From a virus, in the IMG/VR virus record IMGVR_UViG_3300044712_000998, positions 1 to 64,000 of that record: a DNA stretch of 64,000 nucleotides; one strand, 5' to 3'. The notes under the pieces were generated by a model. It saw only the letters and a program-made list of their open reading frames with translations, did no database searches and was not told the DNA's origin. Made by a program: the position numbers and the translations under genes. Positions 1 through 64,000 of this stretch are shown here, piece after piece (position 1 is the first letter of the stretch; every line of letters begins with the position of its first letter).

Positions 1-198
1 GCTGACCTCGACAGGGATCATGGCCTGCGCCGGTCGAATCGCCTTCACGGGGTACCTGGAGTCGTCATCGCCGCCCTCACGGTACAGATCGATGAGCCCT
101 TTTCCGAGTCGAGCAACACCACCCGCGGCCAGGGCGCCCAAGGCAACGTGCGGGATGTACCCAGCGTCGCCGGTCCAGTCCATGTTGGGCAGCACCAT
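1..198 (-). CDS. Partial hypothetical protein (C-terminus outside window)
   Basis: An open frame starts with ATG at 198 and runs off the left edge of the window, giving the first 66 residues. The start is 3 bases after the stop of the gene at 202-552 and is preceded by AGAGGA, a reasonable ribosome site. Residues about 18-30 form an Ala/Gly-rich stretch (ALGALAAGG) like the glycine-rich segments in the neighbouring proteins. I do not recognise a family. By position it may belong to the virion gene cluster. Confidence 0.6.
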   Translation of the reverse strand, partial: MVLPNMDWTGDAGYIPHVALGALAAGGVARLGKGLIDLYREGGDDDSRYPVKAIRPAQAMIPVEVS

Positions 199-201
199 GC
201 T

Positions 202-552
202 CTATCCTCTTGGTTCGTCAGGCACTTTATACTTGATGTCGGCCCAACGCAACAAGGCCAGAAAACGGCACTTCGCGCTGTCGTATTCGGTCCGGTGCTC
301 CGACATAATGGCCTGTCCGTCGCATACCGACTGCCAGATCCGCTCGTAAGCCTCGCGTTGGGTATCGTCGCAGAGATCAAACACGCCAACTCGGGCGATC
401 CAGTGCTCCTGGACCTTCCCGGAGTCCGGGGTGTCTTTGTCGATGAGGGGGAGCTCCTGGAGCCCCTTGGGGATCTCAACAGGGGCTGGCGGCCGGTACC
501 GCGACGTCGGGATCCCCTTGGGCAACCGGAGCGCGGGGTGTACGTCGACCAT
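202..552 (-). CDS. Hypothetical protein, 116 aa
   Basis: A small soluble-looking protein with a Pro-rich N-terminus (residues 1-30) and a helical C-terminal half. It lies between the glycine-zipper protein at 564-1280 and the partial gene at the left edge, with 11 and 3 bases between them. No strong ribosome site precedes the ATG, so translation may be coupled to the upstream gene. I recognise no domain, catalytic motif or membrane segment. A head-associated role is only a guess from position. Confidence 0.6.
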   Translation of the reverse strand: MVDVHPALRLPKGIPTSRYRPPAPVEIPKGLQELPLIDKDTPDSGKVQEHWIARVGVFDLCDDTQREAYERIWQSVCDGQAIMSEHRTEYDSAKCRFLALLRWADIKYKVPDEPRG

Positions 553-563
553 GCCGAACGCTA

Positions 564-1280
564 CTACTTCACACGCCTTTTCGCAAGGATGTCTTTCAGC
601 GCGGCATTCCGGCGATCCGCTTTGAGCTGCTCAAGCCTGTCTTCCAGGATGGCGCGCTCCACGTTGATCTTGGAGACCTCTTCATCGGTCTCATCCAGGG
701 AGTCCGCGACACCGAGCCCGGTACCGACGACTTCGCCACCACTCGTGATCGCCTTACCGATGCTGCGAGGTACCGACAACATGTTGGCGGCGTCCAGCGT
801 GACGATCGGAAGCGGGATCACGGCGGCGCCCTTCTCGAAGTACCCGGCGTCCTGGAGCCCGCGGACGAACCCGAGCCGGAAGGCATCCACGCGAGCCGCG
901 GCGACCTTGGGTTCGAGCTCGTCGAGCCTGTCGAGCTGCTTGGCGAGTGAGGCCTCGGCTTCCGCGGCGCTCTTGATGTACCCTGTGTTCATAGCAGCTC
1001 CGAGTCCGAGTCCGATGGTTTCCAGCTTGTCTGAGAAGCGATCACTGAGCCCAAGTGCTGAACTGGCTCCGCGAGCTACGCCAGCCCCGAGGGCGGCACC
1101 GATGGCGCCGTGCAAGATGTCCCCGAACGTGAGCTGCTTGGGCTGCTGAGCCGGGGTATTGAGATGCCGACGGAACTCCGTCATGGCCTCCGTCGTGTCC
1201 AGCAGCCCACCCGGACCCCGGGCGATGTCGTCCTGGGCCTGCATGGCGTTGTAGTAGTTCAGGGCGTCCGAATACGTCAT
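564..1280 (-). CDS. Glycine-zipper virion-type protein
   Basis: A 238-residue protein. After a polar N-terminus, residues about 55-80 form a Gly/Ala-rich zipper (GAIGAALGAGVARGASSALG), and a second hydrophobic patch with GLGLGAAM lies near residue 90. A Lys/Glu-rich coiled-coil segment follows to the end. Glycine zippers pack helices in membranes, and such segments are common in phage proteins that are ejected or line a channel. It sits 6 bases downstream of the Pro/Ala-rich protein at 1287-2561. The function is inferred; membrane association is the best-supported point. Confidence 0.65.
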   Translation of the reverse strand: MTYSDALNYYNAMQAQDDIARGPGGLLDTTEAMTEFRRHLNTPAQQPKQLTFGDILHGAIGAALGAGVARGASSALGLSDRFSDKLETIGLGLGAAMNTGYIKSAAEAEASLAKQLDRLDELEPKVAAARVDAFRLGFVRGLQDAGYFEKGAAVIPLPIVTLDAANMLSVPRSIGKAITSGGEVVGTGLGVADSLDETDEEVSKINVERAILEDRLEQLKADRRNAALKDILAKRRVK

Positions 1281-1286
1281 GGGCTA

Positions 1287-2561
1287 TCAGCCAGGAATCC
1301 GCGTAGCCGGACCACCGGCCCGCGGGGTCTGCGTTGCACCCGTACCAGCCGTCGCAGCCGGTGCTGAGGCCACCGGCTTCGGCGCGGCAGGGGCCTTCGG
1401 ACGCTGAGCAGCCTCGGCTGCGTCGAGGCTCCCTAATACGGCCTGCTCGCCCTGCTTGAGCTTCGCGATGATCTTGTCTGTGAACCCGAGGCCAGCGGCG
1501 AGCCTGACATCCTGGATGCCCTGGATGATCGAGGCCTTGTTGGCCTCGAGCCGCTTCAGAACCTCGGGATTGCCGCCTGCACCAGCGACCAGCTCGTCGT
1601 AGGCCGCGGCTGGATTGTAGAACGGGGCCTTGGTGCCGTCGTCCTTCTGCTGGAACAGCGCGGTCCGGATCCCGGCTTGGATGTCCTCAAGCTCGGCGCG
1701 CCGTGCCGAACCCGGTTCGGCCTGCTCGGGGTCCTCGGTGATGTTCCCGTACCGCTTGTACAGGTTGTAGCCACCAGCACCGATCGCCAGGGCTCCGAGA
1801 ACCTTGCCGATGATGTCGCCCTTCTCACCGCCAACAGTTCCACCGAACGCGAACGCCAGGATGCCGGCTGGGATCAGGAAGTTCTGCCAGTTACTGGTCA
1901 CCCAGTCGCCGAACCCGGACCCCGCTGGATTCTTCACCACGGCATCCGCGATTGCAGCGGTCTCCTGGGTGATCGCCCCGCGATCAGCATCAAACTTCGC
2001 TTTGTGCTGCTTGAGCGCCTCTTCGAACTGCTTGGGGTCATTGGCGGCCTCGACTGCAGCCGCAACCGTGTTCGGAGCTTTCCCTTCATCAGGCAACGCC
2101 GGCGGCTGGGTAGAAGCTGGAGCTGGGACCGGCGGTGTGGCCGGTGCCGCGGCTTCCGCCGGCGCCGGCTTCCCGCCGCGCATCGGAGCCTGAGCCGACG
2201 CTGCCTGCGCCGCTGCGGTCTGTGCGGCAATCGCGTCGCTGGGGGTCGTGGCAGCTGGTCCAGGTGCCGTGACCGGCTTAGCTGGAGCCGGAGGAACCGG
2301 GGCTGGGTCGCTGACCGGAGCCAGGGGAACCGCAGGAGCCGCTGGCGGGGCAGCCGCCGCTGGAACTGCCGGCTTCGGCACCGGAACCGGAGTCACGGGG
2401 CTCTTAGCCGGAACAGCGGGCTTCGGGGGCTGGACCAGATCGAGCGCCTTCTGGAACGGTGCGAAGAAGCCTTCACCCTCTGCCGCCACCTTCTTGGCAA
2501 CTCGATCTGCGACGACTCGAGCGAGGGCCAGCTTGACCTGATTTTGCAACAGCGTTGACAT
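1287..2561 (-). CDS. Pro/Ala-rich linker protein with C-terminal membrane segment
   Basis: I place the start at ATG 2561 (MSTLLQNQV), 10 bases after the upstream stop. The frame is open further upstream, but only as Ser/Arg/Pro-rich out-of-frame shadow of the 968-residue gene. The protein has 424 residues: a short helical N-terminus, a Pro/Ala/Val-rich linker at about 45-160, an alpha-helical part, a hydrophobic Gly-rich segment at about 227-266, and a helical tail ending in another Ala/Pro-rich stretch. The architecture resembles other proteins in this cluster. I recognise no enzyme motif; an internal or ejected virion protein is likely but unproven. Confidence 0.65.
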   Translation of the reverse strand: MSTLLQNQVKLALARVVADRVAKKVAAEGEGFFAPFQKALDLVQPPKPAVPAKSPVTPVPVPKPAVPAAAAPPAAPAVPLAPVSDPAPVPPAPAKPVTAPGPAATTPSDAIAAQTAAAQAASAQAPMRGGKPAPAEAAAPATPPVPAPASTQPPALPDEGKAPNTVAAAVEAANDPKQFEEALKQHKAKFDADRGAITQETAAIADAVVKNPAGSGFGDWVTSNWQNFLIPAGILAFAFGGTVGGEKGDIIGKVLGALAIGAGGYNLYKRYGNITEDPEQAEPGSARRAELEDIQAGIRTALFQQKDDGTKAPFYNPAAAYDELVAGAGGNPEVLKRLEANKASIIQGIQDVRLAAGLGFTDKIIAKLKQGEQAVLGSLDAAEAAQRPKAPAAPKPVASAPAATAGTGATQTPRAGGPATRIPG

Positions 2562-2571
2562 GTCTGAGGTC

Positions 2572-5478
2572 CTAGATCGGGGCCGGGGTCTTCGGGAGGT
2601 ACTTCGTGACGTCGAGCCGCGCCGGTTTCGACGCCGTGGTAGGATTATCGGTACCCGTAGGGGCTGAATCAACACTGGCGCCTGGAACGGCCGCAACAGC
2701 TGGCTGCGGCAACTCGGGAAGCTGGGGCTGCTGGGCTGGCCCGGGGTGCTTCGCGGCAAACGCCTGATCCTGACGAACGGAGCGAGCCTGCTGGGAATCC
2801 AGTGCAGCCATGAACGCGGCCTGCTCGGACTCCTGCGCTCTCAATTTCTGCTGCGTCAGAGCTTTATCACGAGCGAGCTGTTCGGCCTGCTGCTGGGACC
2901 TCGCCGCCAGGTCAGCCTCGGACTGCTGGGCGCGCTGCTGGGACTGAACCGCGGACTGCTGGGTCTCCGCTCGGGCCTGCTGGGTTGCCGCACTGATCTC
3001 CTGGGTCTCCGCGGCGTTCTGGGCGACCTGCCTGGTCTGCTGAACCTTGGCTTCCTGAGCCGCGATCCGATCTTCGACGGGATCCCGCCAGCTCACATTG
3101 AACTCGGCGAGACGATCGGGGACCTGGGCCTGGAGCCCGTGATGCAGAGCAGCCCAGGTCGGCTTGTCGGGGATGCTGTCCCCGTAGAAGAATGTGTTGT
3201 GGAACACCTCTGGGCCGACTTCACGCAGGATCTGAACGGCGCGCGCCTTGTTCTCCGGCGGCAACGCTTCGCCTACTGGCGACTCCAGGAAGGCACGTTC
3301 GTACTCACTGACCTGACGCTGCCGCGGAATCAGCCCACGTGCCGTGCCGGTCCGGTTCAATGCCATCTCACTGGCGAGCTCGTGGTACCTGGTCTGGCTC
3401 AGACCTGGCATCATCTTTTCGACGTCAGCCAGGGCGACTTCGTACTGCTTCCCGAGATCCTGGTTGAACCGGGCCTCATCGAGAGCTTCCCTGTAGATCC
3501 TGGCGTACTCAGGGTCTCCGAATCCGCGGGACCCCATCCATTCACCAAGCCTGGCCTTGGCGTGCTCCGTGCTCCAGAACAGGGACTCCGGAATCGCGGC
3601 AAGATCTCGGCCAACCTGGCGTCCCCACGAGGTCTCCGCATCGGAGGCCGCGAGGTCGCGGAGACCTTGCTCGTGCTGATACTTGCCTTGCTCTGTACCA
3701 GACAGGATGGCTTCGCGAGCCGCGAGCCCGGCGCTTACCACGGCTCCACCTGTAGCCAGCCGGGCTCCAACACCGCCGAGCCGACCGAGCGCAGCTAACC
3801 GCTCCGCTCGAGATGCTGCGGCAGCAGGAAGCTTACCAATCCGGGAGAGCTGCTCGAGCGCCTTACCGACGCGCGCCGCACCCGGGACGTCCTGGGCAAG
3901 ATGTCCGATCGCCTGAGCCCCGAACCTCGCCACGGCACCCGCCTTCGCAGCCAACTTGTTACCGGCCCAGGTCGCGACCCGCTGTCCAGCGGTGGCCCGC
4001 CCGAGCTGGGTACGCGCCGCCGTCACGAAGCTCTTCAACATGGGAGACGTGTTTCGCGAGACCCGCATGTTCGAGGCGACATCGTACATCGCGCCACGCA
4101 CCATGTGGGCACCGACGATATCGAACATCGCCTGGACCCCGGCGGCTCCAGCCTTCTGGGCATCTGGCGCGTTGGCCTGATAAGCAGCTTGGAGCTGCCT
4201 GGATCCTTCTGGTGTGATCGTTGGGATCAGAGCGGTTCCATGTGTCGCGCTCAATTTCTGGACGACCTCAGGCGTCAACTCGGTACCAGCTGGGATCCCG
4301 TCGATCTCGGACAACAGGACACGACCGGCCAGCTTGGGATCCTGCAGCCCAAGCATCGCGGTATCAGACTCCAGCGCCTTCAAAGCCTGCGCATTGGCCA
4401 GATTCGGAGTCAGCGTGAACTCCATCAGAAACGAGATCGCTGGCATCGCGGTTGGCGACATCGCCAACGTCGGCAGAGCCCCGAGTTTAGACGCGGTCTC
4501 TGCGATACCGTTCCAGGCGCTCTCCTTTGATGCCTCGATCTTACGCTGTGGGACCTGCTTGGAGGCCTCGACGACGCCCTGCTCAGCGAGAGCTTCCCGC
4601 TTCTTAGCGGAGTCCAACGCGGTCCGATCGATGGCTTCGCCACGACGTTGCGCGTTCTCCAGCCTGGCCACGCTTTCACGCGCCTCGATGACATCCATCG
4701 TGCTATTCGCCAACGGAATGAATGGCCGGAGCTCGGGGTGCTCGAACTCGGCGTGCCCGGGATGCACGGCATCACCCCGAACCTTAGCCCACGTCGCAGC
4801 CGCTATATCGGGGCCATAGTTGGCGATGAAACTGACAACCTTGCCTGGAACGACGAGGTCAACCGCGTTACCGGCCTGGTTGAAAGCTTCCAGGACCGTG
4901 GACTCCTGAGCCATCCTGGTTTGATACGCGTTGCGGTTGATCCCGTAATCCTTGGTTCCCGCCTGCACGGCCTGCTCGGGTTCCGCGAACCGCTGCATGC
5001 GCTGCTGTCGACCTTCACCATGTTCGATACCGGCCTGGCTCTGCTGGTAACCCGCGATCATCGTGGCGAGATCTTCGAACAACGGGGTCCGCGTGATCCT
5101 GCCGAAGTTCTTGAACACCGAGGCAGTCTGCCAGGGGTCCTGCGCGGTGTTCAGTACCCACGCCGAACGTGTCGTTCCGTTCTTCGTGAAATAATCCTGA
5201 TCGTTGCTCTCGAAGACCTGCCCGATGCGATCCAACAGGGCACGGACCTCGGGACCCTCGTAGGCACCGGGCTTCTTGGGGTCCGGCGATGGCGCCTGCT
5301 GTGCCTGCTTAACGGCCTTCGCACAGGCGTCCTTGAGGAGCTTGTTCAGATCGAGCTTCGCCGACCTGGGACCCTGCAGATTCAGGGTGTTGATCTGATC
5401 AACGGCGTCACGCTCCCTGACACCGCGCAACGTAGCGCGTCGTGGTCGCTCGACCTGACGGACTGGCTTCGTGGTCAC
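2572..5478 (-). CDS. Large helical virion-type protein, 968 aa
   Basis: This starts with GTG at 5478, preceded by AGAGGG at good spacing. The protein is largely alpha-helical. An Ala/Gly-rich section lies around residues 490-600, with basic AAKAGAVARFG-like stretches and a short hydrophobic segment (GGAVVSAGLAA). The last 200 residues are an extremely Gln/Ala/Glu-rich predicted coiled coil, followed by a Pro-rich tail. Size, position near the portal and composition fit a structural or DNA-ejection protein. There is no lysozyme or transglycosylase motif that I can see, and I cannot assign a tape-measure role. Confidence 0.65.
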   Translation of the reverse strand: MTTKPVRQVERPRRATLRGVRERDAVDQINTLNLQGPRSAKLDLNKLLKDACAKAVKQAQQAPSPDPKKPGAYEGPEVRALLDRIGQVFESNDQDYFTKNGTTRSAWVLNTAQDPWQTASVFKNFGRITRTPLFEDLATMIAGYQQSQAGIEHGEGRQQRMQRFAEPEQAVQAGTKDYGINRNAYQTRMAQESTVLEAFNQAGNAVDLVVPGKVVSFIANYGPDIAAATWAKVRGDAVHPGHAEFEHPELRPFIPLANSTMDVIEARESVARLENAQRRGEAIDRTALDSAKKREALAEQGVVEASKQVPQRKIEASKESAWNGIAETASKLGALPTLAMSPTAMPAISFLMEFTLTPNLANAQALKALESDTAMLGLQDPKLAGRVLLSEIDGIPAGTELTPEVVQKLSATHGTALIPTITPEGSRQLQAAYQANAPDAQKAGAAGVQAMFDIVGAHMVRGAMYDVASNMRVSRNTSPMLKSFVTAARTQLGRATAGQRVATWAGNKLAAKAGAVARFGAQAIGHLAQDVPGAARVGKALEQLSRIGKLPAAAASRAERLAALGRLGGVGARLATGGAVVSAGLAAREAILSGTEQGKYQHEQGLRDLAASDAETSWGRQVGRDLAAIPESLFWSTEHAKARLGEWMGSRGFGDPEYARIYREALDEARFNQDLGKQYEVALADVEKMMPGLSQTRYHELASEMALNRTGTARGLIPRQRQVSEYERAFLESPVGEALPPENKARAVQILREVGPEVFHNTFFYGDSIPDKPTWAALHHGLQAQVPDRLAEFNVSWRDPVEDRIAAQEAKVQQTRQVAQNAAETQEISAATQQARAETQQSAVQSQQRAQQSEADLAARSQQQAEQLARDKALTQQKLRAQESEQAAFMAALDSQQARSVRQDQAFAAKHPGPAQQPQLPELPQPAVAAVPGASVDSAPTGTDNPTTASKPARLDVTKYLPKTPAPI

Positions 5479-5494
5479 GGAGCCCTCTCGACGT

Positions 5495-6088
5495 TTACTC
5501 GTCGCGGTTCTTGCTCAGAAGCTTCTTGAGCAGCATGACGGCTCCGGCGACACCAGCGGCACCAGCGACGCCGATGCCAGCGGCCTGCCACGGGTTCTCC
5601 TTGGCGTAGCTCCAGGCCTGATCCAGCATGCCGGGCTCTTCAAGTGCGGCACCCGGGACGACTGGAGTCTTGACAGGCGGCTTCACCGGCGGCTTCGGCT
5701 TCGCCGGCGGATCCGCTGCCGGCGTGACGGGCGGTTCAACCGGGGTACCTTCTGAGCCAGCTCGACCAGCTGCGTACCCGGCACCAGCGATTCCAGCCGC
5801 TCCAGCCACGGGGAGCCCAAGCAGGATTGCGAGACTGGCGGCATCACGACCGCGGTCGCCAAGGCTTGGCCTGTACGGGCGCACCGGGCCACCGTGTCCG
5901 AGGTCCGGCATCTTCATGGAACCCAGGACCGGCTTGGTCGAACCTTCCGGTTCCGGCATGTACGATCCCGGCTTCAGCGGGTGCGCAGGCACCGTCAGCT
6001 GTGCGGGATCCGCGCTCCACCGGAACTTGGCGGCGGTCTTGGTCTGCAGAACACTGGCCAGCTTGCGGCACAACGGGGACGTAGGCAT
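5495..6088 (-). CDS. RKLA-motif protein with Pro-rich linker and C-terminal helix
   Basis: A 197-residue protein. The N-terminus carries CRKLASV (residues 7-13), followed by TKTAAKF. Related RKLA motifs occur in the proteins at 10673-11977, 13499-15076 and 15818-16237. A hydrophobic Gly/Ala segment lies at about 88-110, then a Pro/Lys-rich linker, then a second hydrophobic segment (AAGIGVAGAAGVAGAVML) ending in a basic tail. AAAGGATC upstream of the ATG is a fair ribosome site. The shared motif suggests a targeting or processing signal. The function is otherwise unknown. Confidence 0.6.
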   Translation of the reverse strand: MPTSPLCRKLASVLQTKTAAKFRWSADPAQLTVPAHPLKPGSYMPEPEGSTKPVLGSMKMPDLGHGGPVRPYRPSLGDRGRDAASLAILLGLPVAGAAGIAGAGYAAGRAGSEGTPVEPPVTPAADPPAKPKPPVKPPVKTPVVPGAALEEPGMLDQAWSYAKENPWQAAGIGVAGAAGVAGAVMLLKKLLSKNRDE

Positions 6089-6157
6089 CGGCGGGATCCT
6101 TTAGTGCGGTGCCACAACCTTATGCAGCTTCCAACGCTATGGAAAGGGTGACCTTCA

Positions 6158-8029
6158 CTAAGCCGCGGGCATGCCGCCACTCAACAGCATCTGGCCACCC
6201 TGGCTCTTGGCCTGGCTGCGGAGGTCGTCGAGGTTCTGCATGACGAGGGCGTGGAGGTCCTTGTTGCCCTCGCGCAGCGCCTTGAGCTCGCCCTTTCGGC
6301 TGTAGTCGTCCATGGTGACGAGCTGCTGCGCGATCCCCTGGGCCTGCTCGGACATCTCGCCAAGTGATGACGGCGTCTGGCTCTGGACCCCAGGCATGCC
6401 GCCTGTGGGCATGCCACCCATGGGGGCGCCCGCTGGACCAGCCGCCCCAGCGGCAGCCTGGGCCTGCTGGGCCTGCAGGGTCGCCGGGCTGGGCTGTGCC
6501 GTCATGCTGCGCAGGGCACCCATCTCTTCGCGCTGGGCGTCCTTCTCGGCCTGGGCGTCCTGCTGACGCGACACGAACTCCTGGTGCCGGATGACCTTCT
6601 TGACCTCGTCGTGGGCATCGATCCCGAACGGCTGCAGCGCGGTCTGTGGGGAGAGCTGGTTCGCCGACATGAGCTGGAGCAGGACTGCCTTGCGCTCCAT
6701 GTCGTCCGCGATGGTGGTCTTCTGCATCCTGACCTTGGTCGGCTCCATGCCGTAGACCTTGCTCAGGATATCGACGAGCCAGTCCAGGACACGGTTGTAC
6801 GCCGTCGGGACGACCTGCCAGTACGACTCGAAGAGCCGCAGTGCCATCGGGGCGGCCTGCGTGCTCAGATTCATCTGGTGGTATTCCAACGGGACACCCA
6901 GCTGGTTCAGGTACTCCTGCTGACGGAACTTCAGCTTCTCGGGCGGCATCAGAGTGCCACCTTCGCCGCCGAGGAACTGGTACTGAATCGGATATGGCGC
7001 CGTGTGATAGCTAGCTGGATTGTTGCGGTGTTCCTGCACCATGCTCTTGATGCGGGTCACGAACTGTTCCATGCCCGTGGTCACCATGGGATCCTGACCG
7101 CCTGGGGTCGGAGCCGGCGACAGGACGCGCATGCCCAGGGTGTAGTCGATGGCGACGGCCTGGTCGGTCTTGTTGATGAGCTGCTGGAGCCAGGCAGTCC
7201 TGAAGTTCGAGATCGAACGCGGCAGACCCCAGCCACGCGACCTGACGCCAGAGATGATGGGCTCATCGATGTGGAGGATCATGTCCTCCTCGAAGCAGAG
7301 CCGACCATTCACGGCAACGGCTTCGAGAACCTCCAACGGGGTATCATCGATGTGGATCCTGGCTTTCTCCAGGATGTCACGCCGGGTCTCCTCGGGGATC
7401 TTCCAGTAGACGTCCTTGCGCAGGCTGAACCGGTTCTGGGCGAGCTCGATCTCGGCGGGGTCATAGCGGTTCAGCTTGATCTTGGACAGCGTGCGATCCC
7501 GACGATCGAGGACCTCGTAATCCCCGGTGTCGTCACAGCGCGGGCAGCTGTGCTTGCGATGCCACTTCACGTACGGCTTCACAGCCGAGAACTCCAGGTT
7601 GTAGTCGACGCGATCGATGGGCTGTTCCAGGAAGCACTTCTGGCACCGCATGAACCGCTTGAACGGCAGGTACGGCGACACAAAGCAGTTCCCGTACGCC
7701 AGGAAATCGTACGCCACCGACATCAGCTCGCGGCGATAGTTGATCTCGTTGTTGAAGAAGTCCTTCCAGCTGGATTCCTCATCGGGCTCCAGATCCGGGA
7801 ACTCCAACACCGTCATGAAGTGGGCAGCGACGCGCTCCATCGCGGTACGGAAGTTGCCATCGGTGAGCCAGAGGTACTGGGCCCACCACATCACGAGTTC
7901 GTGGTTGTCGGGAACCGTGACGGTGGAGTAGTCCAACCACGGCGTCATGAACGGCTTGTTGTTGGGCGCCGTCGTTGAGCCCTGCATCTGCTGGCTCATT
8001 GCCGGGATCAGTGAATCCAGACCGCTCAT
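6158..8029 (-). CDS. Portal protein
   Basis: A 623-residue protein that I read as the portal, the dodecameric ring at one head vertex through which DNA is packaged and ejected. The N-terminal half has the aromatic/acidic pattern of large-phage portals, with AYGNCFVSPY near 111-120. The central region includes a Gly-rich GGEGGTLMPPEKLKF-type loop, and a long Gln/Ala/Gly/Met-rich C-terminal tail follows. An unusual feature is two CxxC pairs (C129/C132 and C162/C165), a likely zinc ribbon inserted in the clip or wing region. GAGG precedes the start. The family assignment is from pattern recognition, not a search. Confidence 0.75.
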   Translation of the reverse strand: MSGLDSLIPAMSQQMQGSTTAPNNKPFMTPWLDYSTVTVPDNHELVMWWAQYLWLTDGNFRTAMERVAAHFMTVLEFPDLEPDEESSWKDFFNNEINYRRELMSVAYDFLAYGNCFVSPYLPFKRFMRCQKCFLEQPIDRVDYNLEFSAVKPYVKWHRKHSCPRCDDTGDYEVLDRRDRTLSKIKLNRYDPAEIELAQNRFSLRKDVYWKIPEETRRDILEKARIHIDDTPLEVLEAVAVNGRLCFEEDMILHIDEPIISGVRSRGWGLPRSISNFRTAWLQQLINKTDQAVAIDYTLGMRVLSPAPTPGGQDPMVTTGMEQFVTRIKSMVQEHRNNPASYHTAPYPIQYQFLGGEGGTLMPPEKLKFRQQEYLNQLGVPLEYHQMNLSTQAAPMALRLFESYWQVVPTAYNRVLDWLVDILSKVYGMEPTKVRMQKTTIADDMERKAVLLQLMSANQLSPQTALQPFGIDAHDEVKKVIRHQEFVSRQQDAQAEKDAQREEMGALRSMTAQPSPATLQAQQAQAAAGAAGPAGAPMGGMPTGGMPGVQSQTPSSLGEMSEQAQGIAQQLVTMDDYSRKGELKALREGNKDLHALVMQNLDDLRSQAKSQGGQMLLSGGMPAA

Positions 8030-8041
8030 GAGGGCCTCAGC

Positions 8042-8992
8042 TTACTCGTCGATACGGGTAAGGACAACCTGGAAGACCGCATAGGGGCCGTACGACATTT
8101 CCACGGAGAACCCGTGGTACGCGCAGGTGTACGACTTCTCGTTGAACTCGACGGTCAACGGGTTCTCGACACCACCAGCCGGTGGTTCGAAGATCACGGC
8201 GTCATCGGTGTTCAGGTACGCCAACACGACAACTGATGAGCTCACACCGACGAAATCGACCCGGATCCGATGCTTCCCGATCGTCGGCGACGAGATCGTG
8301 ACGCGCTGCTTCTGCGGAACCGCTGGGGTCATCTGCGCAATACCGATACCGCCAGCGAGACCCTGCAACTGAACCGACGGCGCGGCTGGCGCCGCAGGCT
8401 GGACCTCGGCCTGCTTCTGCATCACGGGGGCCCCCTGTGGACGAACTGGGGTCAACGAGCTCAACCGGGTCTCCTGTCTGACCACGGGCTGGACCCCAAC
8501 GGCGTGCTCGGCACCCGGGTTCAGGATCGCGGCACGCCGTGGGGCCTCGGAGATCTCGACGTCGGGTGTCATGCCACCGACGGTGCCGTCAGCTGGAGCC
8601 GGACGCGCCGACAACGCAGCGGCCGGGAGGACCTGCCTGGTCCCCGTGGTGACGGCCTGGACGCCAGCATCTTCGATTACCGTGTCACCCTTCTGGCCCT
8701 TCTCAGGCAGGTAGACCCGCTGCACCGGGATCTCGGCCAGGGGTTGTGAGGACCGCGAGATCACCGAGGTGTTCGGCTTGAAGCGGTCGTTCTTGTCGAA
8801 GTCGATGACCTTGGCCGCGGAGCGTTCCGTGGGACGCCCGGCGTCGGCGATGACGACCCCCTGGACCCGGGGGCTCGTCGCGGGACGGCTCTCCAAGGGA
8901 ACACTGAGGTCGGAGCCCGCCGCGATGGAAGCCGCGATTTCACCTTCGCTGAACGCGCGTGGGGTATCGATCACTGGGCGCTGGTCAGCCAT
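8042..8992 (-). CDS. Hypothetical structural protein with C-terminal beta domain
   Basis: A 316-residue protein encoded immediately upstream of the portal. The first 200 residues are low in order, rich in Pro, Ala, Val and Arg. The last 90 or so (from about 225) form a beta-strand-rich domain with alternating hydrophobic residues (RVDFVGVSSSVVVLAY). AGGAG sits 8 bases before the ATG, and a sigma70-like promoter candidate lies just upstream. The disordered arm plus small beta domain could fit a head decoration or portal-associated protein, but I recognise no family. Confidence 0.6.
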   Translation of the reverse strand: MADQRPVIDTPRAFSEGEIAASIAAGSDLSVPLESRPATSPRVQGVVIADAGRPTERSAAKVIDFDKNDRFKPNTSVISRSSQPLAEIPVQRVYLPEKGQKGDTVIEDAGVQAVTTGTRQVLPAAALSARPAPADGTVGGMTPDVEISEAPRRAAILNPGAEHAVGVQPVVRQETRLSSLTPVRPQGAPVMQKQAEVQPAAPAAPSVQLQGLAGGIGIAQMTPAVPQKQRVTISSPTIGKHRIRVDFVGVSSSVVVLAYLNTDDAVIFEPPAGGVENPLTVEFNEKSYTCAYHGFSVEMSYGPYAVFQVVLTRIDE

Positions 8993-9013
8993 GGGGAACT
9001 CCTGTGAGCCAGG

Positions 9014-9042
9014 ATCGTAGTGGTAGCCATAGCTTTTCGCAA
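9014..9042 (-). promoter_or_regulatory. Candidate sigma70-like promoter
   Basis: Reading the minus strand, TTGCGA (9042-9037) and TACGAT (9019-9014) are separated by exactly 17 bases. Each hexamer matches four of six consensus positions (TTGACA, TATAAT). It lies in one of the few intergenic gaps and would drive the 8042-8992 gene and the portal. TTGCGA recurs in the gap at 49384-49428. This is a sequence match only; no transcript evidence is available. Confidence 0.4.
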
Positions 9043-9046
9043 CAGG

Positions 9047-9862
9047 CTATTCGCTATCCGACGTGACTCCGTGTGCCAGGAAGGCATCCCAGGTCCGCTG
9101 TGCCGTGGCCACGTTGGGATCCCGGATGTCAGCGAACGGCAGGAAGTGACCCGCGGTCGCCCAGTCCGTGGGCTGCGTCGTCAGGATCCAGTTCGAACGA
9201 GCCCCGAAGGGGTAGTTGTCGTAGCGGTCCCACGGCATCGCCTTGAAGAGCCCAGCCACGGGCTCCATACGCTTCCGGGCCAGGTAGTCCTGGAGGCCCT
9301 CCAACAGGGGCCCATCGAGGGTGTCGATGACGTTGAAGTAGATGTTGTCCGCGCGGTCACAAAGCAGCGGGATGTAGTCCGGAACGAGTTCGTTCGAACC
9401 GGTGTAGGCGTCGGCGCACGCGAAGTCCCAGACGTCATACCGGGATTCCAGATACTTCGTGGCATCGGCGACCACGATGTTCAACCTGCCCTGGTTCATG
9501 TACCAGTGCAGCAGGGGGAACCCAGCCAGGGCCACGGTGACCATGACGGGGTCAACCTCGATGACCGTCAGATCGATTTGCGGGAAGTTCTGGAGGAGTT
9601 GTACGGCACCGGCCCCGGAACCCAGTCCGATCATGATTCCTGAGCCGTTGCGGTTGTGGACGCCCGCGTGGAGCCATCCCATGGCGTACGAAGACGCCGC
9701 GACTGGACCCGGGGCGTCGTCAGGGAGCTCGTCGTCGACGCACCGAGCCGACGGGGTCAGCAGGGCGCCGCCCTGGCACTGCCCGTTCAACAGGATCTCG
9801 CGCGTCGTGAGGGTATCACGAAGCTCGATGGGTCCGAACTGTCCCTGCCTGGAGATCAGCAT
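9047..9862 (-). CDS. Spermidine-synthase-like / SAM-dependent transferase-fold protein
   Basis: I choose ATG 9862 (MLISRQ), preceded by AGGGG and one base after the upstream stop, giving 271 residues. The core matches the polyamine aminopropyltransferase and methyltransferase Rossmann fold: motif I GLGSGAG (79-85), an acidic ligand residue after strand 2 in IEVDP (102-104), ADA at 132-134, and FACADAYTG near 148-154 where spermidine synthases carry the catalytic Asp. The N-terminal part could be the small beta domain of that family. Substrate cannot be read from sequence: spermidine synthesis, another SAM or dcSAM transfer, or a non-catalytic scaffold are all possible. It is unusual among portal-region genes. 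Confidence 0.65.
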   Translation of the reverse strand: MLISRQGQFGPIELRDTLTTREILLNGQCQGGALLTPSARCVDDELPDDAPGPVAASSYAMGWLHAGVHNRNGSGIMIGLGSGAGAVQLLQNFPQIDLTVIEVDPVMVTVALAGFPLLHWYMNQGRLNIVVADATKYLESRYDVWDFACADAYTGSNELVPDYIPLLCDRADNIYFNVIDTLDGPLLEGLQDYLARKRMEPVAGLFKAMPWDRYDNYPFGARSNWILTTQPTDWATAGHFLPFADIRDPNVATAQRTWDAFLAHGVTSDSE

Positions 9863-9863
9863 G

Positions 9864-10673
9864 TCACCCCTGGACCTGCGGGAACGCGGGCTGCATAGCA
9901 GCTTCCAACCTGGTATCCGCGTTGGCAAGCTCTCCGCCAGCCTGGCGGGCGGCCTCGACCTCGGCGCGCGTCCTGGCGCGGTCCTGGCGACCGAAGTTGT
10001 CCCGGATCCGATGCAGGAGCTTCTTACGCCTCCGTTCGCTCAGGATGTAGCCGAGCAGGCCGCCAGCGGCGGCCCCGATGCCACCACCGATCAGGGGGCG
10101 CTTCCAGGACACCGGGGTCCCCGAGACCCAGTCATGGGCTGCGGTTCCCAGGGCTCCGGCGTACAGGCCGAGCTCGGCGCCGTACCAGGGATGCCAGCCG
10201 GACAACGCGTAGTCGCTGACGTGCGACCGGAACCGTGGCGACCGCATCACGAGCTTCGCGGTTGGCGAGGACTCCCGGATCGTGCGCCTCGCGTTACGCC
10301 TCAGGAGTCCGGCGAGGAGCTCCTTGGCTCCCGTGAACGCGGCACCCAGCACGGCGCCTGAAGCGGCACCGATACCGGCACCAACGGGAACCGAGGACCA
10401 GTCCCCGTGGGTTCCCACCAAGGTCTTGCCGCCAGCCAGGAGACCACCGAGACCGGCACCGATACCGGCGTGCATCAGGGTGCGCTTCCACAGCGGGTTC
10501 CGGCGGTCCTCGTCCAAGTTGGCGATCTGCTCTTCCGCGGTGAGCTGATCGTAGAGCTGCTCCGACAGCGGAGCGGCGTGATCGACGTGCCTGGGTTGCA
10601 GCCAGCTCAGATCACGTGCCCCCTGTGTCAACGGGGTCACCGCCCGGACGCCTTCAAGGGCCAGGTTCGGCAT
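9864..10673 (-). CDS. Multi glycine-zipper membrane-type protein
   Basis: A 269-residue protein whose start overlaps the upstream stop as TGATG. It carries at least three glycine-zipper hydrophobic segments: AGIGAGLGGLLAGG near residue 70, GAGIGAASGAVLGAAF near 100, and IGGGIGAAAGGLLGYIL in the last third, followed by a basic RRRKKLL stretch. The C-terminus is a helical Arg/Ala/Glu-rich tail. The repeated zippers could assemble a membrane pore, as proposed for ejection proteins of other phages. This is inferred from composition alone, and no family is recognised. Confidence 0.65.
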   Translation of the reverse strand: MPNLALEGVRAVTPLTQGARDLSWLQPRHVDHAAPLSEQLYDQLTAEEQIANLDEDRRNPLWKRTLMHAGIGAGLGGLLAGGKTLVGTHGDWSSVPVGAGIGAASGAVLGAAFTGAKELLAGLLRRNARRTIRESSPTAKLVMRSPRFRSHVSDYALSGWHPWYGAELGLYAGALGTAAHDWVSGTPVSWKRPLIGGGIGAAAGGLLGYILSERRRKKLLHRIRDNFGRQDRARTRAEVEAARQAGGELANADTRLEAAMQPAFPQVQG

Positions 10674-11977
10674 CAGTCCCCCAGAACGCCGCCGCTCGGA
10701 CCGGGCGGGCGGCCGTGGGTCTTCGCGTCGCGACGCACAGCCCGAGCCTCTCTGCCCATCCAGGACTTCGAACCAGACTTAGAAGCCTTCGCAGCCAACG
10801 CAGCCTTCACAGCCGCGATGAGCCCAGCCTTCGAGAACGGGAGCCCGGTGTCGACGCCTTGGAACACGACGCTCTGCTTCCCAGGCTGTTCGGTCGACTT
10901 GGCTAGCCACTGATAGGGCCCCGTGTTGTAGGCCTTCCGCAGCGCATCGAAGTCGAACTTCTCACCACCGCCGATCCGCTGGGCACGACGAAGCGCTGTG
11001 AACGGCATCACGGCGGCCAGCTTGCGCTTCAGCGCAGCGAACTTCCCACCGATAACCGGAGCCGGCTTGCTGGGTTCGATCTTCGGTGGCTTCGGAGTCG
11101 GCGCCTTCGCCATGGACTGCGACGGCGTCGAGATCGGCGTCGGCGGCTTCGCGGGAACATTCGATGTGATCGCAGCGGGATCGTCGCCACCCATGGGCGA
11201 GAACTGCTGGGGTTCCTCTTCCGCTGGAGGCTCCGGTTCAGGAGCTACGGCAACTGGAGCCGTCGGCTGTACGGGCTCCGGGGCCTTGACCACAGGAGCC
11301 TGCGGCGGCGGTTCCGGCTGTGCGGACTGGACCGGGCTGGGCTCCGTGGTCTGGGCCACCGGAGCTGGTTGCGGTGCGGTCTCCGACTGTGCCGGTTCAG
11401 TGGCTGTTGGGGGTGCGCTGGGCTGTGTGGCCTGCGCGGCCTGCGAAGGCTGCGCAGCCTCGGCGGCCCTGGCCTCATCCACGGCCTGTTTGAAAACCCG
11501 GTTCACCATGCTCTGCGTACTGTTGATGTTCTTGACGTAATCGTCGTACTGACCTTTGGTGATCGCCGGTCTGCCGCTTCGAGTCTTTTGGACGTGCTCA
11601 TAGGCAGTTACGGCCTCCTGCCACGCCTTCAAGTTTTTGCGAGCCGCGGCGAACTCGGGGTTCTTCTGCTCCAACTGTTCCATGATCTTCGAGCGGAACG
11701 CGGCTTCCTCTTCTTCCTGTTTCGCCGCGTTGATCTCGCGGTCACGCTGACCGCGCATCTTCTGAGCCTCGAGCAACGCCTTCTTGTCGGCCTCTCGAGC
11801 AGCGCGGTCGGCGTCCCCGGCCTGGTACATCCGGACCCCCAGCGGTTCCGCGGCCTGCTTCTGATTGGGGAACAAGCCAGCGGCTCGCGCAGCTGCGAGC
11901 TTGCGATACAGGGCATCTGACCCGGTGACAGCGGCCAGCTTACGGCACAACGCGATGCGAGCTTTAGAGCGGGGCAC
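10673..11977 (-). CDS. RKLA-motif protein with long Pro/Ala linker
   Basis: This starts with GTG at 11977, preceded by AGAGG. The 434-residue protein has two RKLA motifs near the N-terminus (CRKLAAV at 11-17, YRKLAAA at 24-30) and a third internally (KRKLAAV at 317-323). Between them are a charged coiled coil (about 55-130) and a Pro/Ala/Glu/Gln-rich linker (about 175-305). The C-terminal 110 residues are basic and helical. The modular, linker-rich design matches the other virion-type proteins here. I see no enzyme motif. Confidence 0.65.
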   Translation of the reverse strand: MPRSKARIALCRKLAAVTGSDALYRKLAAARAAGLFPNQKQAAEPLGVRMYQAGDADRAAREADKKALLEAQKMRGQRDREINAAKQEEEEAAFRSKIMEQLEQKNPEFAAARKNLKAWQEAVTAYEHVQKTRSGRPAITKGQYDDYVKNINSTQSMVNRVFKQAVDEARAAEAAQPSQAAQATQPSAPPTATEPAQSETAPQPAPVAQTTEPSPVQSAQPEPPPQAPVVKAPEPVQPTAPVAVAPEPEPPAEEEPQQFSPMGGDDPAAITSNVPAKPPTPISTPSQSMAKAPTPKPPKIEPSKPAPVIGGKFAALKRKLAAVMPFTALRRAQRIGGGEKFDFDALRKAYNTGPYQWLAKSTEQPGKQSVVFQGVDTGLPFSKAGLIAAVKAALAAKASKSGSKSWMGREARAVRRDAKTHGRPPGPSGGVLGD

Positions 11978-13502
11978 CTGGAACCTCTGGGATGACCGTG
12001 GGAGTGATCTCGGGCTTCTTGCGCTTCCTCAGCAGGCGGACCAAGGCGCGGGCTCGGGCGCGATCCAAGGCCTGAAAGGGACGGTTTGCGGAGAGACCCA
12101 TCGAGGCGTAGAGCTCCTTGAGAGCTTCCTCTGAGGGCACCGCCTCGAATCCCTCGGGGATCGCTTCGGGAGCGTCACCGACATGGAGACCGACTTCGTA
12201 GCCATGGTAGCCGGGCTCCGGGACACCGGTTGGCGGCAGCAGACGCACGGGCTCCTCGTAGGGGGCCCGCTTGCCGGTGCCCTGCTCGGGGAACGAGAAC
12301 CTCCGATTCGGCAGCCGACGCACGATGACGCGGCCATCGGGGGTCACCATGATGTACTGGTTCCGCCGCATCAGGTTGGCGGCGTCCGCAGTCTTGGTGA
12401 CCGGAGCAGTCTGACCCTCTGGGGCCGTGGCACCTTCGGGAGCCGTGGCGCCCTGTGGTGCGATCGGCTTCTCGGCAACGGTACCAGGCTGTTGGTCACC
12501 CTCTGCAGGCACGAACTTCTGCGCCAGACCAGCCACGAACGTCTTGTTGTCGGTGGTCTCCGGCTGGCCGTCCTGAGCGGGCGGCGGGGCCTCACCAGGG
12601 TTCGTGGGAACCGCGGTGGTGGGGTGCGTCGGGATCGGAGCTGGGCCAGTTGGAGCCGCAGCAGGCTGGACCTCAGCCAGGGCCTGCTCAGCCACAGCGG
12701 CCTGCTTGATCGGCTTCAGGTTGACGCGTGAGGCCGCCATCCGCTTGGCGTGCTTGACCAGCTTGAGACGGGTCCGGTTGTTCTGAGCCGCCCAGGTCTG
12801 GTCGTCACGTTCGATGAGCGCTTCCAGCTTGGTGATGAGCTCATCGAACCCGATGACTGCGAAGTCCTCGCGGTCCTCGTGCGTGATCCCGGCTTCACCG
12901 GCGTCGACGCCCGAGAAGAAGTAGGTCCGCTCGCCATCGAAGTCGGAGTCATCCCAGAACTCGTTCCCGGAATCCAGCGGCCACACGGACTCCACGATGC
13001 CCGCGTTGACCACGTTGATGGGGTGACGGTTGGACTCCTCCAAGGTCTCCCGGATCGCGGCATCCCTGGGCTGTTCGCCATCATCGATGCCGCCACCTGG
13101 GAACAGGATGTAGGATCCCCTGTCGATGGCGTAGACGCCGTCACGGTTCCACAGGATGAGCTCGGCGCGAGGCCGCATCTTGTCGGTGGGAGCGGAGTCG
13201 TGGTCGTCGACCTCGGGCTCATTGGCGACACCAGCCAGCTTGGTGAGCCGGATCTCGATCTCGCGCGTCGGGAACTGCAGGACCGCCGACGCCCGTTTCT
13301 GGAGATCAGCCCGGATCCGTGCCGCGGTGACATCGACGATGAACGCACCGAGCTTCTCGTAGATCGGGGTGCCGCCGCTGTAGCGTTCGACCTGCCCGGC
13401 CTGTCGCATCAGAACGGCGTTCGACGGGCGCGCCGGGCGACCACCGGTATCGGTGTTCCTCGGCGGCGCGTTGGTCTTCGGAGTCAGGTCCGGCTCGGTC
13501 AC
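11964..13502 (-). CDS. Nudix hydrolase domain fused to RKLA/linker protein
   Basis: GTG start at 13502 with GAGGA upstream. Of 512 residues, about 110-235 form a Nudix domain. The Nudix box reads G137-x5-E143-x7-R151-E-T-L-E155-E156, matching GX5EX7REUXEE, with Ser at the usual Gly position. Glu152, Glu155 and Glu156 could bind metal for hydrolysis of a nucleoside-diphosphate-linked substrate. The N-terminal part includes TKLAGV near 88-92, then after the Nudix domain a Pro/Ala linker (about 270-375) and a further basic domain follow. Placement inside the virion-type cluster, and fusion to linkers, suggest a particle-associated enzyme; the substrate is unknown. Confidence 0.7.
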   Translation of the reverse strand: MTEPDLTPKTNAPPRNTDTGGRPARPSNAVLMRQAGQVERYSGGTPIYEKLGAFIVDVTAARIRADLQKRASAVLQFPTREIEIRLTKLAGVANEPEVDDHDSAPTDKMRPRAELILWNRDGVYAIDRGSYILFPGGGIDDGEQPRDAAIRETLEESNRHPINVVNAGIVESVWPLDSGNEFWDDSDFDGERTYFFSGVDAGEAGITHEDREDFAVIGFDELITKLEALIERDDQTWAAQNNRTRLKLVKHAKRMAASRVNLKPIKQAAVAEQALAEVQPAAAPTGPAPIPTHPTTAVPTNPGEAPPPAQDGQPETTDNKTFVAGLAQKFVPAEGDQQPGTVAEKPIAPQGATAPEGATAPEGQTAPVTKTADAANLMRRNQYIMVTPDGRVIVRRLPNRRFSFPEQGTGKRAPYEEPVRLLPPTGVPEPGYHGYEVGLHVGDAPEAIPEGFEAVPSEEALKELYASMGLSANRPFQALDRARARALVRLLRKRKKPEITPTVIPEVPGAPL

Positions 13503-15076
13503 GTTGGTTTGTCCTCCGCGATGTCCTCAGCCTGTCGACGTGTCTGTTTCCACAACAAGTAACCAAGGGTCCCCAGTGCTGTAGCTCCGAGCCCGACCAC
13601 CGTTCCAGAGTACACGGGGCGCTTCTCGAAGGAGTCCTTGACGGTATCGAACAGGCGCTTCGAGCTATCCTTGGCGGTCTGGAACACCTTGTATGGCAGC
13701 CCGCCAATCGTGCTCTGCATCGTGCTCGCCAGCGGCTCGCTGAGCCGCTCCCGCATGGCGCCATTCAAGCTGAACATAGCCGGCAACGCCTTGGCCGCCG
13801 CACTCGAATAGACCCGAGCTGGCAGCTGTGGGTCCACCGTAGAGGCCAGCCCGAGTCCGGCCGTGGTGTACGCCATACCAGTTCCAAGTGCTGGCCAGGC
13901 GTGATTCCTGGCGTAGTGCCGGATCCGCCGATTCGCCAACAACCCCAGTGGAGCTAGCGCAGCCGCTGCCGGCGCGTAATCAAGTAACGCAGCCGTCTTC
14001 GCCGGCTTCCGGCGCTTCCGACCACCAAGCAGGTACGCCAGGAGATACGGAGCGCCAACTGTGGCTCCGATACCAGCATAGGTCCAAGGTGACTTCAGCA
14101 GCCCGATGGCCGTTGTCGATGCAGCCTCACCAGCCACGCGCCCGATGTCAGACAACGGGAGGTTCTCGCGCACCAGATCCGCGGTCCGCGAGGCGTACTG
14201 ATTCACGATGTCCGAGGCGGCCTCGGGATCCGAGATCAGCTTCTTGGCGACACCGACGCCACCGTGGATGCCGGTACCGACGTTGTAGGCACCAAGCCCG
14301 GCACCGCCGAGACCGAGACCCCAGAGCAGCGAGTTCGAGAAGGCCCGCGGCTCCGCGGGGACCACCGGCTTCGGGGGTGTGCTCGGGGCGCCGCCAAGCC
14401 GGCGCGGCCAGAATCGAATCGCCTGCTTCTGCTGTGCTGCCAGCTTACGCCAACCAGCCAGCTTGGGCTGCAACCCGATCGCGGCGGGTCCAGCTTCGCC
14501 AGGAAGCCCGACCGTACCGAGCCGCTCAGCCATGAGAGCCTGTGCGCGACGTTCGATGTCGCGCTTCCGCCGCTTCAACGACAGCGCCCGACTACGGCGC
14601 AGCTTGAGCTTGGCTACATCGGCCTTCGCCTTGTCAGCGTCGAGTTTGGACTCCCGCTCTGAACTCCACTGCGACAACAGGTACGCCAGTGTGGGAACCG
14701 CGAGAACCGCGGAACCAGCCGCCAACCATGCCGGGGTGTTGTTCTTAACGCTCTTAAACAGGTCGCTGGTACCTTCCCGGAAGCCGCCCTGAATACCGGC
14801 CTCCATGCTTTGCCTGATCCCCTGCGGGAGCCCGGAAACCTGGTCCCGAAGCTTCTGCGTCATGTCCGGAGGGACCAAGGCGTCGATGACGCCCTTGGAC
14901 ATGTTCTTGCTGACGATATCAGCGTTGGCTCGACGACGCTCCGGGCTCAGCAGATTCCAGGCCTGATTCGCCGAGAACATGCCGAGACCAGACACCAGCC
15001 CGGTATCGCGCAGCGTGCGAACCGGGTTGGCACGCCACGCGTTCAGGTAGGTCTGCATGAACTGCGGACGTGGCAT
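13499..15076 (-). CDS. Multi-pass membrane-type protein with RKLA motif
   Basis: A 525-residue protein. Hydrophobic segments are visible near residues 116-134, 247-265, 333-352, 370-390 and close to the C-terminus (VVGLGATALGTLGYLLW), most of them glycine-rich. A Lys/Arg-rich helical region lies at about 140-185 and WRKLAAQQKQA at 209-219. GTGA overlap couples it to the Nudix gene. It looks like a channel-forming or ejected virion protein with several membrane-inserting helices. I recognise no family. Confidence 0.65.
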   Translation of the reverse strand: MPRPQFMQTYLNAWRANPVRTLRDTGLVSGLGMFSANQAWNLLSPERRRANADIVSKNMSKGVIDALVPPDMTQKLRDQVSGLPQGIRQSMEAGIQGGFREGTSDLFKSVKNNTPAWLAAGSAVLAVPTLAYLLSQWSSERESKLDADKAKADVAKLKLRRSRALSLKRRKRDIERRAQALMAERLGTVGLPGEAGPAAIGLQPKLAGWRKLAAQQKQAIRFWPRRLGGAPSTPPKPVVPAEPRAFSNSLLWGLGLGGAGLGAYNVGTGIHGGVGVAKKLISDPEAASDIVNQYASRTADLVRENLPLSDIGRVAGEAASTTAIGLLKSPWTYAGIGATVGAPYLLAYLLGGRKRRKPAKTAALLDYAPAAAALAPLGLLANRRIRHYARNHAWPALGTGMAYTTAGLGLASTVDPQLPARVYSSAAAKALPAMFSLNGAMRERLSEPLASTMQSTIGGLPYKVFQTAKDSSKRLFDTVKDSFEKRPVYSGTVVGLGATALGTLGYLLWKQTRRQAEDIAEDKPT

Positions 15077-15087
15077 CTCTAATCCTG

Positions 15088-15810
15088 TTAACCGCGGCTC
15101 AGGAGGTAACGCAGGGCACCGATCCCGGCACCGATCCCGGCACCCCAGAGGCCTGGCTTCCAGCTGTTCTCGGAGAACCCCTTCCAGGCGGCTCCACTCG
15201 GAGATCCACCGGCTTCCTGGTTCGCCCTATCGATCATCTCGAAGTACGGAGGCGGAAGGTTGTTTTCTGTCGCCAGGTTCCTGGCTGCGCTCAGCACGGG
15301 GGCCGTGTTCGTCTTGTAATCGGAGTAACCACTCAGGGCCCCGTAACCGCCGCCACCGGCGACACCGGCAGCGGCACCAAGACCGGCACCGCCGAGGACG
15401 TTCCACATCAATGACGGCTTGTCGTCATCCTCGGGGTCCCCGACCTCGTAGTACGCGGCCTGCTTGGTCTCCGAAGCCTTGTCCCCGAAGAGTCCGGCTT
15501 CGTCGAGCTTCTTGTAATAGTTGCTGTCCTCGTCGAGGTGGTCCTCAGCGATCCGCTTCGCGACCACCGGCTTGTCGGTGTGCTCGAGCTCCTCGACGGT
15601 CCCAGCGAAGTGCTCCTGCGGACTCTGGGCCCGCTTCTTGAGCCGCTTCTTCAACTTGGAACCGCAGCACGCCGCGGCTTCCTTGGTCCAGGTCTCCGCC
15701 TTGCGCCCCTGCTTATTTGCCGTGGCATAGAAGACCCGCTCGCCTTCTTCGGCGCCGTACTGCTTCTTCATGGAATCCAGAACCTTTTTGGCCTTCTGAT
15801 TCAGCGGCAT
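15088..15810 (-). CDS. DUF5661-like module plus glycine-zipper membrane protein
   Basis: A 240-residue protein. The N-terminus (about 8-36) has MKKQYGAEEGERVFYATANK, a pattern I recall at the ends of many phage virion proteins. Residues about 72-105 (ELEHTD, then AEDHLDEDSNYYKKL) resemble the DUF5661 pattern of a His-containing helix followed by DHLxED-x-YYxxL. Two glycine-zipper segments follow (AGLGAAAGVAGGGGYGAL and WGAGIGAGIGALRYLL). The small N-terminal modules may be protein-interaction elements on a membrane-active carrier. Family names are from memory and unverified. Confidence 0.6.
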   Translation of the reverse strand: MPLNQKAKKVLDSMKKQYGAEEGERVFYATANKQGRKAETWTKEAAACCGSKLKKRLKKRAQSPQEHFAGTVEELEHTDKPVVAKRIAEDHLDEDSNYYKKLDEAGLFGDKASETKQAAYYEVGDPEDDDKPSLMWNVLGGAGLGAAAGVAGGGGYGALSGYSDYKTNTAPVLSAARNLATENNLPPPYFEMIDRANQEAGGSPSGAAWKGFSENSWKPGLWGAGIGAGIGALRYLLSRG

Positions 15811-15817
15811 AATGATC

Positions 15818-16237
15818 TCAGGAAGCCGCGAGTCCGGCCCCGAGGAGCCCGAGATCGGCAGCGCTACCAGCAGCCAGGGGCCGCGCTGGCTTGTCGAGGT
15901 ACGTGGTCTGCTTGTACTTGTCCTTCTTACGTGCCAGCAGATACGCCAGGATGCCCAGGCTCACAGCCCCGGCACCGCCACCGATGATGGCACCCCTCAA
16001 CTTGTTTTTGTCGTCGGAGAGATGCATCCCAGCCAGGGCACCCCCGATGGCCCCGATGTCGGCGCCGAGCCCGGTGATGCCACCAGTGGCGGCACCACGC
16101 ATGAACTTGTCCCCGGTACCCTCGGAGCGGTCCTCGTCATCGATGGCGCCACCAACACCCCCGATGACGGCGCCTGGGATCGTCATGAACGCCAGCTTGC
16201 GAACACCAGCCAGCTTGCGGATCAGGGAGTCAGGCAT
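15818..16237 (-). CDS. RKLA-motif glycine-zipper protein
   Basis: I choose ATG 16237 (MPDSLIRKL) because GAGGT lies 6 bases upstream; an in-frame ATG at 16249 lacks a good site. The 139-residue protein starts with IRKLAGVRKLAFM, two RKLA motifs back to back. Gly/Ala-rich hydrophobic segments follow (GAVIGGVGGAI, GLGADIGAIGGALAG, IIGGGAGAVSLGILAYLL) with a basic KKDKYK stretch. It resembles the other glycine-zipper proteins in the cluster and is likely membrane-active and virion-associated. Confidence 0.6.
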   Translation of the reverse strand: MPDSLIRKLAGVRKLAFMTIPGAVIGGVGGAIDDEDRSEGTGDKFMRGAATGGITGLGADIGAIGGALAGMHLSDDKNKLRGAIIGGGAGAVSLGILAYLLARKKDKYKQTTYLDKPARPLAAGSAADLGLLGAGLAAS

Positions 16238-16316
16238 CTGGGACCTCATAAAGGGGGTACCGCAAAGTTACGGACTATGTGGGCCCCGTCCATCGGCTCT
16301 CCAAGCCTAGCTTATC

Positions 16317-17225
16317 TCAGGGGGCCGGCTGGACGCCCTGCGCCTTGAGGTAGTCCAGGTACCGACGACCTAACTCGGTATCTGGGCTCCGCAGCCCACT
16401 CATGAACGCTTTAATCGCCTTGGCATCCTGCTTGGTGTCATTGACGATGGGGATCTGCTTCTGCATCATGTCGTAGACCCAGCCACTCGGCTTCGGGAAC
16501 CCGGACGCCATGGCTGCCGAGTTCTCGATGGCCATCGCCGGGATCTCACCCTCGAAGAGCTGATCGATCTTCTCGCGCGGAAGCGGGGCCCCTGCTATCA
16601 ACGCCTTCCGGAGATCTGCTCGGTCCTCGGCCCTACTGAGGCTCTTATCATTGGGGTCGTAACCGTGTCCGGTTTCATGGTACGCCACCGTTCGCGGGGT
16701 TTCTGGAAGCAGTCTCATGAGCGGCTTCGCCATGTCCCTGCTCCACCACGGCCACCGTTGCCTACGCAGTTCGACCCGCACATCGTCAAGCTTAGTCGCT
16801 GACGGTACAACCTCGATGTCGCCGCCAATAGCCTTTTCGACGTCCGACGCGGCAACGGTGTCCGGCTTATCGGGGTCTACGGCCAGACCTGGGAAACCGA
16901 GTCGCTGAAACAACGCCGGAGCTCGCTTAGGATTCGAATTCGGATCATACGTACTGAGAACCCGACTATCACGAATCCCAGCATCCAGCTCGGGCTGTTC
17001 TGGCACCACGGTACTCGTTGACGTCGTCGTCTGCGTCCGCCTATCGCCACCACGGCTCCGCAGAATAGCGGTCAGGAACGCGGAAGCTCCGACCGTAGCC
17101 AGGACAGGCCAGACGTCGTCCCAAAGCGAGGAGTCCTCCTCCGGCTTCTCCGCGGTACGGGTACGCTTCCCGCGCCTGTGCTCAGAAGCTCCAAGTACAC
17201 GCCCCAGGGTTGCAGCAGCTGGCAT
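16317..17225 (-). CDS. Membrane-anchored HExxH metalloprotease candidate
   Basis: A 302-residue protein with a predicted membrane segment at about 41-55 (VLATVGASAFLTAIL). A zinc-protease motif lies in AYHETGHGYD, where His183, Glu184 and His187 form HExxH. Acidic residues further on (around 200, and Glu233 in AIENSA) could supply the third zinc ligand. GGAG precedes the ATG. This resembles zincins in general rather than any subfamily I can name. Possible roles are processing of neighbouring virion proteins or host envelope entry. Without a confident third ligand the activity is plausible, not certain. Confidence 0.6.
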   Translation of the reverse strand: MPAAATLGRVLGASEHRRGKRTRTAEKPEEDSSLWDDVWPVLATVGASAFLTAILRSRGGDRRTQTTTSTSTVVPEQPELDAGIRDSRVLSTYDPNSNPKRAPALFQRLGFPGLAVDPDKPDTVAASDVEKAIGGDIEVVPSATKLDDVRVELRRQRWPWWSRDMAKPLMRLLPETPRTVAYHETGHGYDPNDKSLSRAEDRADLRKALIAGAPLPREKIDQLFEGEIPAMAIENSAAMASGFPKPSGWVYDMMQKQIPIVNDTKQDAKAIKAFMSGLRSPDTELGRRYLDYLKAQGVQPAP

Positions 17226-17249
17226 CTCGGGCTCCGTGACCCCAGCAAC

Positions 17250-17609
17250 TTACGGCTTCGTTGTCGTCGTGGAAGGCGTGCCCATCGGATCGGTGTCCGA
17301 GGCGTACTGCAGCTTGGCGATCTCGAGCTCGGTCTCGCTCCGGATCTCTTGACGCTTCACCCAGGCCGTCATGGCGTCGGAGACGCAGTCATGGGCAGCC
17401 TGGGTGATCAGGTAGACGCCGGTGAGGTAGATCAGGCCATCGAGGATGACCACCAGGTTGCCGCGCCCCAGCCAGACCAGGGAGAACGCGATGCCGGCGA
17501 AGATCCAGAGCTTCCGGGAGCCCCAGCCGCTCTTGGGGACCAACGTGGCCTCCAGCTTCTCCTGAGCGCTCTTGGCGCGGGCGGCGACGAGGTCAGCGAG
17601 GAATCCCAT
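17250..17609 (-). CDS. Two-helix membrane protein, holin-like
   Basis: A 119-residue protein with an exceptionally good ribosome site (AAGGAG) before the ATG. It has an amphipathic N-terminus, two adjacent transmembrane helices (about 34-48 and 52-71) and a charged C-terminal tail ending in Ser/Thr. Two closely spaced helices with charged ends are typical of class II holins and some spanin partners. Candidate envelope genes lie on its right. The assignment rests on topology only; a membrane-anchored virion protein is an alternative. Confidence 0.55.
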   Translation of the reverse strand: MGFLADLVAARAKSAQEKLEATLVPKSGWGSRKLWIFAGIAFSLVWLGRGNLVVILDGLIYLTGVYLITQAAHDCVSDAMTAWVKRQEIRSETELEIAKLQYASDTDPMGTPSTTTTKP

Positions 17610-17694
17610 GGGTTACTCCTTAGAGTCGAGTTTGGCTTTGATACAGGCAACGACAGCGTTCACGGCATCGGTACCGCGGGGTCGAAGGGTGGGG

Positions 17695-18279
17695 TTAGAA
17701 GCGGGTCGAGAGCGAGACGTACGGCGCCCATCCAGAACCATCACCGCCGTAATCAACGAGGTAGCCAAGACCAAGACCAAAACGATCCCAACTCCGAGGG
17801 ATCCACCCCGGCGGGACGTAGATGCTGGCACCCACACCGGCCGACCGGGAGCCGACGAGAAGATCGGGGCTGAGGAGCCCATATAAGGTCCGAACAGGCG
17901 AAAGGCGGATGCCGATGTCTGCAGGGGGATCGGCGTCGGGTCGGGCGGCGACCCAGGCTCCGATGTCGAGGGTGCTGGTGTCCCAGAGGAAGGTGTAACG
18001 GGCGGATTCGTAGGTCCAGTTTCCGACGTCCTCGTCTCGGATGCGCAGCTCACGGCCACCATCAAAGAGCCCAACGCCAAGACGCTCACCAGACTTATTG
18101 CTCGTAAACTCGGTGTAGACATCGGCCTTATCCATCCCACCCGAGGTCTGGGAATCCCACTGCAACCTGGCCTTCTGCTTCACAACAGTCATGCCGTCCT
18201 CCGACGGAGCCGGCTGTGTGTTCCCCCAGAGCGTGAACCCGAGGAGCCCGAGCAGAATCAGTGGCAGCAGGAGCGGCAT
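17695..18279 (-). CDS. Secreted beta-barrel-like outer-membrane protein candidate
   Basis: A 194-residue protein. The first 18 residues (MPLLLPLILLGLLGF...) are hydrophobic and could be a signal peptide or anchor, though without an obvious cleavage site. The rest has alternating hydrophobic/polar beta strands with Tyr, Trp and Gly, and ends VSLSTRF with a terminal Phe, the signature of bacterial outer-membrane beta-barrels recognised by BamA. The start abuts the preceding stop. A phage-encoded barrel could alter host receptors or block superinfection. It could instead be a beta-rich virion protein; the terminal Phe is suggestive, not proof. Confidence 0.5.
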   Translation of the reverse strand: MPLLLPLILLGLLGFTLWGNTQPAPSEDGMTVVKQKARLQWDSQTSGGMDKADVYTEFTSNKSGERLGVGLFDGGRELRIRDEDVGNWTYESARYTFLWDTSTLDIGAWVAARPDADPPADIGIRLSPVRTLYGLLSPDLLVGSRSAGVGASIYVPPGWIPRSWDRFGLGLGYLVDYGGDGSGWAPYVSLSTRF

Positions 18280-18597
18280 TCACTTCATGCTCTTCTCGAC
18301 GATGACCGTCATCTTCTCGGCGACATCGGCCATGCGGTTCATCGCAGCGTTGGCCCCGAGCTGAGTCTTCTGCTGCTCCATGATGGTGCCACCGTGGACT
18401 TCGAGCAGTTTGGCGTTCGCGGCCTCGGCCTTGGCGTTGGCCTTGGCGATCTCGTCCTGCATCCGCTTCTCGTTCTCCTGCATCTTGGCCCAGAGCACCT
18501 TGCCAACGAGGATCACGGCAGCGACAAGCACTAAGACAACCCACAGGATGACCGTGTTGTTGTCGGTGCTCGCAGGAGCCAGCGGTGGCACGTCCAC
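18280..18597 (-). CDS. N-terminally anchored coiled-coil protein (i-spanin-like topology)
   Basis: GTG start at 18597 with GGAG upstream. The 105-residue protein has one transmembrane helix (about 15-37) followed by a Lys/Glu/Ala-rich coiled coil (about 38-66) and an Ala/Met-rich helical tail. A single N-terminal helix followed by a periplasmic coiled coil is the layout of inner-membrane spanins (Rz type). There is no sequence identity I can point to. It is adjacent to the beta-barrel candidate and near holin-like and NlpC/P60-like genes, which supports but does not prove a lysis role. Confidence 0.5.
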   Translation of the reverse strand: MDVPPLAPASTDNNTVILWVVLVLVAAVILVGKVLWAKMQENEKRMQDEIAKANAKAEAANAKLLEVHGGTIMEQQKTQLGANAAMNRMADVAEKMTVIVEKSMK

Positions 18598-18599
18598 GA

Positions 18600-19109
18600 T
18601 TAGATCTCCGCTACCGCGGCATCATAGGCAGCCTGGGCAGCCGTCTGCGCGGCCTGCGCTGCGGTGAGCGCGGCGAGCTCGGCATCGATGGTTGGCTGGT
18701 CACCTCCGACCACAGCGGCGTCATAGGCGGCCTGGGCAACGGCGACACCGTTGTTGGCGATCGTGAGCGTGACCTGCGCCGCGGCGACACGGCTATCCAG
18801 GATAGCACGCATCATCATGGAATAGATGACCGCGTAAGCCATGTCGGACGTCACGGTCTGACCAGGGATCTTGGAACCCGTGGACGGATTGTAGAGCGCG
18901 TAGGTCTTGTTCGGGACGTAGGGCTCATGGACGTTCGGGAGGGACTGCGCCGCGATAACGGTGTCATCGGCGTTCCGGATCGTGACCCGGTGCATATGGA
19001 ACGTCAGCGACGGGGCCCCGTTGTAGGGGTTCTCGAATCCACCGGCGTACGACCGCGTGTAGGTCGTGATGGATTCGTTTGTCGTGACTTCGTCGAGAAG
19101 TTCACCCAT
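18600..19109 (-). CDS. Hypothetical tail-associated protein with Ala-rich repeat
   Basis: A 169-residue protein with GAGGT before the ATG. The first two thirds look like a compact beta/alpha domain (FHMHRVTIRNADD and similar). The C-terminal third is Ala/Gln-rich and contains a duplicated AQAAYDAAV element separated by about 30 residues, likely a helical coiled coil. It immediately follows the fibre gene at 19117-20340 in the transcript, so a tail-fibre accessory or chaperone role is plausible. No family is recognised. Confidence 0.55.
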   Translation of the reverse strand: MGELLDEVTTNESITTYTRSYAGGFENPYNGAPSLTFHMHRVTIRNADDTVIAAQSLPNVHEPYVPNKTYALYNPSTGSKIPGQTVTSDMAYAVIYSMMMRAILDSRVAAAQVTLTIANNGVAVAQAAYDAAVVGGDQPTIDAELAALTAAQAAQTAAQAAYDAAVAEI

Positions 19110-19116
19110 GGGTACC

Positions 19117-20340
19117 TCAGAAGAACAGGGATTCGATGGTCAGAGCGTAACACGTCGTCGTGGCGTTGGCCTGGTTCGTGGAACCAACCAACGTCAGTGT
19201 CGTTGCGGCGGTGGTATCAAAAGTGACCGTGCTGGAGTACACATTGGTGTTCGTCGCGGCGCCACCGCCACCGGGACCAATAATACAGGTCAGATGTCCC
19301 GCCAGAGTACCTGTTACCCCAGTGGTCTTCACCGTAAAATCGGCAACCAGGACAACAGGCCTGGTACCGTTCGTCGATGACGACGCAATCGTAGCGGTCC
19401 AGCTCCCGAAGGTCAGCGTGAATGTCCCGATGAAGCTGTTCGCTGGGCGTGCGGTTTCCAGGGTCGCCGCGATCCGAATCTTCTTACCAGCTACGAAGTA
19501 GTTCGCTGGAATCGTGACAGAGCCGATACCTGTTCCAAGCAGTGTCCCTGGCGTAGTTCCGGTCACCGTTACGGTCTGGGTCTGCGAGAACAGGATCGTG
19601 GAGCTGATCGGCCCAACGGTGGCGCCGTTGACCTGCACGAAGAAGCCAGCCGTGGTCGTCCAGATGTCGCCGTTCACAGGTGACGTCGGGGCGGTTCCAT
19701 GCGGGGCCCGCAGACTAGCCGCGGCCGTCGTCGACGCTTGTGTCAGGAGCTGCCGGTACGCCGTGACCGCAGTCGTTGTAACACTGAACCCTAGCGTGCC
19801 GTCATTCGTGATGGCGACGGAACCTGACGAAGGGAACCAGATGCCGGTGTCCAGGTCACCCGCGACGGTATAGGTGGCCTCCGTGAGCCCGCCGGAGTTC
19901 CCGCGGTACGTGATGGCCTGCATGTTACCGGAACCGGGATCGGCTCCGAAACCGGCGAGCCCACGCAACGCGACACCGCCGGCCTCGTAGACCCGGAGCC
20001 GCTCGACACCAGCTGTGATGAGTCCGAGCCGGTTCGTTCCAGCGTTATAGACCCCGGTGTCGGGATCCGCGATGAACGACAGCGATGGGACCGTTTCGGA
20101 CCCCGCGATGGTCCGGATGCCGTAGACACCGAGATGCGCGACCTCGGTGCCCTGTACAACGAGGCCCGCCTTCTCCGAGGATGCCGTGCGATCCCAGAAC
20201 CAGCCGATGCGAGTCGCATCGGTCAGAGCCGCTGCATCGCGACTCCCGTTGGACAACGGCGCCGCGAAGGCCAGGGATGACGCAGATCCGAGGATCTGCG
20301 TGAACCCACCCCTCTCCAAGATGAACGGCGTCGTTGCCAT
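19117..20340 (-). CDS. Tail fibre / receptor-binding protein, 407 aa
   Basis: A Thr/Gly/Ser/Val-rich beta-structured protein typical of phage fibres. Residues about 90-190 have repeated short beta motifs (AGTNRLGLITAGVERLRV-type, DTGIWFP). Near residue 212 it carries the module HGTAPTSPVNGDIWTTTAGF, which is repeated three times in the 1269-residue fibre. The C-terminal 150 residues form a Thr-rich beta domain ending with Phe-Phe. It probably contributes to host binding. The shared module suggests recombination or a common fold between the fibre genes. Confidence 0.7.
   Translation of the reverse strand: MATTPFILERGGFTQILGSASSLAFAAPLSNGSRDAAALTDATRIGWFWDRTASSEKAGLVVQGTEVAHLGVYGIRTIAGSETVPSLSFIADPDTGVYNAGTNRLGLITAGVERLRVYEAGGVALRGLAGFGADPGSGNMQAITYRGNSGGLTEATYTVAGDLDTGIWFPSSGSVAITNDGTLGFSVTTTAVTAYRQLLTQASTTAAASLRAPHGTAPTSPVNGDIWTTTAGFFVQVNGATVGPISSTILFSQTQTVTVTGTTPGTLLGTGIGSVTIPANYFVAGKKIRIAATLETARPANSFIGTFTLTFGSWTATIASSSTNGTRPVVLVADFTVKTTGVTGTLAGHLTCIIGPGGGGAATNTNVYSSTVTFDTTAATTLTLVGSTNQANATTTCYALTIESLFF
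19621..19703 (-). repeat. Fibre cassette copy 1 (HGTAPT...NGATVGP)
   Basis: This stretch encodes the roughly 27-residue fibre module in the 407-residue protein. It is visibly similar at DNA level to stretches at 26451-26534, 27337-27421 and 28252-28333 in the 1269-residue fibre gene. Confidence 0.6.
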
Positions 20341-20352
20341 GGGGTCAGCTTC

Positions 20353-20478
20353 TTAGCCGACGACGCGACCGATGATGTAGCCGACGATGGCGCCAGCCAG
20401 GGCGGCGACGCCGACCCAGGGGTTCAGGAGTCCGCCGAGCAGCGTCTTGCGGACCTTGTCATTGGTGTCTTCGGGCAT
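20353..20478 (-). CDS. Membrane microprotein, 41 aa
   Basis: An open frame of 41 codons with AAGGAG 7 bases before the ATG, between the fibre gene and the DUF1617-like gene. The N-terminus is charged (MPEDTNDKVRK). Residues about 13-41 are hydrophobic and glycine-rich (WVGVAALAGAIVGYIIGRVVG), forming one helix with GxxxG spacing. It could be a small holin, an antiholin or a holin regulator, or a structural membrane peptide. The ribosome site and exact fit between neighbours support it being real. Confidence 0.6.
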   Translation of the reverse strand: MPEDTNDKVRKTLLGGLLNPWVGVAALAGAIVGYIIGRVVG

Positions 20479-20501
20479 CGTGTTCTCCTTAGGTTACAGG
20501 T

Positions 20502-21068
20502 TCAGGCCTTGGCCTTCTTGCCAGACCGGGGTTCGGGCTTCTCTTCGACGGCCTCGCCCGAGATGTCGTCGATGAACATCCAGAGCAGGTTGGCGAAGTG
20601 CGAGGGCTCCAGCGTGGTCCCCTTGTCGTCCTTGATGTCCTTCGAGGGAAGCAGCGTGGAGAGCCTGACCTTGCGGATCTTGAGGTCGTCGGTGATGTCG
20701 ATGTTGAGGAGCTCCTCGATCTCCTTATTGAAGGTCTTGGGGTCGTCCAGTTTGACCTGGCCCTCATGGATCTTATTGACGATCTCACCCTTGTCGTCTT
20801 TGACGATGAGGACGTCCCCCTTGGCGTCGAGACGCGGCTTGCCGTCGGCATCCTTCTCGGGGAGATAGACGGGGACCGGGACGCCCTTGTCGTCCTTCTT
20901 GGTGTGCGCCTCGAGGATCTTCTTGCGGTGGGTCTCGAAGATCTCCATGTGATCGCGAACGGCCTTCAGATTCAGGCCAACGGCGAACGCCACGGGGATA
21001 GGGAGCTGCTTCAGAGCAGCGACGGCGTTGATGGACTCAACGCTATTGATGAGGTCACGGTTCTTCAC
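20502..21068 (-). CDS. DUF1617-like phage protein
   Basis: I choose GTG 21068 (KNRDLINSVESINAV follows), with AGGCAGGG upstream; the frame is open further upstream, but this is shadow-like Arg/Pro-rich sequence. The 188-residue protein has a helical N-terminus with NRDLINSVESI, a charged middle with EAHTKKDDKG, and FNKEIEELLNIDI near residue 118. This resembles DUF1617, a family in phage tail gene clusters with unknown function. The Lys/Ala C-terminus (SGKKAKA) is probably disordered. The family name is from memory. Confidence 0.6.
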   Translation of the reverse strand: MKNRDLINSVESINAVAALKQLPIPVAFAVGLNLKAVRDHMEIFETHRKKILEAHTKKDDKGVPVPVYLPEKDADGKPRLDAKGDVLIVKDDKGEIVNKIHEGQVKLDDPKTFNKEIEELLNIDITDDLKIRKVRLSTLLPSKDIKDDKGTTLEPSHFANLLWMFIDDISGEAVEEKPEPRSGKKAKA

Positions 21069-21098
21069 TGTCGGAACCCTGCCTTTCTGTGTTGTAAG

Positions 21099-21116
21099 CC
21101 CAGCGGGAGTGCTGGG
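21099..21116 (-). other. Short hairpin in intergenic gap
   Basis: CCCAGC and GCTGGG form a perfect 6-bp stem with a 6-base loop inside the 101-bp gap between the NlpC/P60-like gene and the DUF1617-like gene. No T-run follows on the minus strand, so intrinsic termination is not supported; a leader or processing structure is possible. Confidence 0.3.
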
Positions 21117-21169
21117 TGCTCTACTTTGTCGAAGCCGATGGGCGTGGCAAGCACGACGTAGACCCAGAG

Positions 21170-21613
21170 CTACGGGATGACCTCGCGGAGCTCCCGGTAC
21201 AGGCCGCCTGGGCTGTACGCGCAGGCCGGGGGCCGAGTCGGTAGCCGGAGTAGCTTCTGGACCACCGTGGCACAGAGCTCGGAGCAGAACCAGCGATCGG
21301 GGTGCTCGCGCCGCAACGGGAGCACCTGGCTGAAGAAGATCCCGAACCAGTCGTACTTGCAGTTCAGCTCGAACTCGCACCAGGCTCGGATCTCGTCTTC
21401 CTCCTGCCGACTCGCCGGGATCTCGATGAAGTCCCAGACCCGCGGCGACGGCGACAGAAAGCTGATGAACCGGGTGCCGCCGTTCGCGATGTGTGACGAG
21501 AACGCGGTCCCATCGCTGAAGACGACCTCGCAATGGCTGTACTTCGACCACGTCCACAGCTTGATCAGCCAGGCGAAGACCCCGGTGTCCCGCTTCTGAA
21601 AGGCGATCTTCAC
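21170..21613 (-). CDS. Permuted NlpC/P60-like (YiiX/YebB-type) hydrolase
   Basis: GTG start overlapping the upstream stop as GTGA. The 147-residue protein has the circularly permuted papain-like pattern: a His in KYSHCEVVFSDG (His27), an acidic/aromatic element CKYDWFGIFF (residues 85-94) and the nucleophile in RWFCSELC (Cys110, Glu112). Such enzymes cleave amide or peptide bonds, including peptidoglycan crosslinks, or lipid-linked substrates. Near holin- and spanin-like genes it could be the endolysin, or a tail-associated entry enzyme. I see no signal peptide. Confidence 0.65.
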   Translation of the reverse strand: MKIAFQKRDTGVFAWLIKLWTWSKYSHCEVVFSDGTAFSSHIANGGTRFISFLSPSPRVWDFIEIPASRQEEDEIRAWCEFELNCKYDWFGIFFSQVLPLRREHPDRWFCSELCATVVQKLLRLPTRPPACAYSPGGLYRELREVIP

Positions 21614-22143
21614 GGGGGCGTCGCGGTAACCGGGTTCGCTGGCGTCGGCGTCGCTGGCTGCGGCGAGGCCTGCTGATCGCTCTGAGCCGGAGCCCGCATC
21701 AAAGCAATGGATGCCAGGATCGTGGCGATCAGGGATCCCAGCGCGGGAAGCAGGGCTACCAGGGTCGACGCACTGATCCAGCCCTCCTTGGGCTTGGCTT
21801 CCTCGACCGTCTGCAGCGGCAGGGCTCTCTCGGTCTTCGCAACCAGGGCATCGGAGGCGGCCTGCGTGGCGAGGGACGTGGCCTTGGTGATCTTGCTGGA
21901 TTGCTCGTCGAAGCGCCGGTTGCCCTCCTGGAGCTGCTGCTTGATCCCCTGAATCTCAGACATCACGGGGTGCACGGCTCGTGACACAGCCAGCTCGACG
22001 ATCTGCTGGGTGTCCTCCTTGTTCTGCTGGCGGGCCTCCTTGAACTGCGTGTCTAACTGCAACTTCAGTTCGTAGAGGACCTTGAACAGCTTGGCATCGA
22101 TGTCGGTCTGGCTGGTGCCATTGGGCCTGTCGTTACCTCCCAT
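21610..22143 (-). CDS. Coiled-coil protein with C-terminal membrane anchor
   Basis: A 177-residue protein with GAGGT before the ATG. Residues about 15-105 are predicted coiled coil rich in Gln, Glu and Lys. A strong transmembrane helix lies at about 124-149 (LVALLPALGSLIATILASIAL), and the tail is Pro/Ala/Thr-rich. The stop overlaps the start of the NlpC/P60-like gene, so the two are co-translated. It could tether or regulate that hydrolase, or act as a holin-like element. The function is inferred from topology and neighbours. Confidence 0.55.
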   Translation of the reverse strand: MGGNDRPNGTSQTDIDAKLFKVLYELKLQLDTQFKEARQQNKEDTQQIVELAVSRAVHPVMSEIQGIKQQLQEGNRRFDEQSSKITKATSLATQAASDALVAKTERALPLQTVEEAKPKEGWISASTLVALLPALGSLIATILASIALMRAPAQSDQQASPQPATPTPANPVTATPP

Positions 22144-22151
22144 GACTGACC

Positions 22152-22574
22152 TCAGCTTGGGCGAGTCGGTGGGGCAGGCAGGAGAGCCAGGAGGGCGTCC
22201 AGTGATGGGGCGTCCGCATGTTCATAGCATACCGCCCACGTCGCGCTGCGCCAGGCGCGGAGGGCCTGGCCCTCAGCTTGGAACTGAGGGACCTCGGGCT
22301 CCTCGGCGTAGGTGCACGCCGTGAAGATGTTGTCGTAGCCCCAGGCCTGAGCCTGGGTGTCCAGACGGGCCTGTACGGCTTTGATCGCCTCAGCCTGGGA
22401 GACCGCAGCGAGCTGCGCGGTCTCCCGGCTGGCGTCTTCAACCCAGGCGCTGGCGACCCAGCGCGCCCGGACCGCTGGGATCGGGTCGTAGGAGGTCGAC
22501 GTGCTGTTGGCACGCTCGGCGTCCTCGTGCCAACCCACCAGCCACCCATCAGCGTCGTATTCGTAGTAGATCAT
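22152..22574 (-). CDS. Tail-fibre-assembly-like protein
   Basis: A 140-residue protein. The N-terminus MIYYEYDADGWLVGWHED resembles the start of tail-fibre assembly chaperones. The C-terminal segment (YDNIFTACTYAEEP, then FQAEGQALRAWRSATWAVCY) follows a pattern I have seen in small proteins next to fibre genes in many phages. It lies directly after the beta-propeller fibre gene in transcription order. A chaperone or short fibre-associated role is likely, though the family is recalled rather than checked. Confidence 0.6.
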   Translation of the reverse strand: MIYYEYDADGWLVGWHEDAERANSTSTSYDPIPAVRARWVASAWVEDASRETAQLAAVSQAEAIKAVQARLDTQAQAWGYDNIFTACTYAEEPEVPQFQAEGQALRAWRSATWAVCYEHADAPSLDALLALLPAPPTRPS

Positions 22575-22577
22575 GGC

Positions 22578-24590
22578 TCACATATCCAAGGCGATGTAGC
22601 TGAGTTCAAGCGACACGTACTTGGTCGTGTTGCTGAACGGAAGATACGAGGACCCCCAAATATCGGTGTCGGTCTCGACGTAAGCTTGTGTGCTGTTGCG
22701 GAGTCCAACGGCAGCCTGGAGGCCGTCAATCATGCCACGTCCAACGGCAGCCGCCATTGTGTCAACGGCAAAACCAGCGTCATAGTGGTACGTGTTGGCC
22801 TCGAACACCAAAGGAAACGCGTAGTCTCCTGACCCAGCGGTACCCGCAGCGGTCTGAACGTAGTCGAGGCGCTGCGTCACCATGCACCCGTTGCGCGCCC
22901 AACACAGCTTGTCGGTGTTGCTAGCGGTACCCTTTGTCGGGTTCGTGGTCACCGCAACAAAGTTTATCTGACCACCGGGGACCATCCCTGTGGCCAAGTC
23001 GGCGCTCACCATGACGTAGCCAGTGGCGGTGCACCGCAGGACGACGCTGTTCCCCGGAAGCAGCGTTACCGAGAAGAACTCAGTACTAGACGCCGGTATG
23101 CGAGTCAGAGCTTTCACACCAGTCGAACTGTTCTGGATGAGCTCGTACTCGCCACAGATGATCAAGTAACCGTTGCTGTCGACGGCGCACTTTCCCATGC
23201 TTCCGACGTTGGCTGTTGGAGTAGTGCTGATAGCCGCGCAGCCAGCGGGACCACCAGTGAACCTGAAGTAGTTCAGGTCCCGCGTCCCTGAGCTGGCGAA
23301 CTTCATCGCGTAACCGATGTTATACGACGGACCGTTATCTGTGGTAGCTATGCGGCCCCAAATAAATGCGGCGTTAGAGCTGTCGAGCGCTACCGATAAC
23401 CGAGTGCTCACGGCAGTATCGAAGGTGGATGCTGCTCCACCTGTGTTGGTGTAGTGCGTGCTGTCAACGGTACCGTTTGTGTTGAGCCTGGCGAACTTGT
23501 TATACGTGACCCCACCAATGGTGGTGAATGCCCCGAGCACCAAGATCTCGCCGTCGGTCTGAACCGCCAAGCTGAACACGGTGCTGTTGAACGCGCCGGT
23601 ACCATGGTTCGTATAGAACGTCCCATCAACGACGCCGGCGCTGGACAACTTCACGAGACGGTTGCGAGCCGTCGAGTTGAAGGTTGTGAAGGTGCCGCCG
23701 ACAAAGATGTCGTCACTCGAGTTCTTGGCCAACGCGTAGACGATACCACTGGGGGCGCCGTTACCGACATTGGTCAGGAACGTGGTGTCCTGGACACCAG
23801 CTGTGGAGAACTTGACGATACACCCCGTCGTATTTCCACCCCACCCGTTGGTGAAGTCACCACCAACAATGACGGTTCCGTCGGACAACACGACGATGGC
23901 TTCAACACCATTATTGTCTGCGGTACCGACAGCGGAGTTGAACGTGGCGTCAGCTGTTCCCGACGACGACACTTTCCGTATCGTCGTGCCGTGGTCATAA
24001 TAGATGTTGCCGCTAGCGTCCAAGGCGATGGCGTTCGGGGCTGCTGACGACGCCGGGATCGTGGTGTTGAAGCTGGTGTCCAAGCTACCGTCAGCGTTCA
24101 AGCGGATCAGATTTTCTACAGCGACGCCGCTCCACGTTGAAAAGGTGCCACCGACCAGAACTTTACCGTCGGGCTGCGCAACGACGGCCGTGATCGTCGT
24201 ATTGCTGGGCCCGGTGCCCTGGTACACCTGTGTGCTCGGGCGCACGATAGTTTTCGTGCTCATACCGGCGGCGCCCGTCCTCGGAACACGAACGCCGATG
24301 ACCTTGCCGTTTGACGGTGTCGGAAGTACCAGGATGCCATCTGTCGTGAAACTGGCGTCAACCCAGCCACCCAGCTTACTAGCCGCCAAGACCTCTGGGG
24401 CGCTGACCGCATACGGAGTAGCTGTCAGCGTGGACAGCATGTCGAACGCGGTGATCGTGGGCGTCACCGTGGCGACGACGTACTTCGTGACGCTAGCCTT
24501 CCGGAAGACGAGGTCACCGTTCTCATCGATACCGATGGTACCGTCACCAGGGGATCCGAAGGCTGCGCTGGGAAGTTTGAGACCGGGCAT
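22578..24590 (-). CDS. Delta-60-repeat beta-propeller tail fibre
   Basis: A 670-residue protein. The N-terminal 30 residues (LPSAAFGSPGDGTIGIDENG) look like a fibre attachment module. From about 135 to 465 there are roughly seven repeats of the delta-60 (DUF5122) type, for example AQPDGKVLVGGTF, VLSDGTVIVGGDF and AVQTDGEILVLGAF, each about 45 residues. These are expected to fold as a beta-propeller. The C-terminal 200 residues are a different beta-rich domain. A propeller presented on a fibre would suit glycan or protein binding. It lies between the 1269-residue fibre and the assembly-like gene. Confidence 0.7.
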   Translation of the reverse strand: MPGLKLPSAAFGSPGDGTIGIDENGDLVFRKASVTKYVVATVTPTITAFDMLSTLTATPYAVSAPEVLAASKLGGWVDASFTTDGILVLPTPSNGKVIGVRVPRTGAAGMSTKTIVRPSTQVYQGTGPSNTTITAVVAQPDGKVLVGGTFSTWSGVAVENLIRLNADGSLDTSFNTTIPASSAAPNAIALDASGNIYYDHGTTIRKVSSSGTADATFNSAVGTADNNGVEAIVVLSDGTVIVGGDFTNGWGGNTTGCIVKFSTAGVQDTTFLTNVGNGAPSGIVYALAKNSSDDIFVGGTFTTFNSTARNRLVKLSSAGVVDGTFYTNHGTGAFNSTVFSLAVQTDGEILVLGAFTTIGGVTYNKFARLNTNGTVDSTHYTNTGGAASTFDTAVSTRLSVALDSSNAAFIWGRIATTDNGPSYNIGYAMKFASSGTRDLNYFRFTGGPAGCAAISTTPTANVGSMGKCAVDSNGYLIICGEYELIQNSSTGVKALTRIPASSTEFFSVTLLPGNSVVLRCTATGYVMVSADLATGMVPGGQINFVAVTTNPTKGTASNTDKLCWARNGCMVTQRLDYVQTAAGTAGSGDYAFPLVFEANTYHYDAGFAVDTMAAAVGRGMIDGLQAAVGLRNSTQAYVETDTDIWGSSYLPFSNTTKYVSLELSYIALDM

Positions 24591-24593
24591 AGG

Positions 24594-27500
24594 TTAGGCC
24601 AGGATGGTCTGCTTGGTGACGTAGGATCCGGACTCACGACGCTCCATGAGGAGATCGTTGCCACTGCGGCCCATGCGCCAGGTGCCGTCGGTCGTCGGGT
24701 CGCCCATGTAGAACCACTTCGCGGAACCGACCTCGACGGACTCCACGGTCTTCACGTGGCCAGCGAAGTAGTTCGAGGCTGAGGTGTCAGCCTGGTAGAT
24801 ACCATAGCGGTTCGTGATCGTGGTGGTGCCGGCATCGCTAAACGTGACGGTGCCAAGATAGGCCCCGTAGTAGTTCGTGATGACAGTTGTACCGCCTGAA
24901 GCCGTGGAGAAGGAATCCGGGGCTACCTGGAGTCCGTACACGTTCGAGATAGTCGTGGACCCCGATGTCTGGCCCATCACCACCGACGTCACGGCTTTCA
25001 GCGCTACCAAGGTTCCCAAAGAGGTGCCGCTGGTAGCTGAACCGGTGAAGTTGGCTTGGAAGCGCCCACCAGTGAAGTAGGAATCAGTGTACCGCAGCGC
25101 TGAGACAGCTATCGGGAACACGCTCCCGTAAACGCCTGTGTACTCGGCATTAGAGGCGCCACCAGCCTGCACGTAGACATAAGCCTTCACTGCCTCGACG
25201 GCCTCGCCACTCGACATCGTGCCGGTCGTGGTGAGATAGGTTGCCAACATCCGCAGGTTGCTACCCGATGCCGACGTTGTCGATGTGAACGTCAGGGTTC
25301 CATTGGTCGCATCGTAAGCGCTGATGCCGACACCACCAAAAGCCCCCGCGTTGTTGTACTGGAGCTGGGTGGTCGAACCGCCCGGAGCAGCGGTAGGAGC
25401 CGCCCAGGTGCCGTCGGCGCGCAGGAAGTTGGTCGTCCCGCCACCGCTAGCCGGCGCGAGGCCCTTCAACGAGGTGGTGAAGACGTCCAGCATCGCAGTC
25501 GTCTGTGCGACGGTCAGCGCAATAGGTGTAGCGGGACTCCCGGTGTTGTTGCCAATGATGCTGTTCGCGGCCAGGTTGGCCATCTTGCCAAGCGACACCG
25601 CGCCAGCCGCAATCGTGGTGGCGAAGGAACCAGTGCCAGATCCGGTGACGTCCGACGTCAGCGTGATAGTCTGATCACCGGTGTTGGTGCCGGACAGGTT
25701 GGAGGCGCTGATGGTACCAGCGAAGAAGTTCGATGAGGTCGCGTCGGCCTGGTAGATGCCGTACTTGTTGCCGATGGACGCGGTACCGCCGCCACCCGTC
25801 GTGGGGCCAGCGATGTAGATGCCGTAGTAGTTCGTCAGCGTGATCGTGCGCCCCGTGGCGACCGTCAGGGACCCCGCCAGAATCTTGAGGCCGCAGGCCT
25901 CCGTCACGGTGGCGGAGTTCAGCGTGCCCGTGAACGAGAGCGTCGCTTTGGCCGACATGCCGCAGATGGAGTTCAGGACCGTGCCGGTCTGGGTGGCCGT
26001 GTTAACGACCGTCGCGTCACCGCGCACACCGACGACGGTGTACAAGCTGCCGCTGAACAACGTGCCGCCGGAGACGTGCCCGTTGCCGTAGACGCCGATG
26101 ATCTCAGGGGTCCCCGACGTAGCGACACCCAGCGAGGACGTGCCGTATCCGTGGACACCAGCGATGAAGGTTCCCGCTGTCCCGTTGACGAAGGAGGCGC
26201 TCCATGACCCATAGACCGCCGCACCGGTGGCGTTCTGCGTGCCCTCCGTGGAGGTCATGTTGGCCTGGAACAACTTGATGCCTGAGCCTGTGCTGGTGTA
26301 CGTGCAGTCCAGCGACACCGTGGTCAGACTGCCACCGGAAGCCGAGTACGTCAGGGCGCTGTCGACCAGGCGTCCGGTGCCCGTCGTGGTCCACACGGGG
26401 AACTTGTTGAGAGTTCCGAACGGGGTGGCGGCAGTGGCGTACACCACAGTGGCACCGTTGACCCGGACCCACGGAGCGACCGTCGTCGTCCACATGTCTC
26501 CGTTCACAGGAGACGTCGGGGCGGTGCCATGCGCGATGCGCAGACCGGAGCGCGTCGTTGTCGAGGCCGATGTCGATACCAGACCGGAGAACAGATTCGT
26601 GGCGGCTGCGTCAGCTTGGTACACCCCGTAGCGGTTCGTCAGTACCAGAGTGCCGGCCCCAGCCGCTGTATGGGTGGCGAGATAGAGCCCGTAGTAGTTC
26701 GTGATCGTGAACGTCGCGGAGGCGTTCGTCACGGTGATCGTGGGCTCGCTGGCGAACCCGAACAGGTTCGTGACGAGCGACGTGCCACTGGCGGCGGTGT
26801 GCGCGACCTGTACCGACGCCCGGACACCGTACAGGCTCGTGGCCGCGGTGCCTGACGACAGCAGCGTGTCGAAGGCGGTGATCGCCTTCACGCCTGTGAA
26901 CGTCCCCGTTGAGGATGCTGCGGCGCCATCCGTCAGGCGCGACGAGTACGCGAAGACGCCGATGTACTCACCTGCGAAGCCAGCCGTCGGCGTACCGGAG
27001 ACAAGGCCGGTGACTCCAGCAATGACGTTGCCGGAAGCCGTTGTGCTGCTCGACGTCGTTATCCATCCCGTAAAGGCCTGCTGACGCACAACAGCAGTCA
27101 ATGTGGCCGTTGTCGCAGCGGTGACACTCAGTGCCGAAGCCGACACACTCGTCGTGAAAGTACCGGACCCCATCGCGAACTGGGCGGCGCCCGCGAGAGC
27201 CGATACAGTAGAGGTGGCGCCTGCGACGACTCCATCAGCGTTCGTAACCGTGGTCGCAGCGGAGAAGAACGATGACTGGCCGGAAGCCGGGGAGCCCGTC
27301 GTGGTGAGTCCCCCTGCGGTGAACGGGCCCACGGTCGCGCCATTGATGCGCGCAAACATGCCAGCCGTGGTCGTCCAAATGTCGCCGTTGGCCAGATTCG
27401 TCGTCGGAGCGGTACCGTGCGGGATCCGCAGGCTGCTGCGCGCAGCCACAGACGCCGGAAGATTCAGGGCGGTTCCCGTCGTAGCGGCTATGCCGAGGCC

Positions 27501-28403
27501 GCTGTATCCAGCGAAGAAGTTCTGAGCGAGCGTGTCCTCTTGGTAGATACCGTAACGATTCGTGATCGTCACCGTGCCAGACCCGGAGGTAGCCGGAGTC
27601 GTCAGGTACAAACCGTAGGCGTTCGTGATCACCAACGTCGCCGTGGCAACAGCTGACGAATGGGCAGGCGTGGACAAAAAGTCGAAACAGTTTGTTACAG
27701 TTGTCGTGCTGCCAGCGGTAGCTGCCGCTGCCACGGAAGGTGCACTGCGTACGCCAGCGCATGAGTAGAGAACCGATCCCGCTACGCCGACGGAGATAAG
27801 CGGGTTCGCGTCCACGCTGACGACTGTCAGACTCGCGGAGTTATTTGTGGCGGTGACGACCGCATAGGCGTGCGTAGACGCCAACACGCCAGAACCACCA
27901 GTAGGCGTCCCGGAGAGGTAGCTCCTGAAGGCGGAGAAACGGGTGGACGCTACTGCCGCTGACCCATTGAACGTACCCGCGCCTTGCAGAGCTGTGTGGC
28001 TGTTTGAACTGGTCAGGGCAGCACTGCTAGTAGCCACAATGCTGAAACCAACCGCGAAAACATCGGTAGTAAATGTCCCAGAGTTAGACAGGTAGGATAA
28101 CCCGCTGGCAGTCGCCGTCGCCGTAAACGTGGCCCCAGCCAGGATGCCAGCCGCATTGGTGACGGTGGAGGCGCCAGAGAAGAACGAAGCATCCCCTGAA
28201 ACAGGGGAACCCGTCGTGCCAACCCCGCCGGACGTGAATGGGCCAACCGTGGCACCGTTGATCTGGGCGTAGAGACCCGCGGTCGTGGTCCACAGAGCCC
28301 CATTCACAGGCGTCGTTGGCGCCGTCCCGTGCGGCAACGTCATCGATGGAATCGATGTCGTTGCCGCCGGGAGCGTGATCGGAGTCAGGAACTGGCGAGC
28401 CAC
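24594..28403 (-). CDS. Giant repeat tail fibre, 1269 aa
   Basis: GTG start with AAGGGG upstream. The N-terminus (ARQFLTPI) matches the start of the neighbouring 753-residue fibre (ARKFLTPI), probably the virion-attachment end. The body is Thr/Ser/Gly/Ala-rich beta repeat. HGTAPTxPVNGxxWTTTAG occurs three times, and an ITNRYGIYQxDxxxxNxF element occurs four times, marking units of roughly 250-300 residues. The C-terminus has GSAKWFYMGDP and MERRESGSYVTKQTILA, unlike the repeats. The repeats suggest growth by internal duplication. Role: long fibre for reversible adsorption. Confidence 0.75.
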   Translation of the reverse strand: MARQFLTPITLPAATTSIPSMTLPHGTAPTTPVNGALWTTTAGLYAQINGATVGPFTSGGVGTTGSPVSGDASFFSGASTVTNAAGILAGATFTATATASGLSYLSNSGTFTTDVFAVGFSIVATSSAALTSSNSHTALQGAGTFNGSAAVASTRFSAFRSYLSGTPTGGSGVLASTHAYAVVTATNNSASLTVVSVDANPLISVGVAGSVLYSCAGVRSAPSVAAAATAGSTTTVTNCFDFLSTPAHSSAVATATLVITNAYGLYLTTPATSGSGTVTITNRYGIYQEDTLAQNFFAGYSGLGIAATTGTALNLPASVAARSSLRIPHGTAPTTNLANGDIWTTTAGMFARINGATVGPFTAGGLTTTGSPASGQSSFFSAATTVTNADGVVAGATSTVSALAGAAQFAMGSGTFTTSVSASALSVTAATTATLTAVVRQQAFTGWITTSSSTTASGNVIAGVTGLVSGTPTAGFAGEYIGVFAYSSRLTDGAAASSTGTFTGVKAITAFDTLLSSGTAATSLYGVRASVQVAHTAASGTSLVTNLFGFASEPTITVTNASATFTITNYYGLYLATHTAAGAGTLVLTNRYGVYQADAAATNLFSGLVSTSASTTTRSGLRIAHGTAPTSPVNGDMWTTTVAPWVRVNGATVVYATAATPFGTLNKFPVWTTTGTGRLVDSALTYSASGGSLTTVSLDCTYTSTGSGIKLFQANMTSTEGTQNATGAAVYGSWSASFVNGTAGTFIAGVHGYGTSSLGVATSGTPEIIGVYGNGHVSGGTLFSGSLYTVVGVRGDATVVNTATQTGTVLNSICGMSAKATLSFTGTLNSATVTEACGLKILAGSLTVATGRTITLTNYYGIYIAGPTTGGGGTASIGNKYGIYQADATSSNFFAGTISASNLSGTNTGDQTITLTSDVTGSGTGSFATTIAAGAVSLGKMANLAANSIIGNNTGSPATPIALTVAQTTAMLDVFTTSLKGLAPASGGGTTNFLRADGTWAAPTAAPGGSTTQLQYNNAGAFGGVGISAYDATNGTLTFTSTTSASGSNLRMLATYLTTTGTMSSGEAVEAVKAYVYVQAGGASNAEYTGVYGSVFPIAVSALRYTDSYFTGGRFQANFTGSATSGTSLGTLVALKAVTSVVMGQTSGSTTISNVYGLQVAPDSFSTASGGTTVITNYYGAYLGTVTFSDAGTTTITNRYGIYQADTSASNYFAGHVKTVESVEVGSAKWFYMGDPTTDGTWRMGRSGNDLLMERRESGSYVTKQTILA
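26451..26534 (-). repeat. Fibre cassette copy 2
   Basis: This encodes the module HGTAPTSPVNGDMWTTT with NGATV in the third unit of the 1269-residue fibre. It closely resembles the copy at 19621-19703, including a shared TCCGTTCACAGG-type tract with few changes. Confidence 0.6.
27337..27421 (-). repeat. Fibre cassette copy 3
   Basis: This encodes HGTAPTTNLANGDIWTTTAG with NGATVGP in the middle of the 1269-residue fibre. One extra codon in the PVNG position distinguishes it from the other copies. Confidence 0.6.
28252..28333 (-). repeat. Fibre cassette copy 4
   Basis: This encodes HGTAPTTPVNGALWTTTAG with NGATVGP near the N-terminus of the 1269-residue fibre. The three copies in this gene are about 900 bases apart, setting the repeat period. 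Confidence 0.6.
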
Positions 28404-28437
28404 GTAACCCCTTTAAGGTTCAGTTCAACCCTACTGC

Positions 28438-30699
28438 TTAGGCGAGGAGCACCCAGCGGTAGGTGTCCGCCGACGCGCTGGCCGCGAAGGTCAGCGAGAT
28501 CTGCGTCGAGCTCGTGATCACGATATCGCACTCGACCAGGGCCTGAGTCGAGATCTCGTAGACCTGCACGATCGGAGTAGCAGCCGTGACGCCCGTGGTG
28601 ATCACCACCGGCGAGCCGCCGGTGATGGCGCCGACGTTCGCCGAGGCCCGGATCACGCTGGCACCAGCCGCGGCCCAGGACAGCACGCCGGCACCGTCGG
28701 TGGTCAGGACGTAGCCGCTCGAACCTGACGTCGTCGGCAGGGTCAGATCGGCCGGGGCGCCAGCCACAGCGGCGACCTTGATGGTCGCGGAACCGCTGGT
28801 GCTGCCGTTCAGCTTGAGGGCGCCAACTGCGCCGCTGGCCGAACCCAGGTTGAGGACGTTCGAGGCGAAGGTGAAGTTCGCGCTGGCCGCGAAGGCACCC
28901 GAGCTGTTGTACTGAACCTGGGTATCCGCACCGGCCGGGGTGGCCGAGTCGGTAGCCCAGGCGGGCAAGCCGCCGACGACCTTGAGAACCTGGCCCGTGG
29001 TGCCGATGCCAAGCTTGCTCAGGGCCGTGGTCGTGCTGGCGTAGAGGATATCACCGACCGTGTACGAGGTCTGTCCGGTACCGCCGCTGGTCGCGGCCAG
29101 GACTCCGGTGACCGCGCTGGTCAGGTTGAGCTGCGAGAAGATCGGGGTCGCGCCCGAGCCCTGGCTCACCAGCGGGTACCCGTTGTTCGGGCTGGGGCCC
29201 ACGAACTGAACCGCGCTGGTGCCGTTGCCGACAATCACGGCGTACTGCGTCAGCGTGGTGGCCCCGGTGCCGCCGTTGCCCACCGGCAGGGTACCGCTGA
29301 CATCCGTCGTCAGTGCGACGGCGCCGTACGTCGGGGCGCCAGAGGCGTTGCCGTGCAGAACCGTCGTCGTGGTGCCCGCGGCACCCTGCACGATGGCGGA
29401 ACCGTTCGAGATCATGATCGTCGAACCAGCCAGCGCGGTTGACGAGTTCGTGCCACCGTTGCCGATCGGCAGGGTCCCGGTCACGTGGCCCGTCAGCGTG
29501 ACCTTGCCCCAGCTCGGGGCGGTGCCGCTGAGCAGGACGTTGCCCGTGGCGGCCCCGGTGAGCGCGCTCAGGGTGTTCGCCGCCGAGGCGTAGATGATGT
29601 CGCCCTGGGCGTAGGACGTCAGCCCGGTGCCGCCCTTGGTGGCGCTGAGGGTGCCACCGATGTTGTTCAGGGTCAGGTTGGACTCGGAGACATCGACGGC
29701 GACGTCGTTCACCGTGCTGCCGGCGAGCGTGATCTTCGAGGAACCCGCGACGATGCCCTTGAGGACGAACTGATTCGCGGTGCTGTCCGCTGACTTCAGC
29801 GAGGTACCCACGGAACCGGTGTCCGTGAAGAAGGTGTACGTCGAGGCACCAGCGAACTGGGCGAAGGTGATCGCCGTGGTGCCCAGGGTACCACCGGCAT
29901 CGGCGGTGCAGACCCAGGCGGTGTCAGCGAGGGTTGAGCCGAGCTCGACGAAGACCGCCGCAGCCGGAGCTTCCGGCCAGGTGTCCATATCGGTGGCACG
30001 GGTCAGGGTGACGTCGGTGCCGACGCCGGAAACCACGAAGATGCCGTTGTCGGCGTTGCCGGCACCGGCGAGACCCGTGGTGCCGTCCTTGACGAGGATG
30101 CGCTGCGTGTTCGAGACGTTGGCGCCGTCGACACTGAGGTCCGCGGTGCCCGTGGTGAGGACCTGGACGGAACGGGTACCGGCGCTGAGGTCGATGACGG
30201 CAACCGTGGCCCGCTTGACCGCCGGCTTCCAGGACATGCCCGCGGCGACGTTGTCGACGTAGCCCTTGGTGGCGACATCGGCGACGTCGCTGGGATCCGC
30301 GGCGCGGAACCGGGAGCTAGCGTCACGCATGACCAGCGTGGAGGCCGTGGCGACCGAGGTCGCGGCGTCCAGCTTGGCCTTGTCGGAGCCAGCCATGAAG
30401 CCGTTGGTGCTGGGACCAGCGGCGAGGCCAGGCGAGGCGTGGGTGTGATCGAGGCGGGCCGCGTTGTTGCTGGAGCCAGCAGCAGCGGCGTCACCGACAC
30501 CGATGGTGCCGGGGGTTCCTGCTCCGATGAACGGGACCGTGTTCCAGGCCGCCGACGAGTACACCTGCGGCCGGTTCGTCGTGGAGTTGTCGTAGTAGAT
30601 CAGACCAGCGACTGTTCCAGCCGGCTGGGTGATCTGCAGGCGGAGGCTGAGGACCTCCAGGTTGGTCATGTCGATCGGGGTCAGGAACTTGCGGGCCAT
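28438..30699 (-). CDS. Tail fibre protein, 753 aa
   Basis: AAGGA precedes the ATG. The N-terminus ARKFLTPIDMTNLEV matches the attachment end of the next fibre. A segment with GLIYYDNSTTNRPQVYSS and the DHTHAS motif near residue 105 is typical of phage fibres. Further on are repeated GGTGxTSYxxGDIxYAS elements, seen in many tail fibres. The C-terminal 90 residues end in an Ile/Ser/Thr-rich beta domain (SADTYRWVLLA). Probably one of two long fibres sharing the same baseplate docking site. Confidence 0.75.
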   Translation of the reverse strand: MARKFLTPIDMTNLEVLSLRLQITQPAGTVAGLIYYDNSTTNRPQVYSSAAWNTVPFIGAGTPGTIGVGDAAAAGSSNNAARLDHTHASPGLAAGPSTNGFMAGSDKAKLDAATSVATASTLVMRDASSRFRAADPSDVADVATKGYVDNVAAGMSWKPAVKRATVAVIDLSAGTRSVQVLTTGTADLSVDGANVSNTQRILVKDGTTGLAGAGNADNGIFVVSGVGTDVTLTRATDMDTWPEAPAAAVFVELGSTLADTAWVCTADAGGTLGTTAITFAQFAGASTYTFFTDTGSVGTSLKSADSTANQFVLKGIVAGSSKITLAGSTVNDVAVDVSESNLTLNNIGGTLSATKGGTGLTSYAQGDIIYASAANTLSALTGAATGNVLLSGTAPSWGKVTLTGHVTGTLPIGNGGTNSSTALAGSTIMISNGSAIVQGAAGTTTTVLHGNASGAPTYGAVALTTDVSGTLPVGNGGTGATTLTQYAVIVGNGTSAVQFVGPSPNNGYPLVSQGSGATPIFSQLNLTSAVTGVLAATSGGTGQTSYTVGDILYASTTTALSKLGIGTTGQVLKVVGGLPAWATDSATPAGADTQVQYNSSGAFAASANFTFASNVLNLGSASGAVGALKLNGSTSGSATIKVAAVAGAPADLTLPTTSGSSGYVLTTDGAGVLSWAAAGASVIRASANVGAITGGSPVVITTGVTAATPIVQVYEISTQALVECDIVITSSTQISLTFAASASADTYRWVLLA

Positions 30700-30720
30700 G
30701 GGGGAGTCCTTTGGAAAGGC

Positions 30721-31182
30721 TTAGTTGAGCTGGGCGGTGCCGCTGATGGGGTATTCGAAAGTTATCGTGAGCTGCGAGCTGGTCACGTACTGAATGGTTC
30801 CCTCGACGTGTGTGCCGCCGGAATCCACGACGACCACGCTGGGGAGCCCATTCAAGGGATGGTTCACGGTCCAGACGAGTGCCGCAACGGCCTGGTTATG
30901 CGTGTAGGAACCGCCACCACCGCCGCCAGAAAAAGCGGTCCAATCGGTGTCCGTACCGGTCCACGGTGATGGCAGTAGCCGCCAGTACGTGCTGCCCGTG
31001 GCCACGTAGACCAACATGCCTTCGCGACGCCGGTCCGTAGTGATCGCATTACGATCCGCAAGAGTGGCGACCTCGCGGAGTCCGCCGCGACCCCAGATGG
31101 AGTCGTGGCTCGGGTAGGTGTCCGTGGAATCCGACGGAGCGACGAAGCCAGGAAGCGGTACTGAGCCTGGGATCTGGGCCAC
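30721..31182 (-). CDS. Small tail structural protein with C-terminal binding module
   Basis: GTG start whose first G is the last base of the upstream stop (TAGTG). The 153-residue protein begins with a segment containing SDTYPSHDSIWGRGGLREV-like sequence (residues 17-37), which I recall from phage tail or whisker proteins. A Gly linker near residue 85 leads to a C-terminal beta module (YTHNQAVAALVWTVNH, then LPSVVVVDSGG) shared by many fibre and appendage tips. It likely forms a short appendage or collar of the adhesion complex. Confidence 0.6.
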   Translation of the reverse strand: MAQIPGSVPLPGFVAPSDSTDTYPSHDSIWGRGGLREVATLADRNAITTDRRREGMLVYVATGSTYWRLLPSPWTGTDTDWTAFSGGGGGGSYTHNQAVAALVWTVNHPLNGLPSVVVVDSGGTHVEGTIQYVTSSQLTITFEYPISGTAQLN

Positions 31183-32006
31183 TAGGTCACCGTTGCGGTC
31201 AGAGCACCGCCCAGCGAGTTCAGGGTCCGGTAGACCCGGTAGTTCATCACGACGGCGAACGCATTGGTCACACTCACAAGTTGGTAGCCGAAGCCACCAC
31301 CGTCAATGTTCGTGTAACCCTGAGGGACCCCAGCCATGGGTACCGCGAAGCCGCCACCATCGAGGATCGTGTTGATCTGGCCGCCGAGGGCATCGGGGAC
31401 GCAGATGTACTTGTAGCCGCCAGCCGGGAACACGTAGGTCCCCGCGATGCCAGTGACCGGGAAGTTCGTCGCCATGGCCTCGATGTCGGCTTCGACCACC
31501 GTGGTAGCGACGTTGTTGCCGTAGTAGGAGCGGTGCCGCCAGTTGTACGTGGCATCGCGCTGAAACGGGTTCGCCTGGGTGTTGATGCCGATGATTCGGA
31601 AGACGTGCGAGGCCTGCCCGGAGTACGAGATCGGGGCGCCCATGATGACGGCCTCGGAGCCATCGTTCGCGAGGCCAGCGGCGAGCACGATGTTGCCTGA
31701 GGTCACGTCGATCAGGCTCAGCGAGTTCGGCTGGATATTCGCGGGATTCGTGGTCGCCCACAGGAACGTCACCGACGCCGGGATCGCGTCACCGACCTCC
31801 AAGGGATTCGGGATCGCCTGGATCGAGAACGATGAGAACGTCGGGAGCTGGTACGGGTACATCATGCGATCCACGATGTCGGCGAGACCTTCGTCGTTGA
31901 ACGTGGAACCCACGACGAGGCCGCCGACACCGATCGGTGACGGGGTCAGATTGGTGTACCGGTCACCGATGCCACCGATAGGGAAGATGAAGGCTGAATT
32001 ACCCAT
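31182..32006 (-). CDS. Tail appendage structural protein, 274 aa
   Basis: I choose ATG 32006 (MGNSAFIFPIGG), preceded by GGAGG at ideal spacing and one base after the upstream stop; the longer frame is shadow. Residues 1-60 include the pattern VGGLVVGSTFNDEGLADIVDRM, then YPYQLPTFSSFSI, seen in phage structural proteins with Ig-like domains. The rest is beta-rich with an Ig-like feel (residues 60-150) and a Gly-rich C-terminal domain. It may link or decorate fibres. No enzymatic motif is seen. Confidence 0.6.
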   Translation of the reverse strand: MGNSAFIFPIGGIGDRYTNLTPSPIGVGGLVVGSTFNDEGLADIVDRMMYPYQLPTFSSFSIQAIPNPLEVGDAIPASVTFLWATTNPANIQPNSLSLIDVTSGNIVLAAGLANDGSEAVIMGAPISYSGQASHVFRIIGINTQANPFQRDATYNWRHRSYYGNNVATTVVEADIEAMATNFPVTGIAGTYVFPAGGYKYICVPDALGGQINTILDGGGFAVPMAGVPQGYTNIDGGGFGYQLVSVTNAFAVVMNYRVYRTLNSLGGALTATVT

Positions 32007-32007
32007 G

Positions 32008-32514
32008 TCAGGCCTCCAACGCGAACATACGTCGCCACGTCGCCGTCCAGCCCGTGGTGACCGGTGTAACCGTGAGCCGCATCGTGGTGCCGCCCGTGAT
32101 GTCGACATCGGCGTCGATATCGATGGCTCCGGTTCCGATCCTGAAGCTCGTGGGGCGCTGATCGGTCGGGTTGGTGCCATCGTGGGTTCCCACGATCTCG
32201 AAGATCTGCGCCTTGGTTCCTTTCCTGAGATCCAGGGCCCACTTCACGGTCACGTAGTCCGCGATCAGGAAGGAGTCCAAGACGGTCGTACTGACTGGAA
32301 GGCTGGGGGACTGCCCGCCGATGACTGGGTCCAGGAGAACCCAGGTACCCGGCGTCCCAGAAGCAACGCAGCTCCACACGGACCCCAAGGAGTCCATGTG
32401 GAGCTCGCCCTCCTGATGAGTGCCGGATACCGGGGGCCCTGATGTCGCAGCCGGCGTGATCCGGAACTGGTTCCGCAGGGTGCCCGCGAGATCCGCAAGG
32501 TAGCGGTCGGGCAT
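32008..32514 (-). CDS. Short tail protein with RYLADLAGTL N-terminal module
   Basis: A 168-residue protein whose N-terminus (RYLADLAGTLRNQFRI) is nearly the same as that of the next gene at 32524-33177. This shared end is probably the attachment module. Residues about 30-65 have a small Gly/Ser-rich beta motif, and the C-terminal 80 residues form a beta domain ending in a Trp/Arg/Phe-rich strand, common in fibre tips. No clear ribosome site precedes the ATG; coupling to the upstream gene is likely. Confidence 0.6.
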   Translation of the reverse strand: MPDRYLADLAGTLRNQFRITPAATSGPPVSGTHQEGELHMDSLGSVWSCVASGTPGTWVLLDPVIGGQSPSLPVSTTVLDSFLIADYVTVKWALDLRKGTKAQIFEIVGTHDGTNPTDQRPTSFRIGTGAIDIDADVDITGGTTMRLTVTPVTTGWTATWRRMFALEA

Positions 32515-32523
32515 TGCGAACTA

Positions 32524-33177
32524 TCAGGCCGGGTTGCTGTACTCGACCGTGATCCGAGCGGAGCCCGCCGAGGCGCCGGTACCGGCGACGAAGGCGATCT
32601 CGACCTGCTCGGGGGTCCCGTCCTCCTCGTACAGCGGGGTGACTTCGAAGATCGCGGCGAGGGAGAGCTCGTTCTGCGTGGCGCCCATGTAGCGGGCGGG
32701 CTGCGCGGCGACACCCACGGAGAGCTGGGCACCGACACCGTCGAAGGCGGTCTCGATCTCGACGGTCACCGTGCGGATCGTGGCGTTGGCCGGGGGCGTG
32801 AAGATCGCGATCGTGGAACCCGAGTTGAACGCGACGAGCTCTTGCTCCGCTTTGACCTGGTTGGCACCGGTGGCCACCGAAGTCCAGCTCAGGTTGCCGG
32901 CGCCGTCATCGGCGAGGACCTGACCCGTGGTGCCGTAGGCCACCGGGAAGTTGTAGGTCCGGTCCGCGGCGGGCTCCGACCCGATCGCGAAGGCGACCTT
33001 GTTGGTGCCGGAGACGCGCCGGAGCTCGAGAGCGCGGACGCTGGCGTCGCGGTACTCGGTATCCGCGGCGTTGCGGATGGACAGCAGGGTGTCCGTGGTG
33101 TTCTTGAGGCGGAGTCCGGCAATGCGGAAGAACGAGTTCAGCGTTCCTGCGAGGTCGGAGAGGTAGCGAAGGGCCAT
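32524..33177 (-). CDS. Short tail fibre with shared N- and C-terminal modules
   Basis: A 217-residue protein. The N-terminus RYLSDLAGTLNSFFRI matches the protein encoded at 32008-32514. A fibre-type stretch follows (YGTTGQVLADDGAGNLSW). The last 90 residues resemble the C-terminus of the 844-residue protein at 33181-35715: both have a VEIxxxxDGxGAxxxxG segment, an ETELxSL/QNELSLA element and end in a G-A-S-x-G-x-x-R-I strand. This argues for a common receptor-binding or trimerising tip. AGGA precedes the start. Confidence 0.65.
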   Translation of the reverse strand: MALRYLSDLAGTLNSFFRIAGLRLKNTTDTLLSIRNAADTEYRDASVRALELRRVSGTNKVAFAIGSEPAADRTYNFPVAYGTTGQVLADDGAGNLSWTSVATGANQVKAEQELVAFNSGSTIAIFTPPANATIRTVTVEIETAFDGVGAQLSVGVAAQPARYMGATQNELSLAAIFEVTPLYEEDGTPEQVEIAFVAGTGASAGSARITVEYSNPA

Positions 33178-33180
33178 AGC

Positions 33181-35715
33181 TTAGGTTCCTGTGGGCGTGG
33201 TGGTGACTTGAATGCGGATCTGGCCGGTCGAGGCACCGAGCCCGGGAGTAATGGTAAGGTAAATATCAACCGGGCCAAGCTCGGAGAACCCCTTGGCAAA
33301 GGTAACCAACGAGGTCAGCTCGGTTTCATCGGCCTGATAGAACTCGTCTGGTGTGCCCAACGTACCGATCTCGATCGCGGCACCGGCGCCATCCCAGACC
33401 TGCAGGACTTCGACATCGATGCTCGTCAAGGTCTGACCGAGCGGGACCTCGAAGAACAGGAACGGGGACACGTTGTTGTAGTTGGCCAGGTACGTCGTGC
33501 CTGACGCCACGCTGACCGCGGTCACGGGGACCTGGAAGCCGCGGTACTGCAGCACGACGCCCTTGTCGACGTCGGTGGCCAGCAGCATGGGCTTATTGAC
33601 GCTGCCTGGCGCCGTTGGTGCCGTCAGGGTCAGGGGCCCCGCGACGGCGTCATCCATGAAGTAGGTCTCACCGGGAATCGCCACGAACGGCAGGTTGTCG
33701 ATGGGGCCCAGGTAGATGATGGTGAACGCGTTGATCGAGTTGATGGCGCCAAGGAGGCCAGGGCTCTCCGCGTTGGCGATGTTGTCGGCCTGCGCGACGA
33801 CCCACAGGGTGCCGTTGAAGCGCAGCGGGACCCCGATGTCAGCAACCGTGAAACCGTGCCCGGGCTGCGTGATGATCTCAGAGGCCTCACCCCCACCGCC
33901 ACCTCCACCAGCGACCCAGGACAGCGATCCAGTTCCTGACGTACTCAGGACTTGGCCTGCGGTGCCGTCCGTCGTGGGCCACTCGTAGGTGGTCCCCGTA
34001 CTGCGGAACCGGAGCCCGGCTCCAGCAGCGTGCCAGATGTCGCCGTCCTGGAGCTCGTCGCCAGGCGCGGCGCGATCCCCGACGTGGATGGCACCACCGA
34101 ACCAGGCCGCCCAGTTCCCCAGGACGCCGCCGGTGATGGGATCGACGCGGAGCCCATAGGCGCGATCGGCGCCGAGGTCCAGGGAGTCCCGGACCCAGAT
34201 GCCGTGGGCGGATCCACCGGTCCTGGGGCCAGCCACGATGCCTGATGCGATCTCGAGGAGGGAGAAGTTGTCGAAGCTGAAGGAGCCCAGGCCTGAGCTC
34301 TGGACGTCGTGCGCGATCCGGGCGACGGCGACGTCGTCGACGGTGTACAGCCCAATAGTGTTCGCGAGGACAAAATCGGCCTGGAAGGCGGACCGCGTCG
34401 AAGCCGGATCGGTTCCCGCTGCCAGAGGAGCCAGGAGATGCCGGGCCGCCAGCACGGGGAACAAGTAGGACGCCGACGTGGTGCCGTCGCCGAAGGAGCC
34501 CCGGCCAACCACGGACGCGTTCAACGGGTAGGAGTCCGAACCAACCCTGAGCTGGTTGGCTGCCGTCGTTGAGGCCCCACGACCGAAGGCGACGGACGCC
34601 GTGTTGTTCGCTACGGCGGCGTAGCCGATCGCCATGGAGTCCGCGGCGTTGGCGGCGGCCTGGTAACCGATCGCGGTGCCCCGCAGGGCATAGCTGACCT
34701 CGAAGCCGATACCGATGCCGAAGTAGCCGTTGATGGCAGCGTTGTTCAGCGAGGAACCCAGCAGGATGGCGTCCTGCATGTCGGTGGCACCGGCACCACC
34801 GAGCCCGATGTAGATCGAGTTCAGCGCGTTGACGGGACCGGCGTCAGAGGCCAGGGCGAGGAAGTCGGTGCCCGTGAACGCGGTGCCCAAGCCGACGGCG
34901 ACGTTGCGGGCCGTGGCGACACCGGCGAGCGTGGAGAGATCGGCACCCAGGACGACAGCTCTGGCCGTGGGATCCGGGGCACCGGAGTCCACGATGAGGT
35001 TGCGCCCGAAGACCGCGGAGGCATCGGCACCAGCGATGACCTGGATGCCGGAACCAACGACGACGTTGGGGGTCCCCGAGGTATCGTACCCCGAGGGGAC
35101 CTCGAGACCGTAGCCCAAGGCGACGTTGCCCGGAACCGTGGCCGTGGCGCCACCTGGGATGTAGTCGTAGATCCGGATCTGCTGACCGACGCCGACGGAT
35201 CCCGCGGTCTGCACGAAGTGCTGGGCTAATGTCCTCGTAGCCTGGATGTCGAGGACCCCGATGCCGAGATCAGCAATCGTGGTCGGGCCGACGAGGTTGT
35301 CGGTGTACCATTTCTCGTTGATGGCATCGCGGAGCCAGTAGACCGGGGTGCCGATGCCGATAGCGAACGTGTTCCAGGTGGCGCCGTCGTAGCCCTGGAA
35401 GGTGCCCGCGTTGAAGCGGAAATCGCCAGCAACGGGGGCATAGACACCCGGGCTGTTTCCGACGCGGACATGGTTCGTGGAAACGATGTAGCCCAGCGAT
35501 GCCAGGTACGGGTTCCCGGAACCATCATCAGCGTTGCCGCGGAAGACCTCGACGCCGTCAGCGACGAACCCGATGTACGCCAACGCGGCCCCGGCGTAGA
35601 AGCCGGTGCGGTCGACACCGTCGCGCCTGGACGCGATCGAAATCGCGAGCAGCGCATTGGTGCCGGCCTCAATGGCCTCGAAGCCGAGCTGGGCGTACGT
35701 CGGGTTCCCCGGCAT
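33181..35715 (-). CDS. Large adhesin-like tail protein with YadA-type repeats, 844 aa
   Basis: AGGGAAG precedes the ATG. The N-terminal 150 residues contain PTYAQLGFEAIEAGTNAL and GFYAGAALAYIGF, resembling phage structural proteins. From about 190 to 400 there are left-handed-helix-like repeats (VALGYGLEV, AVVLGADL, SIYIGLGG, SMAIGYAAVANNTASVAFG) of the YadA/hemagglutinin head type, with Gly at short intervals. A TGTLSW-type linker follows, and the C-terminal domain matches that of the 217-residue protein. It is probably a trimeric receptor-binding fibre. Confidence 0.7.
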   Translation of the reverse strand: MPGNPTYAQLGFEAIEAGTNALLAISIASRRDGVDRTGFYAGAALAYIGFVADGVEVFRGNADDGSGNPYLASLGYIVSTNHVRVGNSPGVYAPVAGDFRFNAGTFQGYDGATWNTFAIGIGTPVYWLRDAINEKWYTDNLVGPTTIADLGIGVLDIQATRTLAQHFVQTAGSVGVGQQIRIYDYIPGGATATVPGNVALGYGLEVPSGYDTSGTPNVVVGSGIQVIAGADASAVFGRNLIVDSGAPDPTARAVVLGADLSTLAGVATARNVAVGLGTAFTGTDFLALASDAGPVNALNSIYIGLGGAGATDMQDAILLGSSLNNAAINGYFGIGIGFEVSYALRGTAIGYQAAANAADSMAIGYAAVANNTASVAFGRGASTTAANQLRVGSDSYPLNASVVGRGSFGDGTTSASYLFPVLAARHLLAPLAAGTDPASTRSAFQADFVLANTIGLYTVDDVAVARIAHDVQSSGLGSFSFDNFSLLEIASGIVAGPRTGGSAHGIWVRDSLDLGADRAYGLRVDPITGGVLGNWAAWFGGAIHVGDRAAPGDELQDGDIWHAAGAGLRFRSTGTTYEWPTTDGTAGQVLSTSGTGSLSWVAGGGGGGGEASEIITQPGHGFTVADIGVPLRFNGTLWVVAQADNIANAESPGLLGAINSINAFTIIYLGPIDNLPFVAIPGETYFMDDAVAGPLTLTAPTAPGSVNKPMLLATDVDKGVVLQYRGFQVPVTAVSVASGTTYLANYNNVSPFLFFEVPLGQTLTSIDVEVLQVWDGAGAAIEIGTLGTPDEFYQADETELTSLVTFAKGFSELGPVDIYLTITPGLGASTGQIRIQVTTTPTGT

Positions 35716-35716
35716 C

Positions 35717-36106
35717 TTACTTCCCTGGGGTCTCGTTGAGGCCGAGCGCTTCAGCCAGCGACATGTAGTGCTTCGTCGGCATCAGGCCGCCGGAACCCAC
35801 CGCCATGGAGATGCAGAGCTTGCAGACCTCGTAGTCCTTGGCGGAGACGTTCAGCGTGGCGGGCTTCATGGCCCAGTTCTCGACCGCTGTGGTGTGCGCC
35901 TCGATGACCTCAGACTTCGGCGGTTCCTTGGGATCCGTGATCAGCAACCGCGGCATGGGATCCGCGCTGTAGACCCCGTCGATGGTTTCCAGGATGGCTC
36001 CAGCTCGATACAGCGTGACGGTGTCCTTGGCCCAGCCAGGACGCATCAACGAGCTCTGCAGGAGTTGAACGGCCCCGCGGGTCACGTTCAGGGTAAGTTC
36101 GGCCAT
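35717..36106 (-). CDS. Hypothetical baseplate/tail-associated protein, 129 aa
   Basis: AAGGGGGA precedes the ATG, a strong ribosome site. The protein has a beta-rich N-terminus (MAELTLNVTRGAVQLLQ), a middle segment with VEAHTTAV-type residues, and two Cys close to VCKLCISMAV (near residues 96-99). The CxxC pair is isolated, so a zinc site would need a partner chain. It lies between two tail genes. I recognise no family. Confidence 0.55.
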   Translation of the reverse strand: MAELTLNVTRGAVQLLQSSLMRPGWAKDTVTLYRAGAILETIDGVYSADPMPRLLITDPKEPPKSEVIEAHTTAVENWAMKPATLNVSAKDYEVCKLCISMAVGSGGLMPTKHYMSLAEALGLNETPGK

Positions 36107-36115
36107 GTGTCCCCC

Positions 36116-36727
36116 TTAGGACTGCGTGATGCGGCGAGCACTGGCCGCGTAGCCGAGACCCGCCGCGGTGATCTGAAGCGAGGTGACCGCGACGGCGCGG
36201 GTCACCGTGATGATGTGGGTCAGCACCGAGGTTGGGGAATAGATCTGGTAGTCCACTGTGTTGATGCCCGTGGTTGCCGCGAGGACCTCGACACCGAGGT
36301 AGGAGCCGGAACCATCCACGATGGAGATCAGCCACTTCGTCAGACCAGCGGTCTGCGCGAAGGTATCGACCACCACGGGTGTCGCATTGATCAGGTTGAT
36401 GGGCCCAACCAGGGTGTCAGGCGCCAGGATCTTCTTATTGTTGGCTGAATCGACATAGCACCAGTAGTCGGTGCCAGCGATGGTCTCGATCCAATACTGA
36501 CCAGCCAGAATGCTGGGCGGCGGGACCGCTTGGACCGGGAACCACTTCCGGCCATCGCCGTAGGTCCGCTCCACAATGGTGCCGTTGTTGTTGGCCTGCC
36601 AGACGATCCCGGTCGCCAGGATCGTAGATGCGGTCAGGATCTCATCCGCGGGCCCCGCGTTGGTACCGGGGACACCGCGCCGCAGGGCCCCTGCATTACG
36701 GATGTTCTGTACGGCGCGCCTGGGCAT
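36116..36727 (-). CDS. Hypothetical beta-rich tail protein, 203 aa
   Basis: GGAGA precedes the ATG. The N-terminal 30 residues are basic and Gly/Ala-rich, followed by a segment with GRKWFPVQAVPPPSILAG and aromatic residues (YWIETIAGTDYWCYV). The C-terminal half has regular Val/Ile/Thr beta strands. The makeup fits a small tail or fibre component and it is the first gene of the adhesion block in transcription order. Nothing identifies a specific role. Confidence 0.55.
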   Translation of the reverse strand: MPRRAVQNIRNAGALRRGVPGTNAGPADEILTASTILATGIVWQANNNGTIVERTYGDGRKWFPVQAVPPPSILAGQYWIETIAGTDYWCYVDSANNKKILAPDTLVGPINLINATPVVVDTFAQTAGLTKWLISIVDGSGSYLGVEVLAATTGINTVDYQIYSPTSVLTHIITVTRAVAVTSLQITAAGLGYAASARRITQS

Positions 36728-36762
36728 CGCAGATCTCCAGCCCTACTGGGGCCACGGCCATT

Positions 36763-37560
36763 CTAGACTGGGGCCTGGGCCCCGCAATGGAGCCCACGCA
36801 GAGGCACAGCGGCAAGTCCTGGGTCAGCAAGGGGCCACTCTCGCCCGAAGTGTCCAGCAGCCTGGGAACCCCAGACCCTGTAGGTCTCCAGGGAGCCGTC
36901 GTCGCGGAGCCGCAGGGTCTGGAACGCCTTGTTCGCCATGAGCTCCAGGAACCGCTGCCGACGCCACTTCTTCCCGCAGATCTTCCGGGTCTCGGTCTCG
37001 GAGAGCTGGCCGCCACTGGCCTCGGCGGCGCGGTACAGCAGGACTTCCAGCTTCCGGAACTCGGTGAATTGCAGGGGCCCCGTGGACCCCGGAGCCGCGT
37101 AGACCTGGGCCTCAGGGCACATCAGCTCCAGCATGTGCTTGCGGCGGTGATGGTGATGCTCGGCCTTCGGTACCGGGAGGTAGGACAGCTCGACGCTGGG
37201 ATGGAACCCCAGCCTGGCGTAGCCCTCACCAGCTCGATCCACAACGACGACGCCGAGGTCGACGTCGGGGTGCATGCAGATCCTGGGGGCCCAGAACAGC
37301 GAGATCGCTGAGGCCCCCGTGCAGACCCAGATGGCGTCGTGACCGGTCACCATCTTGGACCGCCTGGCCTGGGCGAGCACGGAGAAGTTCAGTTCGCGCT
37401 TCGCCTGGACCCCGATGAGTTCATCACGGCCACGATGGTACGCGGTGAGATCGACTTCGCCGAACTCCGGGTAGATCTCGTAGCCGCGCACGGCGAGGTA
37501 GTCGCCGAGGGCAGCCGCGATGTCGACTTCTTTGACCTTCGGCTTCTTCAACGGGATCAC
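36763..37560 (-). CDS. PD-(D/E)XK nuclease-fold protein
   Basis: A 265-residue protein. The N-terminal 70 residues carry the core of the PD-(D/E)XK nuclease superfamily: a helix with Glu11, then FGEVDLTA with Asp37, then LIGVQAK with Gln52 and Lys54, and a following helix with Gln64 (AQARR) like archaeal resolvase and Mrr-type enzymes. Metal-dependent DNA cleavage is expected if active. The middle has an odd HHHHRRKH stretch near residue 136. The C-terminal 90 residues are helical and may be a winged-helix DNA-binding part. It could act in recombination, host DNA degradation or mobility. Confidence 0.6.
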   Translation of the reverse strand: MIPLKKPKVKEVDIAAALGDYLAVRGYEIYPEFGEVDLTAYHRGRDELIGVQAKRELNFSVLAQARRSKMVTGHDAIWVCTGASAISLFWAPRICMHPDVDLGVVVVDRAGEGYARLGFHPSVELSYLPVPKAEHHHHRRKHMLELMCPEAQVYAAPGSTGPLQFTEFRKLEVLLYRAAEASGGQLSETETRKICGKKWRRQRFLELMANKAFQTLRLRDDGSLETYRVWGSQAAGHFGREWPLADPGLAAVPLRGLHCGAQAPV

Positions 37561-37787
37561 CTCGGGGTGACCTCACAGTTACCAGGTTCGGCACCCCGAT
37601 GGAAGCGGGAGTGTTTCTGCATCCAGTCCGGAAGGCGCCGTACGAACCCCAGGCCGCCATCCTGGACGTAGAAGTCGCCGCGTTGCCTGGCATCGACGAT
37701 CTCGATCTCGGAGCAGTCCGCGGACGACACCAAGCAGCCCCCTTCGAGGGACAGCTTGGCGAGGAGGAGCTTGATGTCGGTGCTCAT
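37557..37787 (-). CDS. Hypothetical protein, 76 aa
   Basis: A small gene overlapping both neighbours by four bases (ATGA), which suggests translational coupling with the nuclease-fold gene downstream. It contains two Cys near residues 18 and 25, a VQDGGLGFVRR-type beta hairpin and a His/Arg-rich C-terminus. No recognisable family or membrane segment. Confidence 0.5.
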   Translation of the reverse strand: MSTDIKLLLAKLSLEGGCLVSSADCSEIEIVDARQRGDFYVQDGGLGFVRRLPDWMQKHSRFHRGAEPGNCEVTPR

Positions 37788-37918
37788 GGCTTCTTTCTAT
37801 CAGGGGTGTCGGTCCAGTGGTACAGGATCCAGTAGGCATCATCGGCGGCTTCACCGAGCCACGACAAGAACAGCAGCAACGCGATAGTCGGTAACAGCAG
37901 GATGCGAATCACGATCAT
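37784..37918 (-). CDS. Single-helix membrane microprotein, 44 aa
   Basis: A short gene with GGAG 6 bases before its ATG and four-base overlaps at both ends (ATGA upstream and downstream). Residues 3-19 form one transmembrane helix (IRILLLPTIALLLFLSW), followed by a polar tail with Trp and Tyr (DDAYWILYHW) and a basic end. It may be a membrane-acting early protein. Overlap coupling and the ribosome site make it more than a chance frame. Confidence 0.55.
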   Translation of the reverse strand: MIVIRILLLPTIALLLFLSWLGEAADDAYWILYHWTDTPDRKKP

Positions 37919-38307
37919 GGACGCTCCAGGATGGCTTTGATGTCGGCAAGCTTGGCCCCGGCTTCCGCGGTCAGCTTGTCGGTGTCCAAGGTAATCCAGG
38001 TGACCGGATCAGCGGTACGATAGGCTTGGCTGATGTCGACTCGGACGCCGGTGTCACGGACTCCAATAAACAGCTTGGCCCCCTGAGCCAGCATCGGAGC
38101 CGCGTACTTCGACATCCAGCGTGCAAAGGAGACCTTCGGGACCACGTCACAGGGCCACTTCAACACGAGATCCTTGGTGCAGGAGTCCTCGTCGTCTGAG
38201 CTGTGGAGCTCTGCGACACCAGCCTCACAGGCCTCGTGAATATCGAAGACACGCGTCTTGATATCACTGATGTTGATTTCGACGCGGAACAGCGCGGTAG
38301 CGGTCAC
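37915..38307 (-). CDS. Hypothetical protein, 130 aa
   Basis: GTG start at 38307 in a GTGA overlap. The protein is acidic with mixed alpha/beta character: a beta N-terminus (LFRVEINISDIK), an Asp/Glu/Cys-containing loop near residue 40 (SDDEDSC), and a helical C-terminus. No family, catalytic motif or membrane segment is evident. It belongs to a tightly overlapping run of small genes from 38.9 to 37.6 kb. Confidence 0.5.
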   Translation of the reverse strand: MTATALFRVEINISDIKTRVFDIHEACEAGVAELHSSDDEDSCTKDLVLKWPCDVVPKVSFARWMSKYAAPMLAQGAKLFIGVRDTGVRVDISQAYRTADPVTWITLDTDKLTAEAGAKLADIKAILERP

Positions 38308-38498
38308 GGCTGGTCTCTCTGGATGGGTTTCGTCTTGGCGTAGAACTCGGTCTCAGCGATCTCACGGAGCTGCTTGGGCTCGTCCTCGTACACGAAGTAG
38401 ATCAGGGTCTTGTTCAAGAAAGGAATGTGCGCAACCGAGCGAACCTTAACAGAACGTCCGGGCTCATCGATCAACTCGAAGACACCTGTCTCAACCAC
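38304..38498 (-). CDS. Small beta-rich protein, 64 aa
   Basis: GTG start chosen at 38498, two bases past the stop of the nuclease-like gene, with GGAAG upstream; the longer open frame is shadow. The protein has strands such as VKVRSVAHI and TLIYFVYED, then a Glu/Lys-rich helix. It sits directly behind the thermonuclease-like gene, with which it is probably co-translated. Function unknown. Confidence 0.5.
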   Translation of the reverse strand: MVETGVFELIDEPGRSVKVRSVAHIPFLNKTLIYFVYEDEPKQLREIAETEFYAKTKPIQRDQP

Positions 38499-38499
38499 G

Positions 38500-38955
38500 C
38501 TACTTCCCGATGAAGTTGATGCGCGACATCTCCTGCCCGGCGCGGACCACGAGGGCCTCGCACTCCGCTGGCGTGAACCCAGGCTTGGTCCCAGAGCCGC
38601 TGTACGGCTTCGCGAAGCCCAGGGAGAGCAAGGTCTTCGCCAGCGAGATCGACGGGCCGCTGGGGACCGACACCATGAAGTCGCCGATGATGCGACCACC
38701 GTACTTGTCCCACTTCGTGGACAGCACAGCAACGGTGCACTTCTGGGCCCGAGCCATCTCGAACCAGACATGCACGAAGTTCAACACGGCACGACCGGCG
38801 TCGCGCTCCGTGCTGGATGTCGTGACCTCGGGGGCATTGGTGCCTTCGAGGCGTACCCGGATGTCCATGCGAACTCCGATGCCGAGGTCGAGGAGGCACT
38901 TCACGGTGTCACCGTCGATGACTTCCCAGGTCAGCACGTTGAAGTCGTAGATCAC
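38500..38955 (-). CDS. Staphylococcal-nuclease-like (TNase) protein
   Basis: A 151-residue protein with the thermonuclease fold signature. VIDGDTVKC carries Asp16 at the metal-binding position, VRLEGTNAPEV carries Arg35 and Glu43 at the catalytic positions, and YGGRIIGDF carries Arg88. These correspond to Asp21, Arg35, Glu43 and Arg87 of staphylococcal nuclease. SLAKTLLSLGFAKPYSG matches the family's C-terminal helix. Calcium-dependent cleavage of DNA or RNA is expected. There is no signal peptide, so it probably acts inside the cell, for example on host nucleic acids. Confidence 0.75.
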   Translation of the reverse strand: MIYDFNVLTWEVIDGDTVKCLLDLGIGVRMDIRVRLEGTNAPEVTTSSTERDAGRAVLNFVHVWFEMARAQKCTVAVLSTKWDKYGGRIIGDFMVSVPSGPSISLAKTLLSLGFAKPYSGSGTKPGFTPAECEALVVRAGQEMSRINFIGK

Positions 38956-39068
38956 TTCTTGGACTCCGGCTTCTCGAGCTGCTTCCTGACGAGGCGCTTC
39001 ACGAACTCCTGCTGCACCGCAGCCGTCTTCACGTTTGGCTTCGGGGCCTGGTTGGGTTTCTTGATCAT
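38952..39068 (-). CDS. Basic microprotein, 38 aa
   Basis: I choose ATG 39068 (MIKKPNQAP), with GAGGAAG upstream and four-base overlaps at both ends. The 38-residue protein is Lys-rich with a short helix (QQEFVKRLVRKQLEK). It could bind nucleic acid or act as a small regulator. Only the ribosome site and exact overlap fit support its reality. Confidence 0.45.
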   Translation of the reverse strand: MIKKPNQAPKPNVKTAAVQQEFVKRLVRKQLEKPESKK

Positions 39069-39283
39069 GTCTTCCTCATCAGGATGGGTTCGTGGGTCTT
39101 CGGGCACGGCGCGTAGTGCGTCCACATCGTACGCCCGCCGGTCTTCGGCGGCCTCATGAACGGGAAGAACGTCAGGCCGAGGTGGTGACCGCCACACCGG
39201 GCGCACTTGTTCAACACGGCGACCTCATGCAGCTTGGGAACCGAGACCGTCAGGGTCCCGGTCCGCTTGGTCTTCCGCTTCAC
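39065..39283 (-). CDS. Small zinc-knuckle-type protein, 72 aa
   Basis: A basic N-terminus (MKRKTKRTGTL) precedes a beta strand and CARCGGHHLGL (Cys27, Cys30, His33/34), with another Cys near residue 60. This could bind one zinc. It overlaps both neighbours by four bases. Similar short CxxC proteins recur through the right-hand part of the window. A nucleic-acid or protein-interaction role is plausible. Confidence 0.5.
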   Translation of the reverse strand: MKRKTKRTGTLTVSVPKLHEVAVLNKCARCGGHHLGLTFFPFMRPPKTGGRTMWTHYAPCPKTHEPILMRKT

Positions 39284-39951
39284 AGGGCCTCCTTGAGCGC
39301 CTTGAGCTCGTTCTCGATGTGCTTGCGGCGCGAGGGTGGGACCTCCTCAGCGAGTGCGACCACCAACGCGATCAACTTGGTGACGACGTCACCCTTGGGC
39401 TTGGGAAGCTCGACACCAGCCGGCGCAGCGAACACCGGGCCAGTCATGGACTCCTTGACGAGCACCTTGGCGACGCCTTCACCGACGTAGGTCGTCGGAT
39501 CTGGCTTGGCGACATCGGGGGTCCCACTGAGCTGACGACCGAGGCCCATGGCCTCCGCGTTGGCGCGGGACAGCATCTCGGGGGTCATCTCGGTGGCGAT
39601 GGCCCCGACCCAGGCATCGGGACCCTTCTTCTTGGGGTCCGTGACGTCATGTGCCAGGGCGCCCATCCGGGCCTTGTCGACCTGCGGTGCAACGGCAGCA
39701 GCGATGGCTTCGAAGCCAGGGCGGATCAGCAGGGTCTTGGAGCCATCGAAGCCGACGCCGACATCGAGGAGCCCGATGTCCTTGCGATCACCTGGGCCCA
39801 TCAGGGTCCACTTCTTCGAGGCCGGATGGTACACCGGCACCGATGAGAACACGGCGCGCATCCCGGAGGCATCGACGGCGTACGAGATCCACTGCTTCCC
39901 TGGCAGGAGACCGTCGATCCAGCTCCAGAACGGGTCCACGACTTCGCTCAT
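39280..39951 (-). CDS. Hypothetical protein, 223 aa
   Basis: GAGGAA precedes the ATG. The N-terminal half is beta-rich with aromatic residues (DPFWSWIDGLLPGKQW, WTLMGPGD). The middle has a Lys/Ala linker, and the C-terminal 40 residues form a charged helix (SRRKHIENELKALKEAL). It overlaps the next gene upstream by four bases. I do not recognise it; virion assembly and host interaction are both open. Confidence 0.5.
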   Translation of the reverse strand: MSEVVDPFWSWIDGLLPGKQWISYAVDASGMRAVFSSVPVYHPASKKWTLMGPGDRKDIGLLDVGVGFDGSKTLLIRPGFEAIAAAVAPQVDKARMGALAHDVTDPKKKGPDAWVGAIATEMTPEMLSRANAEAMGLGRQLSGTPDVAKPDPTTYVGEGVAKVLVKESMTGPVFAAPAGVELPKPKGDVVTKLIALVVALAEEVPPSRRKHIENELKALKEAL

Positions 39952-40847
39952 GTGATTTCCTCATCTTCGATGACGATGACGTCGGTATCGGCCTGACTGG
40001 CATGCAGCGCCTTGGCGGCGCGCTCGTACTGGATCTTCGGGATGAACACGGAGGCGTAGAGATCCTTGAACGCTGGGTACGCGGGGTCCCCAGAGAACCG
40101 GATCTCGTTCTCCATGTCCGGGTCGATGGTGATCACGATCCCGAAGATCGTGGCCCCGACACCGACACCCTGGGTCTTCAGGTAGCGCTGCGCGAAGAGT
40201 CGAGACGCTGGACTCATCTCGCACACCTTGCAGCCGACCTGGGTGCCATCGGCCTTCTTTGATGCCGCGGCCAACTTGGTCAGGGCTTCGCGAATATGAG
40301 CCAAAAACTGGGTCGGGCTTACAGGTGACCCGTGCCCTGAGGTGTACACGCAGTTCTGCCTGATCACGACGTCCTCCGCGCCAGGAATATGGAGGTCACC
40401 TTCCGTGCCAGCCACGGTGGCTTCCCCGATGTTGCCCTGGCGGAGCGCATCTTCGGAGAGCTCCTTGGTCTGGACAACGCGGATCTGGTGGCGGTTACGT
40501 TCTGCGGATTCCCCGATGCGCTCGACCTCGATGACCCCGTCGAAGCTCTCCGTGTAACGCTGGTTCGTGGCCTTGCCGTTCTCATCGAACATCGGCTTGA
40601 CCCCAGCAGCCCGCATCATCTCGGCGCGGCGCTCTGGCGTAATCGGGGCGCCATCCTGCCCGACGATCATGGGAACGAAGGGCTTGGTACGATCGGCGAC
40701 GTGGACATCAGGCAACGCGATGTTCTGCCGGAACGCGGCAAGGGCGCGCTCCTTGGCGGCCTGGACAGCGCCGATCTGCACGACGGATGCGATGTCGGCA
40801 CCCGTGCCGCCCATGATGCCTGGAGTCCCGCGCAACGGATCGCTCAT
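39948..40847 (-). CDS. Hypothetical protein, 299 aa
   Basis: A mixed alpha/beta protein. Ala/Arg-rich helices occupy residues about 20-80, and a central region has VGCKVCEMS (a CxxC pair). Near the end an Ile/Thr-rich strand set leads to an acidic C-terminus (DVIVIEDEEIT). The neighbouring genes at both ends overlap by four bases. No enzyme motif is seen. A structural or assembly role is as likely as any. Confidence 0.5.
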   Translation of the reverse strand: MSDPLRGTPGIMGGTGADIASVVQIGAVQAAKERALAAFRQNIALPDVHVADRTKPFVPMIVGQDGAPITPERRAEMMRAAGVKPMFDENGKATNQRYTESFDGVIEVERIGESAERNRHQIRVVQTKELSEDALRQGNIGEATVAGTEGDLHIPGAEDVVIRQNCVYTSGHGSPVSPTQFLAHIREALTKLAAASKKADGTQVGCKVCEMSPASRLFAQRYLKTQGVGVGATIFGIVITIDPDMENEIRFSGDPAYPAFKDLYASVFIPKIQYERAAKALHASQADTDVIVIEDEEIT

Positions 40848-41296
40848 ACGGCCTGCAACCGCGCCGAGGTCCGGTGCCGCCAGAACGGCATCTTGGCGAA
40901 ATGCTTGACGACATCGATCCCGGCACGGTACCCCGTGATCTCGAGTTCGGTGCCGTGCTTGGTGATCACGACGCTGTCGGGTTGACGCCGGAACAACTGG
41001 CCGGCAAGGAGGCGATCAAAACATGGGAAAATACAGACCGATTCAACACTGCGGAACGAGTTCGGACGACCCTCGGTATAGGTCTCGTAGACGTCGCGAC
41101 CCGTATTCATGATGGCATCAGGCCAGATGTCGCGAGCCCTGAGCAGGGCATAAGACATCGCCTCAGGCATCGCGGACGGCTTCAGCTCGACCGTGATGGA
41201 ATAGTGTTCGCGCGGACACTCAATAGAAATAGACGCGCAGTCTGGTGTCGGGGAGTACTCGGACGGTGAGTCCTGAGAAGTATCCGTTTTGTCCAT
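40844..41296 (-). CDS. Hypothetical protein overlapping its upstream neighbour by 77 bases
   Basis: The ATG at 41296 has GGAG 8 bases upstream, so despite the unusually long overlap with the gene ending at 41220 this start looks real. An internal Met near residue 43 (41170) would avoid the overlap but has no comparable ribosome site that I noted. The 150-residue protein has a Ser/Pro-rich N-terminus, then an alpha/beta domain with several Cys, and a basic C-terminus. Unknown family. Confidence 0.45.
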   Translation of the reverse strand: MDKTDTSQDSPSEYSPTPDCASISIECPREHYSITVELKPSAMPEAMSYALLRARDIWPDAIMNTGRDVYETYTEGRPNSFRSVESVCIFPCFDRLLAGQLFRRQPDSVVITKHGTELEITGYRAGIDVVKHFAKMPFWRHRTSARLQAV

Positions 41297-41726
41297 TGAT
41301 GTGCTCCATCATGGCCGTGTAGGCCTCTGGGGTGTCATCGATATCGCGGGTGGTCCCCGCAATGGAAACAGGGCGACCGCGACGTGCCTGGACCGGCTGC
41401 ACGGGGGCATCAGCCGTGGCGCGCGCCGGCAAGGCATCCTTGAGATCCGTCGGCTTCCGGCCCAGGAACTTGGCCCAGTCAATGGCGTCCACGAACTGCT
41501 GGAGCCGATCGGGCTGCTGCGCCATGATCGTCATCAGCGTGGTCCTGCAGTTCCCGCAGTTCGCCTTCTTCAAGAAGGCGTCCATGGCCTCGTGGGCTTC
41601 GCGGAACGTGTAGAGATCATAGAACTTGGCGAGGAGGTCGTCCTGCGCTGCCGTGAACTGACCACCTGGAGCCGGCTTCAGGATCCCGAGGACATCACGA
41701 AGCGAGAGCGCCTTGCCTTCGGCCAC
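41220..41726 (-). CDS. Hypothetical protein with CxxC, about 168 aa
   Basis: The frame opens at TTG 41774, which overlaps the upstream stop as TTGA but lacks a ribosome site. GTG 41726 has GGAG 6 bases upstream, so I use that start; either is possible. The protein is helical with NCGNCRTTL (CxxC) near the middle and a Pro/Ala-rich segment, then a C-terminal domain (EHINGQNGYFSGLTVRV). Its end overlaps the next gene by 77 bases. Function unknown. Confidence 0.5.
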   Translation of the reverse strand: MAEGKALSLRDVLGILKPAPGGQFTAAQDDLLAKFYDLYTFREAHEAMDAFLKKANCGNCRTTLMTIMAQQPDRLQQFVDAIDWAKFLGRKPTDLKDALPARATADAPVQPVQARRGRPVSIAGTTRDIDDTPEAYTAMMEHINGQNGYFSGLTVRVLPDTRLRVYFY

Positions 41727-41770
41727 AATGGTCTCCTGGGCCACATGTGTAGCGGTTCCTGACCGCGTCG

Positions 41771-42379
41771 TCAAGAGCCGTTAGCAGGTGAATCGGGCTC
41801 CGGCTTCGGAATCGGGCCCCACTTCTTCAGGGGGCACTCGGAGCCCGCGATCTTCAGCTTTACCCCAGAGCACCCGCACTTCTGGCACTTCCCCATCCCG
41901 TTGTAGCCCTCACCGCGCCAGAACTCGCAGCCCTCGCAGATCACCTTACGAGCGGCGACTTGCTCCTCGGTGGCCATCCGGAACCCATCCTTGGCCCAGT
42001 CGAAGACAGCTCCAGCCAACGTCCTGGCCTTCTTCATCAGACCAGGCTCACCGGGGTCCCGTCGCATCCCGCTCGGCGGCCTGAGCTCCTTGGCGAAGAC
42101 CTCGGCATCCAGGACAACGGTCTCCACGGTGTACGGTTCCACCAAGCTGAGATAGGCGACCTCGTTCCGCTTGGGATCATACGGAATCACGATGCAGCCC
42201 CGATGCCGGGTAAACCTGAACTGGCGCGTCTTGACCTTCTCAGCGATCGTGGGCCACATGAACACGATGAACCGGCACAGCCCGCAACTCGGGGCCGCTG
42301 GGATATCGTCGATCCGTTCCGTTGTCTTTACCGACGTGAACGTGAGCAGGCCCGCGAGGTTGTCGAGAAGCGGCTGCAT
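41771..42379 (-). CDS. Protein with C-terminal Cys-rich zinc domain
   Basis: A 202-residue protein. A first Cys pair (SCGLC, residues 32 and 35) precedes a beta-rich domain. The last 60 residues carry six Cys (148, 151, 165, 168, 170, 182) as CEGCEFW, then KCQKCGC, then ECPLKKW. This is the pattern of a small zinc domain I have seen in many phage proteins of unknown function (CxxC, CxxCGC, CPxxKW). The stop overlaps its upstream neighbour's start and TAATG couples it to the Cys-rich gene. Role unknown. Confidence 0.6.
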   Translation of the reverse strand: MQPLLDNLAGLLTFTSVKTTERIDDIPAAPSCGLCRFIVFMWPTIAEKVKTRQFRFTRHRGCIVIPYDPKRNEVAYLSLVEPYTVETVVLDAEVFAKELRPPSGMRRDPGEPGLMKKARTLAGAVFDWAKDGFRMATEEQVAARKVICEGCEFWRGEGYNGMGKCQKCGCSGVKLKIAGSECPLKKWGPIPKPEPDSPANGS

Positions 42380-43446
42380 TACGCGATCGAAGCCGATGTA
42401 GTCCAGTCGATCGAGTTCGAGTACTGCCTCGTGGCGCAGTAATCCTCGGCATAGAACTCATCGCAGCCACGGTAATACCCGAACATGTTGAGACACGACG
42501 ACGAATACGTCGCCACGCACTGCGTCTTATAGAAGCCGTCTGGAAGGCAGCCTGAGAACGCTCCGGTGCACTCCCCAGATTCGACACGAAGCCTGAAGAA
42601 CTGGAACACCCCGGAGCCCGGGAACCCGACGTACTCTAAGTCGTACCAGAACCCGGAGGGGTCGCAGACCACCTTGAAGTTCTGCGCCTGTGCCGGGTTC
42701 GTGTACGCATAGGCCGGGCTATCGAAGTCGTAGCACTCCGGGGCCGGCGGATCCGGCGGCCAGGCTTCCTCGTAGACATCGCTGGCTGCCCAGCTGCCTG
42801 TGAAAATGCCACCGCCGCTGTAGGTGCCGGTGTACACCGAGGTCTGCTTCCGGAACCAGCCGGCGTCGGACTCGTACCTCGTCGATGTGATCGTCAGCGT
42901 CTTCCCGGCGTACTGGGTATCGAAGTTACAGCACCCACAGAGGTCACTGCAGTCCACGAGCTGGTTGTGGGGCCCGCTGATGAGCTCCATGAGCACCGAT
43001 GACTCCAGGCCCGTCGGGATGCAGGTTCCGCCGGGACCGGGGACCTCAGTGGGCTGGAGCTGGACACACTGCGTTGTGATCAGACCAGGTGTGCCGGTGC
43101 AGTTATCGGTCGCGTACTCCGTATACCTGATGCAGTACCACGGCGGGCACACCGCCAAGCAGCCCCCGCTGTCCGTGAATGGGCCGCTGACGTACGCGAC
43201 GTAGGAACTCGCGTAACCGGGTTCAAACCCCGGAATGCAGGCCGGCAGGGCATCGATGAAACCCTGAGTGAGCTGCTTGCAGGTCAGGTACTCCGGATAC
43301 GGGCTCCCGATGCAGTCCGGGTTCTCGTAGTTCTTTACGCTGACGCAGTACCACTGGAGGTCATCGCAGCTGCACGCGGGACCATCTGGGCAGATGTTTT
43401 CGCAGCATCCCCCGTTGGCGAAGTCACGCCGGAACCGGATCCCCAT
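42379..43446 (-). CDS. Extremely Cys/Tyr-rich surface-type protein, 355 aa
   Basis: The protein has about 36 Cys, many in pairs or close groups (GCCENIC, CGCC, CCNF), plus a high content of Tyr, Gly, Ser and Pro. I see no signal peptide, metal-binding array or repeat of fixed length. The Cys could form disulphides in the virion after exposure, or bind metals. It is the last of a group of adhesin-like genes (42.4-47.8 kb). Few phage proteins resemble this composition, and I recognise no family. Confidence 0.6.
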   Translation of the reverse strand: MGIRFRRDFANGGCCENICPDGPACSCDDLQWYCVSVKNYENPDCIGSPYPEYLTCKQLTQGFIDALPACIPGFEPGYASSYVAYVSGPFTDSGGCLAVCPPWYCIRYTEYATDNCTGTPGLITTQCVQLQPTEVPGPGGTCIPTGLESSVLMELISGPHNQLVDCSDLCGCCNFDTQYAGKTLTITSTRYESDAGWFRKQTSVYTGTYSGGGIFTGSWAASDVYEEAWPPDPPAPECYDFDSPAYAYTNPAQAQNFKVVCDPSGFWYDLEYVGFPGSGVFQFFRLRVESGECTGAFSGCLPDGFYKTQCVATYSSSCLNMFGYYRGCDEFYAEDYCATRQYSNSIDWTTSASIA

Positions 43447-43449
43447 GGC

Positions 43450-45954
43450 TTAGATGTTCCCACGGCAGGTAATGCACCACCGCCTGTTGACGCGCTGGAC
43501 CCGGATCGTGCACGGCATGTCGTTGTCGAGGCCAAGGGTCTCGACATCCGATGGCGTCGCGTTCTCGCCGCTGACCTGGGGGAGCTCGGGTTCACAGTCA
43601 AAGCAGGGGCACTTCTCAGCACTGGGCGCCGCGACGCCGCGGTCGACGTACATCGCGCTGAGCAACTTGACGTTCTTGCAGTTCTCTTCCCACTCCACGT
43701 CGGCCTGATAGGTGATGCAGAACTCGTCGATACCCTCACAGCAGTCCCTGGGGATCGAGATCCGGCCCGTGGCCTTGACGATTTTGTCCTCACCGGGGTG
43801 ATTCAGGAACTTGTACTTCACGTCGCACTTCGGGTCCGTGGCCTCGGTGAGCAACGTGATCGCTCCGGCATCCGTGGCGACCTTGAGGACCTCAGCCGTG
43901 ATGGTGTCCGAGTTCAGGGTGACCTCGACCTCTTCGGAGGCACATGAGGTCACCAGGGTGATGTTGGAGACCCCGACAACCGATGTCACGAACTTGCTGA
44001 CCGTGGTCAGGATTTCCGTGGGCAGGTTGATGACGACCTCCGAGGTCGCCTGCATCGCGGTGATGTCGACCTTCGCGATGTCGTAGTTGGTGATTGGCTG
44101 ACCAAAAAGAACCTTGAGATAATTGATCTCTGAAGTACCGGCATCCGTGACGAAATTACGGGTCGTCTGACCAAGCGACGTAATCACGATAACGTTGGTT
44201 CCAATAGCCTCGGTAACGACCCCTACAGCGGTAACCCCGGCATCAGCTGTGGAAATTGAGGTAACCACGTTGACGACCTGCTCGTTACCACCTTCGTCGC
44301 AGTACGTGATCGCGACGACGCCGTACCCGAGGAGCCATTTGGCCCCGGCTGGGACACTGACGACATCGATGTTGGACCCGTTGACCGCCGTGATGACGTA
44401 CTTGGCTTCGGTTCCGATGGTCTGAAGCGTGACCCCTGAATCGTAGAGCAGCGACGTCAGACCTGCAAAATTGGACCCAGTCCATACGTCGCTCGCGATG
44501 AACTGCATCATATCCGTAATGGTCTGCTGCGACCAGAACGGCAGGGACCATTCCGCGGTCCGAATCGATGTCGGGAACGTCCACGTCGCGTACTGCGCCG
44601 AGGTCGGCAGGAAGTCGAACGTCGTGGTATCAAACGACGTCAGCATGGTCAGCGTCGTTGACGTGATCGTCGACGGAATCGTGATCGTTGTCATCGTCAC
44701 CAGCCAGGTGTCGAAGAAGCTCACGGGGAGCTCTCGCTGGCTCGGCTTGATGATGTCCTCGGCGACGTAGTAATCCTCGAAGTCGGGGCGAACCACGGCC
44801 TTGCAGGGGTTCTCCTGGCAGTCCTCCTGGCACGGTGGCAGATACAGGCAGACCTGATTGTCGAAGCCGGGGACGTTGCCCTCCCAGAGCCCGACATCGC
44901 TGGGGCTGACGTCGGGACCCGCGGACGCCGCGATGACGACATCCGCGGAGCCGCAGCAGGCCGCGGCACCGGAGAGCCGCGCCGGGAACCCGTTGGCGTA
45001 CTTGCTCAGGACGTTGCAAGGATCGATGTCGAACAGCTTGTCGATGGGCAAGAGTTCCAACGGCACCGTGGAGCCGAAGACCTCCATGCAGGCCATCCAG
45101 ACCTTGGCCTCCTTGGTACACGTCGCACAGCCACAGATCTTCAGCTTGAGCAGCACGAAGGGGTGCGTGCACCTAACTGGGAACACCAGGGTGTTGTTGA
45201 CCGCGAAGGAGGCCTGGTCGCCCTGGAACTCGCCACACTGGGCACCAGCGTTGCAGATGTCGGCGAAGACCAGGGCATCGTTGAGCTCAGCGGCGCCGCC
45301 ACTGGTGTCGTCGCCGCCACCGCTGTCACCCTCTTTGACCTCGGTGCAGTCGCACGGCAGGTCGTAGTCCTCGAGCTCGGGGAGCTCGCCGCCGGGCTCC
45401 GATGCCGTCTTCGGGGCGGGCTCCGGGCAGAACGATGTCGTCGTCCCCGATGTCGTCGGGGTCTCCTCGGTTTCATCGGGCTCCGTGTAGAACCCCAGGG
45501 CGCCGGCCCCGATGGACACCGTGACGCGCTGCTTCCCGTTGATCGAGATCGGGTCCTCCATCGCGATGACGAGGAGGCGGCCGGTCAACGCGACGACATC
45601 ACCACCGCTGATCTTGGACTTATTGAGTAGGACAACCGGCTTGTTGAAGACGACCAGGATCTCCCGCAGCGACATCGGGGAGACACCGGCCCAGACCACC
45701 CATGGCCTCTTACCGTCGGCTTCGGCGGCACCGCTGAGGAGCCCATCTGGTGTCGAGAACGTGATCTTGGGGCCCTCGGACACGACCCCGTTCTCATCAC
45801 ACTTCGTTCCGGTGACGCCACCGCTGACGCGTTCGAAGCGAGCCCAGGCGTCACCGTTGGGATCGATGGAATCACCGCGACCAGCACCCCCGGTGTTGGC
45901 GAACTGCCAGTCGCCGCCGTCATCGTTGGTGATGTAGCCGTCAGTGAGAGCCAC
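43450..45954 (-). CDS. Large Cys-containing structural/adhesin protein, 834 aa
   Basis: GTG start at 45954 with AGGGG upstream. The N-terminal 150 residues are beta-rich with GDWQFANTGGAGRGD. An acidic linker (ETEETPTTSG) leads to a Cys-rich centre (about 195-420, including CGCATCTK and CCGSADV). Residues about 430-720 form a long Thr/Ile/Val repeat-like beta region (TTLTMLTSFDTTTF, VVTSISTADAGV), and the C-terminus is again Cys-rich. It lies next to the Cys-rich 355-residue protein and probably forms part of the same external structure. Confidence 0.6.
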   Translation of the reverse strand: MALTDGYITNDDGGDWQFANTGGAGRGDSIDPNGDAWARFERVSGGVTGTKCDENGVVSEGPKITFSTPDGLLSGAAEADGKRPWVVWAGVSPMSLREILVVFNKPVVLLNKSKISGGDVVALTGRLLVIAMEDPISINGKQRVTVSIGAGALGFYTEPDETEETPTTSGTTTSFCPEPAPKTASEPGGELPELEDYDLPCDCTEVKEGDSGGGDDTSGGAAELNDALVFADICNAGAQCGEFQGDQASFAVNNTLVFPVRCTHPFVLLKLKICGCATCTKEAKVWMACMEVFGSTVPLELLPIDKLFDIDPCNVLSKYANGFPARLSGAAACCGSADVVIAASAGPDVSPSDVGLWEGNVPGFDNQVCLYLPPCQEDCQENPCKAVVRPDFEDYYVAEDIIKPSQRELPVSFFDTWLVTMTTITIPSTITSTTLTMLTSFDTTTFDFLPTSAQYATWTFPTSIRTAEWSLPFWSQQTITDMMQFIASDVWTGSNFAGLTSLLYDSGVTLQTIGTEAKYVITAVNGSNIDVVSVPAGAKWLLGYGVVAITYCDEGGNEQVVNVVTSISTADAGVTAVGVVTEAIGTNVIVITSLGQTTRNFVTDAGTSEINYLKVLFGQPITNYDIAKVDITAMQATSEVVINLPTEILTTVSKFVTSVVGVSNITLVTSCASEEVEVTLNSDTITAEVLKVATDAGAITLLTEATDPKCDVKYKFLNHPGEDKIVKATGRISIPRDCCEGIDEFCITYQADVEWEENCKNVKLLSAMYVDRGVAAPSAEKCPCFDCEPELPQVSGENATPSDVETLGLDNDMPCTIRVQRVNRRWCITCRGNI

Positions 45955-45975
45955 TGGGTCCCCTAGGTGTCCACG

Positions 45976-46003
45976 ACACTAGCTGTGCTGCCCGAGTTGT
46001 CGA
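45976..46003 (-). promoter_or_regulatory. Weak candidate promoter
   Basis: On the minus strand TCGACA (five of six matches to TTGACA, at 46003-45998) is followed after 16 bases by TAGTGT (three of six matches to TATAAT, at 45981-45976). It lies in the 54-bp gap before the 834-residue gene. The match is weak and could be chance. Confidence 0.25.
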
Positions 46004-46008
46004 GACGC

Positions 46009-46332
46009 TTAGACGTTGCCGAGCGTCGTCTTGATCAGGAGCCAGTAGTACAGCGTGGCGCCTGATCCCCCGCTCTGCTTGAACCAGGTGACCTGGTCAG
46101 CACTGATCACCGGGATGTCGAACCAGGTGTCCTTGATGCCGGGGACCTCGTTGACGGCGTTGTCCGCCGACGCGAAGGTGAAGTCGGCGGTCGTGTAGAC
46201 CCGCAGGGTCAGGGTGCCGACGTAGTCCGCGGGGAACGTCGGGGTCAGCTTGGTCCTGGTCCCCGTCAGCGTCGTGGACCCCGTGAGGTGCCCAGCAGGC
46301 AGGGTGTCCGTGAAGGTGTGGTAGCCAGGCAT
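46009..46332 (-). CDS. Small beta-rich structural protein, 107 aa
   Basis: AAGGAA precedes the ATG. The protein has an almost all-beta composition, Thr-rich (HLTGSTTLTGTRTKLTPTF), with a C-terminal Tyr/Trp strand. Small Thr/Gly/Val-rich proteins of this kind are often decoration or fibre-tip components. No family is recognised; its neighbours are adhesin-like. Confidence 0.55.
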   Translation of the reverse strand: MPGYHTFTDTLPAGHLTGSTTLTGTRTKLTPTFPADYVGTLTLRVYTTADFTFASADNAVNEVPGIKDTWFDIPVISADQVTWFKQSGGSGATLYYWLLIKTTLGNV

Positions 46333-46350
46333 GGGAGTTCCTTACGCGAA

Positions 46351-46662
46351 TCAGGATTCAAGCAGGGTGACGTTGACGGGATACGGGAGTCCCAGGGTGA
46401 CCTCGATGGACCCAAAGGCTTCCGGGAACATGGCGCGAATCGATGGGATACAGAAGGCACCCTCGATGGTCTCCTGAACGGGCCCCCACACCGTGGAGAC
46501 CTCAGTGCCGGGGACATCGGCTCCGTTGATGTCCTTGCCGACGACGCCGTTGCCGGGGACCGCCGTGTAGCCCCGAGCCAGGAGCGCGGCGCGCAGCATG
46601 GGCTCCAGGGCAACCAGTGCTGCCTCGGCCTCAGGGATCGTGTTGAAGAGGTAAGCCATCAT
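46351..46662 (-). CDS. Hypothetical protein, 103 aa
   Basis: A small alpha/beta protein. The N-terminal 45 residues are helical and Ala-rich, then a segment with GNGVVGKDINGADVPGTEV, and a Pro/Val-rich end. It overlaps the upstream adhesin gene by four bases (ATGA), so it is probably made with it, perhaps as a chaperone or small structural partner. Family unknown. Confidence 0.5.
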   Translation of the reverse strand: MMAYLFNTIPEAEAALVALEPMLRAALLARGYTAVPGNGVVGKDINGADVPGTEVSTVWGPVQETIEGAFCIPSIRAMFPEAFGSIEVTLGLPYPVNVTLLES

Positions 46663-47813
46663 ACGAGTGTCGGCGGTGCGGTTTTATAGGGGTGTGTGAT
46701 GGGCAGCTTGGCCGTAAGCCTGGCGCGCCACGCCAGGCAACCCTCGATCTTCTCGTTCTCGGCGTTCGTCCCGACACCGGAGAGCAGCAGGATCTCATGA
46801 ACCCGGGCGTTGATGCGCCCCGTTATCGTGCTGCCGTTCTGGATACCGATGCCGAGCGACAGGGAGTCCGTGTTCGACGTGTTCGTGTTGGGCCACCCGG
46901 CAACCGCGGTCGTCGGATACACGGTGCCATCGATACGTATGTTGACCTCACCAGAAGCCCCGCCCGTCAAGAACTTGGCGACATCGACACGGATGTGCGT
47001 GTTGAGATCCTCAGCCGGACCAGACGGAACCGCGGTCACGAAGGATCCCGCATCCAAGGGGCGGGCACCGACGTTGCGCTGGCCACCATTGGTGCCCGTC
47101 GAGTACCGCACCGCGACCGGGGTCGCCCCACTTGCGATGGACACATACCTGGTCTGGCTACCGACGAACGCGTCAGCCTTGTAGGCCATGGCGACGCGGT
47201 ACCCGGAAACATTCTTGCAGCGAGCCGCTGCGATTGTCTTACCGAGACCGTTGGTGCCGTTGAAGCTGATCGCTGGCCTGGTGCCATCCCAGCCTGTGGC
47301 GCTGTAGGTGGGCTGCAGGGCGAGCGTAGCTGCCGTGACGACATCCGATCCGAGGACATCGCGACGGCTTCCCCACTGCGCCACATTCGGGGCCAAGACG
47401 ATCGTGCTGGTGGCCTCGGCATCGAACCAGCCCTCGACACTCGCTGGGATCGCGAGGTACGGGCTCCACAGGGCGACCAGAGTGTTGGAGACCGCGTTCC
47501 CGAACCCAGCTGGATTCGAACCGATGGCGTTGCACCGGATGTCGTGGCCCTCGGCATCGAGCGTCACCAGGATCGTCGTGCTCTGCGAAGACCCGAACGA
47601 TATCCACTGCGCCAGGAAGGTGTCGTAGTACTCCCAGATATAGTCGATCTGCGTCGGCGAGTTCGCCCAGGTGCCCGGGACAACCGTCAGGGTGTACCCG
47701 ATGTAGCCGGTTCCCGAGATCGACGGTGGCGTCAGGGCAACTGGCGGCAACGGGGCCGCCGTGGCTCCAACGCTCTGTGTCGTCATGCCGATGAACGTAC
47801 CGATACCACGCAT
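46659..47813 (-). CDS. Ig-like/lectin-like adhesin, 384 aa
   Basis: The frame opens at GTG 47816 directly followed by ATG 47813; AGGA is spaced better for the ATG. Residues about 24-110 look like an immunoglobulin-type repeat (PSISGTGYIGYTLTVVPG, WANSPTQIDYIWEYY). Residues about 115-384 form a concanavalin/LamG-like jelly-roll region (VEGWFDAEATSTIVL, then SISFNGTNGLG-type sequence). This fits a carbohydrate-binding virion protein. It is the first gene after the terminator in transcription order. Confidence 0.65.
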   Translation of the reverse strand: MRGIGTFIGMTTQSVGATAAPLPPVALTPPSISGTGYIGYTLTVVPGTWANSPTQIDYIWEYYDTFLAQWISFGSSQSTTILVTLDAEGHDIRCNAIGSNPAGFGNAVSNTLVALWSPYLAIPASVEGWFDAEATSTIVLAPNVAQWGSRRDVLGSDVVTAATLALQPTYSATGWDGTRPAISFNGTNGLGKTIAAARCKNVSGYRVAMAYKADAFVGSQTRYVSIASGATPVAVRYSTGTNGGQRNVGARPLDAGSFVTAVPSGPAEDLNTHIRVDVAKFLTGGASGEVNIRIDGTVYPTTAVAGWPNTNTSNTDSLSLGIGIQNGSTITGRINARVHEILLLSGVGTNAENEKIEGCLAWRARLTAKLPITHPYKTAPPTLV

Positions 47814-47871
47814 CACGGCATCCTATCTAGTGGTCCGGAATCAGGAAGGGCTTCAGGTGGGAGGTCATAGC

Positions 47872-47908
47872 TAAAAAAAAAAGCCTTCATGGCAGCCCCG
47901 GGGGCTGC
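47872..47908 (-). terminator. Candidate rho-independent terminator
   Basis: On the minus strand a GC hairpin (GCAGCCCC and GGGGCTGC at 47908-47892, one base between arms) is followed after nine bases by ten T residues (47882-47873). The hairpin lies in the last codons of the 47887-48354 gene. The nine-base gap between stem and T-run is longer than usual, so efficiency is uncertain. It would separate the helix-turn-helix genes from the adhesin block. Confidence 0.5.
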
Positions 47909-48354
47909 TTGTATCCGTATCTGGGACGCTTCGGGAACATCCCGTACCTGGTCCGCATCTTGAAGATCAGGGCGAACAGGGTGTGTCGGAGCTCTCCGAT
48001 CCGACGTGAGATCTCCTTCAGGGTGTAGCCCTGTCGCCAGAGCTCGTTGGCCCAGGCGTACCGGCTCTCGTACGACTTCCGTGTCATCTCGATCCGCTCG
48101 GCGAGCCTGCGGACCCGGAGTACGACGAACGGGGCCGGCTCGATACCAGCGAAGACATCCCGTGCCGCGATCCGATTCGCGGCCTCGATCCCGGGGTCCA
48201 AGCTGGGCAGCTTGGTGACCGGCTTGGCCCGTTGGTCCTTCGGTGGTCCATGCTTGGCGACACGCTCCGCGATGACACGGCACCGCTGGATCATGTACGC
48301 GTTGGCGCGGAGCCCGTGGAACACGGACAACGCGGCTTCGGGGAGCTCGCTCAA
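47887..48354 (-). CDS. Helix-turn-helix protein paralogous to its upstream neighbour
   Basis: I choose TTG 48354, which overlaps the upstream stop as TTGA with AAGG 5 bases before it; the open frame extends to ATG 48396. The 155-residue protein has a C-terminal helix-turn-helix-like segment (WANELWRQGYTLKEISRRIG, then MRTRYG) aligned with the C-terminus of the next gene (WQALWDRGLTVPEMAAELG, MLRRRF). This supports common ancestry and DNA binding. The N-terminal half has Arg-rich helices. Possibly a regulator of phage transcription. Confidence 0.5.
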   Translation of the reverse strand: MSELPEAALSVFHGLRANAYMIQRCRVIAERVAKHGPPKDQRAKPVTKLPSLDPGIEAANRIAARDVFAGIEPAPFVVLRVRRLAERIEMTRKSYESRYAWANELWRQGYTLKEISRRIGELRHTLFALIFKMRTRYGMFPKRPRYGYKQPPGLP

Positions 48355-48962
48355 GACGCCTTGGTCCCGTAGGACTGCCGCCTGAGCTGGAACCAATCCG
48401 GGAACCGGCGCCGCAGCATGACGATACGAACGGACACCGAGCCTGGGGTCATCCCGAGTTCTGCGGCCATCTCAGGTACTGTGAGGCCACGATCCCAGAG
48501 CGCCTGCCAGCGCTGGTACTTCTCAAGGCGGGCTTCCTTCCTGGCCTGTGCCGCCAGTGCCTTGGCCTCGCTCTCCTGGGCTGCTCGGGCGATCCGGGTC
48601 ATCGCTTGGATCTGGCGTCCCGTTGGGGCCCCGAGGCGTTTCGCGATCTGCCGGACGCGCTCCCGGCTCAGCCCATACTTGATCCCGAGATCCCCAAACT
48701 TTTGGCGCCCAGCCATGAGCTCGGACTCGAGTTCGTTGAGCTCCTCCGCGGTCAGCTTGCACGAAGGGTGGTCCGAGCCGCGCGGGGCGCAGACTCCCTT
48801 CTTGCGGATCGGGATCCCCCGGCGGTGCAGGGTCCCCATCACGGTGGAGTACGCGCAGCCCACCATCTTGGCGACCTGGTTCGGCTGGAGGCCGTCCTGG
48901 TGGTAAAGCTTCACGATGAGGTCCTCGCGGGACCCACGCTGATTGGGCGGCTTGTGTTCCAT
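48351..48962 (-). CDS. Multi-HTH DNA-binding protein
   Basis: A 203-residue basic protein with three helix-turn-helix-like segments: about 25-50 (QPNQVAKMVGCAYSTVMGTL), about 90-112 (FGDLGIKYGLSRERVRQIAK, resembling sigma region 4) and about 160-186 (TVPEMAAELGMTPGSVSVRI). Such architecture suits a transcription regulator or terminator protein acting on DNA. The ATG lacks a clear ribosome site. Its reading frame would join the upstream gene's frame if one base were removed from a C4 run, so it may be the C-terminal part of a longer protein. Confidence 0.65.
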   Translation of the reverse strand: MEHKPPNQRGSREDLIVKLYHQDGLQPNQVAKMVGCAYSTVMGTLHRRGIPIRKKGVCAPRGSDHPSCKLTAEELNELESELMAGRQKFGDLGIKYGLSRERVRQIAKRLGAPTGRQIQAMTRIARAAQESEAKALAAQARKEARLEKYQRWQALWDRGLTVPEMAAELGMTPGSVSVRIVMLRRRFPDWFQLRRQSYGTKAS

Positions 48963-49383
48963 CGACGGTGTCCCAGGGGAGCTTGGGCAACTCTGTTGTC
49001 GGCCACCCGCGTTCGCGGAGATCCTTCAACCGAGCCGCTAGTTTCGTCCTGTTCTCCTTGAGTACGGCGGCCCGTTCGGTCCGCAGGGTCGTTCTGAGCC
49101 TATTGAGCCAACCAGGCCTGAAGCCTGGCTTCGGGAACTCCTCCGGTGGGAGCTCGGAGAGCTGGGCATCGATGGCATCGAGCCTTTTCCCCAGGAACCC
49201 AACGTAGGCGTTGTAAAGAGCAGCCACGGCATGCCGGGGCTCCTTGGTGTCCACGACGACGTGACCAGCGTCTGGGATCTGAGCCGTGAATCGGTACTGG
49301 TCGTCCGCCGTCTTGCGCAGCATCCAGTACCCCAACAGCTTGTTTCGCTGCGTGTACTCCGGGATGCGAAGCAACTCACCCAT
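48523..49383 (-). CDS. Likely frameshift-affected upstream part of HTH protein
   Basis: The ATG at 49383 opens a frame to a stop at 48523. Only the first ~140 residues read like a real protein (ELLRIPEYTQRNKLLGYWML, then a helical Arg/Lys-rich region). Beyond residue ~141 the composition becomes Arg/Pro/Gly-rich, typical of a wrong frame over the 48351-48962 gene. Dropping one C in CTCCCCTGG (C4 at 48976-48979) makes the frame continue smoothly into that gene. Either a sequencing indel or a programmed shift would give a ~343-residue fused protein. Confidence 0.5.
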   Translation of the reverse strand: MGELLRIPEYTQRNKLLGYWMLRKTADDQYRFTAQIPDAGHVVVDTKEPRHAVAALYNAYVGFLGKRLDAIDAQLSELPPEEFPKPGFRPGWLNRLRTTLRTERAAVLKENRTKLAARLKDLRERGWPTTELPKLPWDTVDGTQAAQSAWVPRGPHREALPPGRPPAEPGRQDGGLRVLHRDGDPAPPGDPDPQEGSLRPARLGPPFVQADRGGAQRTRVRAHGWAPKVWGSRDQVWAEPGARPADRETPRGPNGTPDPSDDPDRPSSPGERGQGTGGTGQEGSPP

Positions 49384-49391
49384 GGCTGGAT

Positions 49392-49419
49392 AAGCTACCC
49401 CTCATCCCGGAGTTCGCAA
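49392..49419 (-). promoter_or_regulatory. Weak candidate promoter
   Basis: On the minus strand TTGCGA (49419-49414), the same hexamer as in the better candidate at 9037-9042, is followed after 16 bases by TAGCTT (49397-49392; three of six matches to TATAAT). It lies in a 45-bp gap before the ATG at 49383. If used, its transcript would start very close to that ATG, and no ribosome site is visible there. Confidence 0.25.
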
Positions 49420-49428
49420 TGACCGCTA

Positions 49429-51351
49429 CTAACCGCGAGCTACGAGCAGACCGGCTACGACCTCGTCGAGCCGTGGGATCAGTCGGTCCATAACATCGAT
49501 ACGTCCGATGCCATGCAGGATCTTGGCGAACCCCGGTTTCAGGATGAGCTCGACGAGGACCTCAACGACGGCTTCGTCGCTCCCCGCTGAACCAGCCGTC
49601 CGAACCTGGCGGATCAGGTCTCGGGCGACCCGATGACTGTCTCCAACGGACCGGCCGCCCTTGGTTTCCACGCTGATCACGGCGCCGAACTCGTTGCCGT
49701 TGGACCACGTCGTGAACTGGAACCCGACGAGCAAGTCGGTGTTCGGGATCTCGATCTCGGCGATCCGCAGCTTGTTCATTTCATCCCAGATCTGCGGCAA
49801 CGCCGTTCTGGAGTGTTCTGGCGCGAACAGGTAACGGCGCAGGTACCTCCACTTATTAGGCTCCAGCGACTCCCGCAGCTTTTCGAGTCCCTGGATATCA
49901 CCGGACTTGGTCGCCTGGACCCAGCCCCTGATCTTGGGCAGATAAGTGTTCACGCGGACAATTTTGAGGGCCGATGGGTCCACATGGATCCGCTTCGTCT
50001 TGGTGACGGCCTTGCCCTGCTTCACCGCGAGCCACTCGGCACCATTGACATCAATAATGTCTATATCGACCCTAACCGACTTGTCGGTACCAAATAATAC
50101 CTCTTTTTGACCGGGATCTGCCTCATAAAAGAGCGGGTGCGGATTATTCGCGTTCCTGTAATACCTTTTCAGTATATCAGATATACGCGATGACATCTGA
50201 ATCCGCATGGGCCACATCTTAGGGTGGAACAGGTAGGGATCCGAAATGGCCTTAATATACGCGTCCGTGATATGCACTAACAGTTTCCGAATAGGCTCGG
50301 GAACATTGGCGCTCTTCCACGCCTTCGTGAACTCGTTGACGCGTTCCCGAGCCAACACGAGGTTCTGGGCTCCGAAGACCTCGCGAGTATGGGCCAGGAT
50401 GATGTCCTCCTTGGTCCTGATGAACCCCAGGTTGTCCCGGAACATCGGGTTCTGGTCATAGGCGGGGCGCTCGTTGTACGCCTTCATGGCCGCTGCCCGT
50501 TGCTTGGTCTCGCGCTCCTCGCGGAGCTGGATCTGTCGCAGCATCTCGGCTGCTGCGGCTTCAGCGGGATCCTCGTCGACGCCGAGCCCGACCCGGACCT
50601 GATCGAAGGCCGCTGTGTTCGCCCAGGTCATGTTCCCGGTGACGTCGTGGTACAACATGGCGGCGCCAAAGGTTGTCCCAGTTCCAGCCGTAGTGATCCA
50701 GGTACCCGTTGTCGGGGTCCTCGGGACCACATCAGGCAGAACGGTGACATCGGGAATAGCGGTCTGCTGGGCTTCCTGCTGAAGCCTGGCGACGACCTCG
50801 TGGTGCTCCTGGACCGCTCGGGCCTCGCGGGCCCAGTCGGTACCCTGTACCTGTACCGGAGCCATCGGAGCCAGCGGTACCTGGGCCCCGTTGTTCTCCA
50901 GGATCTGTCCGAGCGTCCCAGTTGTCGTGGTTGCCCTGTGGCGCTCCATATCTGCGATGAGCTCATCCACGAAGGCCTCGTTGTTCCTCCGTATCGGGCC
51001 AGGATCGGCGTTCGGAGCCGTTGGAGCAGCGGCAGCCTGGATTCTCTGTTCGGCACGCCGCTGGATCTGTTCCGCGATGTACGCCTGCGCGACGACATCA
51101 TGGGCCTCAGCGTTCACGACTCCGTGGAAGATCCGACCGGGTTGCCGAACCGCGTAGGTCTCAGCCGGGTTCTGTTGTCGGGCGATCTCTTCGGCAATCC
51201 TGGCGACCTCCTCAGCTGTGGTGAGATCAGCCCGTATCGGGTCAGCCTGGGGCCTCTCCGGTTCGTTTCTGACCGCGTTGGCCTCCCGGTAGGGTTCCCC
51301 GAGGTACTCACGTAAAAAGGCCCTAGGATCGACTTGGAATCGATTCGGCAT
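49429..51351 (-). CDS. Large hypothetical protein, 640 aa
   Basis: The N-terminal 250 residues are Ala/Glu/Arg/Gln-rich and helical with linker-like Pro/Val stretches. Residues about 250-600 look like a compact alpha/beta domain with RIHVDPSALKIVRV, YLPKIRGWV and VISVETKGGRSVG. A local AT-rich patch (roughly 50040-50300) lies inside the gene and encodes part of that domain. No motif identifies it. It could be a virion or host-interaction protein; it is flanked by the HTH genes and by the small-gene region. Confidence 0.55.
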   Translation of the reverse strand: MPNRFQVDPRAFLREYLGEPYREANAVRNEPERPQADPIRADLTTAEEVARIAEEIARQQNPAETYAVRQPGRIFHGVVNAEAHDVVAQAYIAEQIQRRAEQRIQAAAAPTAPNADPGPIRRNNEAFVDELIADMERHRATTTTGTLGQILENNGAQVPLAPMAPVQVQGTDWAREARAVQEHHEVVARLQQEAQQTAIPDVTVLPDVVPRTPTTGTWITTAGTGTTFGAAMLYHDVTGNMTWANTAAFDQVRVGLGVDEDPAEAAAAEMLRQIQLREERETKQRAAAMKAYNERPAYDQNPMFRDNLGFIRTKEDIILAHTREVFGAQNLVLARERVNEFTKAWKSANVPEPIRKLLVHITDAYIKAISDPYLFHPKMWPMRIQMSSRISDILKRYYRNANNPHPLFYEADPGQKEVLFGTDKSVRVDIDIIDVNGAEWLAVKQGKAVTKTKRIHVDPSALKIVRVNTYLPKIRGWVQATKSGDIQGLEKLRESLEPNKWRYLRRYLFAPEHSRTALPQIWDEMNKLRIAEIEIPNTDLLVGFQFTTWSNGNEFGAVISVETKGGRSVGDSHRVARDLIRQVRTAGSAGSDEAVVEVLVELILKPGFAKILHGIGRIDVMDRLIPRLDEVVAGLLVARG

Positions 51352-51621
51352 CTAGGGCTTCTCGGGTCCCGTAACCAGGACGACATCCTTGGGGTCCACG
51401 TGAACCCGGATCGGTTTGGGCCCCTGGAGGATCACGGTGAGGGAGAGATGCGAGGTATCCACGACGACACCCCGGATCCCGTTCACGGTGACCTCCTTGT
51501 CGATGAAGTCTCGGCGGTTCCGGTAGGCGTCCAAAATGATCGAAGTGAGGAGGCCACACAGGGTGGCCACCAGGGCGGCAACGATGGCCACCATCGCAAT
51601 GTTCGTTTTCGTGGAAGACAT
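51352..51621 (-). CDS. Membrane-anchored small protein, 89 aa
   Basis: AAGGAG sits 6 bases before the ATG. A transmembrane helix occupies residues about 9-30 (MVAIVAALVATLCGLLTSIIL). A basic RNRRDF follows, and then a small beta domain with VTVNGIRGVVVDTS and IRVHVDPKDVV. The topology is probably N-in, with the beta domain periplasmic or, if inverted, cytoplasmic. Similar anchored beta domains occur at 55454-55777. Function unknown. Confidence 0.55.
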   Translation of the reverse strand: MSSTKTNIAMVAIVAALVATLCGLLTSIILDAYRNRRDFIDKEVTVNGIRGVVVDTSHLSLTVILQGPKPIRVHVDPKDVVLVTGPEKP

Positions 51622-51696
51622 GAGCTCCTTTCTGAGAAGCTATGGGTTCATATGAGCTAAGCTGATCGGGACACTCCGACGTCGAGATCCCCGAGG

Positions 51697-51714
51697 GGAC
51701 CCCCCGGGGGTTCC
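51697..51714 (-). other. GC-only inverted repeat after a stop codon
   Basis: Directly after the stop of the 51717-51980 gene there is a near-perfect inverted repeat (GGACCCCCC and GGGGGTTCC, one mismatch), adjacent to a CCCC/GGGG stem. No T-run follows, so it may be a processing or pausing structure rather than a classical terminator. It precedes the strong ribosome site of the 51352-51621 gene in a 95-bp gap. Confidence 0.35.
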
Positions 51715-51716
51715 GG

Positions 51717-51980
51717 CTAACCCGGCTTGCACCGCGCCACCCACATCGTGCGGGGGCACAGCGTGATCCCGTTTTCCAGGACCGGGTGACCCCGCCGGGA
51801 CATCCCGAGAACACGTAGAACAGCGAACCCGTACCCGAGGTCGACGCGGTCCCCGATCCGGAGGTCGAGCACCTGGACGGCCTCCTGGCCATCCTTCAGC
51901 ACGGGGCGTGGGGCCCGCTCGTTGCGATGCATGACGTCGTATTCACGCCTCGCCCTACGCCGCTGTTCGTTATTGGCCAT
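51717..51980 (-). CDS. Small basic protein, 87 aa
   Basis: GGAGGGG precedes the ATG. The N-terminal third is Arg-rich and helical (NEQRRRARREYDVMHRN), and the rest is a small beta domain (VDLGYGFAVLRVLGM) with Cys in the last strand. It could bind nucleic acid through the basic helix. It is the first gene of the small-gene region read from the left. No family recognised. Confidence 0.5.
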   Translation of the reverse strand: MANNEQRRRARREYDVMHRNERAPRPVLKDGQEAVQVLDLRIGDRVDLGYGFAVLRVLGMSRRGHPVLENGITLCPRTMWVARCKPG

Positions 51981-52004
51981 GACGCCCCTCCACCTGATGC
52001 GGGG

Positions 52005-52217
52005 TCACGTCGGTCTCCCCACTAACTCGGCGTCCCCGGGAACCGGGAGCCTGGGCACCACGGGATCCCGGTTCGCGTCGAAGCACTTCCGGCAGACCGG
52101 ATACCCGATCCAGGGGCCCGTCCAGTTGTCGGGCACCACGACGCTCTCATAGATCGGGATCCCGTGACGGAGATCGTGTAACTCGGTACCGCAAACGTAG
52201 CAGGTATCTGAGATCAT
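52005..52217 (-). CDS. CxxC zinc-knuckle microprotein, 70 aa
   Basis: Two CxxC pairs (Cys6/Cys9 and Cys42/Cys45) flank a beta-rich middle containing GIPIYESVVVP. This layout is a compact treble-clef or zinc-ribbon candidate. The start overlaps the upstream stop by four bases (ATGA). Many such microproteins occur in this part of the window. A regulatory role by nucleic-acid or protein binding is plausible. Confidence 0.55.
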   Translation of the reverse strand: MISDTCYVCGTELHDLRHGIPIYESVVVPDNWTGPWIGYPVCRKCFDANRDPVVPRLPVPGDAELVGRPT

Positions 52218-52528
52218 CGGTCCGGCTTGTCGGCTCGGTCCTGGGCCCGGTCGAGACGCTCGATCTCGGCGACCAGCATCGCGGTAGCCCTGAGGAGATC
52301 AGTTCGCCTCGTCTTCGGCTTCCAGAACGTCAACGACCACGGCCACGTCCTCGGGGCCGGGCAGTACGTCTCGCAGCCCTGGTTCAGTGCGTAACACGCG
52401 GCAGCATCGGCGAGTTCACCATAGGTGTGCTGGTCGTCGTGCTGCGTGGTGAACCCCCTCTCGATCTGCCTGAGGCGCTCACGGGCGACCTCCTGGAGAA
52501 CCGCTGCGGTTCTGGCGACATCATGCAT
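52214..52528 (-). CDS. HDDxH-type phage protein, 104 aa
   Basis: I choose ATG 52528 (MHDVARTAAVL), preceded by GGAGG at ideal spacing and overlapping the upstream gene by 8 bases. The sequence VARERLRQIERGF then HDDQHTYGELADAAACYAL matches a pattern I have seen repeatedly in phage and prophage genomes, where HDD-x-H is conserved. I do not know its function. The C-terminus is helical. Confidence 0.55.
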   Translation of the reverse strand: MHDVARTAAVLQEVARERLRQIERGFTTQHDDQHTYGELADAAACYALNQGCETYCPAPRTWPWSLTFWKPKTRRTDLLRATAMLVAEIERLDRAQDRADKPDR

Positions 52529-52811
52529 GTCGACCTCCTGGTTTCGTGTGTTTGGCGAGCGCAACGATCCCATCGGTATCGATGATGTCGCCCTCAGCGA
52601 TGAGCTGCCGCATCGCGATCGTCATCTGGCCGACATCGACGATGAGCTTATGTCGGAACCGGTACGTATTGATCATCGTCATGAGCAACGAGGTCCGCTT
52701 CTGGGGACCCTGCTTCTTCAGGATCTCCTTGGCGATCCGCCGGGATACCACCAGGTTGTCCACGGTCAGAGCTGACAGCGGTGCCTTCTTCGGTCTGAGA
52801 TGTGGCTTCAT
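52521..52811 (-). CDS. Small basic protein, possible winged helix, 96 aa
   Basis: A Lys/Arg-rich protein with helices such as VSRRIAKEILKKQG and LLMTMINTYRFRH, then TIAMRQLIAEGDIIDTDG, an arrangement like a short winged-helix. There is no visible ribosome site in the AT-rich leader, so efficiency is unclear. It is likely an early regulator or DNA-binding protein; confidence is low. Confidence 0.45.
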   Translation of the reverse strand: MKPHLRPKKAPLSALTVDNLVVSRRIAKEILKKQGPQKRTSLLMTMINTYRFRHKLIVDVGQMTIAMRQLIAEGDIIDTDGIVALAKHTKPGGRHA

Positions 52812-52821
52812 AATTATTCGA

Positions 52822-53151
52822 CTACGGTTTCAGCTGGTAAAGCTTTGCCCGGTTCTGGAAGCAGGCCGGGTTGGTCTCGCTGTGATCCACGATCCCGATA
52901 CCGTTGGGCTCCGTGCACGTACACGGGGCCTCCTTGAGGAGCTCCAAGCCTTCCTGCGCTATGGCTCTCGCGTTCCAGAGCTTCGCCAGGGCGGCCTCAA
53001 GGGTGGCCTGATCTGGCTGGTTCTCGACTTCGAACGTGGCCCCACAAACCACGCAGCCCAGGTTGCCGAACCATTTCCCGTCGTACGAGGAACAACAGCT
53101 CCCGACGTGCTCGGCGCCGCAGTACGGACACGGCTTGAGATCATCGCTCAT
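52822..53151 (-). CDS. Lar-like restriction-alleviation candidate
   Basis: I choose ATG 53151 (MSDDLKPCPYCGAEHVG) with GGAGG upstream; an ATG 12 bases earlier is less good. The 109-residue protein has KPCPYCG (Cys8, Cys11) followed by GCVVCGATFEVE and KLWNAR. This is the pattern of Lar-type restriction alleviation proteins: a zinc-binding CPFCG, a later CxxCG and WNxR. Lar proteins of prophages stimulate modification by, or blunt, type I restriction. The extra C-terminal Cys (CTCTE, PACF) is unusual. Confidence 0.6.
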   Translation of the reverse strand: MSDDLKPCPYCGAEHVGSCCSSYDGKWFGNLGCVVCGATFEVENQPDQATLEAALAKLWNARAIAQEGLELLKEAPCTCTEPNGIGIVDHSETNPACFQNRAKLYQLKP

Positions 53152-53327
53152 GTTTTCCTCCAATCTCCGATGAGGGCTTCGCAGTCGGCAAGGAAGATGC
53201 TGAGCTGCTCCGGGGTAAGACGCCCGGCCCGAGTTCCGGTTAGATCCCGTAGCGCAACCGCTAACAGGTTCTTGAGCCTTTGATTCTGTATGAGCAGTTC
53301 AGCTGGGGTCAGCTTGGGATCAGCCAT
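53148..53327 (-). CDS. Small helical protein, 59 aa
   Basis: I choose ATG 53327 (MADPKLTPAELL), which has GAGGT upstream and an 8-base overlap with the upstream gene; the longer frame is shadow. The protein is helical and Leu/Ala-rich, ending in EQLSIFLADCEALIGDW. Its stop overlaps the Lar-like start (ATGA). No family recognised. Confidence 0.5.
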   Translation of the reverse strand: MADPKLTPAELLIQNQRLKNLLAVALRDLTGTRAGRLTPEQLSIFLADCEALIGDWRKT

Positions 53328-53661
53328 CGGAGACCTCGATCTCAGCAGCTCTGATGGCACGCCTGCAGGCCTCGATCGCTGTGTTGTATCCAGCCTTGTA
53401 GTCGCCCCAGGTCGGCTTCCCGGATTCATCGACGAGCTTCGCAGGCAGCTCGACCTTCCTGGCCTTCAGAGCCGCGATCTCGGCGTCCTGCTTGTTGATG
53501 AGATCCTGCATGGCCCCGGAGTACGTCCCTGGTCCCGTCTTCGCCATGAAGTTGCTGGGCTCCACGGCGAAGACATGGGCGCCGCACTCCTCGCAGCAGT
53601 TCGAGGCATCGGGGCCCAGGGATACATGACCACCGCACTTCTCGCAGGTCGACAGGCTCAT
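53320..53661 (-). CDS. Zinc-ribbon protein with helical tail, 113 aa
   Basis: Residues 1-32 contain Cys6, Cys9, Cys22/23 and Cys26 (CEKCG, CCEECG), a zinc-ribbon candidate. Residues about 50-110 are a Lys/Ala-rich helix (INKQDAEIAALKARKVE). It overlaps its neighbours by 4 and 8 bases. The layout, ribbon plus coiled coil, recurs in the next gene. A regulatory or scaffold role is possible. Confidence 0.55.
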   Translation of the reverse strand: MSLSTCEKCGGHVSLGPDASNCCEECGAHVFAVEPSNFMAKTGPGTYSGAMQDLINKQDAEIAALKARKVELPAKLVDESGKPTWGDYKAGYNTAIEACRRAIRAAEIEVSDG

Positions 53662-54650
53662 ATGACCTCGTAACCCTGGCGACGCAGGGATTCCCGGAGC
53701 ACGTCGATGTAGTCGCTGTGAGACTCCATGCTGCGTTCCCAGTCCGGCAGCTTGATCTTGTGCTCCTTGAGCGCAGCCAGTTCGGCGCGCAAGGCGTTGT
53801 TCTCCAGGGTCGCATTACAGGCCTGTAAAGCAAACCCGGCGCCCTCTTTGTTTGCCGCGTCGGCGTCAGCTCGCACAGCGGCGAGTTCCTCTCGGGCCTG
53901 ATCCCGCTGTTTTGCGGCTTCCCTGGCGATGTTATCAGACTTCTCGCGATGGTTGCGCTCCTCGACCAGGGCATCCTGGAGCTGCTGGGCCAGCTCGGGG
54001 AGGTCGTGATGCGACCAGAGCCCGTTGGGAAGGGGACCACCATGCAACGCATTGGCCGTCCTGGTCAGCAGGTCGCCTTGCCGCATGATCAGCCTGACTT
54101 CCGCTTCGGACTCCGCGAGCTCGGCTCTGGCCTCGACGAGTTCAGCAGTCCTGGCATCACAGATCTCGACGAGCTCTTCGATACAGCTCTGCGGTTCCCG
54201 GCGATCCCAGTGACCTTCCCGGTAATCCTGGAGCTTGGCCTCCTTGGCTGAAGTCATGACAAGCCTGGCCTTGAGCGCTTCGAGCTCCGCGGTGATCCCG
54301 ATGGGCTCGATCTGGGACCCCATGGCGGCGACGTCGCAGCACTTCCCGCAGGTATCACTGCACAGCGACCAGGACCCATCGGGGTGCCGGACCCAGAGCG
54401 CCGCGCAGACCTTGCAGCGGTGCGTCGCCCTGGCCTCGCGCATCATCTTGAACCCGGCGCGTTCATCGGCGAGCTGCTTCTCGAGATCACCGATCATGGC
54501 TTCCCGACGCGCGATCATCTGGGGCGCACAGACCGGACACTGCCGGCTATCCATGCTCCCATCGGGACCACCTTGCCCGGTGTAGTCGTGCCCAGAACAA
54601 AACACGCATGACGGATCCCCAGATCGGAGTTCCGTGATCTTGTCAGTCAT
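53658..54650 (-). CDS. Zinc-finger plus long coiled-coil protein, 330 aa
   Basis: The N-terminal 110 residues hold many Cys (15, 18, 38, 41, 79, 82, 97, 101, 104 and 105) in CxxC groups, enough for two or three zinc sites. From about 120 to 300 the chain is a Leu/Glu/Arg/Ala-rich coiled coil (ELVEARAELAESEAEVRLIM), and the C-terminus is helical. It could organise other proteins or bind DNA. It overlaps its upstream neighbour by 8 bases. No known family. Confidence 0.55.
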   Translation of the reverse strand: MTDKITELRSGDPSCVFCSGHDYTGQGGPDGSMDSRQCPVCAPQMIARREAMIGDLEKQLADERAGFKMMREARATHRCKVCAALWVRHPDGSWSLCSDTCGKCCDVAAMGSQIEPIGITAELEALKARLVMTSAKEAKLQDYREGHWDRREPQSCIEELVEICDARTAELVEARAELAESEAEVRLIMRQGDLLTRTANALHGGPLPNGLWSHHDLPELAQQLQDALVEERNHREKSDNIAREAAKQRDQAREELAAVRADADAANKEGAGFALQACNATLENNALRAELAALKEHKIKLPDWERSMESHSDYIDVLRESLRRQGYEVI

Positions 54651-55044
54651 GACGACCTCCGTCGTTGTAGGCTTTCAGAGCTTTCTCGATCGCCGTAACG
54701 ATCCGGTTGCACTGCGGCTCCCCGGCGACCCCCATCATGACCAAGTAGACGTGGTCCGTGGGGACGTCCAGGAGCTTGGCAACCCTGCCACAGCTGTGCT
54801 CCTGCTTGGTCGGCCCACTCCACTTCTTGGCGACGCGAAGCTTGGGGAAGATGATCTTCAGCATCCGTTTGACCAGCTTGCAGCGCGCCTTGACGTAGGC
54901 GCGCCGGCTCCGTCGCGACTTGGGCAGCTCAGGCAGCGCAGGCTTGGCGTCATCGCGACTCGGACGCCTACGGGTCCCCGACTTCGTGAGCGCCTTGAGC
55001 GTGGTGTATTTCCCGTGCAGGATGCAATGTGAGCTTGAACTCAT
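54643..55044 (-). CDS. Basic protein, 133 aa
   Basis: A Lys/Arg-rich protein (SRRSRRAYVKARCK, RMLKIIFPKLRVAKKW) with a short beta element at the C-terminus (DHVYLVMMGVAG). No clear ribosome site precedes the ATG, which overlaps the upstream gene by four bases, so coupling is likely. It could bind nucleic acids. No family is recognised. Confidence 0.45.
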   Translation of the reverse strand: MSSSSHCILHGKYTTLKALTKSGTRRRPSRDDAKPALPELPKSRRSRRAYVKARCKLVKRMLKIIFPKLRVAKKWSGPTKQEHSCGRVAKLLDVPTDHVYLVMMGVAGEPQCNRIVTAIEKALKAYNDGGRHD

Positions 55045-55457
55045 GTGTCGATCTTCAGCCTAGGTAGCTCGGAGACCGCTGCAAGTTCACCCAGGTTGCG
55101 CTCATCGGGGTCCACCCCCAGCACCAGCCTGGGATGCGGGAGGATACCAGGCTCCCCGTACCTGAACAGGAACCTGCGGCCATCCTGGGTCTCAATGATG
55201 AAATCCACCAGGATGGGCCGCTTCATCCGTGGCGACTGCAGCCCTCTTGGTCTCTGTTCCTGACCAAAGATGCCATCGTAGCGGTGATCGATCTGGAACA
55301 TCGCCAAGAGCTGGTCCCGCCGGTTCAGCTCGACGAGCGCGACGCATGAGAACGCCAGGGCCACTGGGAACAGGTAGGGCCACATGTTGGTATACACGAA
55401 CAGGAGTCCGGCGAGGACCGGGTTCACCATGACGAGCCAGAGAATCGCGGTTCTCAT
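55041..55457 (-). CDS. Two-helix membrane protein with beta domain, 138 aa
   Basis: I choose ATG 55457 (MRTAILWLV), in an ATGA overlap with the upstream gene; the longer frame is shadow. Two transmembrane helices lie at about 3-21 and 24-43. The C-terminal 80 residues form a basic beta domain (PILVDFIIETQDG, LPRLKIDT). It belongs to a row of membrane-anchored small proteins. Possible host-membrane takeover or signalling role. Confidence 0.5.
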   Translation of the reverse strand: MRTAILWLVMVNPVLAGLLFVYTNMWPYLFPVALAFSCVALVELNRRDQLLAMFQIDHRYDGIFGQEQRPRGLQSPRMKRPILVDFIIETQDGRRFLFRYGEPGILPHPRLVLGVDPDERNLGELAAVSELPRLKIDT

Positions 55458-55777
55458 GGCTGCACTGCCGGGCCGTGCTGGTTCGCGACAGCCATCCATT
55501 CCACGTACACGGAATCCCCGTTCTGCAGGACGACCCTGGCACGCCCGGTCTCATAGAGCCCCTCGAAACCGGCCACGGTTCCCTTGGTATCACCGATCCG
55601 GAACAGCTTGCCCAGGTAGGCCTTCTTCCAGACGTTGGGATCCTGAACCGGCTTGGCCGGTTCAACGGAATCCAGCCTGGCGTGGGCCTCGAGATTCATG
55701 ATCCAGGCGTGGATCAGGACCCCGGTAATGCCGCCCGCGAACAGCAGGATAACCGACATAGTTAAACGATCTTTCAT
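55454..55777 (-). CDS. Membrane-anchored beta-domain protein, 107 aa
   Basis: I choose ATG 55777 (MKDRLTMSVI) because AAGGA lies 7 bases upstream and the start then overlaps the previous stop by one base; an ATG nine bases earlier lacks room for a site. One transmembrane helix (about 7-24) precedes a beta domain (GKLFRIGDTKGTVAGFEG, VVLQNGDSVYVEW). The layout resembles the protein at 51352-51621. Function unknown. Confidence 0.5.
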   Translation of the reverse strand: MKDRLTMSVILLFAGGITGVLIHAWIMNLEAHARLDSVEPAKPVQDPNVWKKAYLGKLFRIGDTKGTVAGFEGLYETGRARVVLQNGDSVYVEWMAVANQHGPAVQP

Positions 55778-56049
55778 CAGGTCCATCCTTTCGCATCGAA
55801 GATGTGGAACACGAGCCCGTTCGGTAGATCGACAGAGCAGATATAGACGCCAAGGGAATCCGGGATCGGGTGCCCGGTGCCGCGGATCCAGTAGATGTGC
55901 TTCGTGGTCTCTTTCTCAGCGGGATCCACGACAGCCCACAGGAAGATCTCGTTACCCTGGCATCCGAACCTGATGACCTGAGCTCCCCTGGGGAGCTCGA
56001 CAACCGAGGTGTCATCGATAGGCACCCGGTACTTGTAAACAGTTCTCAT
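55777..56049 (-). CDS. Small beta-rich protein, 90 aa
   Basis: GAGGA precedes the ATG. The protein is mostly beta with aromatic residues (VYKYRVPIDDTSVVELP, KHIYWIRGTG), ending in LVFHIFDAKGW. It resembles the protein encoded just upstream (56046-56324) in size and style, perhaps by ancient duplication. No family or motif is identified. Confidence 0.5.
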   Translation of the reverse strand: MRTVYKYRVPIDDTSVVELPRGAQVIRFGCQGNEIFLWAVVDPAEKETTKHIYWIRGTGHPIPDSLGVYICSVDLPNGLVFHIFDAKGWT

Positions 56050-56324
56050 TGATGTCCTCGTTTCGACAGGAAGAAGTAGTACCTAAGACCACCTGTCAGC
56101 ATCACGGAGTTCACGAATGCCCCCAGGGGTTCGTCGGTGAAGCCACCCTGTACGACCACATAGAACCGGTGATTTATAACTGGTGCGTTCATGTCGACGA
56201 GCGCTGCTAACTGGACGTTGTCCCATTGATCGATGATGAACTCCAGCACCTTGGCGCCTTCTGGCATCAAGATATCGCAGGTCGGGCCGTAGTTTGCTTG
56301 GTACAGTATGACGGTCGCCGACAC
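56046..56324 (-). CDS. Small beta-rich protein, 92 aa
   Basis: GTG start with GGAGG upstream; the start overlaps the previous stop as TAGTG. The protein has alternating hydrophobic strands (ATVILYQANYGPTCDILMP, NHRFYVVVQGG) and a basic end. Its similar size and style to the next gene suggests relatedness, but identity is too low to judge by eye. Function unknown. Confidence 0.5.
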   Translation of the reverse strand: MSATVILYQANYGPTCDILMPEGAKVLEFIIDQWDNVQLAALVDMNAPVINHRFYVVVQGGFTDEPLGAFVNSVMLTGGLRYYFFLSKRGHQ

Positions 56325-56722
56325 TACGCCCTCCAGGCCACCGACATCGTCTTCTGGGCCAAAGCGATCATCTTCTTGAACTCCTTAAGGTGCCGCGCCG
56401 GGTACAGGAAGATCACGTGGACCTCGTAGCCGGGCCGGCAGGGCTCCACGTCGAGCTCCAGTTTCCCCTTCCACTGCAGGATCTCGGTGCAACCCCTGAC
56501 CATCTGGTCCAGGGTGAGCTCCGACATCGTTTCGTGGTACCCGAGGTAGAGCCGCTTCGACTTGGAGTCCTGCCCCACGGTGACGTAGGAGGCATTGACT
56601 AACTTGGTCGCGTCGTCGTAGAGCTTGCTGACCCGGGCACCAAGGCGTCCGTCAACGAAGCATTCACCCTCGTTGTGCAGGACGACGTATTCCTCGAGAT
56701 CAGAGCGAATCATGTTGGGCAC
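56324..56722 (-). CDS. Hypothetical protein, 132 aa
   Basis: GTG start at 56722, directly after the upstream stop, with GGAGG 8 bases before it; an internal ATG at 56713 is spaced too far. The protein is mixed alpha/beta with LEEYVVLHNEGECFVDG near the N-terminus, a middle helix and a basic C-terminus. No family is recognised. It belongs to the run of small co-translated genes. Confidence 0.5.
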   Translation of the reverse strand: MPNMIRSDLEEYVVLHNEGECFVDGRLGARVSKLYDDATKLVNASYVTVGQDSKSKRLYLGYHETMSELTLDQMVRGCTEILQWKGKLELDVEPCRPGYEVHVIFLYPARHLKEFKKMIALAQKTMSVAWRA

Positions 56723-57118
56723 CTAGTTGGCCTCCTTTTTGGCTTTCTTCTCGGCCTCGTAGCGGGCCGCGGAGTCCCTGAACTCCTTGATCGCAGGTTC
56801 CCCAGCCTTCTTGAATAGCTCGATGCACTCCATGGCTTCCGCGGTTCCCCTGGTTTCGGACCCAGTCGAGGTACCGATGCCAACCATGCCAGCTGTGGGA
56901 CGGGGCCCACCCAGGAACGCCAGGGGGTCATTGAAGAACACGAAATGGAACTTGGTCCCAGCGACGGTATCCTTTTCGAGCGGGTAGATCCAGATCCCCT
57001 CGACTTCACCATCAGCGTGACGCAGGTTGATCTTGCAGAGCTTCTTGGAGGCACTCATGGCCTCGTATTCCTTCTCGAAGACGTAGCCCCGAGCAATGAT
57101 GTCCGCCGCGTTGACCAT
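56723..57118 (-). CDS. Hypothetical protein, 131 aa
   Basis: GGAGG precedes the ATG. The N-terminal half is beta-rich (CKINLRHADGEVEGIWIYP), then a Gly/Pro-rich segment (LGGPRPTAGMVGIGTSTG) and a Lys-rich helical C-terminus (AARYEAEKKAKKEAN). It has no motif that I can assign. The composition suggests a soluble cytoplasmic protein. Confidence 0.5.
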   Translation of the reverse strand: MVNAADIIARGYVFEKEYEAMSASKKLCKINLRHADGEVEGIWIYPLEKDTVAGTKFHFVFFNDPLAFLGGPRPTAGMVGIGTSTGSETRGTAEAMECIELFKKAGEPAIKEFRDSAARYEAEKKAKKEAN

Positions 57119-57133
57119 ATGGCCTCCCTGTTG

Positions 57134-57274
57134 TTAGCTGCACCCCTTCAAGATGTAGCCGATGATGATCATGATGACAACGAACTCGAACGCCCTCTCC
57201 ATGCAGCCGTCGTCGCCTCCTCCACCACCGCCACCACCTCGGTGATGGTAGTGGTGGTGATGGTGGGTAGCCAT
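57134..57274 (-). CDS. His/Gly-rich membrane microprotein, 46 aa
   Basis: ATG at 57274, sharing one base with the upstream stop (TGATG). The N-terminus has seven His within nine residues (THHHHHYHH), then Arg and eight Gly, then DDGC and a transmembrane helix (about 29-42, FEFVVIMIIIGYIL) with a Cys near the end. His-rich tracts can bind nickel, zinc or copper. The His and Gly codons are complementary, so the DNA forms an imperfect hairpin (about 57215-57271). Very unusual for a phage; function unknown. Confidence 0.5.
   Translation of the reverse strand: MATHHHHHYHHRGGGGGGGGDDGCMERAFEFVVIMIIIGYILKGCS
57215..57271. repeat. Inverted triplet-rich tract coding poly-His and poly-Gly
   Basis: CCACC-type repeats on the left and GGTGG-type repeats on the right are imperfect complements and could form a hairpin in DNA or mRNA. 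On the minus strand the first arm encodes the His run and the second the Gly run. Triplet-like purity suggests expansion or an inverted duplication by polymerase slippage. Confidence 0.5.
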
Positions 57275-57534
57275 CAGCGACGCTTCTTCTTCTTGGTCTT
57301 CACCCCGAGACACCGAGCGCTGTACGACTTCGCACTGCTCCCATCTCTTGTGATCCCGGCACCACTGATCGAAAAGCTGGTGTGAGCAATCTCGTTCATG
57401 AGGTACTCGCGGTGTTCGGGGACCGCGTACGTGATCCGAAACGTCATCGGAACCACGACGATCTCTGTCTTCGTGGCTGGATCCCGCAGCGACGCCCGGA
57501 ACGCTCTGTTCCCTGGGTTCCCACGAGAAGTCAT
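57274..57534 (-). CDS. Small basic protein, 86 aa
   Basis: A Ser/Arg/Lys-rich protein with a beta middle (KTEIVVVPMTFRITYAVP) and a very basic end (KTKKKKRR). It overlaps its upstream neighbour by four bases. Candidate nucleic-acid-binding protein; the basic tail could bind DNA or RNA. No family recognised. Confidence 0.45.
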   Translation of the reverse strand: MTSRGNPGNRAFRASLRDPATKTEIVVVPMTFRITYAVPEHREYLMNEIAHTSFSISGAGITRDGSSAKSYSARCLGVKTKKKKRR

Positions 57535-57770
57535 GTGGCCTCCGGCTTGAGCTTCTTGAGGACCTCCTGAATGGACTTCCGATCGACGATCCCCTGCAGT
57601 ACCTCAATATCGATATACCGCCCTGATTTCATAGCTAACGCGTAAGCGGCGGCATCGTTGCTCTCGGCCCGACGTACCGCGGTCTCAGAGGCCTGAACAA
57701 CGAACAGGTTATCGGCAGCCACCACGGTTCCCGTGGTGACATCGATAACGCAGAGAACCTTCTTGCTCAT
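57531..57770 (-). CDS. Hypothetical protein, 79 aa
   Basis: An alpha/beta protein: VLCVIDVTTGTVVAADN forms strands, followed by Ala/Glu-rich helices. ATGA overlaps occur at both ends. It carries no motif. Soluble and cytoplasmic by composition. Confidence 0.45.
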   Translation of the reverse strand: MSKKVLCVIDVTTGTVVAADNLFVVQASETAVRRAESNDAAAYALAMKSGRYIDIEVLQGIVDRKSIQEVLKKLKPEAT

Positions 57771-58108
57771 GCCTTCTTCCAGGCTGTCTTCTCTTTGTTC
57801 AGGAACTCCACGATCTGGATACGATAGAGCTCCCTGGGGACCTTGTAGCTCCGAGGAGCGAGGTCCCAGCGGAGCCCGTTGTTGTCCCAGCCCGCCTTGA
57901 CGAAGACCTTGTCGAGCGTCTGGAGACCAGGCTTGACCCCGTAGCCGTAGGCATCTAGGAGCGCGAGCCCAGCGATGAAGTGGTCCAAGGCTTCACGGGC
58001 ATGCCTGACGGAGTCCCGCATGTCGAGACCTTCGAACGCGTTGATCGTGACCAGCAAGGACTTCAGGCCGCCTTCGACCAGCGACCTCGTCAGCTTCTCG
58101 GGGGTCAT
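57767..58108 (-). CDS. Hypothetical helical protein, 113 aa
   Basis: A mostly helical protein (LVEGGLKSLLVTINAFEGL, ARHAREAL-type, LLDAYGYG) with an aromatic/basic C-terminal part (WDLAPRSYKVPREL). It overlaps both neighbours by four bases. I recognise no domain. It belongs to the small early-type gene series. Confidence 0.5.
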   Translation of the reverse strand: MTPEKLTRSLVEGGLKSLLVTINAFEGLDMRDSVRHAREALDHFIAGLALLDAYGYGVKPGLQTLDKVFVKAGWDNNGLRWDLAPRSYKVPRELYRIQIVEFLNKEKTAWKKA

Positions 58109-58383
58109 GGCTTCGTCAGCTCGACGAGTTCAAGCCCGACGGCCCCGTTCTTGAACGATCTCCGATCCGCTGCGGTCACCTTCTTGCGGGCCATATTGAA
58201 CTCTGGCAGATCGTCGTTGACGATATCCGGTTCATGGTCTTCGGCGAGATGATGCCGCTCGAACAGATGCAGGATGTCGTCTTCGCTTGCCTCAGGGTGT
58301 ACCTCGACAAGGAAGAACCGGTTCTCCACTCGCTTCTGTTCGATCCAGATCAACTTGCCTTTCGGCTTCTTGGGTTTCGCCAT
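58105..58383 (-). CDS. Small basic/acidic protein, 92 aa
   Basis: GGAGG precedes the ATG. A Lys-rich N-terminus (MAKPKKPKGKLIW) leads into a beta strand region, then acidic and helical segments (EDDILHLFERHHLAEDH) and a basic end. No motif beyond a His-containing helix. Function unknown. Confidence 0.5.
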   Translation of the reverse strand: MAKPKKPKGKLIWIEQKRVENRFFLVEVHPEASEDDILHLFERHHLAEDHEPDIVNDDLPEFNMARKKVTAADRRSFKNGAVGLELVELTKP

Positions 58384-58392
58384 ATGGGCCTC

Positions 58393-58647
58393 CTATCTAT
58401 CTCGCACTTTAACGGTTATCACGATCTCGGTTTCACCACGGACGCGGTGAACAGAACTCAGCGGGGCGCAGTCATCACAGAGATTACCGGGGCCGCAGGT
58501 CTCCCCGTGCCCCATGGTGCGCCTGCAGCCAGCGGGGTTCCCCTCCGGCGGCCTGTAATCTCGACCACAGGCGTCGCAAAGGTGTCCAGGACAGCAGGTC
58601 TCCCCGTGCCCCAGAGTACGGCCACAACCCTCTGGTCGTAAGCTCAT
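58393..58647 (-). CDS. Tandem zinc-finger microprotein (internal duplication)
   Basis: An 84-residue protein in which the same zinc motif appears twice: Cys8, His14, Cys18/19, Cys24, Cys27 and then Cys41, His47, Cys51, Cys57, Cys60, each with a shared GHGET and PGxLCDxC. This is a clear internal duplication. Each unit could bind one zinc ion and contact DNA, RNA or protein. AAGGA precedes the ATG. It overlaps its downstream neighbour's start by four bases. Confidence 0.6.
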   Translation of the reverse strand: MSLRPEGCGRTLGHGETCCPGHLCDACGRDYRPPEGNPAGCRRTMGHGETCGPGNLCDDCAPLSSVHRVRGETEIVITVKVRDR

Positions 58648-58895
58648 GCGGTGTCCTTCCCGAAGTAGTGCAGGGCAGCCTGCAGGTTTGAAAACGGTGA
58701 CGCGATCCGGTTGACCTTGTAGAGCCCTCCAGACCAGCCGTTGCGATCGGCAAAGATAGGCCCGGCCCCAGCTACGTATATCTCCAAGGCGACATCGGTT
58801 CGCTGCATCTGTTCCTCAGGGGTCCCCGGCTTGAGCTCTTTCCCAGGCATGGCGACAACGGTGACCTGGTGGCCTCGGAACTGGGCTACCGGCAT
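58644..58895 (-). CDS. Hypothetical protein, 83 aa
   Basis: I choose ATG 58895 (MPVAQFRGHQV), with a GGGGC-type weak ribosome site and a 10-base overlap with the upstream gene. The protein is mixed alpha/beta with a Gly/Trp-rich middle (DRNGWSGGLYKVNRI). No family recognised. Confidence 0.45.
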   Translation of the reverse strand: MPVAQFRGHQVTVVAMPGKELKPGTPEEQMQRTDVALEIYVAGAGPIFADRNGWSGGLYKVNRIASPFSNLQAALHYFGKDTA

Positions 58896-59131
58896 CGCCG
58901 CCCCAGCTTCAGCTTGGGGTACGCCGTGGTGCCCAGCTTGGGCTTCCTGTACAGCTTCAGGATCTCGGCGTCGACGTACTCGATCTCGTCCTGGGACCAT
59001 TCATAGTCGGGGTCATAGCAGCCCCGGTCCGGATCCCAGTACAGGATATCGAGGATGTTCTGGATCACGGGCTCCACCTTGGCCTTGAAGGCCCGGAGCT
59101 CCTTGAGCTCGATCTCCTCAGCTTCGGTCAT
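58886..59131 (-). CDS. Hypothetical acidic protein, 81 aa
   Basis: An acidic N-terminal helix (EAEEIELKELRAFKAKVEP) is followed by a Tyr/Asp-rich segment (DPDRGCYDPDYEW) and a basic tail. The composition suggests a DNA-mimic or protein-binding microprotein but nothing specific. Its end overlaps the next gene by 10 bases. Confidence 0.45.
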   Translation of the reverse strand: MTEAEEIELKELRAFKAKVEPVIQNILDILYWDPDRGCYDPDYEWSQDEIEYVDAEILKLYRKPKLGTTAYPKLKLGRRCR

Positions 59132-59286
59132 GTGTCCTTCCTAGGCCTGTCGCGTAACCGGACGGCCTGCTTGTACGTGATGTTCTGGGCCCCATTGGGC
59201 AGCCGCTTCGGCCAGCGCTGCAGCACCGAGATATTGCTACAGGCAATGATCACGACGTCGCCGTGCTTCGTGATCCGACAGGTCAT
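59128..59286 (-). CDS. Small protein, 52 aa
   Basis: I choose ATG 59286 (MTCRITKHGDVV), which overlaps the upstream stop by four bases and has GGAG 8 bases upstream. A short beta protein (DVVIIACSNISVL) with a Lys/Arg-rich end. Unknown; kept because of the coupling and ribosome site. Confidence 0.4.
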   Translation of the reverse strand: MTCRITKHGDVVIIACSNISVLQRWPKRLPNGAQNITYKQAVRLRDRPRKDT

Positions 59287-59477
59287 CCGAGGAGCTCCAG
59301 AGCAGCTGCCATGCGGCGCCGGTAGTCGTGCTTCCACTCCTCGGGGATCTCATCCCACCCTCTGGTGGCGATACGCTTACCACCCACGTCAGGGCAGTCC
59401 CACCAGCGACGGCACGCCGCCTCGATCTTGGCCCGGTTGTCGTTCGGGCAGTGGTTCTCGGGTTCCGGGTTAGCCAT
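59283..59477 (-). CDS. Small hypothetical protein, 64 aa
   Basis: GAGGCGAA precedes the ATG. The protein contains two Cys, several Trp (RRWWDCP) and an Arg-rich C-terminus. No domain is recognised. It overlaps the next gene by four bases. Confidence 0.45.
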   Translation of the reverse strand: MANPEPENHCPNDNRAKIEAACRRWWDCPDVGGKRIATRGWDEIPEEWKHDYRRRMAAALELLG

Positions 59478-59495
59478 TTCGCCTCGCTTTCTGTG

Positions 59496-59681
59496 TTAGT
59501 CGGTATTGAAGCCGAGCCAGAGATCCCGAAGCCGTTGCCCCTGCAGGATCTCCGGGAACTTCTTGGCTAATCTGACCATGTCTTCCCGCTCCGCTACGGA
59601 ACCGTGTCTCCACCGGAGCCACTGGTTCCGTAGCGGAGCGAAGATATCGAGATCTCTGGCAGGAGCCGGGGCTCGGTCCAT
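59496..59681 (-). CDS. Small helical protein containing an inverted repeat, 61 aa
   Basis: AAGG precedes the ATG. The protein is helical and Arg/Leu-rich (LRNQWLRWRHGSVAERE). The coding sequence holds a perfect 17-bp inverted repeat (59587-59640), which would fold the mRNA into a strong stem. Either the protein or the structure, or both, may be functional. No family recognised. Confidence 0.45.
   Translation of the reverse strand: MDRAPAPARDLDIFAPLRNQWLRWRHGSVAEREDMVRLAKKFPEILQGQRLRDLWLGFNTD
59587..59640. repeat. Perfect 17-bp inverted repeat
   Basis: Arms at 59587-59603 (CGCTCCGCTACGGAACC) and 59624-59640 (GGTTCCGTAGCGGAGCG) are exact reverse complements separated by 20 bases. This is by far the strongest hairpin I see in the window and it lies inside a small gene. 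No T-run follows on either strand, so a terminator is unlikely. Candidate uses: RNA processing site, protein-binding stem or recombination target. Confidence 0.6.
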
Positions 59682-59687
59682 GGTGCC

Positions 59688-60278
59688 TTACGTGTAGACC
59701 TCGATATGCTGGCTGGCCTCGACGAGCTCCTCCGAGGTAAACCCGATCAGGGCCGCGACGAGCTCAGTCACGGAGTTCTTCTGGCACCCCCAGTCACCCT
59801 TCGCGAACGCCTTGACCACGGCGACGCGATCCACGGTCCTGGGCTCCGCGATCTTCCTCTTGAGCTCGTCCTGCATCTTGACCCGCTTCTCCGCGAGACC
59901 GTCCGAGATGTCCTTGATGCCCTCGATGTGCTCGAACAGGGCGTATACCACCTTGGTCTGATCGACCAGGTTCCAGTCCCTGCCGCATGGCCAGTTCCTG
60001 TCAGTGATCGACGGCTTCCCGACGATGGCTGACGCAATCTGGAGCCGGTGACTACCGACCCCGATGTCATCCCAGATCTTCCGGTTATAGCTACCGCCAT
60101 CCCGATGCTTCAGGAACACCGACTTGTCGTCGTCGACCGTCACGGTGTAGACGTGGGTGACGCCTTCACGGATCTGGAATCCGAACAACTTGATCTCCGA
60201 TCTGACGTCGAAAATGACGGCGTCGCCCTTGGCGAGCACGTTGGAGCCGAGCTCCTTGGAGTTCCGGTAGACGGGCAC
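59688..60278 (-). CDS. Hypothetical protein with GCQ module, paralogous to 63129-63611
   Basis: A 196-residue protein. Its C-terminal part (VVKAFAKGDWGCQKNSVTEL) matches the C-terminus of the protein at 63129-63611 (EFFRKNNFGCQNGAAQSL), and both have a conserved KGD/HGD-V-x-F start and an RD-W/Y segment after a Trp-Pro. This supports a divergent duplicated family. It could be a small regulatory or DNA-binding protein. No name is known to me. Confidence 0.5.
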   Translation of the reverse strand: MPVYRNSKELGSNVLAKGDAVIFDVRSEIKLFGFQIREGVTHVYTVTVDDDKSVFLKHRDGGSYNRKIWDDIGVGSHRLQIASAIVGKPSITDRNWPCGRDWNLVDQTKVVYALFEHIEGIKDISDGLAEKRVKMQDELKRKIAEPRTVDRVAVVKAFAKGDWGCQKNSVTELVAALIGFTSEELVEASQHIEVYT

Positions 60279-60280
60279 AG

Positions 60281-60481
60281 TTACCTCTTCTGTTTTAGTT
60301 GTTTGATGTCCTTGACGAGCTGTTCGATCACCTGAGCAGCGGTTTCCAGAAGTACCCGGTCAGCGGCCTGGATCCCAGTGTTGTTCTTCATGAACCGCAG
60401 TGCACCGGGAACAGCTTCGACGCGAATACTGACGGCCTCGAGCTGTTCGGAACCGTCAGGGTTGCCGTCGGGAGTACTCAC
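60281..60481 (-). CDS. Small helical protein, 66 aa
   Basis: GTG start at 60481 with GGAGG five bases upstream; the start overlaps the upstream stop as GTGA. The chain has an acidic beginning and a Leu/Ala/Lys-rich helix (AADRVLLETAAQVIEQLVKD) ending QKR. Likely a coiled-coil partner. No family recognised. Confidence 0.45.
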   Translation of the reverse strand: MSTPDGNPDGSEQLEAVSIRVEAVPGALRFMKNNTGIQAADRVLLETAAQVIEQLVKDIKQLKQKR

Positions 60482-60654
60482 TGGTCCTCCTTGATCTGGA
60501 AATATGGCATCTTCTGAAACGTCAGCGCTTCAGGGAGATGCGTCCAAAAGGTGGCCCGGTTAGCCAGTGGATTCCTGAACTGCCAGGCGATCCCAGCCAC
60601 AACGACATACATGAGAACTGGGATCAGTACCCCTAGAACGAGAATAGATTTCAT
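60478..60654 (-). CDS. Single-helix membrane microprotein, 58 aa
   Basis: I choose ATG 60654 (MKSILVLGV), which overlaps the upstream stop by four bases (ATGA); an in-frame ATG at 60672 would overlap more. A transmembrane helix occupies residues 3-24 (SILVLGVLIPVLMYVVVAGI), followed by an aromatic/basic tail. One of several anchored microproteins here. Confidence 0.5.
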   Translation of the reverse strand: MKSILVLGVLIPVLMYVVVAGIAWQFRNPLANRATFWTHLPEALTFQKMPYFQIKEDQ

Positions 60655-61655
60655 GCGGTCTCCCCGACCCACTCAATGTGGGTATAGATGCCACGTTCAT
60701 CTTCACGGCAGAGGTGGTAGCGGTGAGTGAACCGATAACGACCTGGCTTGCACTTCACGACGTCGACATCCATGTGGGGACGATCCTTCATCATGGCTTC
60801 GAGACCGTTCTTCAGCGCTAGCTGCCTATCCGTGATGCCGTAGCCCCAGAAGTCGGTGCAGACGTTGGCGACCGGCTTGCGGCCCCTGACACAGTCCGAG
60901 GCCCCCATGACGAACTTGGTGCCTGCTTTGTTCATCTGGTACATCCGGCACGAGCAGTTCCCGATGTTCATCTCGATGTAGCCCTGCTTGGCGTACTCCT
61001 CGGTGCAGTTCTTACGGCCCCACAGGAAGTTGATGCTCTTCTCCGCCGAGTACCGATCTTTGATCTCATCAAACAGCGAGCTGAAGTGGTTGGCCACTAC
61101 CATCTCACCGCTTGGGATGTTGATCTCAACGCTGTACGGCAGCTTCGGGTCGATGGGACACTCATCCAACTCGACGTGACGGAAGTCCTTCAGTGACCCA
61201 GGGTGCTGGTACTGCAGCGGCTTCAGGGTGTTCCCCTTCATCTCGATGATGCTACTGGACTCACCACAGGCCCAGCACCGCAGCACTTCGCAGCCGATCA
61301 GCTCGATCGTCTCGCCGGCCTTGTGCTTGTCGATCAGCTCCTGGACAACCGGTGGCTGCATGACCCAGAGCCTTCCGACCATCGCGTGGACAATGGATTC
61401 CACGAGATGCTCGTGGTACCACTTCTCCTTGGAGTCACTCATCCCATGCTTGTGGGCCGCGATGACTTTGAACTGTCCGAGGCCCATGATGTAAGGCTTG
61501 AGGAGAGCTTCACAGGCGTCGTATCGAGCACTGAACCAGGCCTGCGCCTCCTTTTCATTGGCAGGCCGGGTGGCACGGTCAGCCTGGCAGAGCAGGTTCC
61601 GTTCTTCGGTCGTGAGATTCACCCAGTTCTCAATGTTTGGGAGTACGGCTGTCAT
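60651..61655 (-). CDS. Hypothetical protein, 334 aa, with Cys pairs
   Basis: I choose ATG 61655 (MTAVLPNIENWV), preceded by GGAGGAT; the longer open frame is Arg/Ser-rich shadow. The protein has several Cys in spaced pairs (CEVLRCWACG, NCSCRM) that could bind zinc, and a His/Glu-rich middle (HKHGMSDSKEKWYHEH). The C-terminus is beta-rich. I recognise no family; it is the largest gene in the right-hand region apart from those at 49.4 and 53.7 kb. Confidence 0.5.
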   Translation of the reverse strand: MTAVLPNIENWVNLTTEERNLLCQADRATRPANEKEAQAWFSARYDACEALLKPYIMGLGQFKVIAAHKHGMSDSKEKWYHEHLVESIVHAMVGRLWVMQPPVVQELIDKHKAGETIELIGCEVLRCWACGESSSIIEMKGNTLKPLQYQHPGSLKDFRHVELDECPIDPKLPYSVEINIPSGEMVVANHFSSLFDEIKDRYSAEKSINFLWGRKNCTEEYAKQGYIEMNIGNCSCRMYQMNKAGTKFVMGASDCVRGRKPVANVCTDFWGYGITDRQLALKNGLEAMMKDRPHMDVDVVKCKPGRYRFTHRYHLCREDERGIYTHIEWVGETA

Positions 61656-61689
61656 GGAGTATCCTCCGATGTTGTGGTGATAGACGGGT

Positions 61690-62280
61690 TCATGACATCC
61701 TGATGACCTGGCGACCCAGGCACTTCCCGTTGAGGACCACCGCGTAACCCGCGGTGCCGCTGAGGAACCTGATGTCATCGTACCAGTAGAGCGTCGCCAT
61801 GGGGTTCTTGTCGAGGAGCTCCAGGATCTTGGGATCCGTGCGTCCCTTGAGGTACTCCTCACGGGTGATCTTCGTGGATCTCCCCTGAACACCGGGATGC
61901 AGCTTACCCTGGCGCTCCCAGGCTGCGATACGGTCGTGCTCAGCGATCTCCTCGGGAGTGGGCTCCCGGTACACCAGCATGGGCTCCGGTACTCCGGCTG
62001 CTTGCATAAAGGAGTTCTCCTCGGCGGTCAGGATGGCTCTGAGATCCGCTGTCGGGAAGCCGCCAGCGATCTTAGGCATCTGGATCCGGTCGAACCGGAT
62101 CTCATACCTCGGCGGCTGAGCCGCCCAGGGATACCTGATGAAGATGGCATTGGCTACATGAGCCCAGTGCTTGCGACGCCAGAACGAACCGGGCCCATGG
62201 AGAGCCCGGTTCCTGGCATGCCTGTACTTACCGTACAGCCTGGCGTGAAGGCCGTACTCGATACCTGCGGTAGTCTTCAT
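61690..62280 (-). CDS. Hypothetical protein, 196 aa
   Basis: GGAGG precedes the ATG. The N-terminal 55 residues are Arg/His/Tyr-rich (GLHARLYGKYRHARNRAL, WRRKHWAHVANAIFI). A middle alpha/beta part is followed by a C-terminal strand region (MATLYWYDDIRFLSGTAG). No motif points to a function. Possibly a nucleic-acid or membrane-associated protein by its basic start. Confidence 0.5.
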   Translation of the reverse strand: MKTTAGIEYGLHARLYGKYRHARNRALHGPGSFWRRKHWAHVANAIFIRYPWAAQPPRYEIRFDRIQMPKIAGGFPTADLRAILTAEENSFMQAAGVPEPMLVYREPTPEEIAEHDRIAAWERQGKLHPGVQGRSTKITREEYLKGRTDPKILELLDKNPMATLYWYDDIRFLSGTAGYAVVLNGKCLGRQVIRMS

Positions 62281-62522
62281 GGGCCTCCTTTAGCTCGGGC
62301 TTCAACTTCAGCGATGATGAGCATCGCCACGGAGTACCTCTCCAGGAGCTCCCCGTACGTCAGGGGCTCTCCTGTGGCTGGATCCCTACAACAGAACTCA
62401 TTGGGGCTATGGTCGCCACCGTGTGGGCGCGGCGCCATAGCCTTGATGAGTTCCCGTTGAAACGCTATCGCTGGATCAGTTCCCGGTGGCCACGGGAGTG
62501 CAGGCATCGGCTTGTCTGGCAC
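62277..62522 (-). CDS. Small protein, 81 aa
   Basis: I choose GTG 62522, which has GAGGAGG four bases upstream; an in-frame ATG at 62507 has no site. The protein has a Pro-rich beginning, a central Cys pair (EFCCRDPATGEPL) and a helical end. It overlaps the upstream gene by 47 bases. Family unknown. Confidence 0.4.
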   Translation of the reverse strand: MPDKPMPALPWPPGTDPAIAFQRELIKAMAPRPHGGDHSPNEFCCRDPATGEPLTYGELLERYSVAMLIIAEVEARAKGGP

Positions 62523-62754
62523 GCGGCCTCCTCGGGGGACGGAAGGTGACCCGCTTGATGAGCCGCTGCTTGAGATGCTCCAGGGCTCCGATGATCGCTT
62601 CAGCCGGAGTCGCAGCGCTGCAGTGCCTCCCACCACGGTAGTTATCGGCCTTGTGCTTGGGATACGTTACCGTGCATCGCCATTCCTCACGGCCAGGCAG
62701 CTTGCGGACCCGAACCGTGATCCGGTCGCGCCAGTGGCTTACAGCCGCTGACAT
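62476..62754 (-). CDS. Small basic protein, 92 aa
   Basis: An Arg/Lys/Trp-rich protein (SHWRDRITVRVRKLPGREEW) with beta strands and an Ala-rich helix, ending basic. It overlaps the downstream and upstream genes (47 and 16 bases). The start has no strong ribosome site. Candidate DNA-binding microprotein. Confidence 0.4.
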   Translation of the reverse strand: MSAAVSHWRDRITVRVRKLPGREEWRCTVTYPKHKADNYRGGRHCSAATPAEAIIGALEHLKQRLIKRVTFRPPRRPRARQADACTPVATGN

Positions 62755-62930
62755 GCTGGGAGCTCGTTGTACTGCCGCCTGAGCTCTTCGTAACGCTGTT
62801 TGAGCTCGTCGTGCACCTTGTCGGCACGGTCCAAGGCCTCGAAGGCTTCCTTGGCGTGGACGTGCTCGCAGTCCTTCCCGCGAGGCCAGATCTTCAACAT
62901 GGCCTCGCGGGCCTCTTGTATCGCGTTCAT
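62739..62930 (-). CDS. Small helical protein, 63 aa
   Basis: I choose ATG 62930 (MNAIQEAREAML), with GGAGG upstream and an ATGA overlap with the upstream gene; the longer frame is shadow. The protein is a Glu/Arg/Leu-rich helix (RADKVHDELKQRYEELRRQ). Probably a coiled coil. No family recognised. Confidence 0.45.
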   Translation of the reverse strand: MNAIQEAREAMLKIWPRGKDCEHVHAKEAFEALDRADKVHDELKQRYEELRRQYNELPACQRL

Positions 62931-63127
62931 GCGTCGTCCTCCTTCCTGTGCTCCAGCTTGAACCGAACCGGTACGGCCGCGATGATATCCTTGACGATGA
63001 TGATGTGGCCGCACCTCGGACAGATCACGGTAACGGTTCCCTGGATGACGACGCCACAGGCGACGTCGACACCGATGTCCTCGGTGTACTTGCAGGTCTG
63101 GCAGTCGAACTTCAGGAGGACGTTCAT
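62927..63127 (-). CDS. Zinc-ribbon microprotein, 66 aa
   Basis: I choose ATG 63127 (MNVLLKFDCQTC); only a weak AGGT precedes it. Cys9/Cys12 and Cys36/Cys39 (CQTC, CPRCGH) form a likely zinc ribbon, followed by a basic end. This is one of at least seven zinc microproteins between 51 and 64 kb. Ribbons like this often bind RNA polymerase or nucleic acid. Confidence 0.55.
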   Translation of the reverse strand: MNVLLKFDCQTCKYTEDIGVDVACGVVIQGTVTVICPRCGHIIIVKDIIAAVPVRFKLEHRKEDDA

Positions 63128-63128
63128 G

Positions 63129-63611
63129 TTACCTGGCCGATCTGGTCTCCGGCAGGATACTGGTGATCTTGACGGAGCAACCGAAGTAGGCCTCCATGAG
63201 GCTCTGTGCCGCCCCGTTCTGGCACCCGAAGTTGTTCTTCCTGAAGAACTCGACGACCTCGGCAAAACGAGCCGGGAGCTTGCGCCTCCGGCAGTACTCC
63301 TTCGTAGTCGGACGAGCGTTGTGCTTCTTGATCTTGTCGAACAGGAGCCTGACAAGCCTGGTCAACGCCGCGTAGTCCCGGTTGTGCGACCCCGGCCAGC
63401 CCGATGAGTCATCCGTGTAGTACCCATAAGCTTCCTGTGCAATCGCACCACGGCCGAGCTTCAGCATATCGAATATCTTGCAGTTCGGTCCGTACGGGTT
63501 CTCGAGGTGCTCGGTACAGACTCGGTACTGGACCTCCTGTCCGTCCACGATGAACTTGACCAGGTCACCATGCTTCAGCGTACGCCTCGGAGCGGCGCAG
63601 TACGTGGCCAT
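63129..63611 (-). CDS. Hypothetical protein with GCQ module, 160 aa
   Basis: I choose ATG 63611 (MATYCAAPRRTL), sharing a base with the upstream stop (TAATG). It starts with LKHGDLVKFIVDGQEV and ends with a domain containing NNFGCQNGAAQSL, matching the protein at 59688-60278 (DWGCQKNSVTEL). A Lys/Arg-rich section lies between. Divergent paralogues in one accessory region suggest duplication and diversification. Function unknown. Confidence 0.5.
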   Translation of the reverse strand: MATYCAAPRRTLKHGDLVKFIVDGQEVQYRVCTEHLENPYGPNCKIFDMLKLGRGAIAQEAYGYYTDDSSGWPGSHNRDYAALTRLVRLLFDKIKKHNARPTTKEYCRRRKLPARFAEVVEFFRKNNFGCQNGAAQSLMEAYFGCSVKITSILPETRSAR

Positions 63612-64000
63612 TAGTCGGACTCCGTCAACGCGGAGCCGAACGGGTTCCTGGCGTTCCACTCGTTGTCGGTTTCCTGGATTCGATCCCGGACGTTCTCGAT
63701 GACCGACTTGATCTCGGCAACCGTGGCGGGGCGCCAGGCGCCCTCCGTATCGCCGAGGCTGTTGCCTGGGTTGAACTCGCCATCGGAGTCAACCCGGTAG
63801 CCCTGATCATCGGAGTTACCCGACATGAAGACAACCTCGTTGAGATCGTAGTCGTGATCGTTGTTACACTCCAGGGGGACCACGGCGACGCCGAGGGCCC
63901 AGCGACCAGCCTTCGAGAAGAACCCTGGGATCGGAGCGGCTCTGGCCTCCGAGCTGCCGCCGTCCTTGTCGATCATGTCGACGATCTCAGGCTTCCCGAG
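63611..64000 (-). CDS. Hypothetical protein, possibly continuing past the right edge
   Basis: The frame contains ATG 63976 (MIDKDGGSSEA) but is open to the window edge, so the true start may lie outside. The protein is acidic and Asn/Asp/Gly-rich (CNNDHDYDLNEVVFMSGN). No family recognised. The stop overlaps the downstream gene's start. Confidence 0.4.
   Translation of the reverse strand, partial: LGKPEIVDMIDKDGGSSEARAAPIPGFFSKAGRWALGVAVVPLECNNDHDYDLNEVVFMSGNSDDQGYRVDSDGEFNPGNSLGDTEGAWRPATVAEIKSVIENVRDRIQETDNEWNARNPFGSALTESD

Follow-up and report, generated by a model that had tools for sequence, protein, structure and literature searches.

A perfect 17-bp inverted repeat between leftward genes of a large uncultured phage: a candidate cis-acting RNA hairpin

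The window analyzed here, a stretch of 64,000 nucleotides, spans positions 1 to 64,000 of a virus record with 191,518 bases (IMG/VR record IMGVR_UViG_3300044712_000998, hereafter G000). The last 127 bases of the record repeat the first 127 (a match common to record G001) and the genome map is therefore circular. Over window positions 1-47919, G001, a second IMG/VR record, matches G000 at 99.996% identity, its end falling exactly at window position 1. Relatives of the portal protein are found in large tailed phages, Vibrio phage D69 and Salmonella phage Arash among them (24% identity), and in IMG/VR contigs at 53-66% identity. One of the 13 tRNA genes of G000 has the anticodon CTA, which reads amber TAG (minus strand, 119699-119771; L006 15699-15771); despite this tRNA, TAG ends 43 of the 238 called genes. 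Promoter-like sequences of the form TTGAC-N16..18-TACGRT occur at L007 6748-6776 (plus strand), L007 9985-10012 (plus strand) and L009 4208-4235 (minus strand), two of the three preceding gene starts, at 130783 and 168201, in the common context ACCACTACG.

From genome position 70000 back to window positions 49000-64000, about 20 kb are occupied by tightly packed small leftward genes. This 49-70 kb stretch has no gene in common with the portal-related phages compared, whereas most other parts of the genome have some. All genes around the inverted repeat point leftward. Two confidently called minus-strand genes with no function assigned, one of 196 amino acids upstream (59688-60278) and one of 64 amino acids downstream with a GAGG ribosome site (59283-59477), enclose a 210-bp interval (59478-59687, minus strand) that holds a hairpin and, across it, a 61-codon minus-strand open reading frame (ORF; 59496-59681). 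The search of viral, genome, phage and plasmid collections returned no homologue or family for the ORF and no relative of its neighbors or of the two-armed hairpin, so the locus offers no covariation. A single-arm match in IMG/VR (L019) has no pairing partner beside it and was dismissed as chance. The nearby AAA-ATPase gene (64250-65422) has 428 relatives, none of which is syntenic with the hairpin stretch.

The arms of the repeat, at 59587-59603 and 59624-59640, match exactly over 17 bp and are separated by a 20-nt loop, precisely as the earlier note described them. The same note had called this the strongest hairpin in the 64 kb, and it does rank first in the window both by perfect arm length and by local folding energy; in the whole 191.5-kb genome it ranks third in a scan of raw energies. 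The next longest perfect inverted repeat in the window is 12 bp, and the longest arm across 60 second-order Markov shuffles of the window is 15 bp. Analytically, a hairpin whose arms reach 17 bp or more around a loop of 3-40 nt is expected 2.9e-4 times per 64 kb. The hairpin is real and not a product of chance.

The stem reaches beyond the perfect arms. Outer pairs between ATGTCTTC and GAAGATAT, together with inner GTG/CAC and CTCC/GGAG pairs, bring it to about 31 pairs (59578-59647) if small bulges are allowed for, with the minus strand as the expected transcript. The 17-bp perfect core sits within a longer palindrome, an imperfect one, in which 48 of 55 bases are self-complementary. The 70-nt segment folds at -49.4 kcal/mol on the plus strand and -47.0 kcal/mol on the minus strand, compared with shuffles near -20; one G-U pair gives the outer stem a slight pairing advantage on the plus strand. 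This folding is isolated: outside the hairpin, the remaining interval is unremarkable relative to shuffles (z about -0.9). A wider three-way junction built on an outer 14-nt helix (59516-59529/59647-59660) was considered and rejected, as the interval minus the hairpin folds like shuffled sequence. Searching the window with Rfam 15 covariance models gave zero matches above the gathering score, and a permissive search gave sub-threshold generic hairpin models only, such as mir-228.

Perfect dyad symmetry on both strands could instead serve a DNA-level element, such as an operator, a recombination site or a replication origin, the last two having been put forward in the earlier note. We consider this improbable. 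Arms of 17 bp around a 20-bp spacer are unlike common operators. The hairpin is single-copy: in the genome, only the two arms themselves match, together with one site carrying three mismatches, and no site with both arms that could act as a recombination partner occurs in the viral or genome collections. Nor does the locus resemble an origin, with no iteron-type cluster of direct repeats, no AT-rich stretch (AT fraction 0.34-0.42) and no GC-skew extremum at the hairpin (minimum at 106022, maximum at 186676). Cluster O mycobacteriophages likewise carry dyad-symmetric elements in and between their genes, the 17-bp dyad repeats (PMC4351075), but these have 7-bp arms and more than 30 near-identical copies, whereas the present element has 17-bp arms and a single copy.

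The ORF that spans the hairpin had been described as a small coding gene with a ribosome site. The 61-codon frame is indeed there, but the supposed ribosome site is no more than a weak AAGG, and that the hairpin lies in a coding gene is unproven, since the hairpin segment has non-coding-like codons. The codons outside the hairpin are coding-like, with an amino-acid density ratio of 13-15 in favor, and this holds especially for codons 33-61 (ratio 15), a score reached by only about 1% of wrong-frame stretches. Conversely, codons 14-32, which form the hairpin segment, look non-coding (real/wrong density ratio 0.06), and the arm codons CTA and GTA are rare, accounting for 0.6% and 3.9% of their families. 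The codon score of the whole ORF falls below that of all 28 confident small genes used for comparison. A fit between neighbors as tight as this one arises in 6% of random 210-bp gaps. The AlphaFold2 single-sequence model of the ORF is helical (pLDDT 67.4, pTM 0.40), and the control, an antisense ORF of the same locus, is poor (pLDDT 45.6, pTM 0.14). Reading TAG as Q yields no better minus-strand ORF. A possible origin of the 3' part as a duplicated gene piece was set aside since the 32-nt match to 189169-189138, although in the same frame, is too weak (E = 0.008). We put the chance that the ORF is translated at about even. Mitochondrial genes of Nematomorpha also contain coding palindromes, perfect inverted repeats within what looks like a reading frame (PMC6649704). 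The two arms there code for conserved, tested proteins, in contrast to the orphan protein and the non-coding-like arms of the present case.

The coding-like features of the ORF bear on the main rival explanation, in which the ORF is a true gene, small and orphan, whose perfect hairpin was left by template switching during replication (quasi-palindrome correction), the palindrome itself being functionless. A single template-switching event can create a perfect stem, and a 17-bp perfect core within a longer imperfect palindrome is the trace expected of it (PMC8794818). The snug fit of the ORF, the composition of codons 33-61 and the helical model beside its poor antisense control all speak for a real gene; the low whole-ORF codon score and the lack of any homologue speak against one. 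We regard this explanation as rather unlikely, and return to it with the hairpin census below.

Another reading is at the level of translation, with the stem concealing the point at which a peptide of 27 residues would start. In the 3' arm, a GGAG precedes an internal ATG (59579) by nine bases, with GGAGCGGGAAGACATG at the stem end on the minus strand, and no part of the ORF is more coding-like than codons 33-61. But a product of 27 residues would be unusually short, and chance alone often supplies an internal start codon preceded by GGAG. Such translation control seems very improbable.

The position of the hairpin suggests a different role. The perfect stem begins 47 nt after the stop codon of the 196-amino-acid gene and ends 109 nt before the next confident gene. 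According to a survey covering 13 bacterial genomes, 98% of hairpin termination sites lie within 80 nt of a stop codon, and most hairpin termination takes place without an adjacent U-run, which is not needed (PMC8355165). As in intrinsic (Rho-independent) terminators, a strong G+C-rich hairpin is found here soon after a stop codon and between genes of the same direction. Unlike them, it has a stem about three times the usual length, stops 109 nt short of the next confident gene, may sit within an ORF, and is followed by no U-run on either strand: the absence of a T-run, observed in the earlier note, holds for both the minus-strand tail GGAAGACATGGT and the plus-strand tail AAGATATCGAGA. A classical U-tailed terminator is thereby rejected, and a terminator scan did not detect the hairpin at 59578-59647.

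RNase III processing hairpins in the early messages of phage T7 have long stems and do not need a U-run. What the present hairpin has in common with them is a long, double-stranded stem, its place within a polycistronic phage message, and the dispensable U-run; in its predicted fold at least about 20 RNA pairs would be near-continuous, enough for an RNase III site. It differs in having no sequence relative, and cleavage here is putative.

To place the hairpin among others of its kind, we counted perfect hairpins whose arms reach 13 bp or more, long-loop cases included, in G000 and four relatives (859 kb). The 84 kb of gaps between genes contain 23 and the 776 kb of confident genes contain 4, a density about 53 times higher in the gaps; at arms of at least 16 bp, the counts are 11 and 1. 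The present hairpin is counted as a gap hairpin, its ORF lying below the confidence cut, and without it the gap counts become 22 and 10. Most of the other strong hairpins of G000 lie 7-50 nt after a stop codon. Some gap hairpins are T-tailed and look like ordinary terminators (125422, 165264 and 130184). Others have no T-tail, namely those at 72113 and 169294 in G000, at 123804, at 106465 in G004 and at 171367 in G008. The hairpin studied here thus looks like one among several gene-boundary hairpins that are common, and ordinary, in this virus group.

Individual members of this set merit description. At genome positions 72036-72147 (L004 8036-8147), tandem hairpins follow a stop codon, both without a T-run, one of them having a 16-bp perfect stem and a 3-nt loop. 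In G006 (68761-68827; L043 8761-8827) and G008 (170286-170349; L059 10286-10349), orthologous hairpins of 23-24 bp carry a T-run on the gene-sense strand and have kept perfect pairing through a compensatory change from T-A to C-G; these are extremely long terminator-like stems. One case is truly intragenic, a 15-bp perfect hairpin at 133108-133149 of G004 (L028 13108-13149) inside a conserved 489-amino-acid gene homologous to genome positions 97204-98694 (54% identity).

The census bears on two of the alternatives. For template switching in a small real gene, the G004 case demonstrates that a perfect hairpin of 15 bp can exist in a real gene of this group, but hairpins as long as the present one are about 100-fold rarer inside genes than in gaps. 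An assembly artefact, in the form of a false inverted copy, would be compatible with a locus known from a single record, G001 ending at window position 47919. Against it, hairpins of the same kind recur across five independent assemblies, and the arms, short and interrupted by bulges and mismatches outside the perfect core, are unlike long exact chimeric copies. We judge an artefact to be highly improbable.

Of the options listed in the earlier note, an RNA-level hairpin, for processing or for ending the message, fits best, since many such hairpins mark gene boundaries here and in the related phages, several of them without T-tails; the recombination site and replication origin do not hold up. 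Our preferred explanation, held tentatively and at somewhat less than an even chance, is a single cis-acting RNA hairpin in a leftward polycistronic transcript that marks where a message ends or is processed and that may lie in a small orphan gene. Besides the concentration of such hairpins in gaps, the compensatory change in G006 and G008 and the non-coding-like codons of the hairpin segment speak for it. A hairpin of about 31 pairs would form in the minus-strand transcript just after the end of gene 60278-59688 and would act as RNA, as an element that forms or processes 3' ends. It could be either a U-less terminator or a double-stranded stretch that an RNase III-type enzyme cuts, two possibilities equally compatible with the data, and would in either case separate the expression of the genes on its two sides. 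Counting against such an RNA element are the tidy ORF that spans the hairpin, its non-hairpin part being protein-like and helical in the AlphaFold2 model, the expectation that a translating ribosome would open the stem, the absence of covariation at a locus that has no homologue, and the slightly better outer-stem pairing on the plus strand.

In a further reading, a single phage gene would be under selection on two levels, for a near-perfect RNA hairpin of 31 pairs within its reading frame and for the small helical protein that it encodes. The message would then be cut or stopped inside the gene and the protein made only from the uncut message. We consider this a long shot; if true, the dual-selected gene would be a built-in expression switch.

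As one gene-boundary hairpin, the element carries little weight alone. Taken as a set, the long T-less hairpins common to these large uncultured phages suggest that messages are ended or cut in a manner missed by standard terminator scans, and they advise caution, since short ORFs predicted over gaps like these may be spurious.
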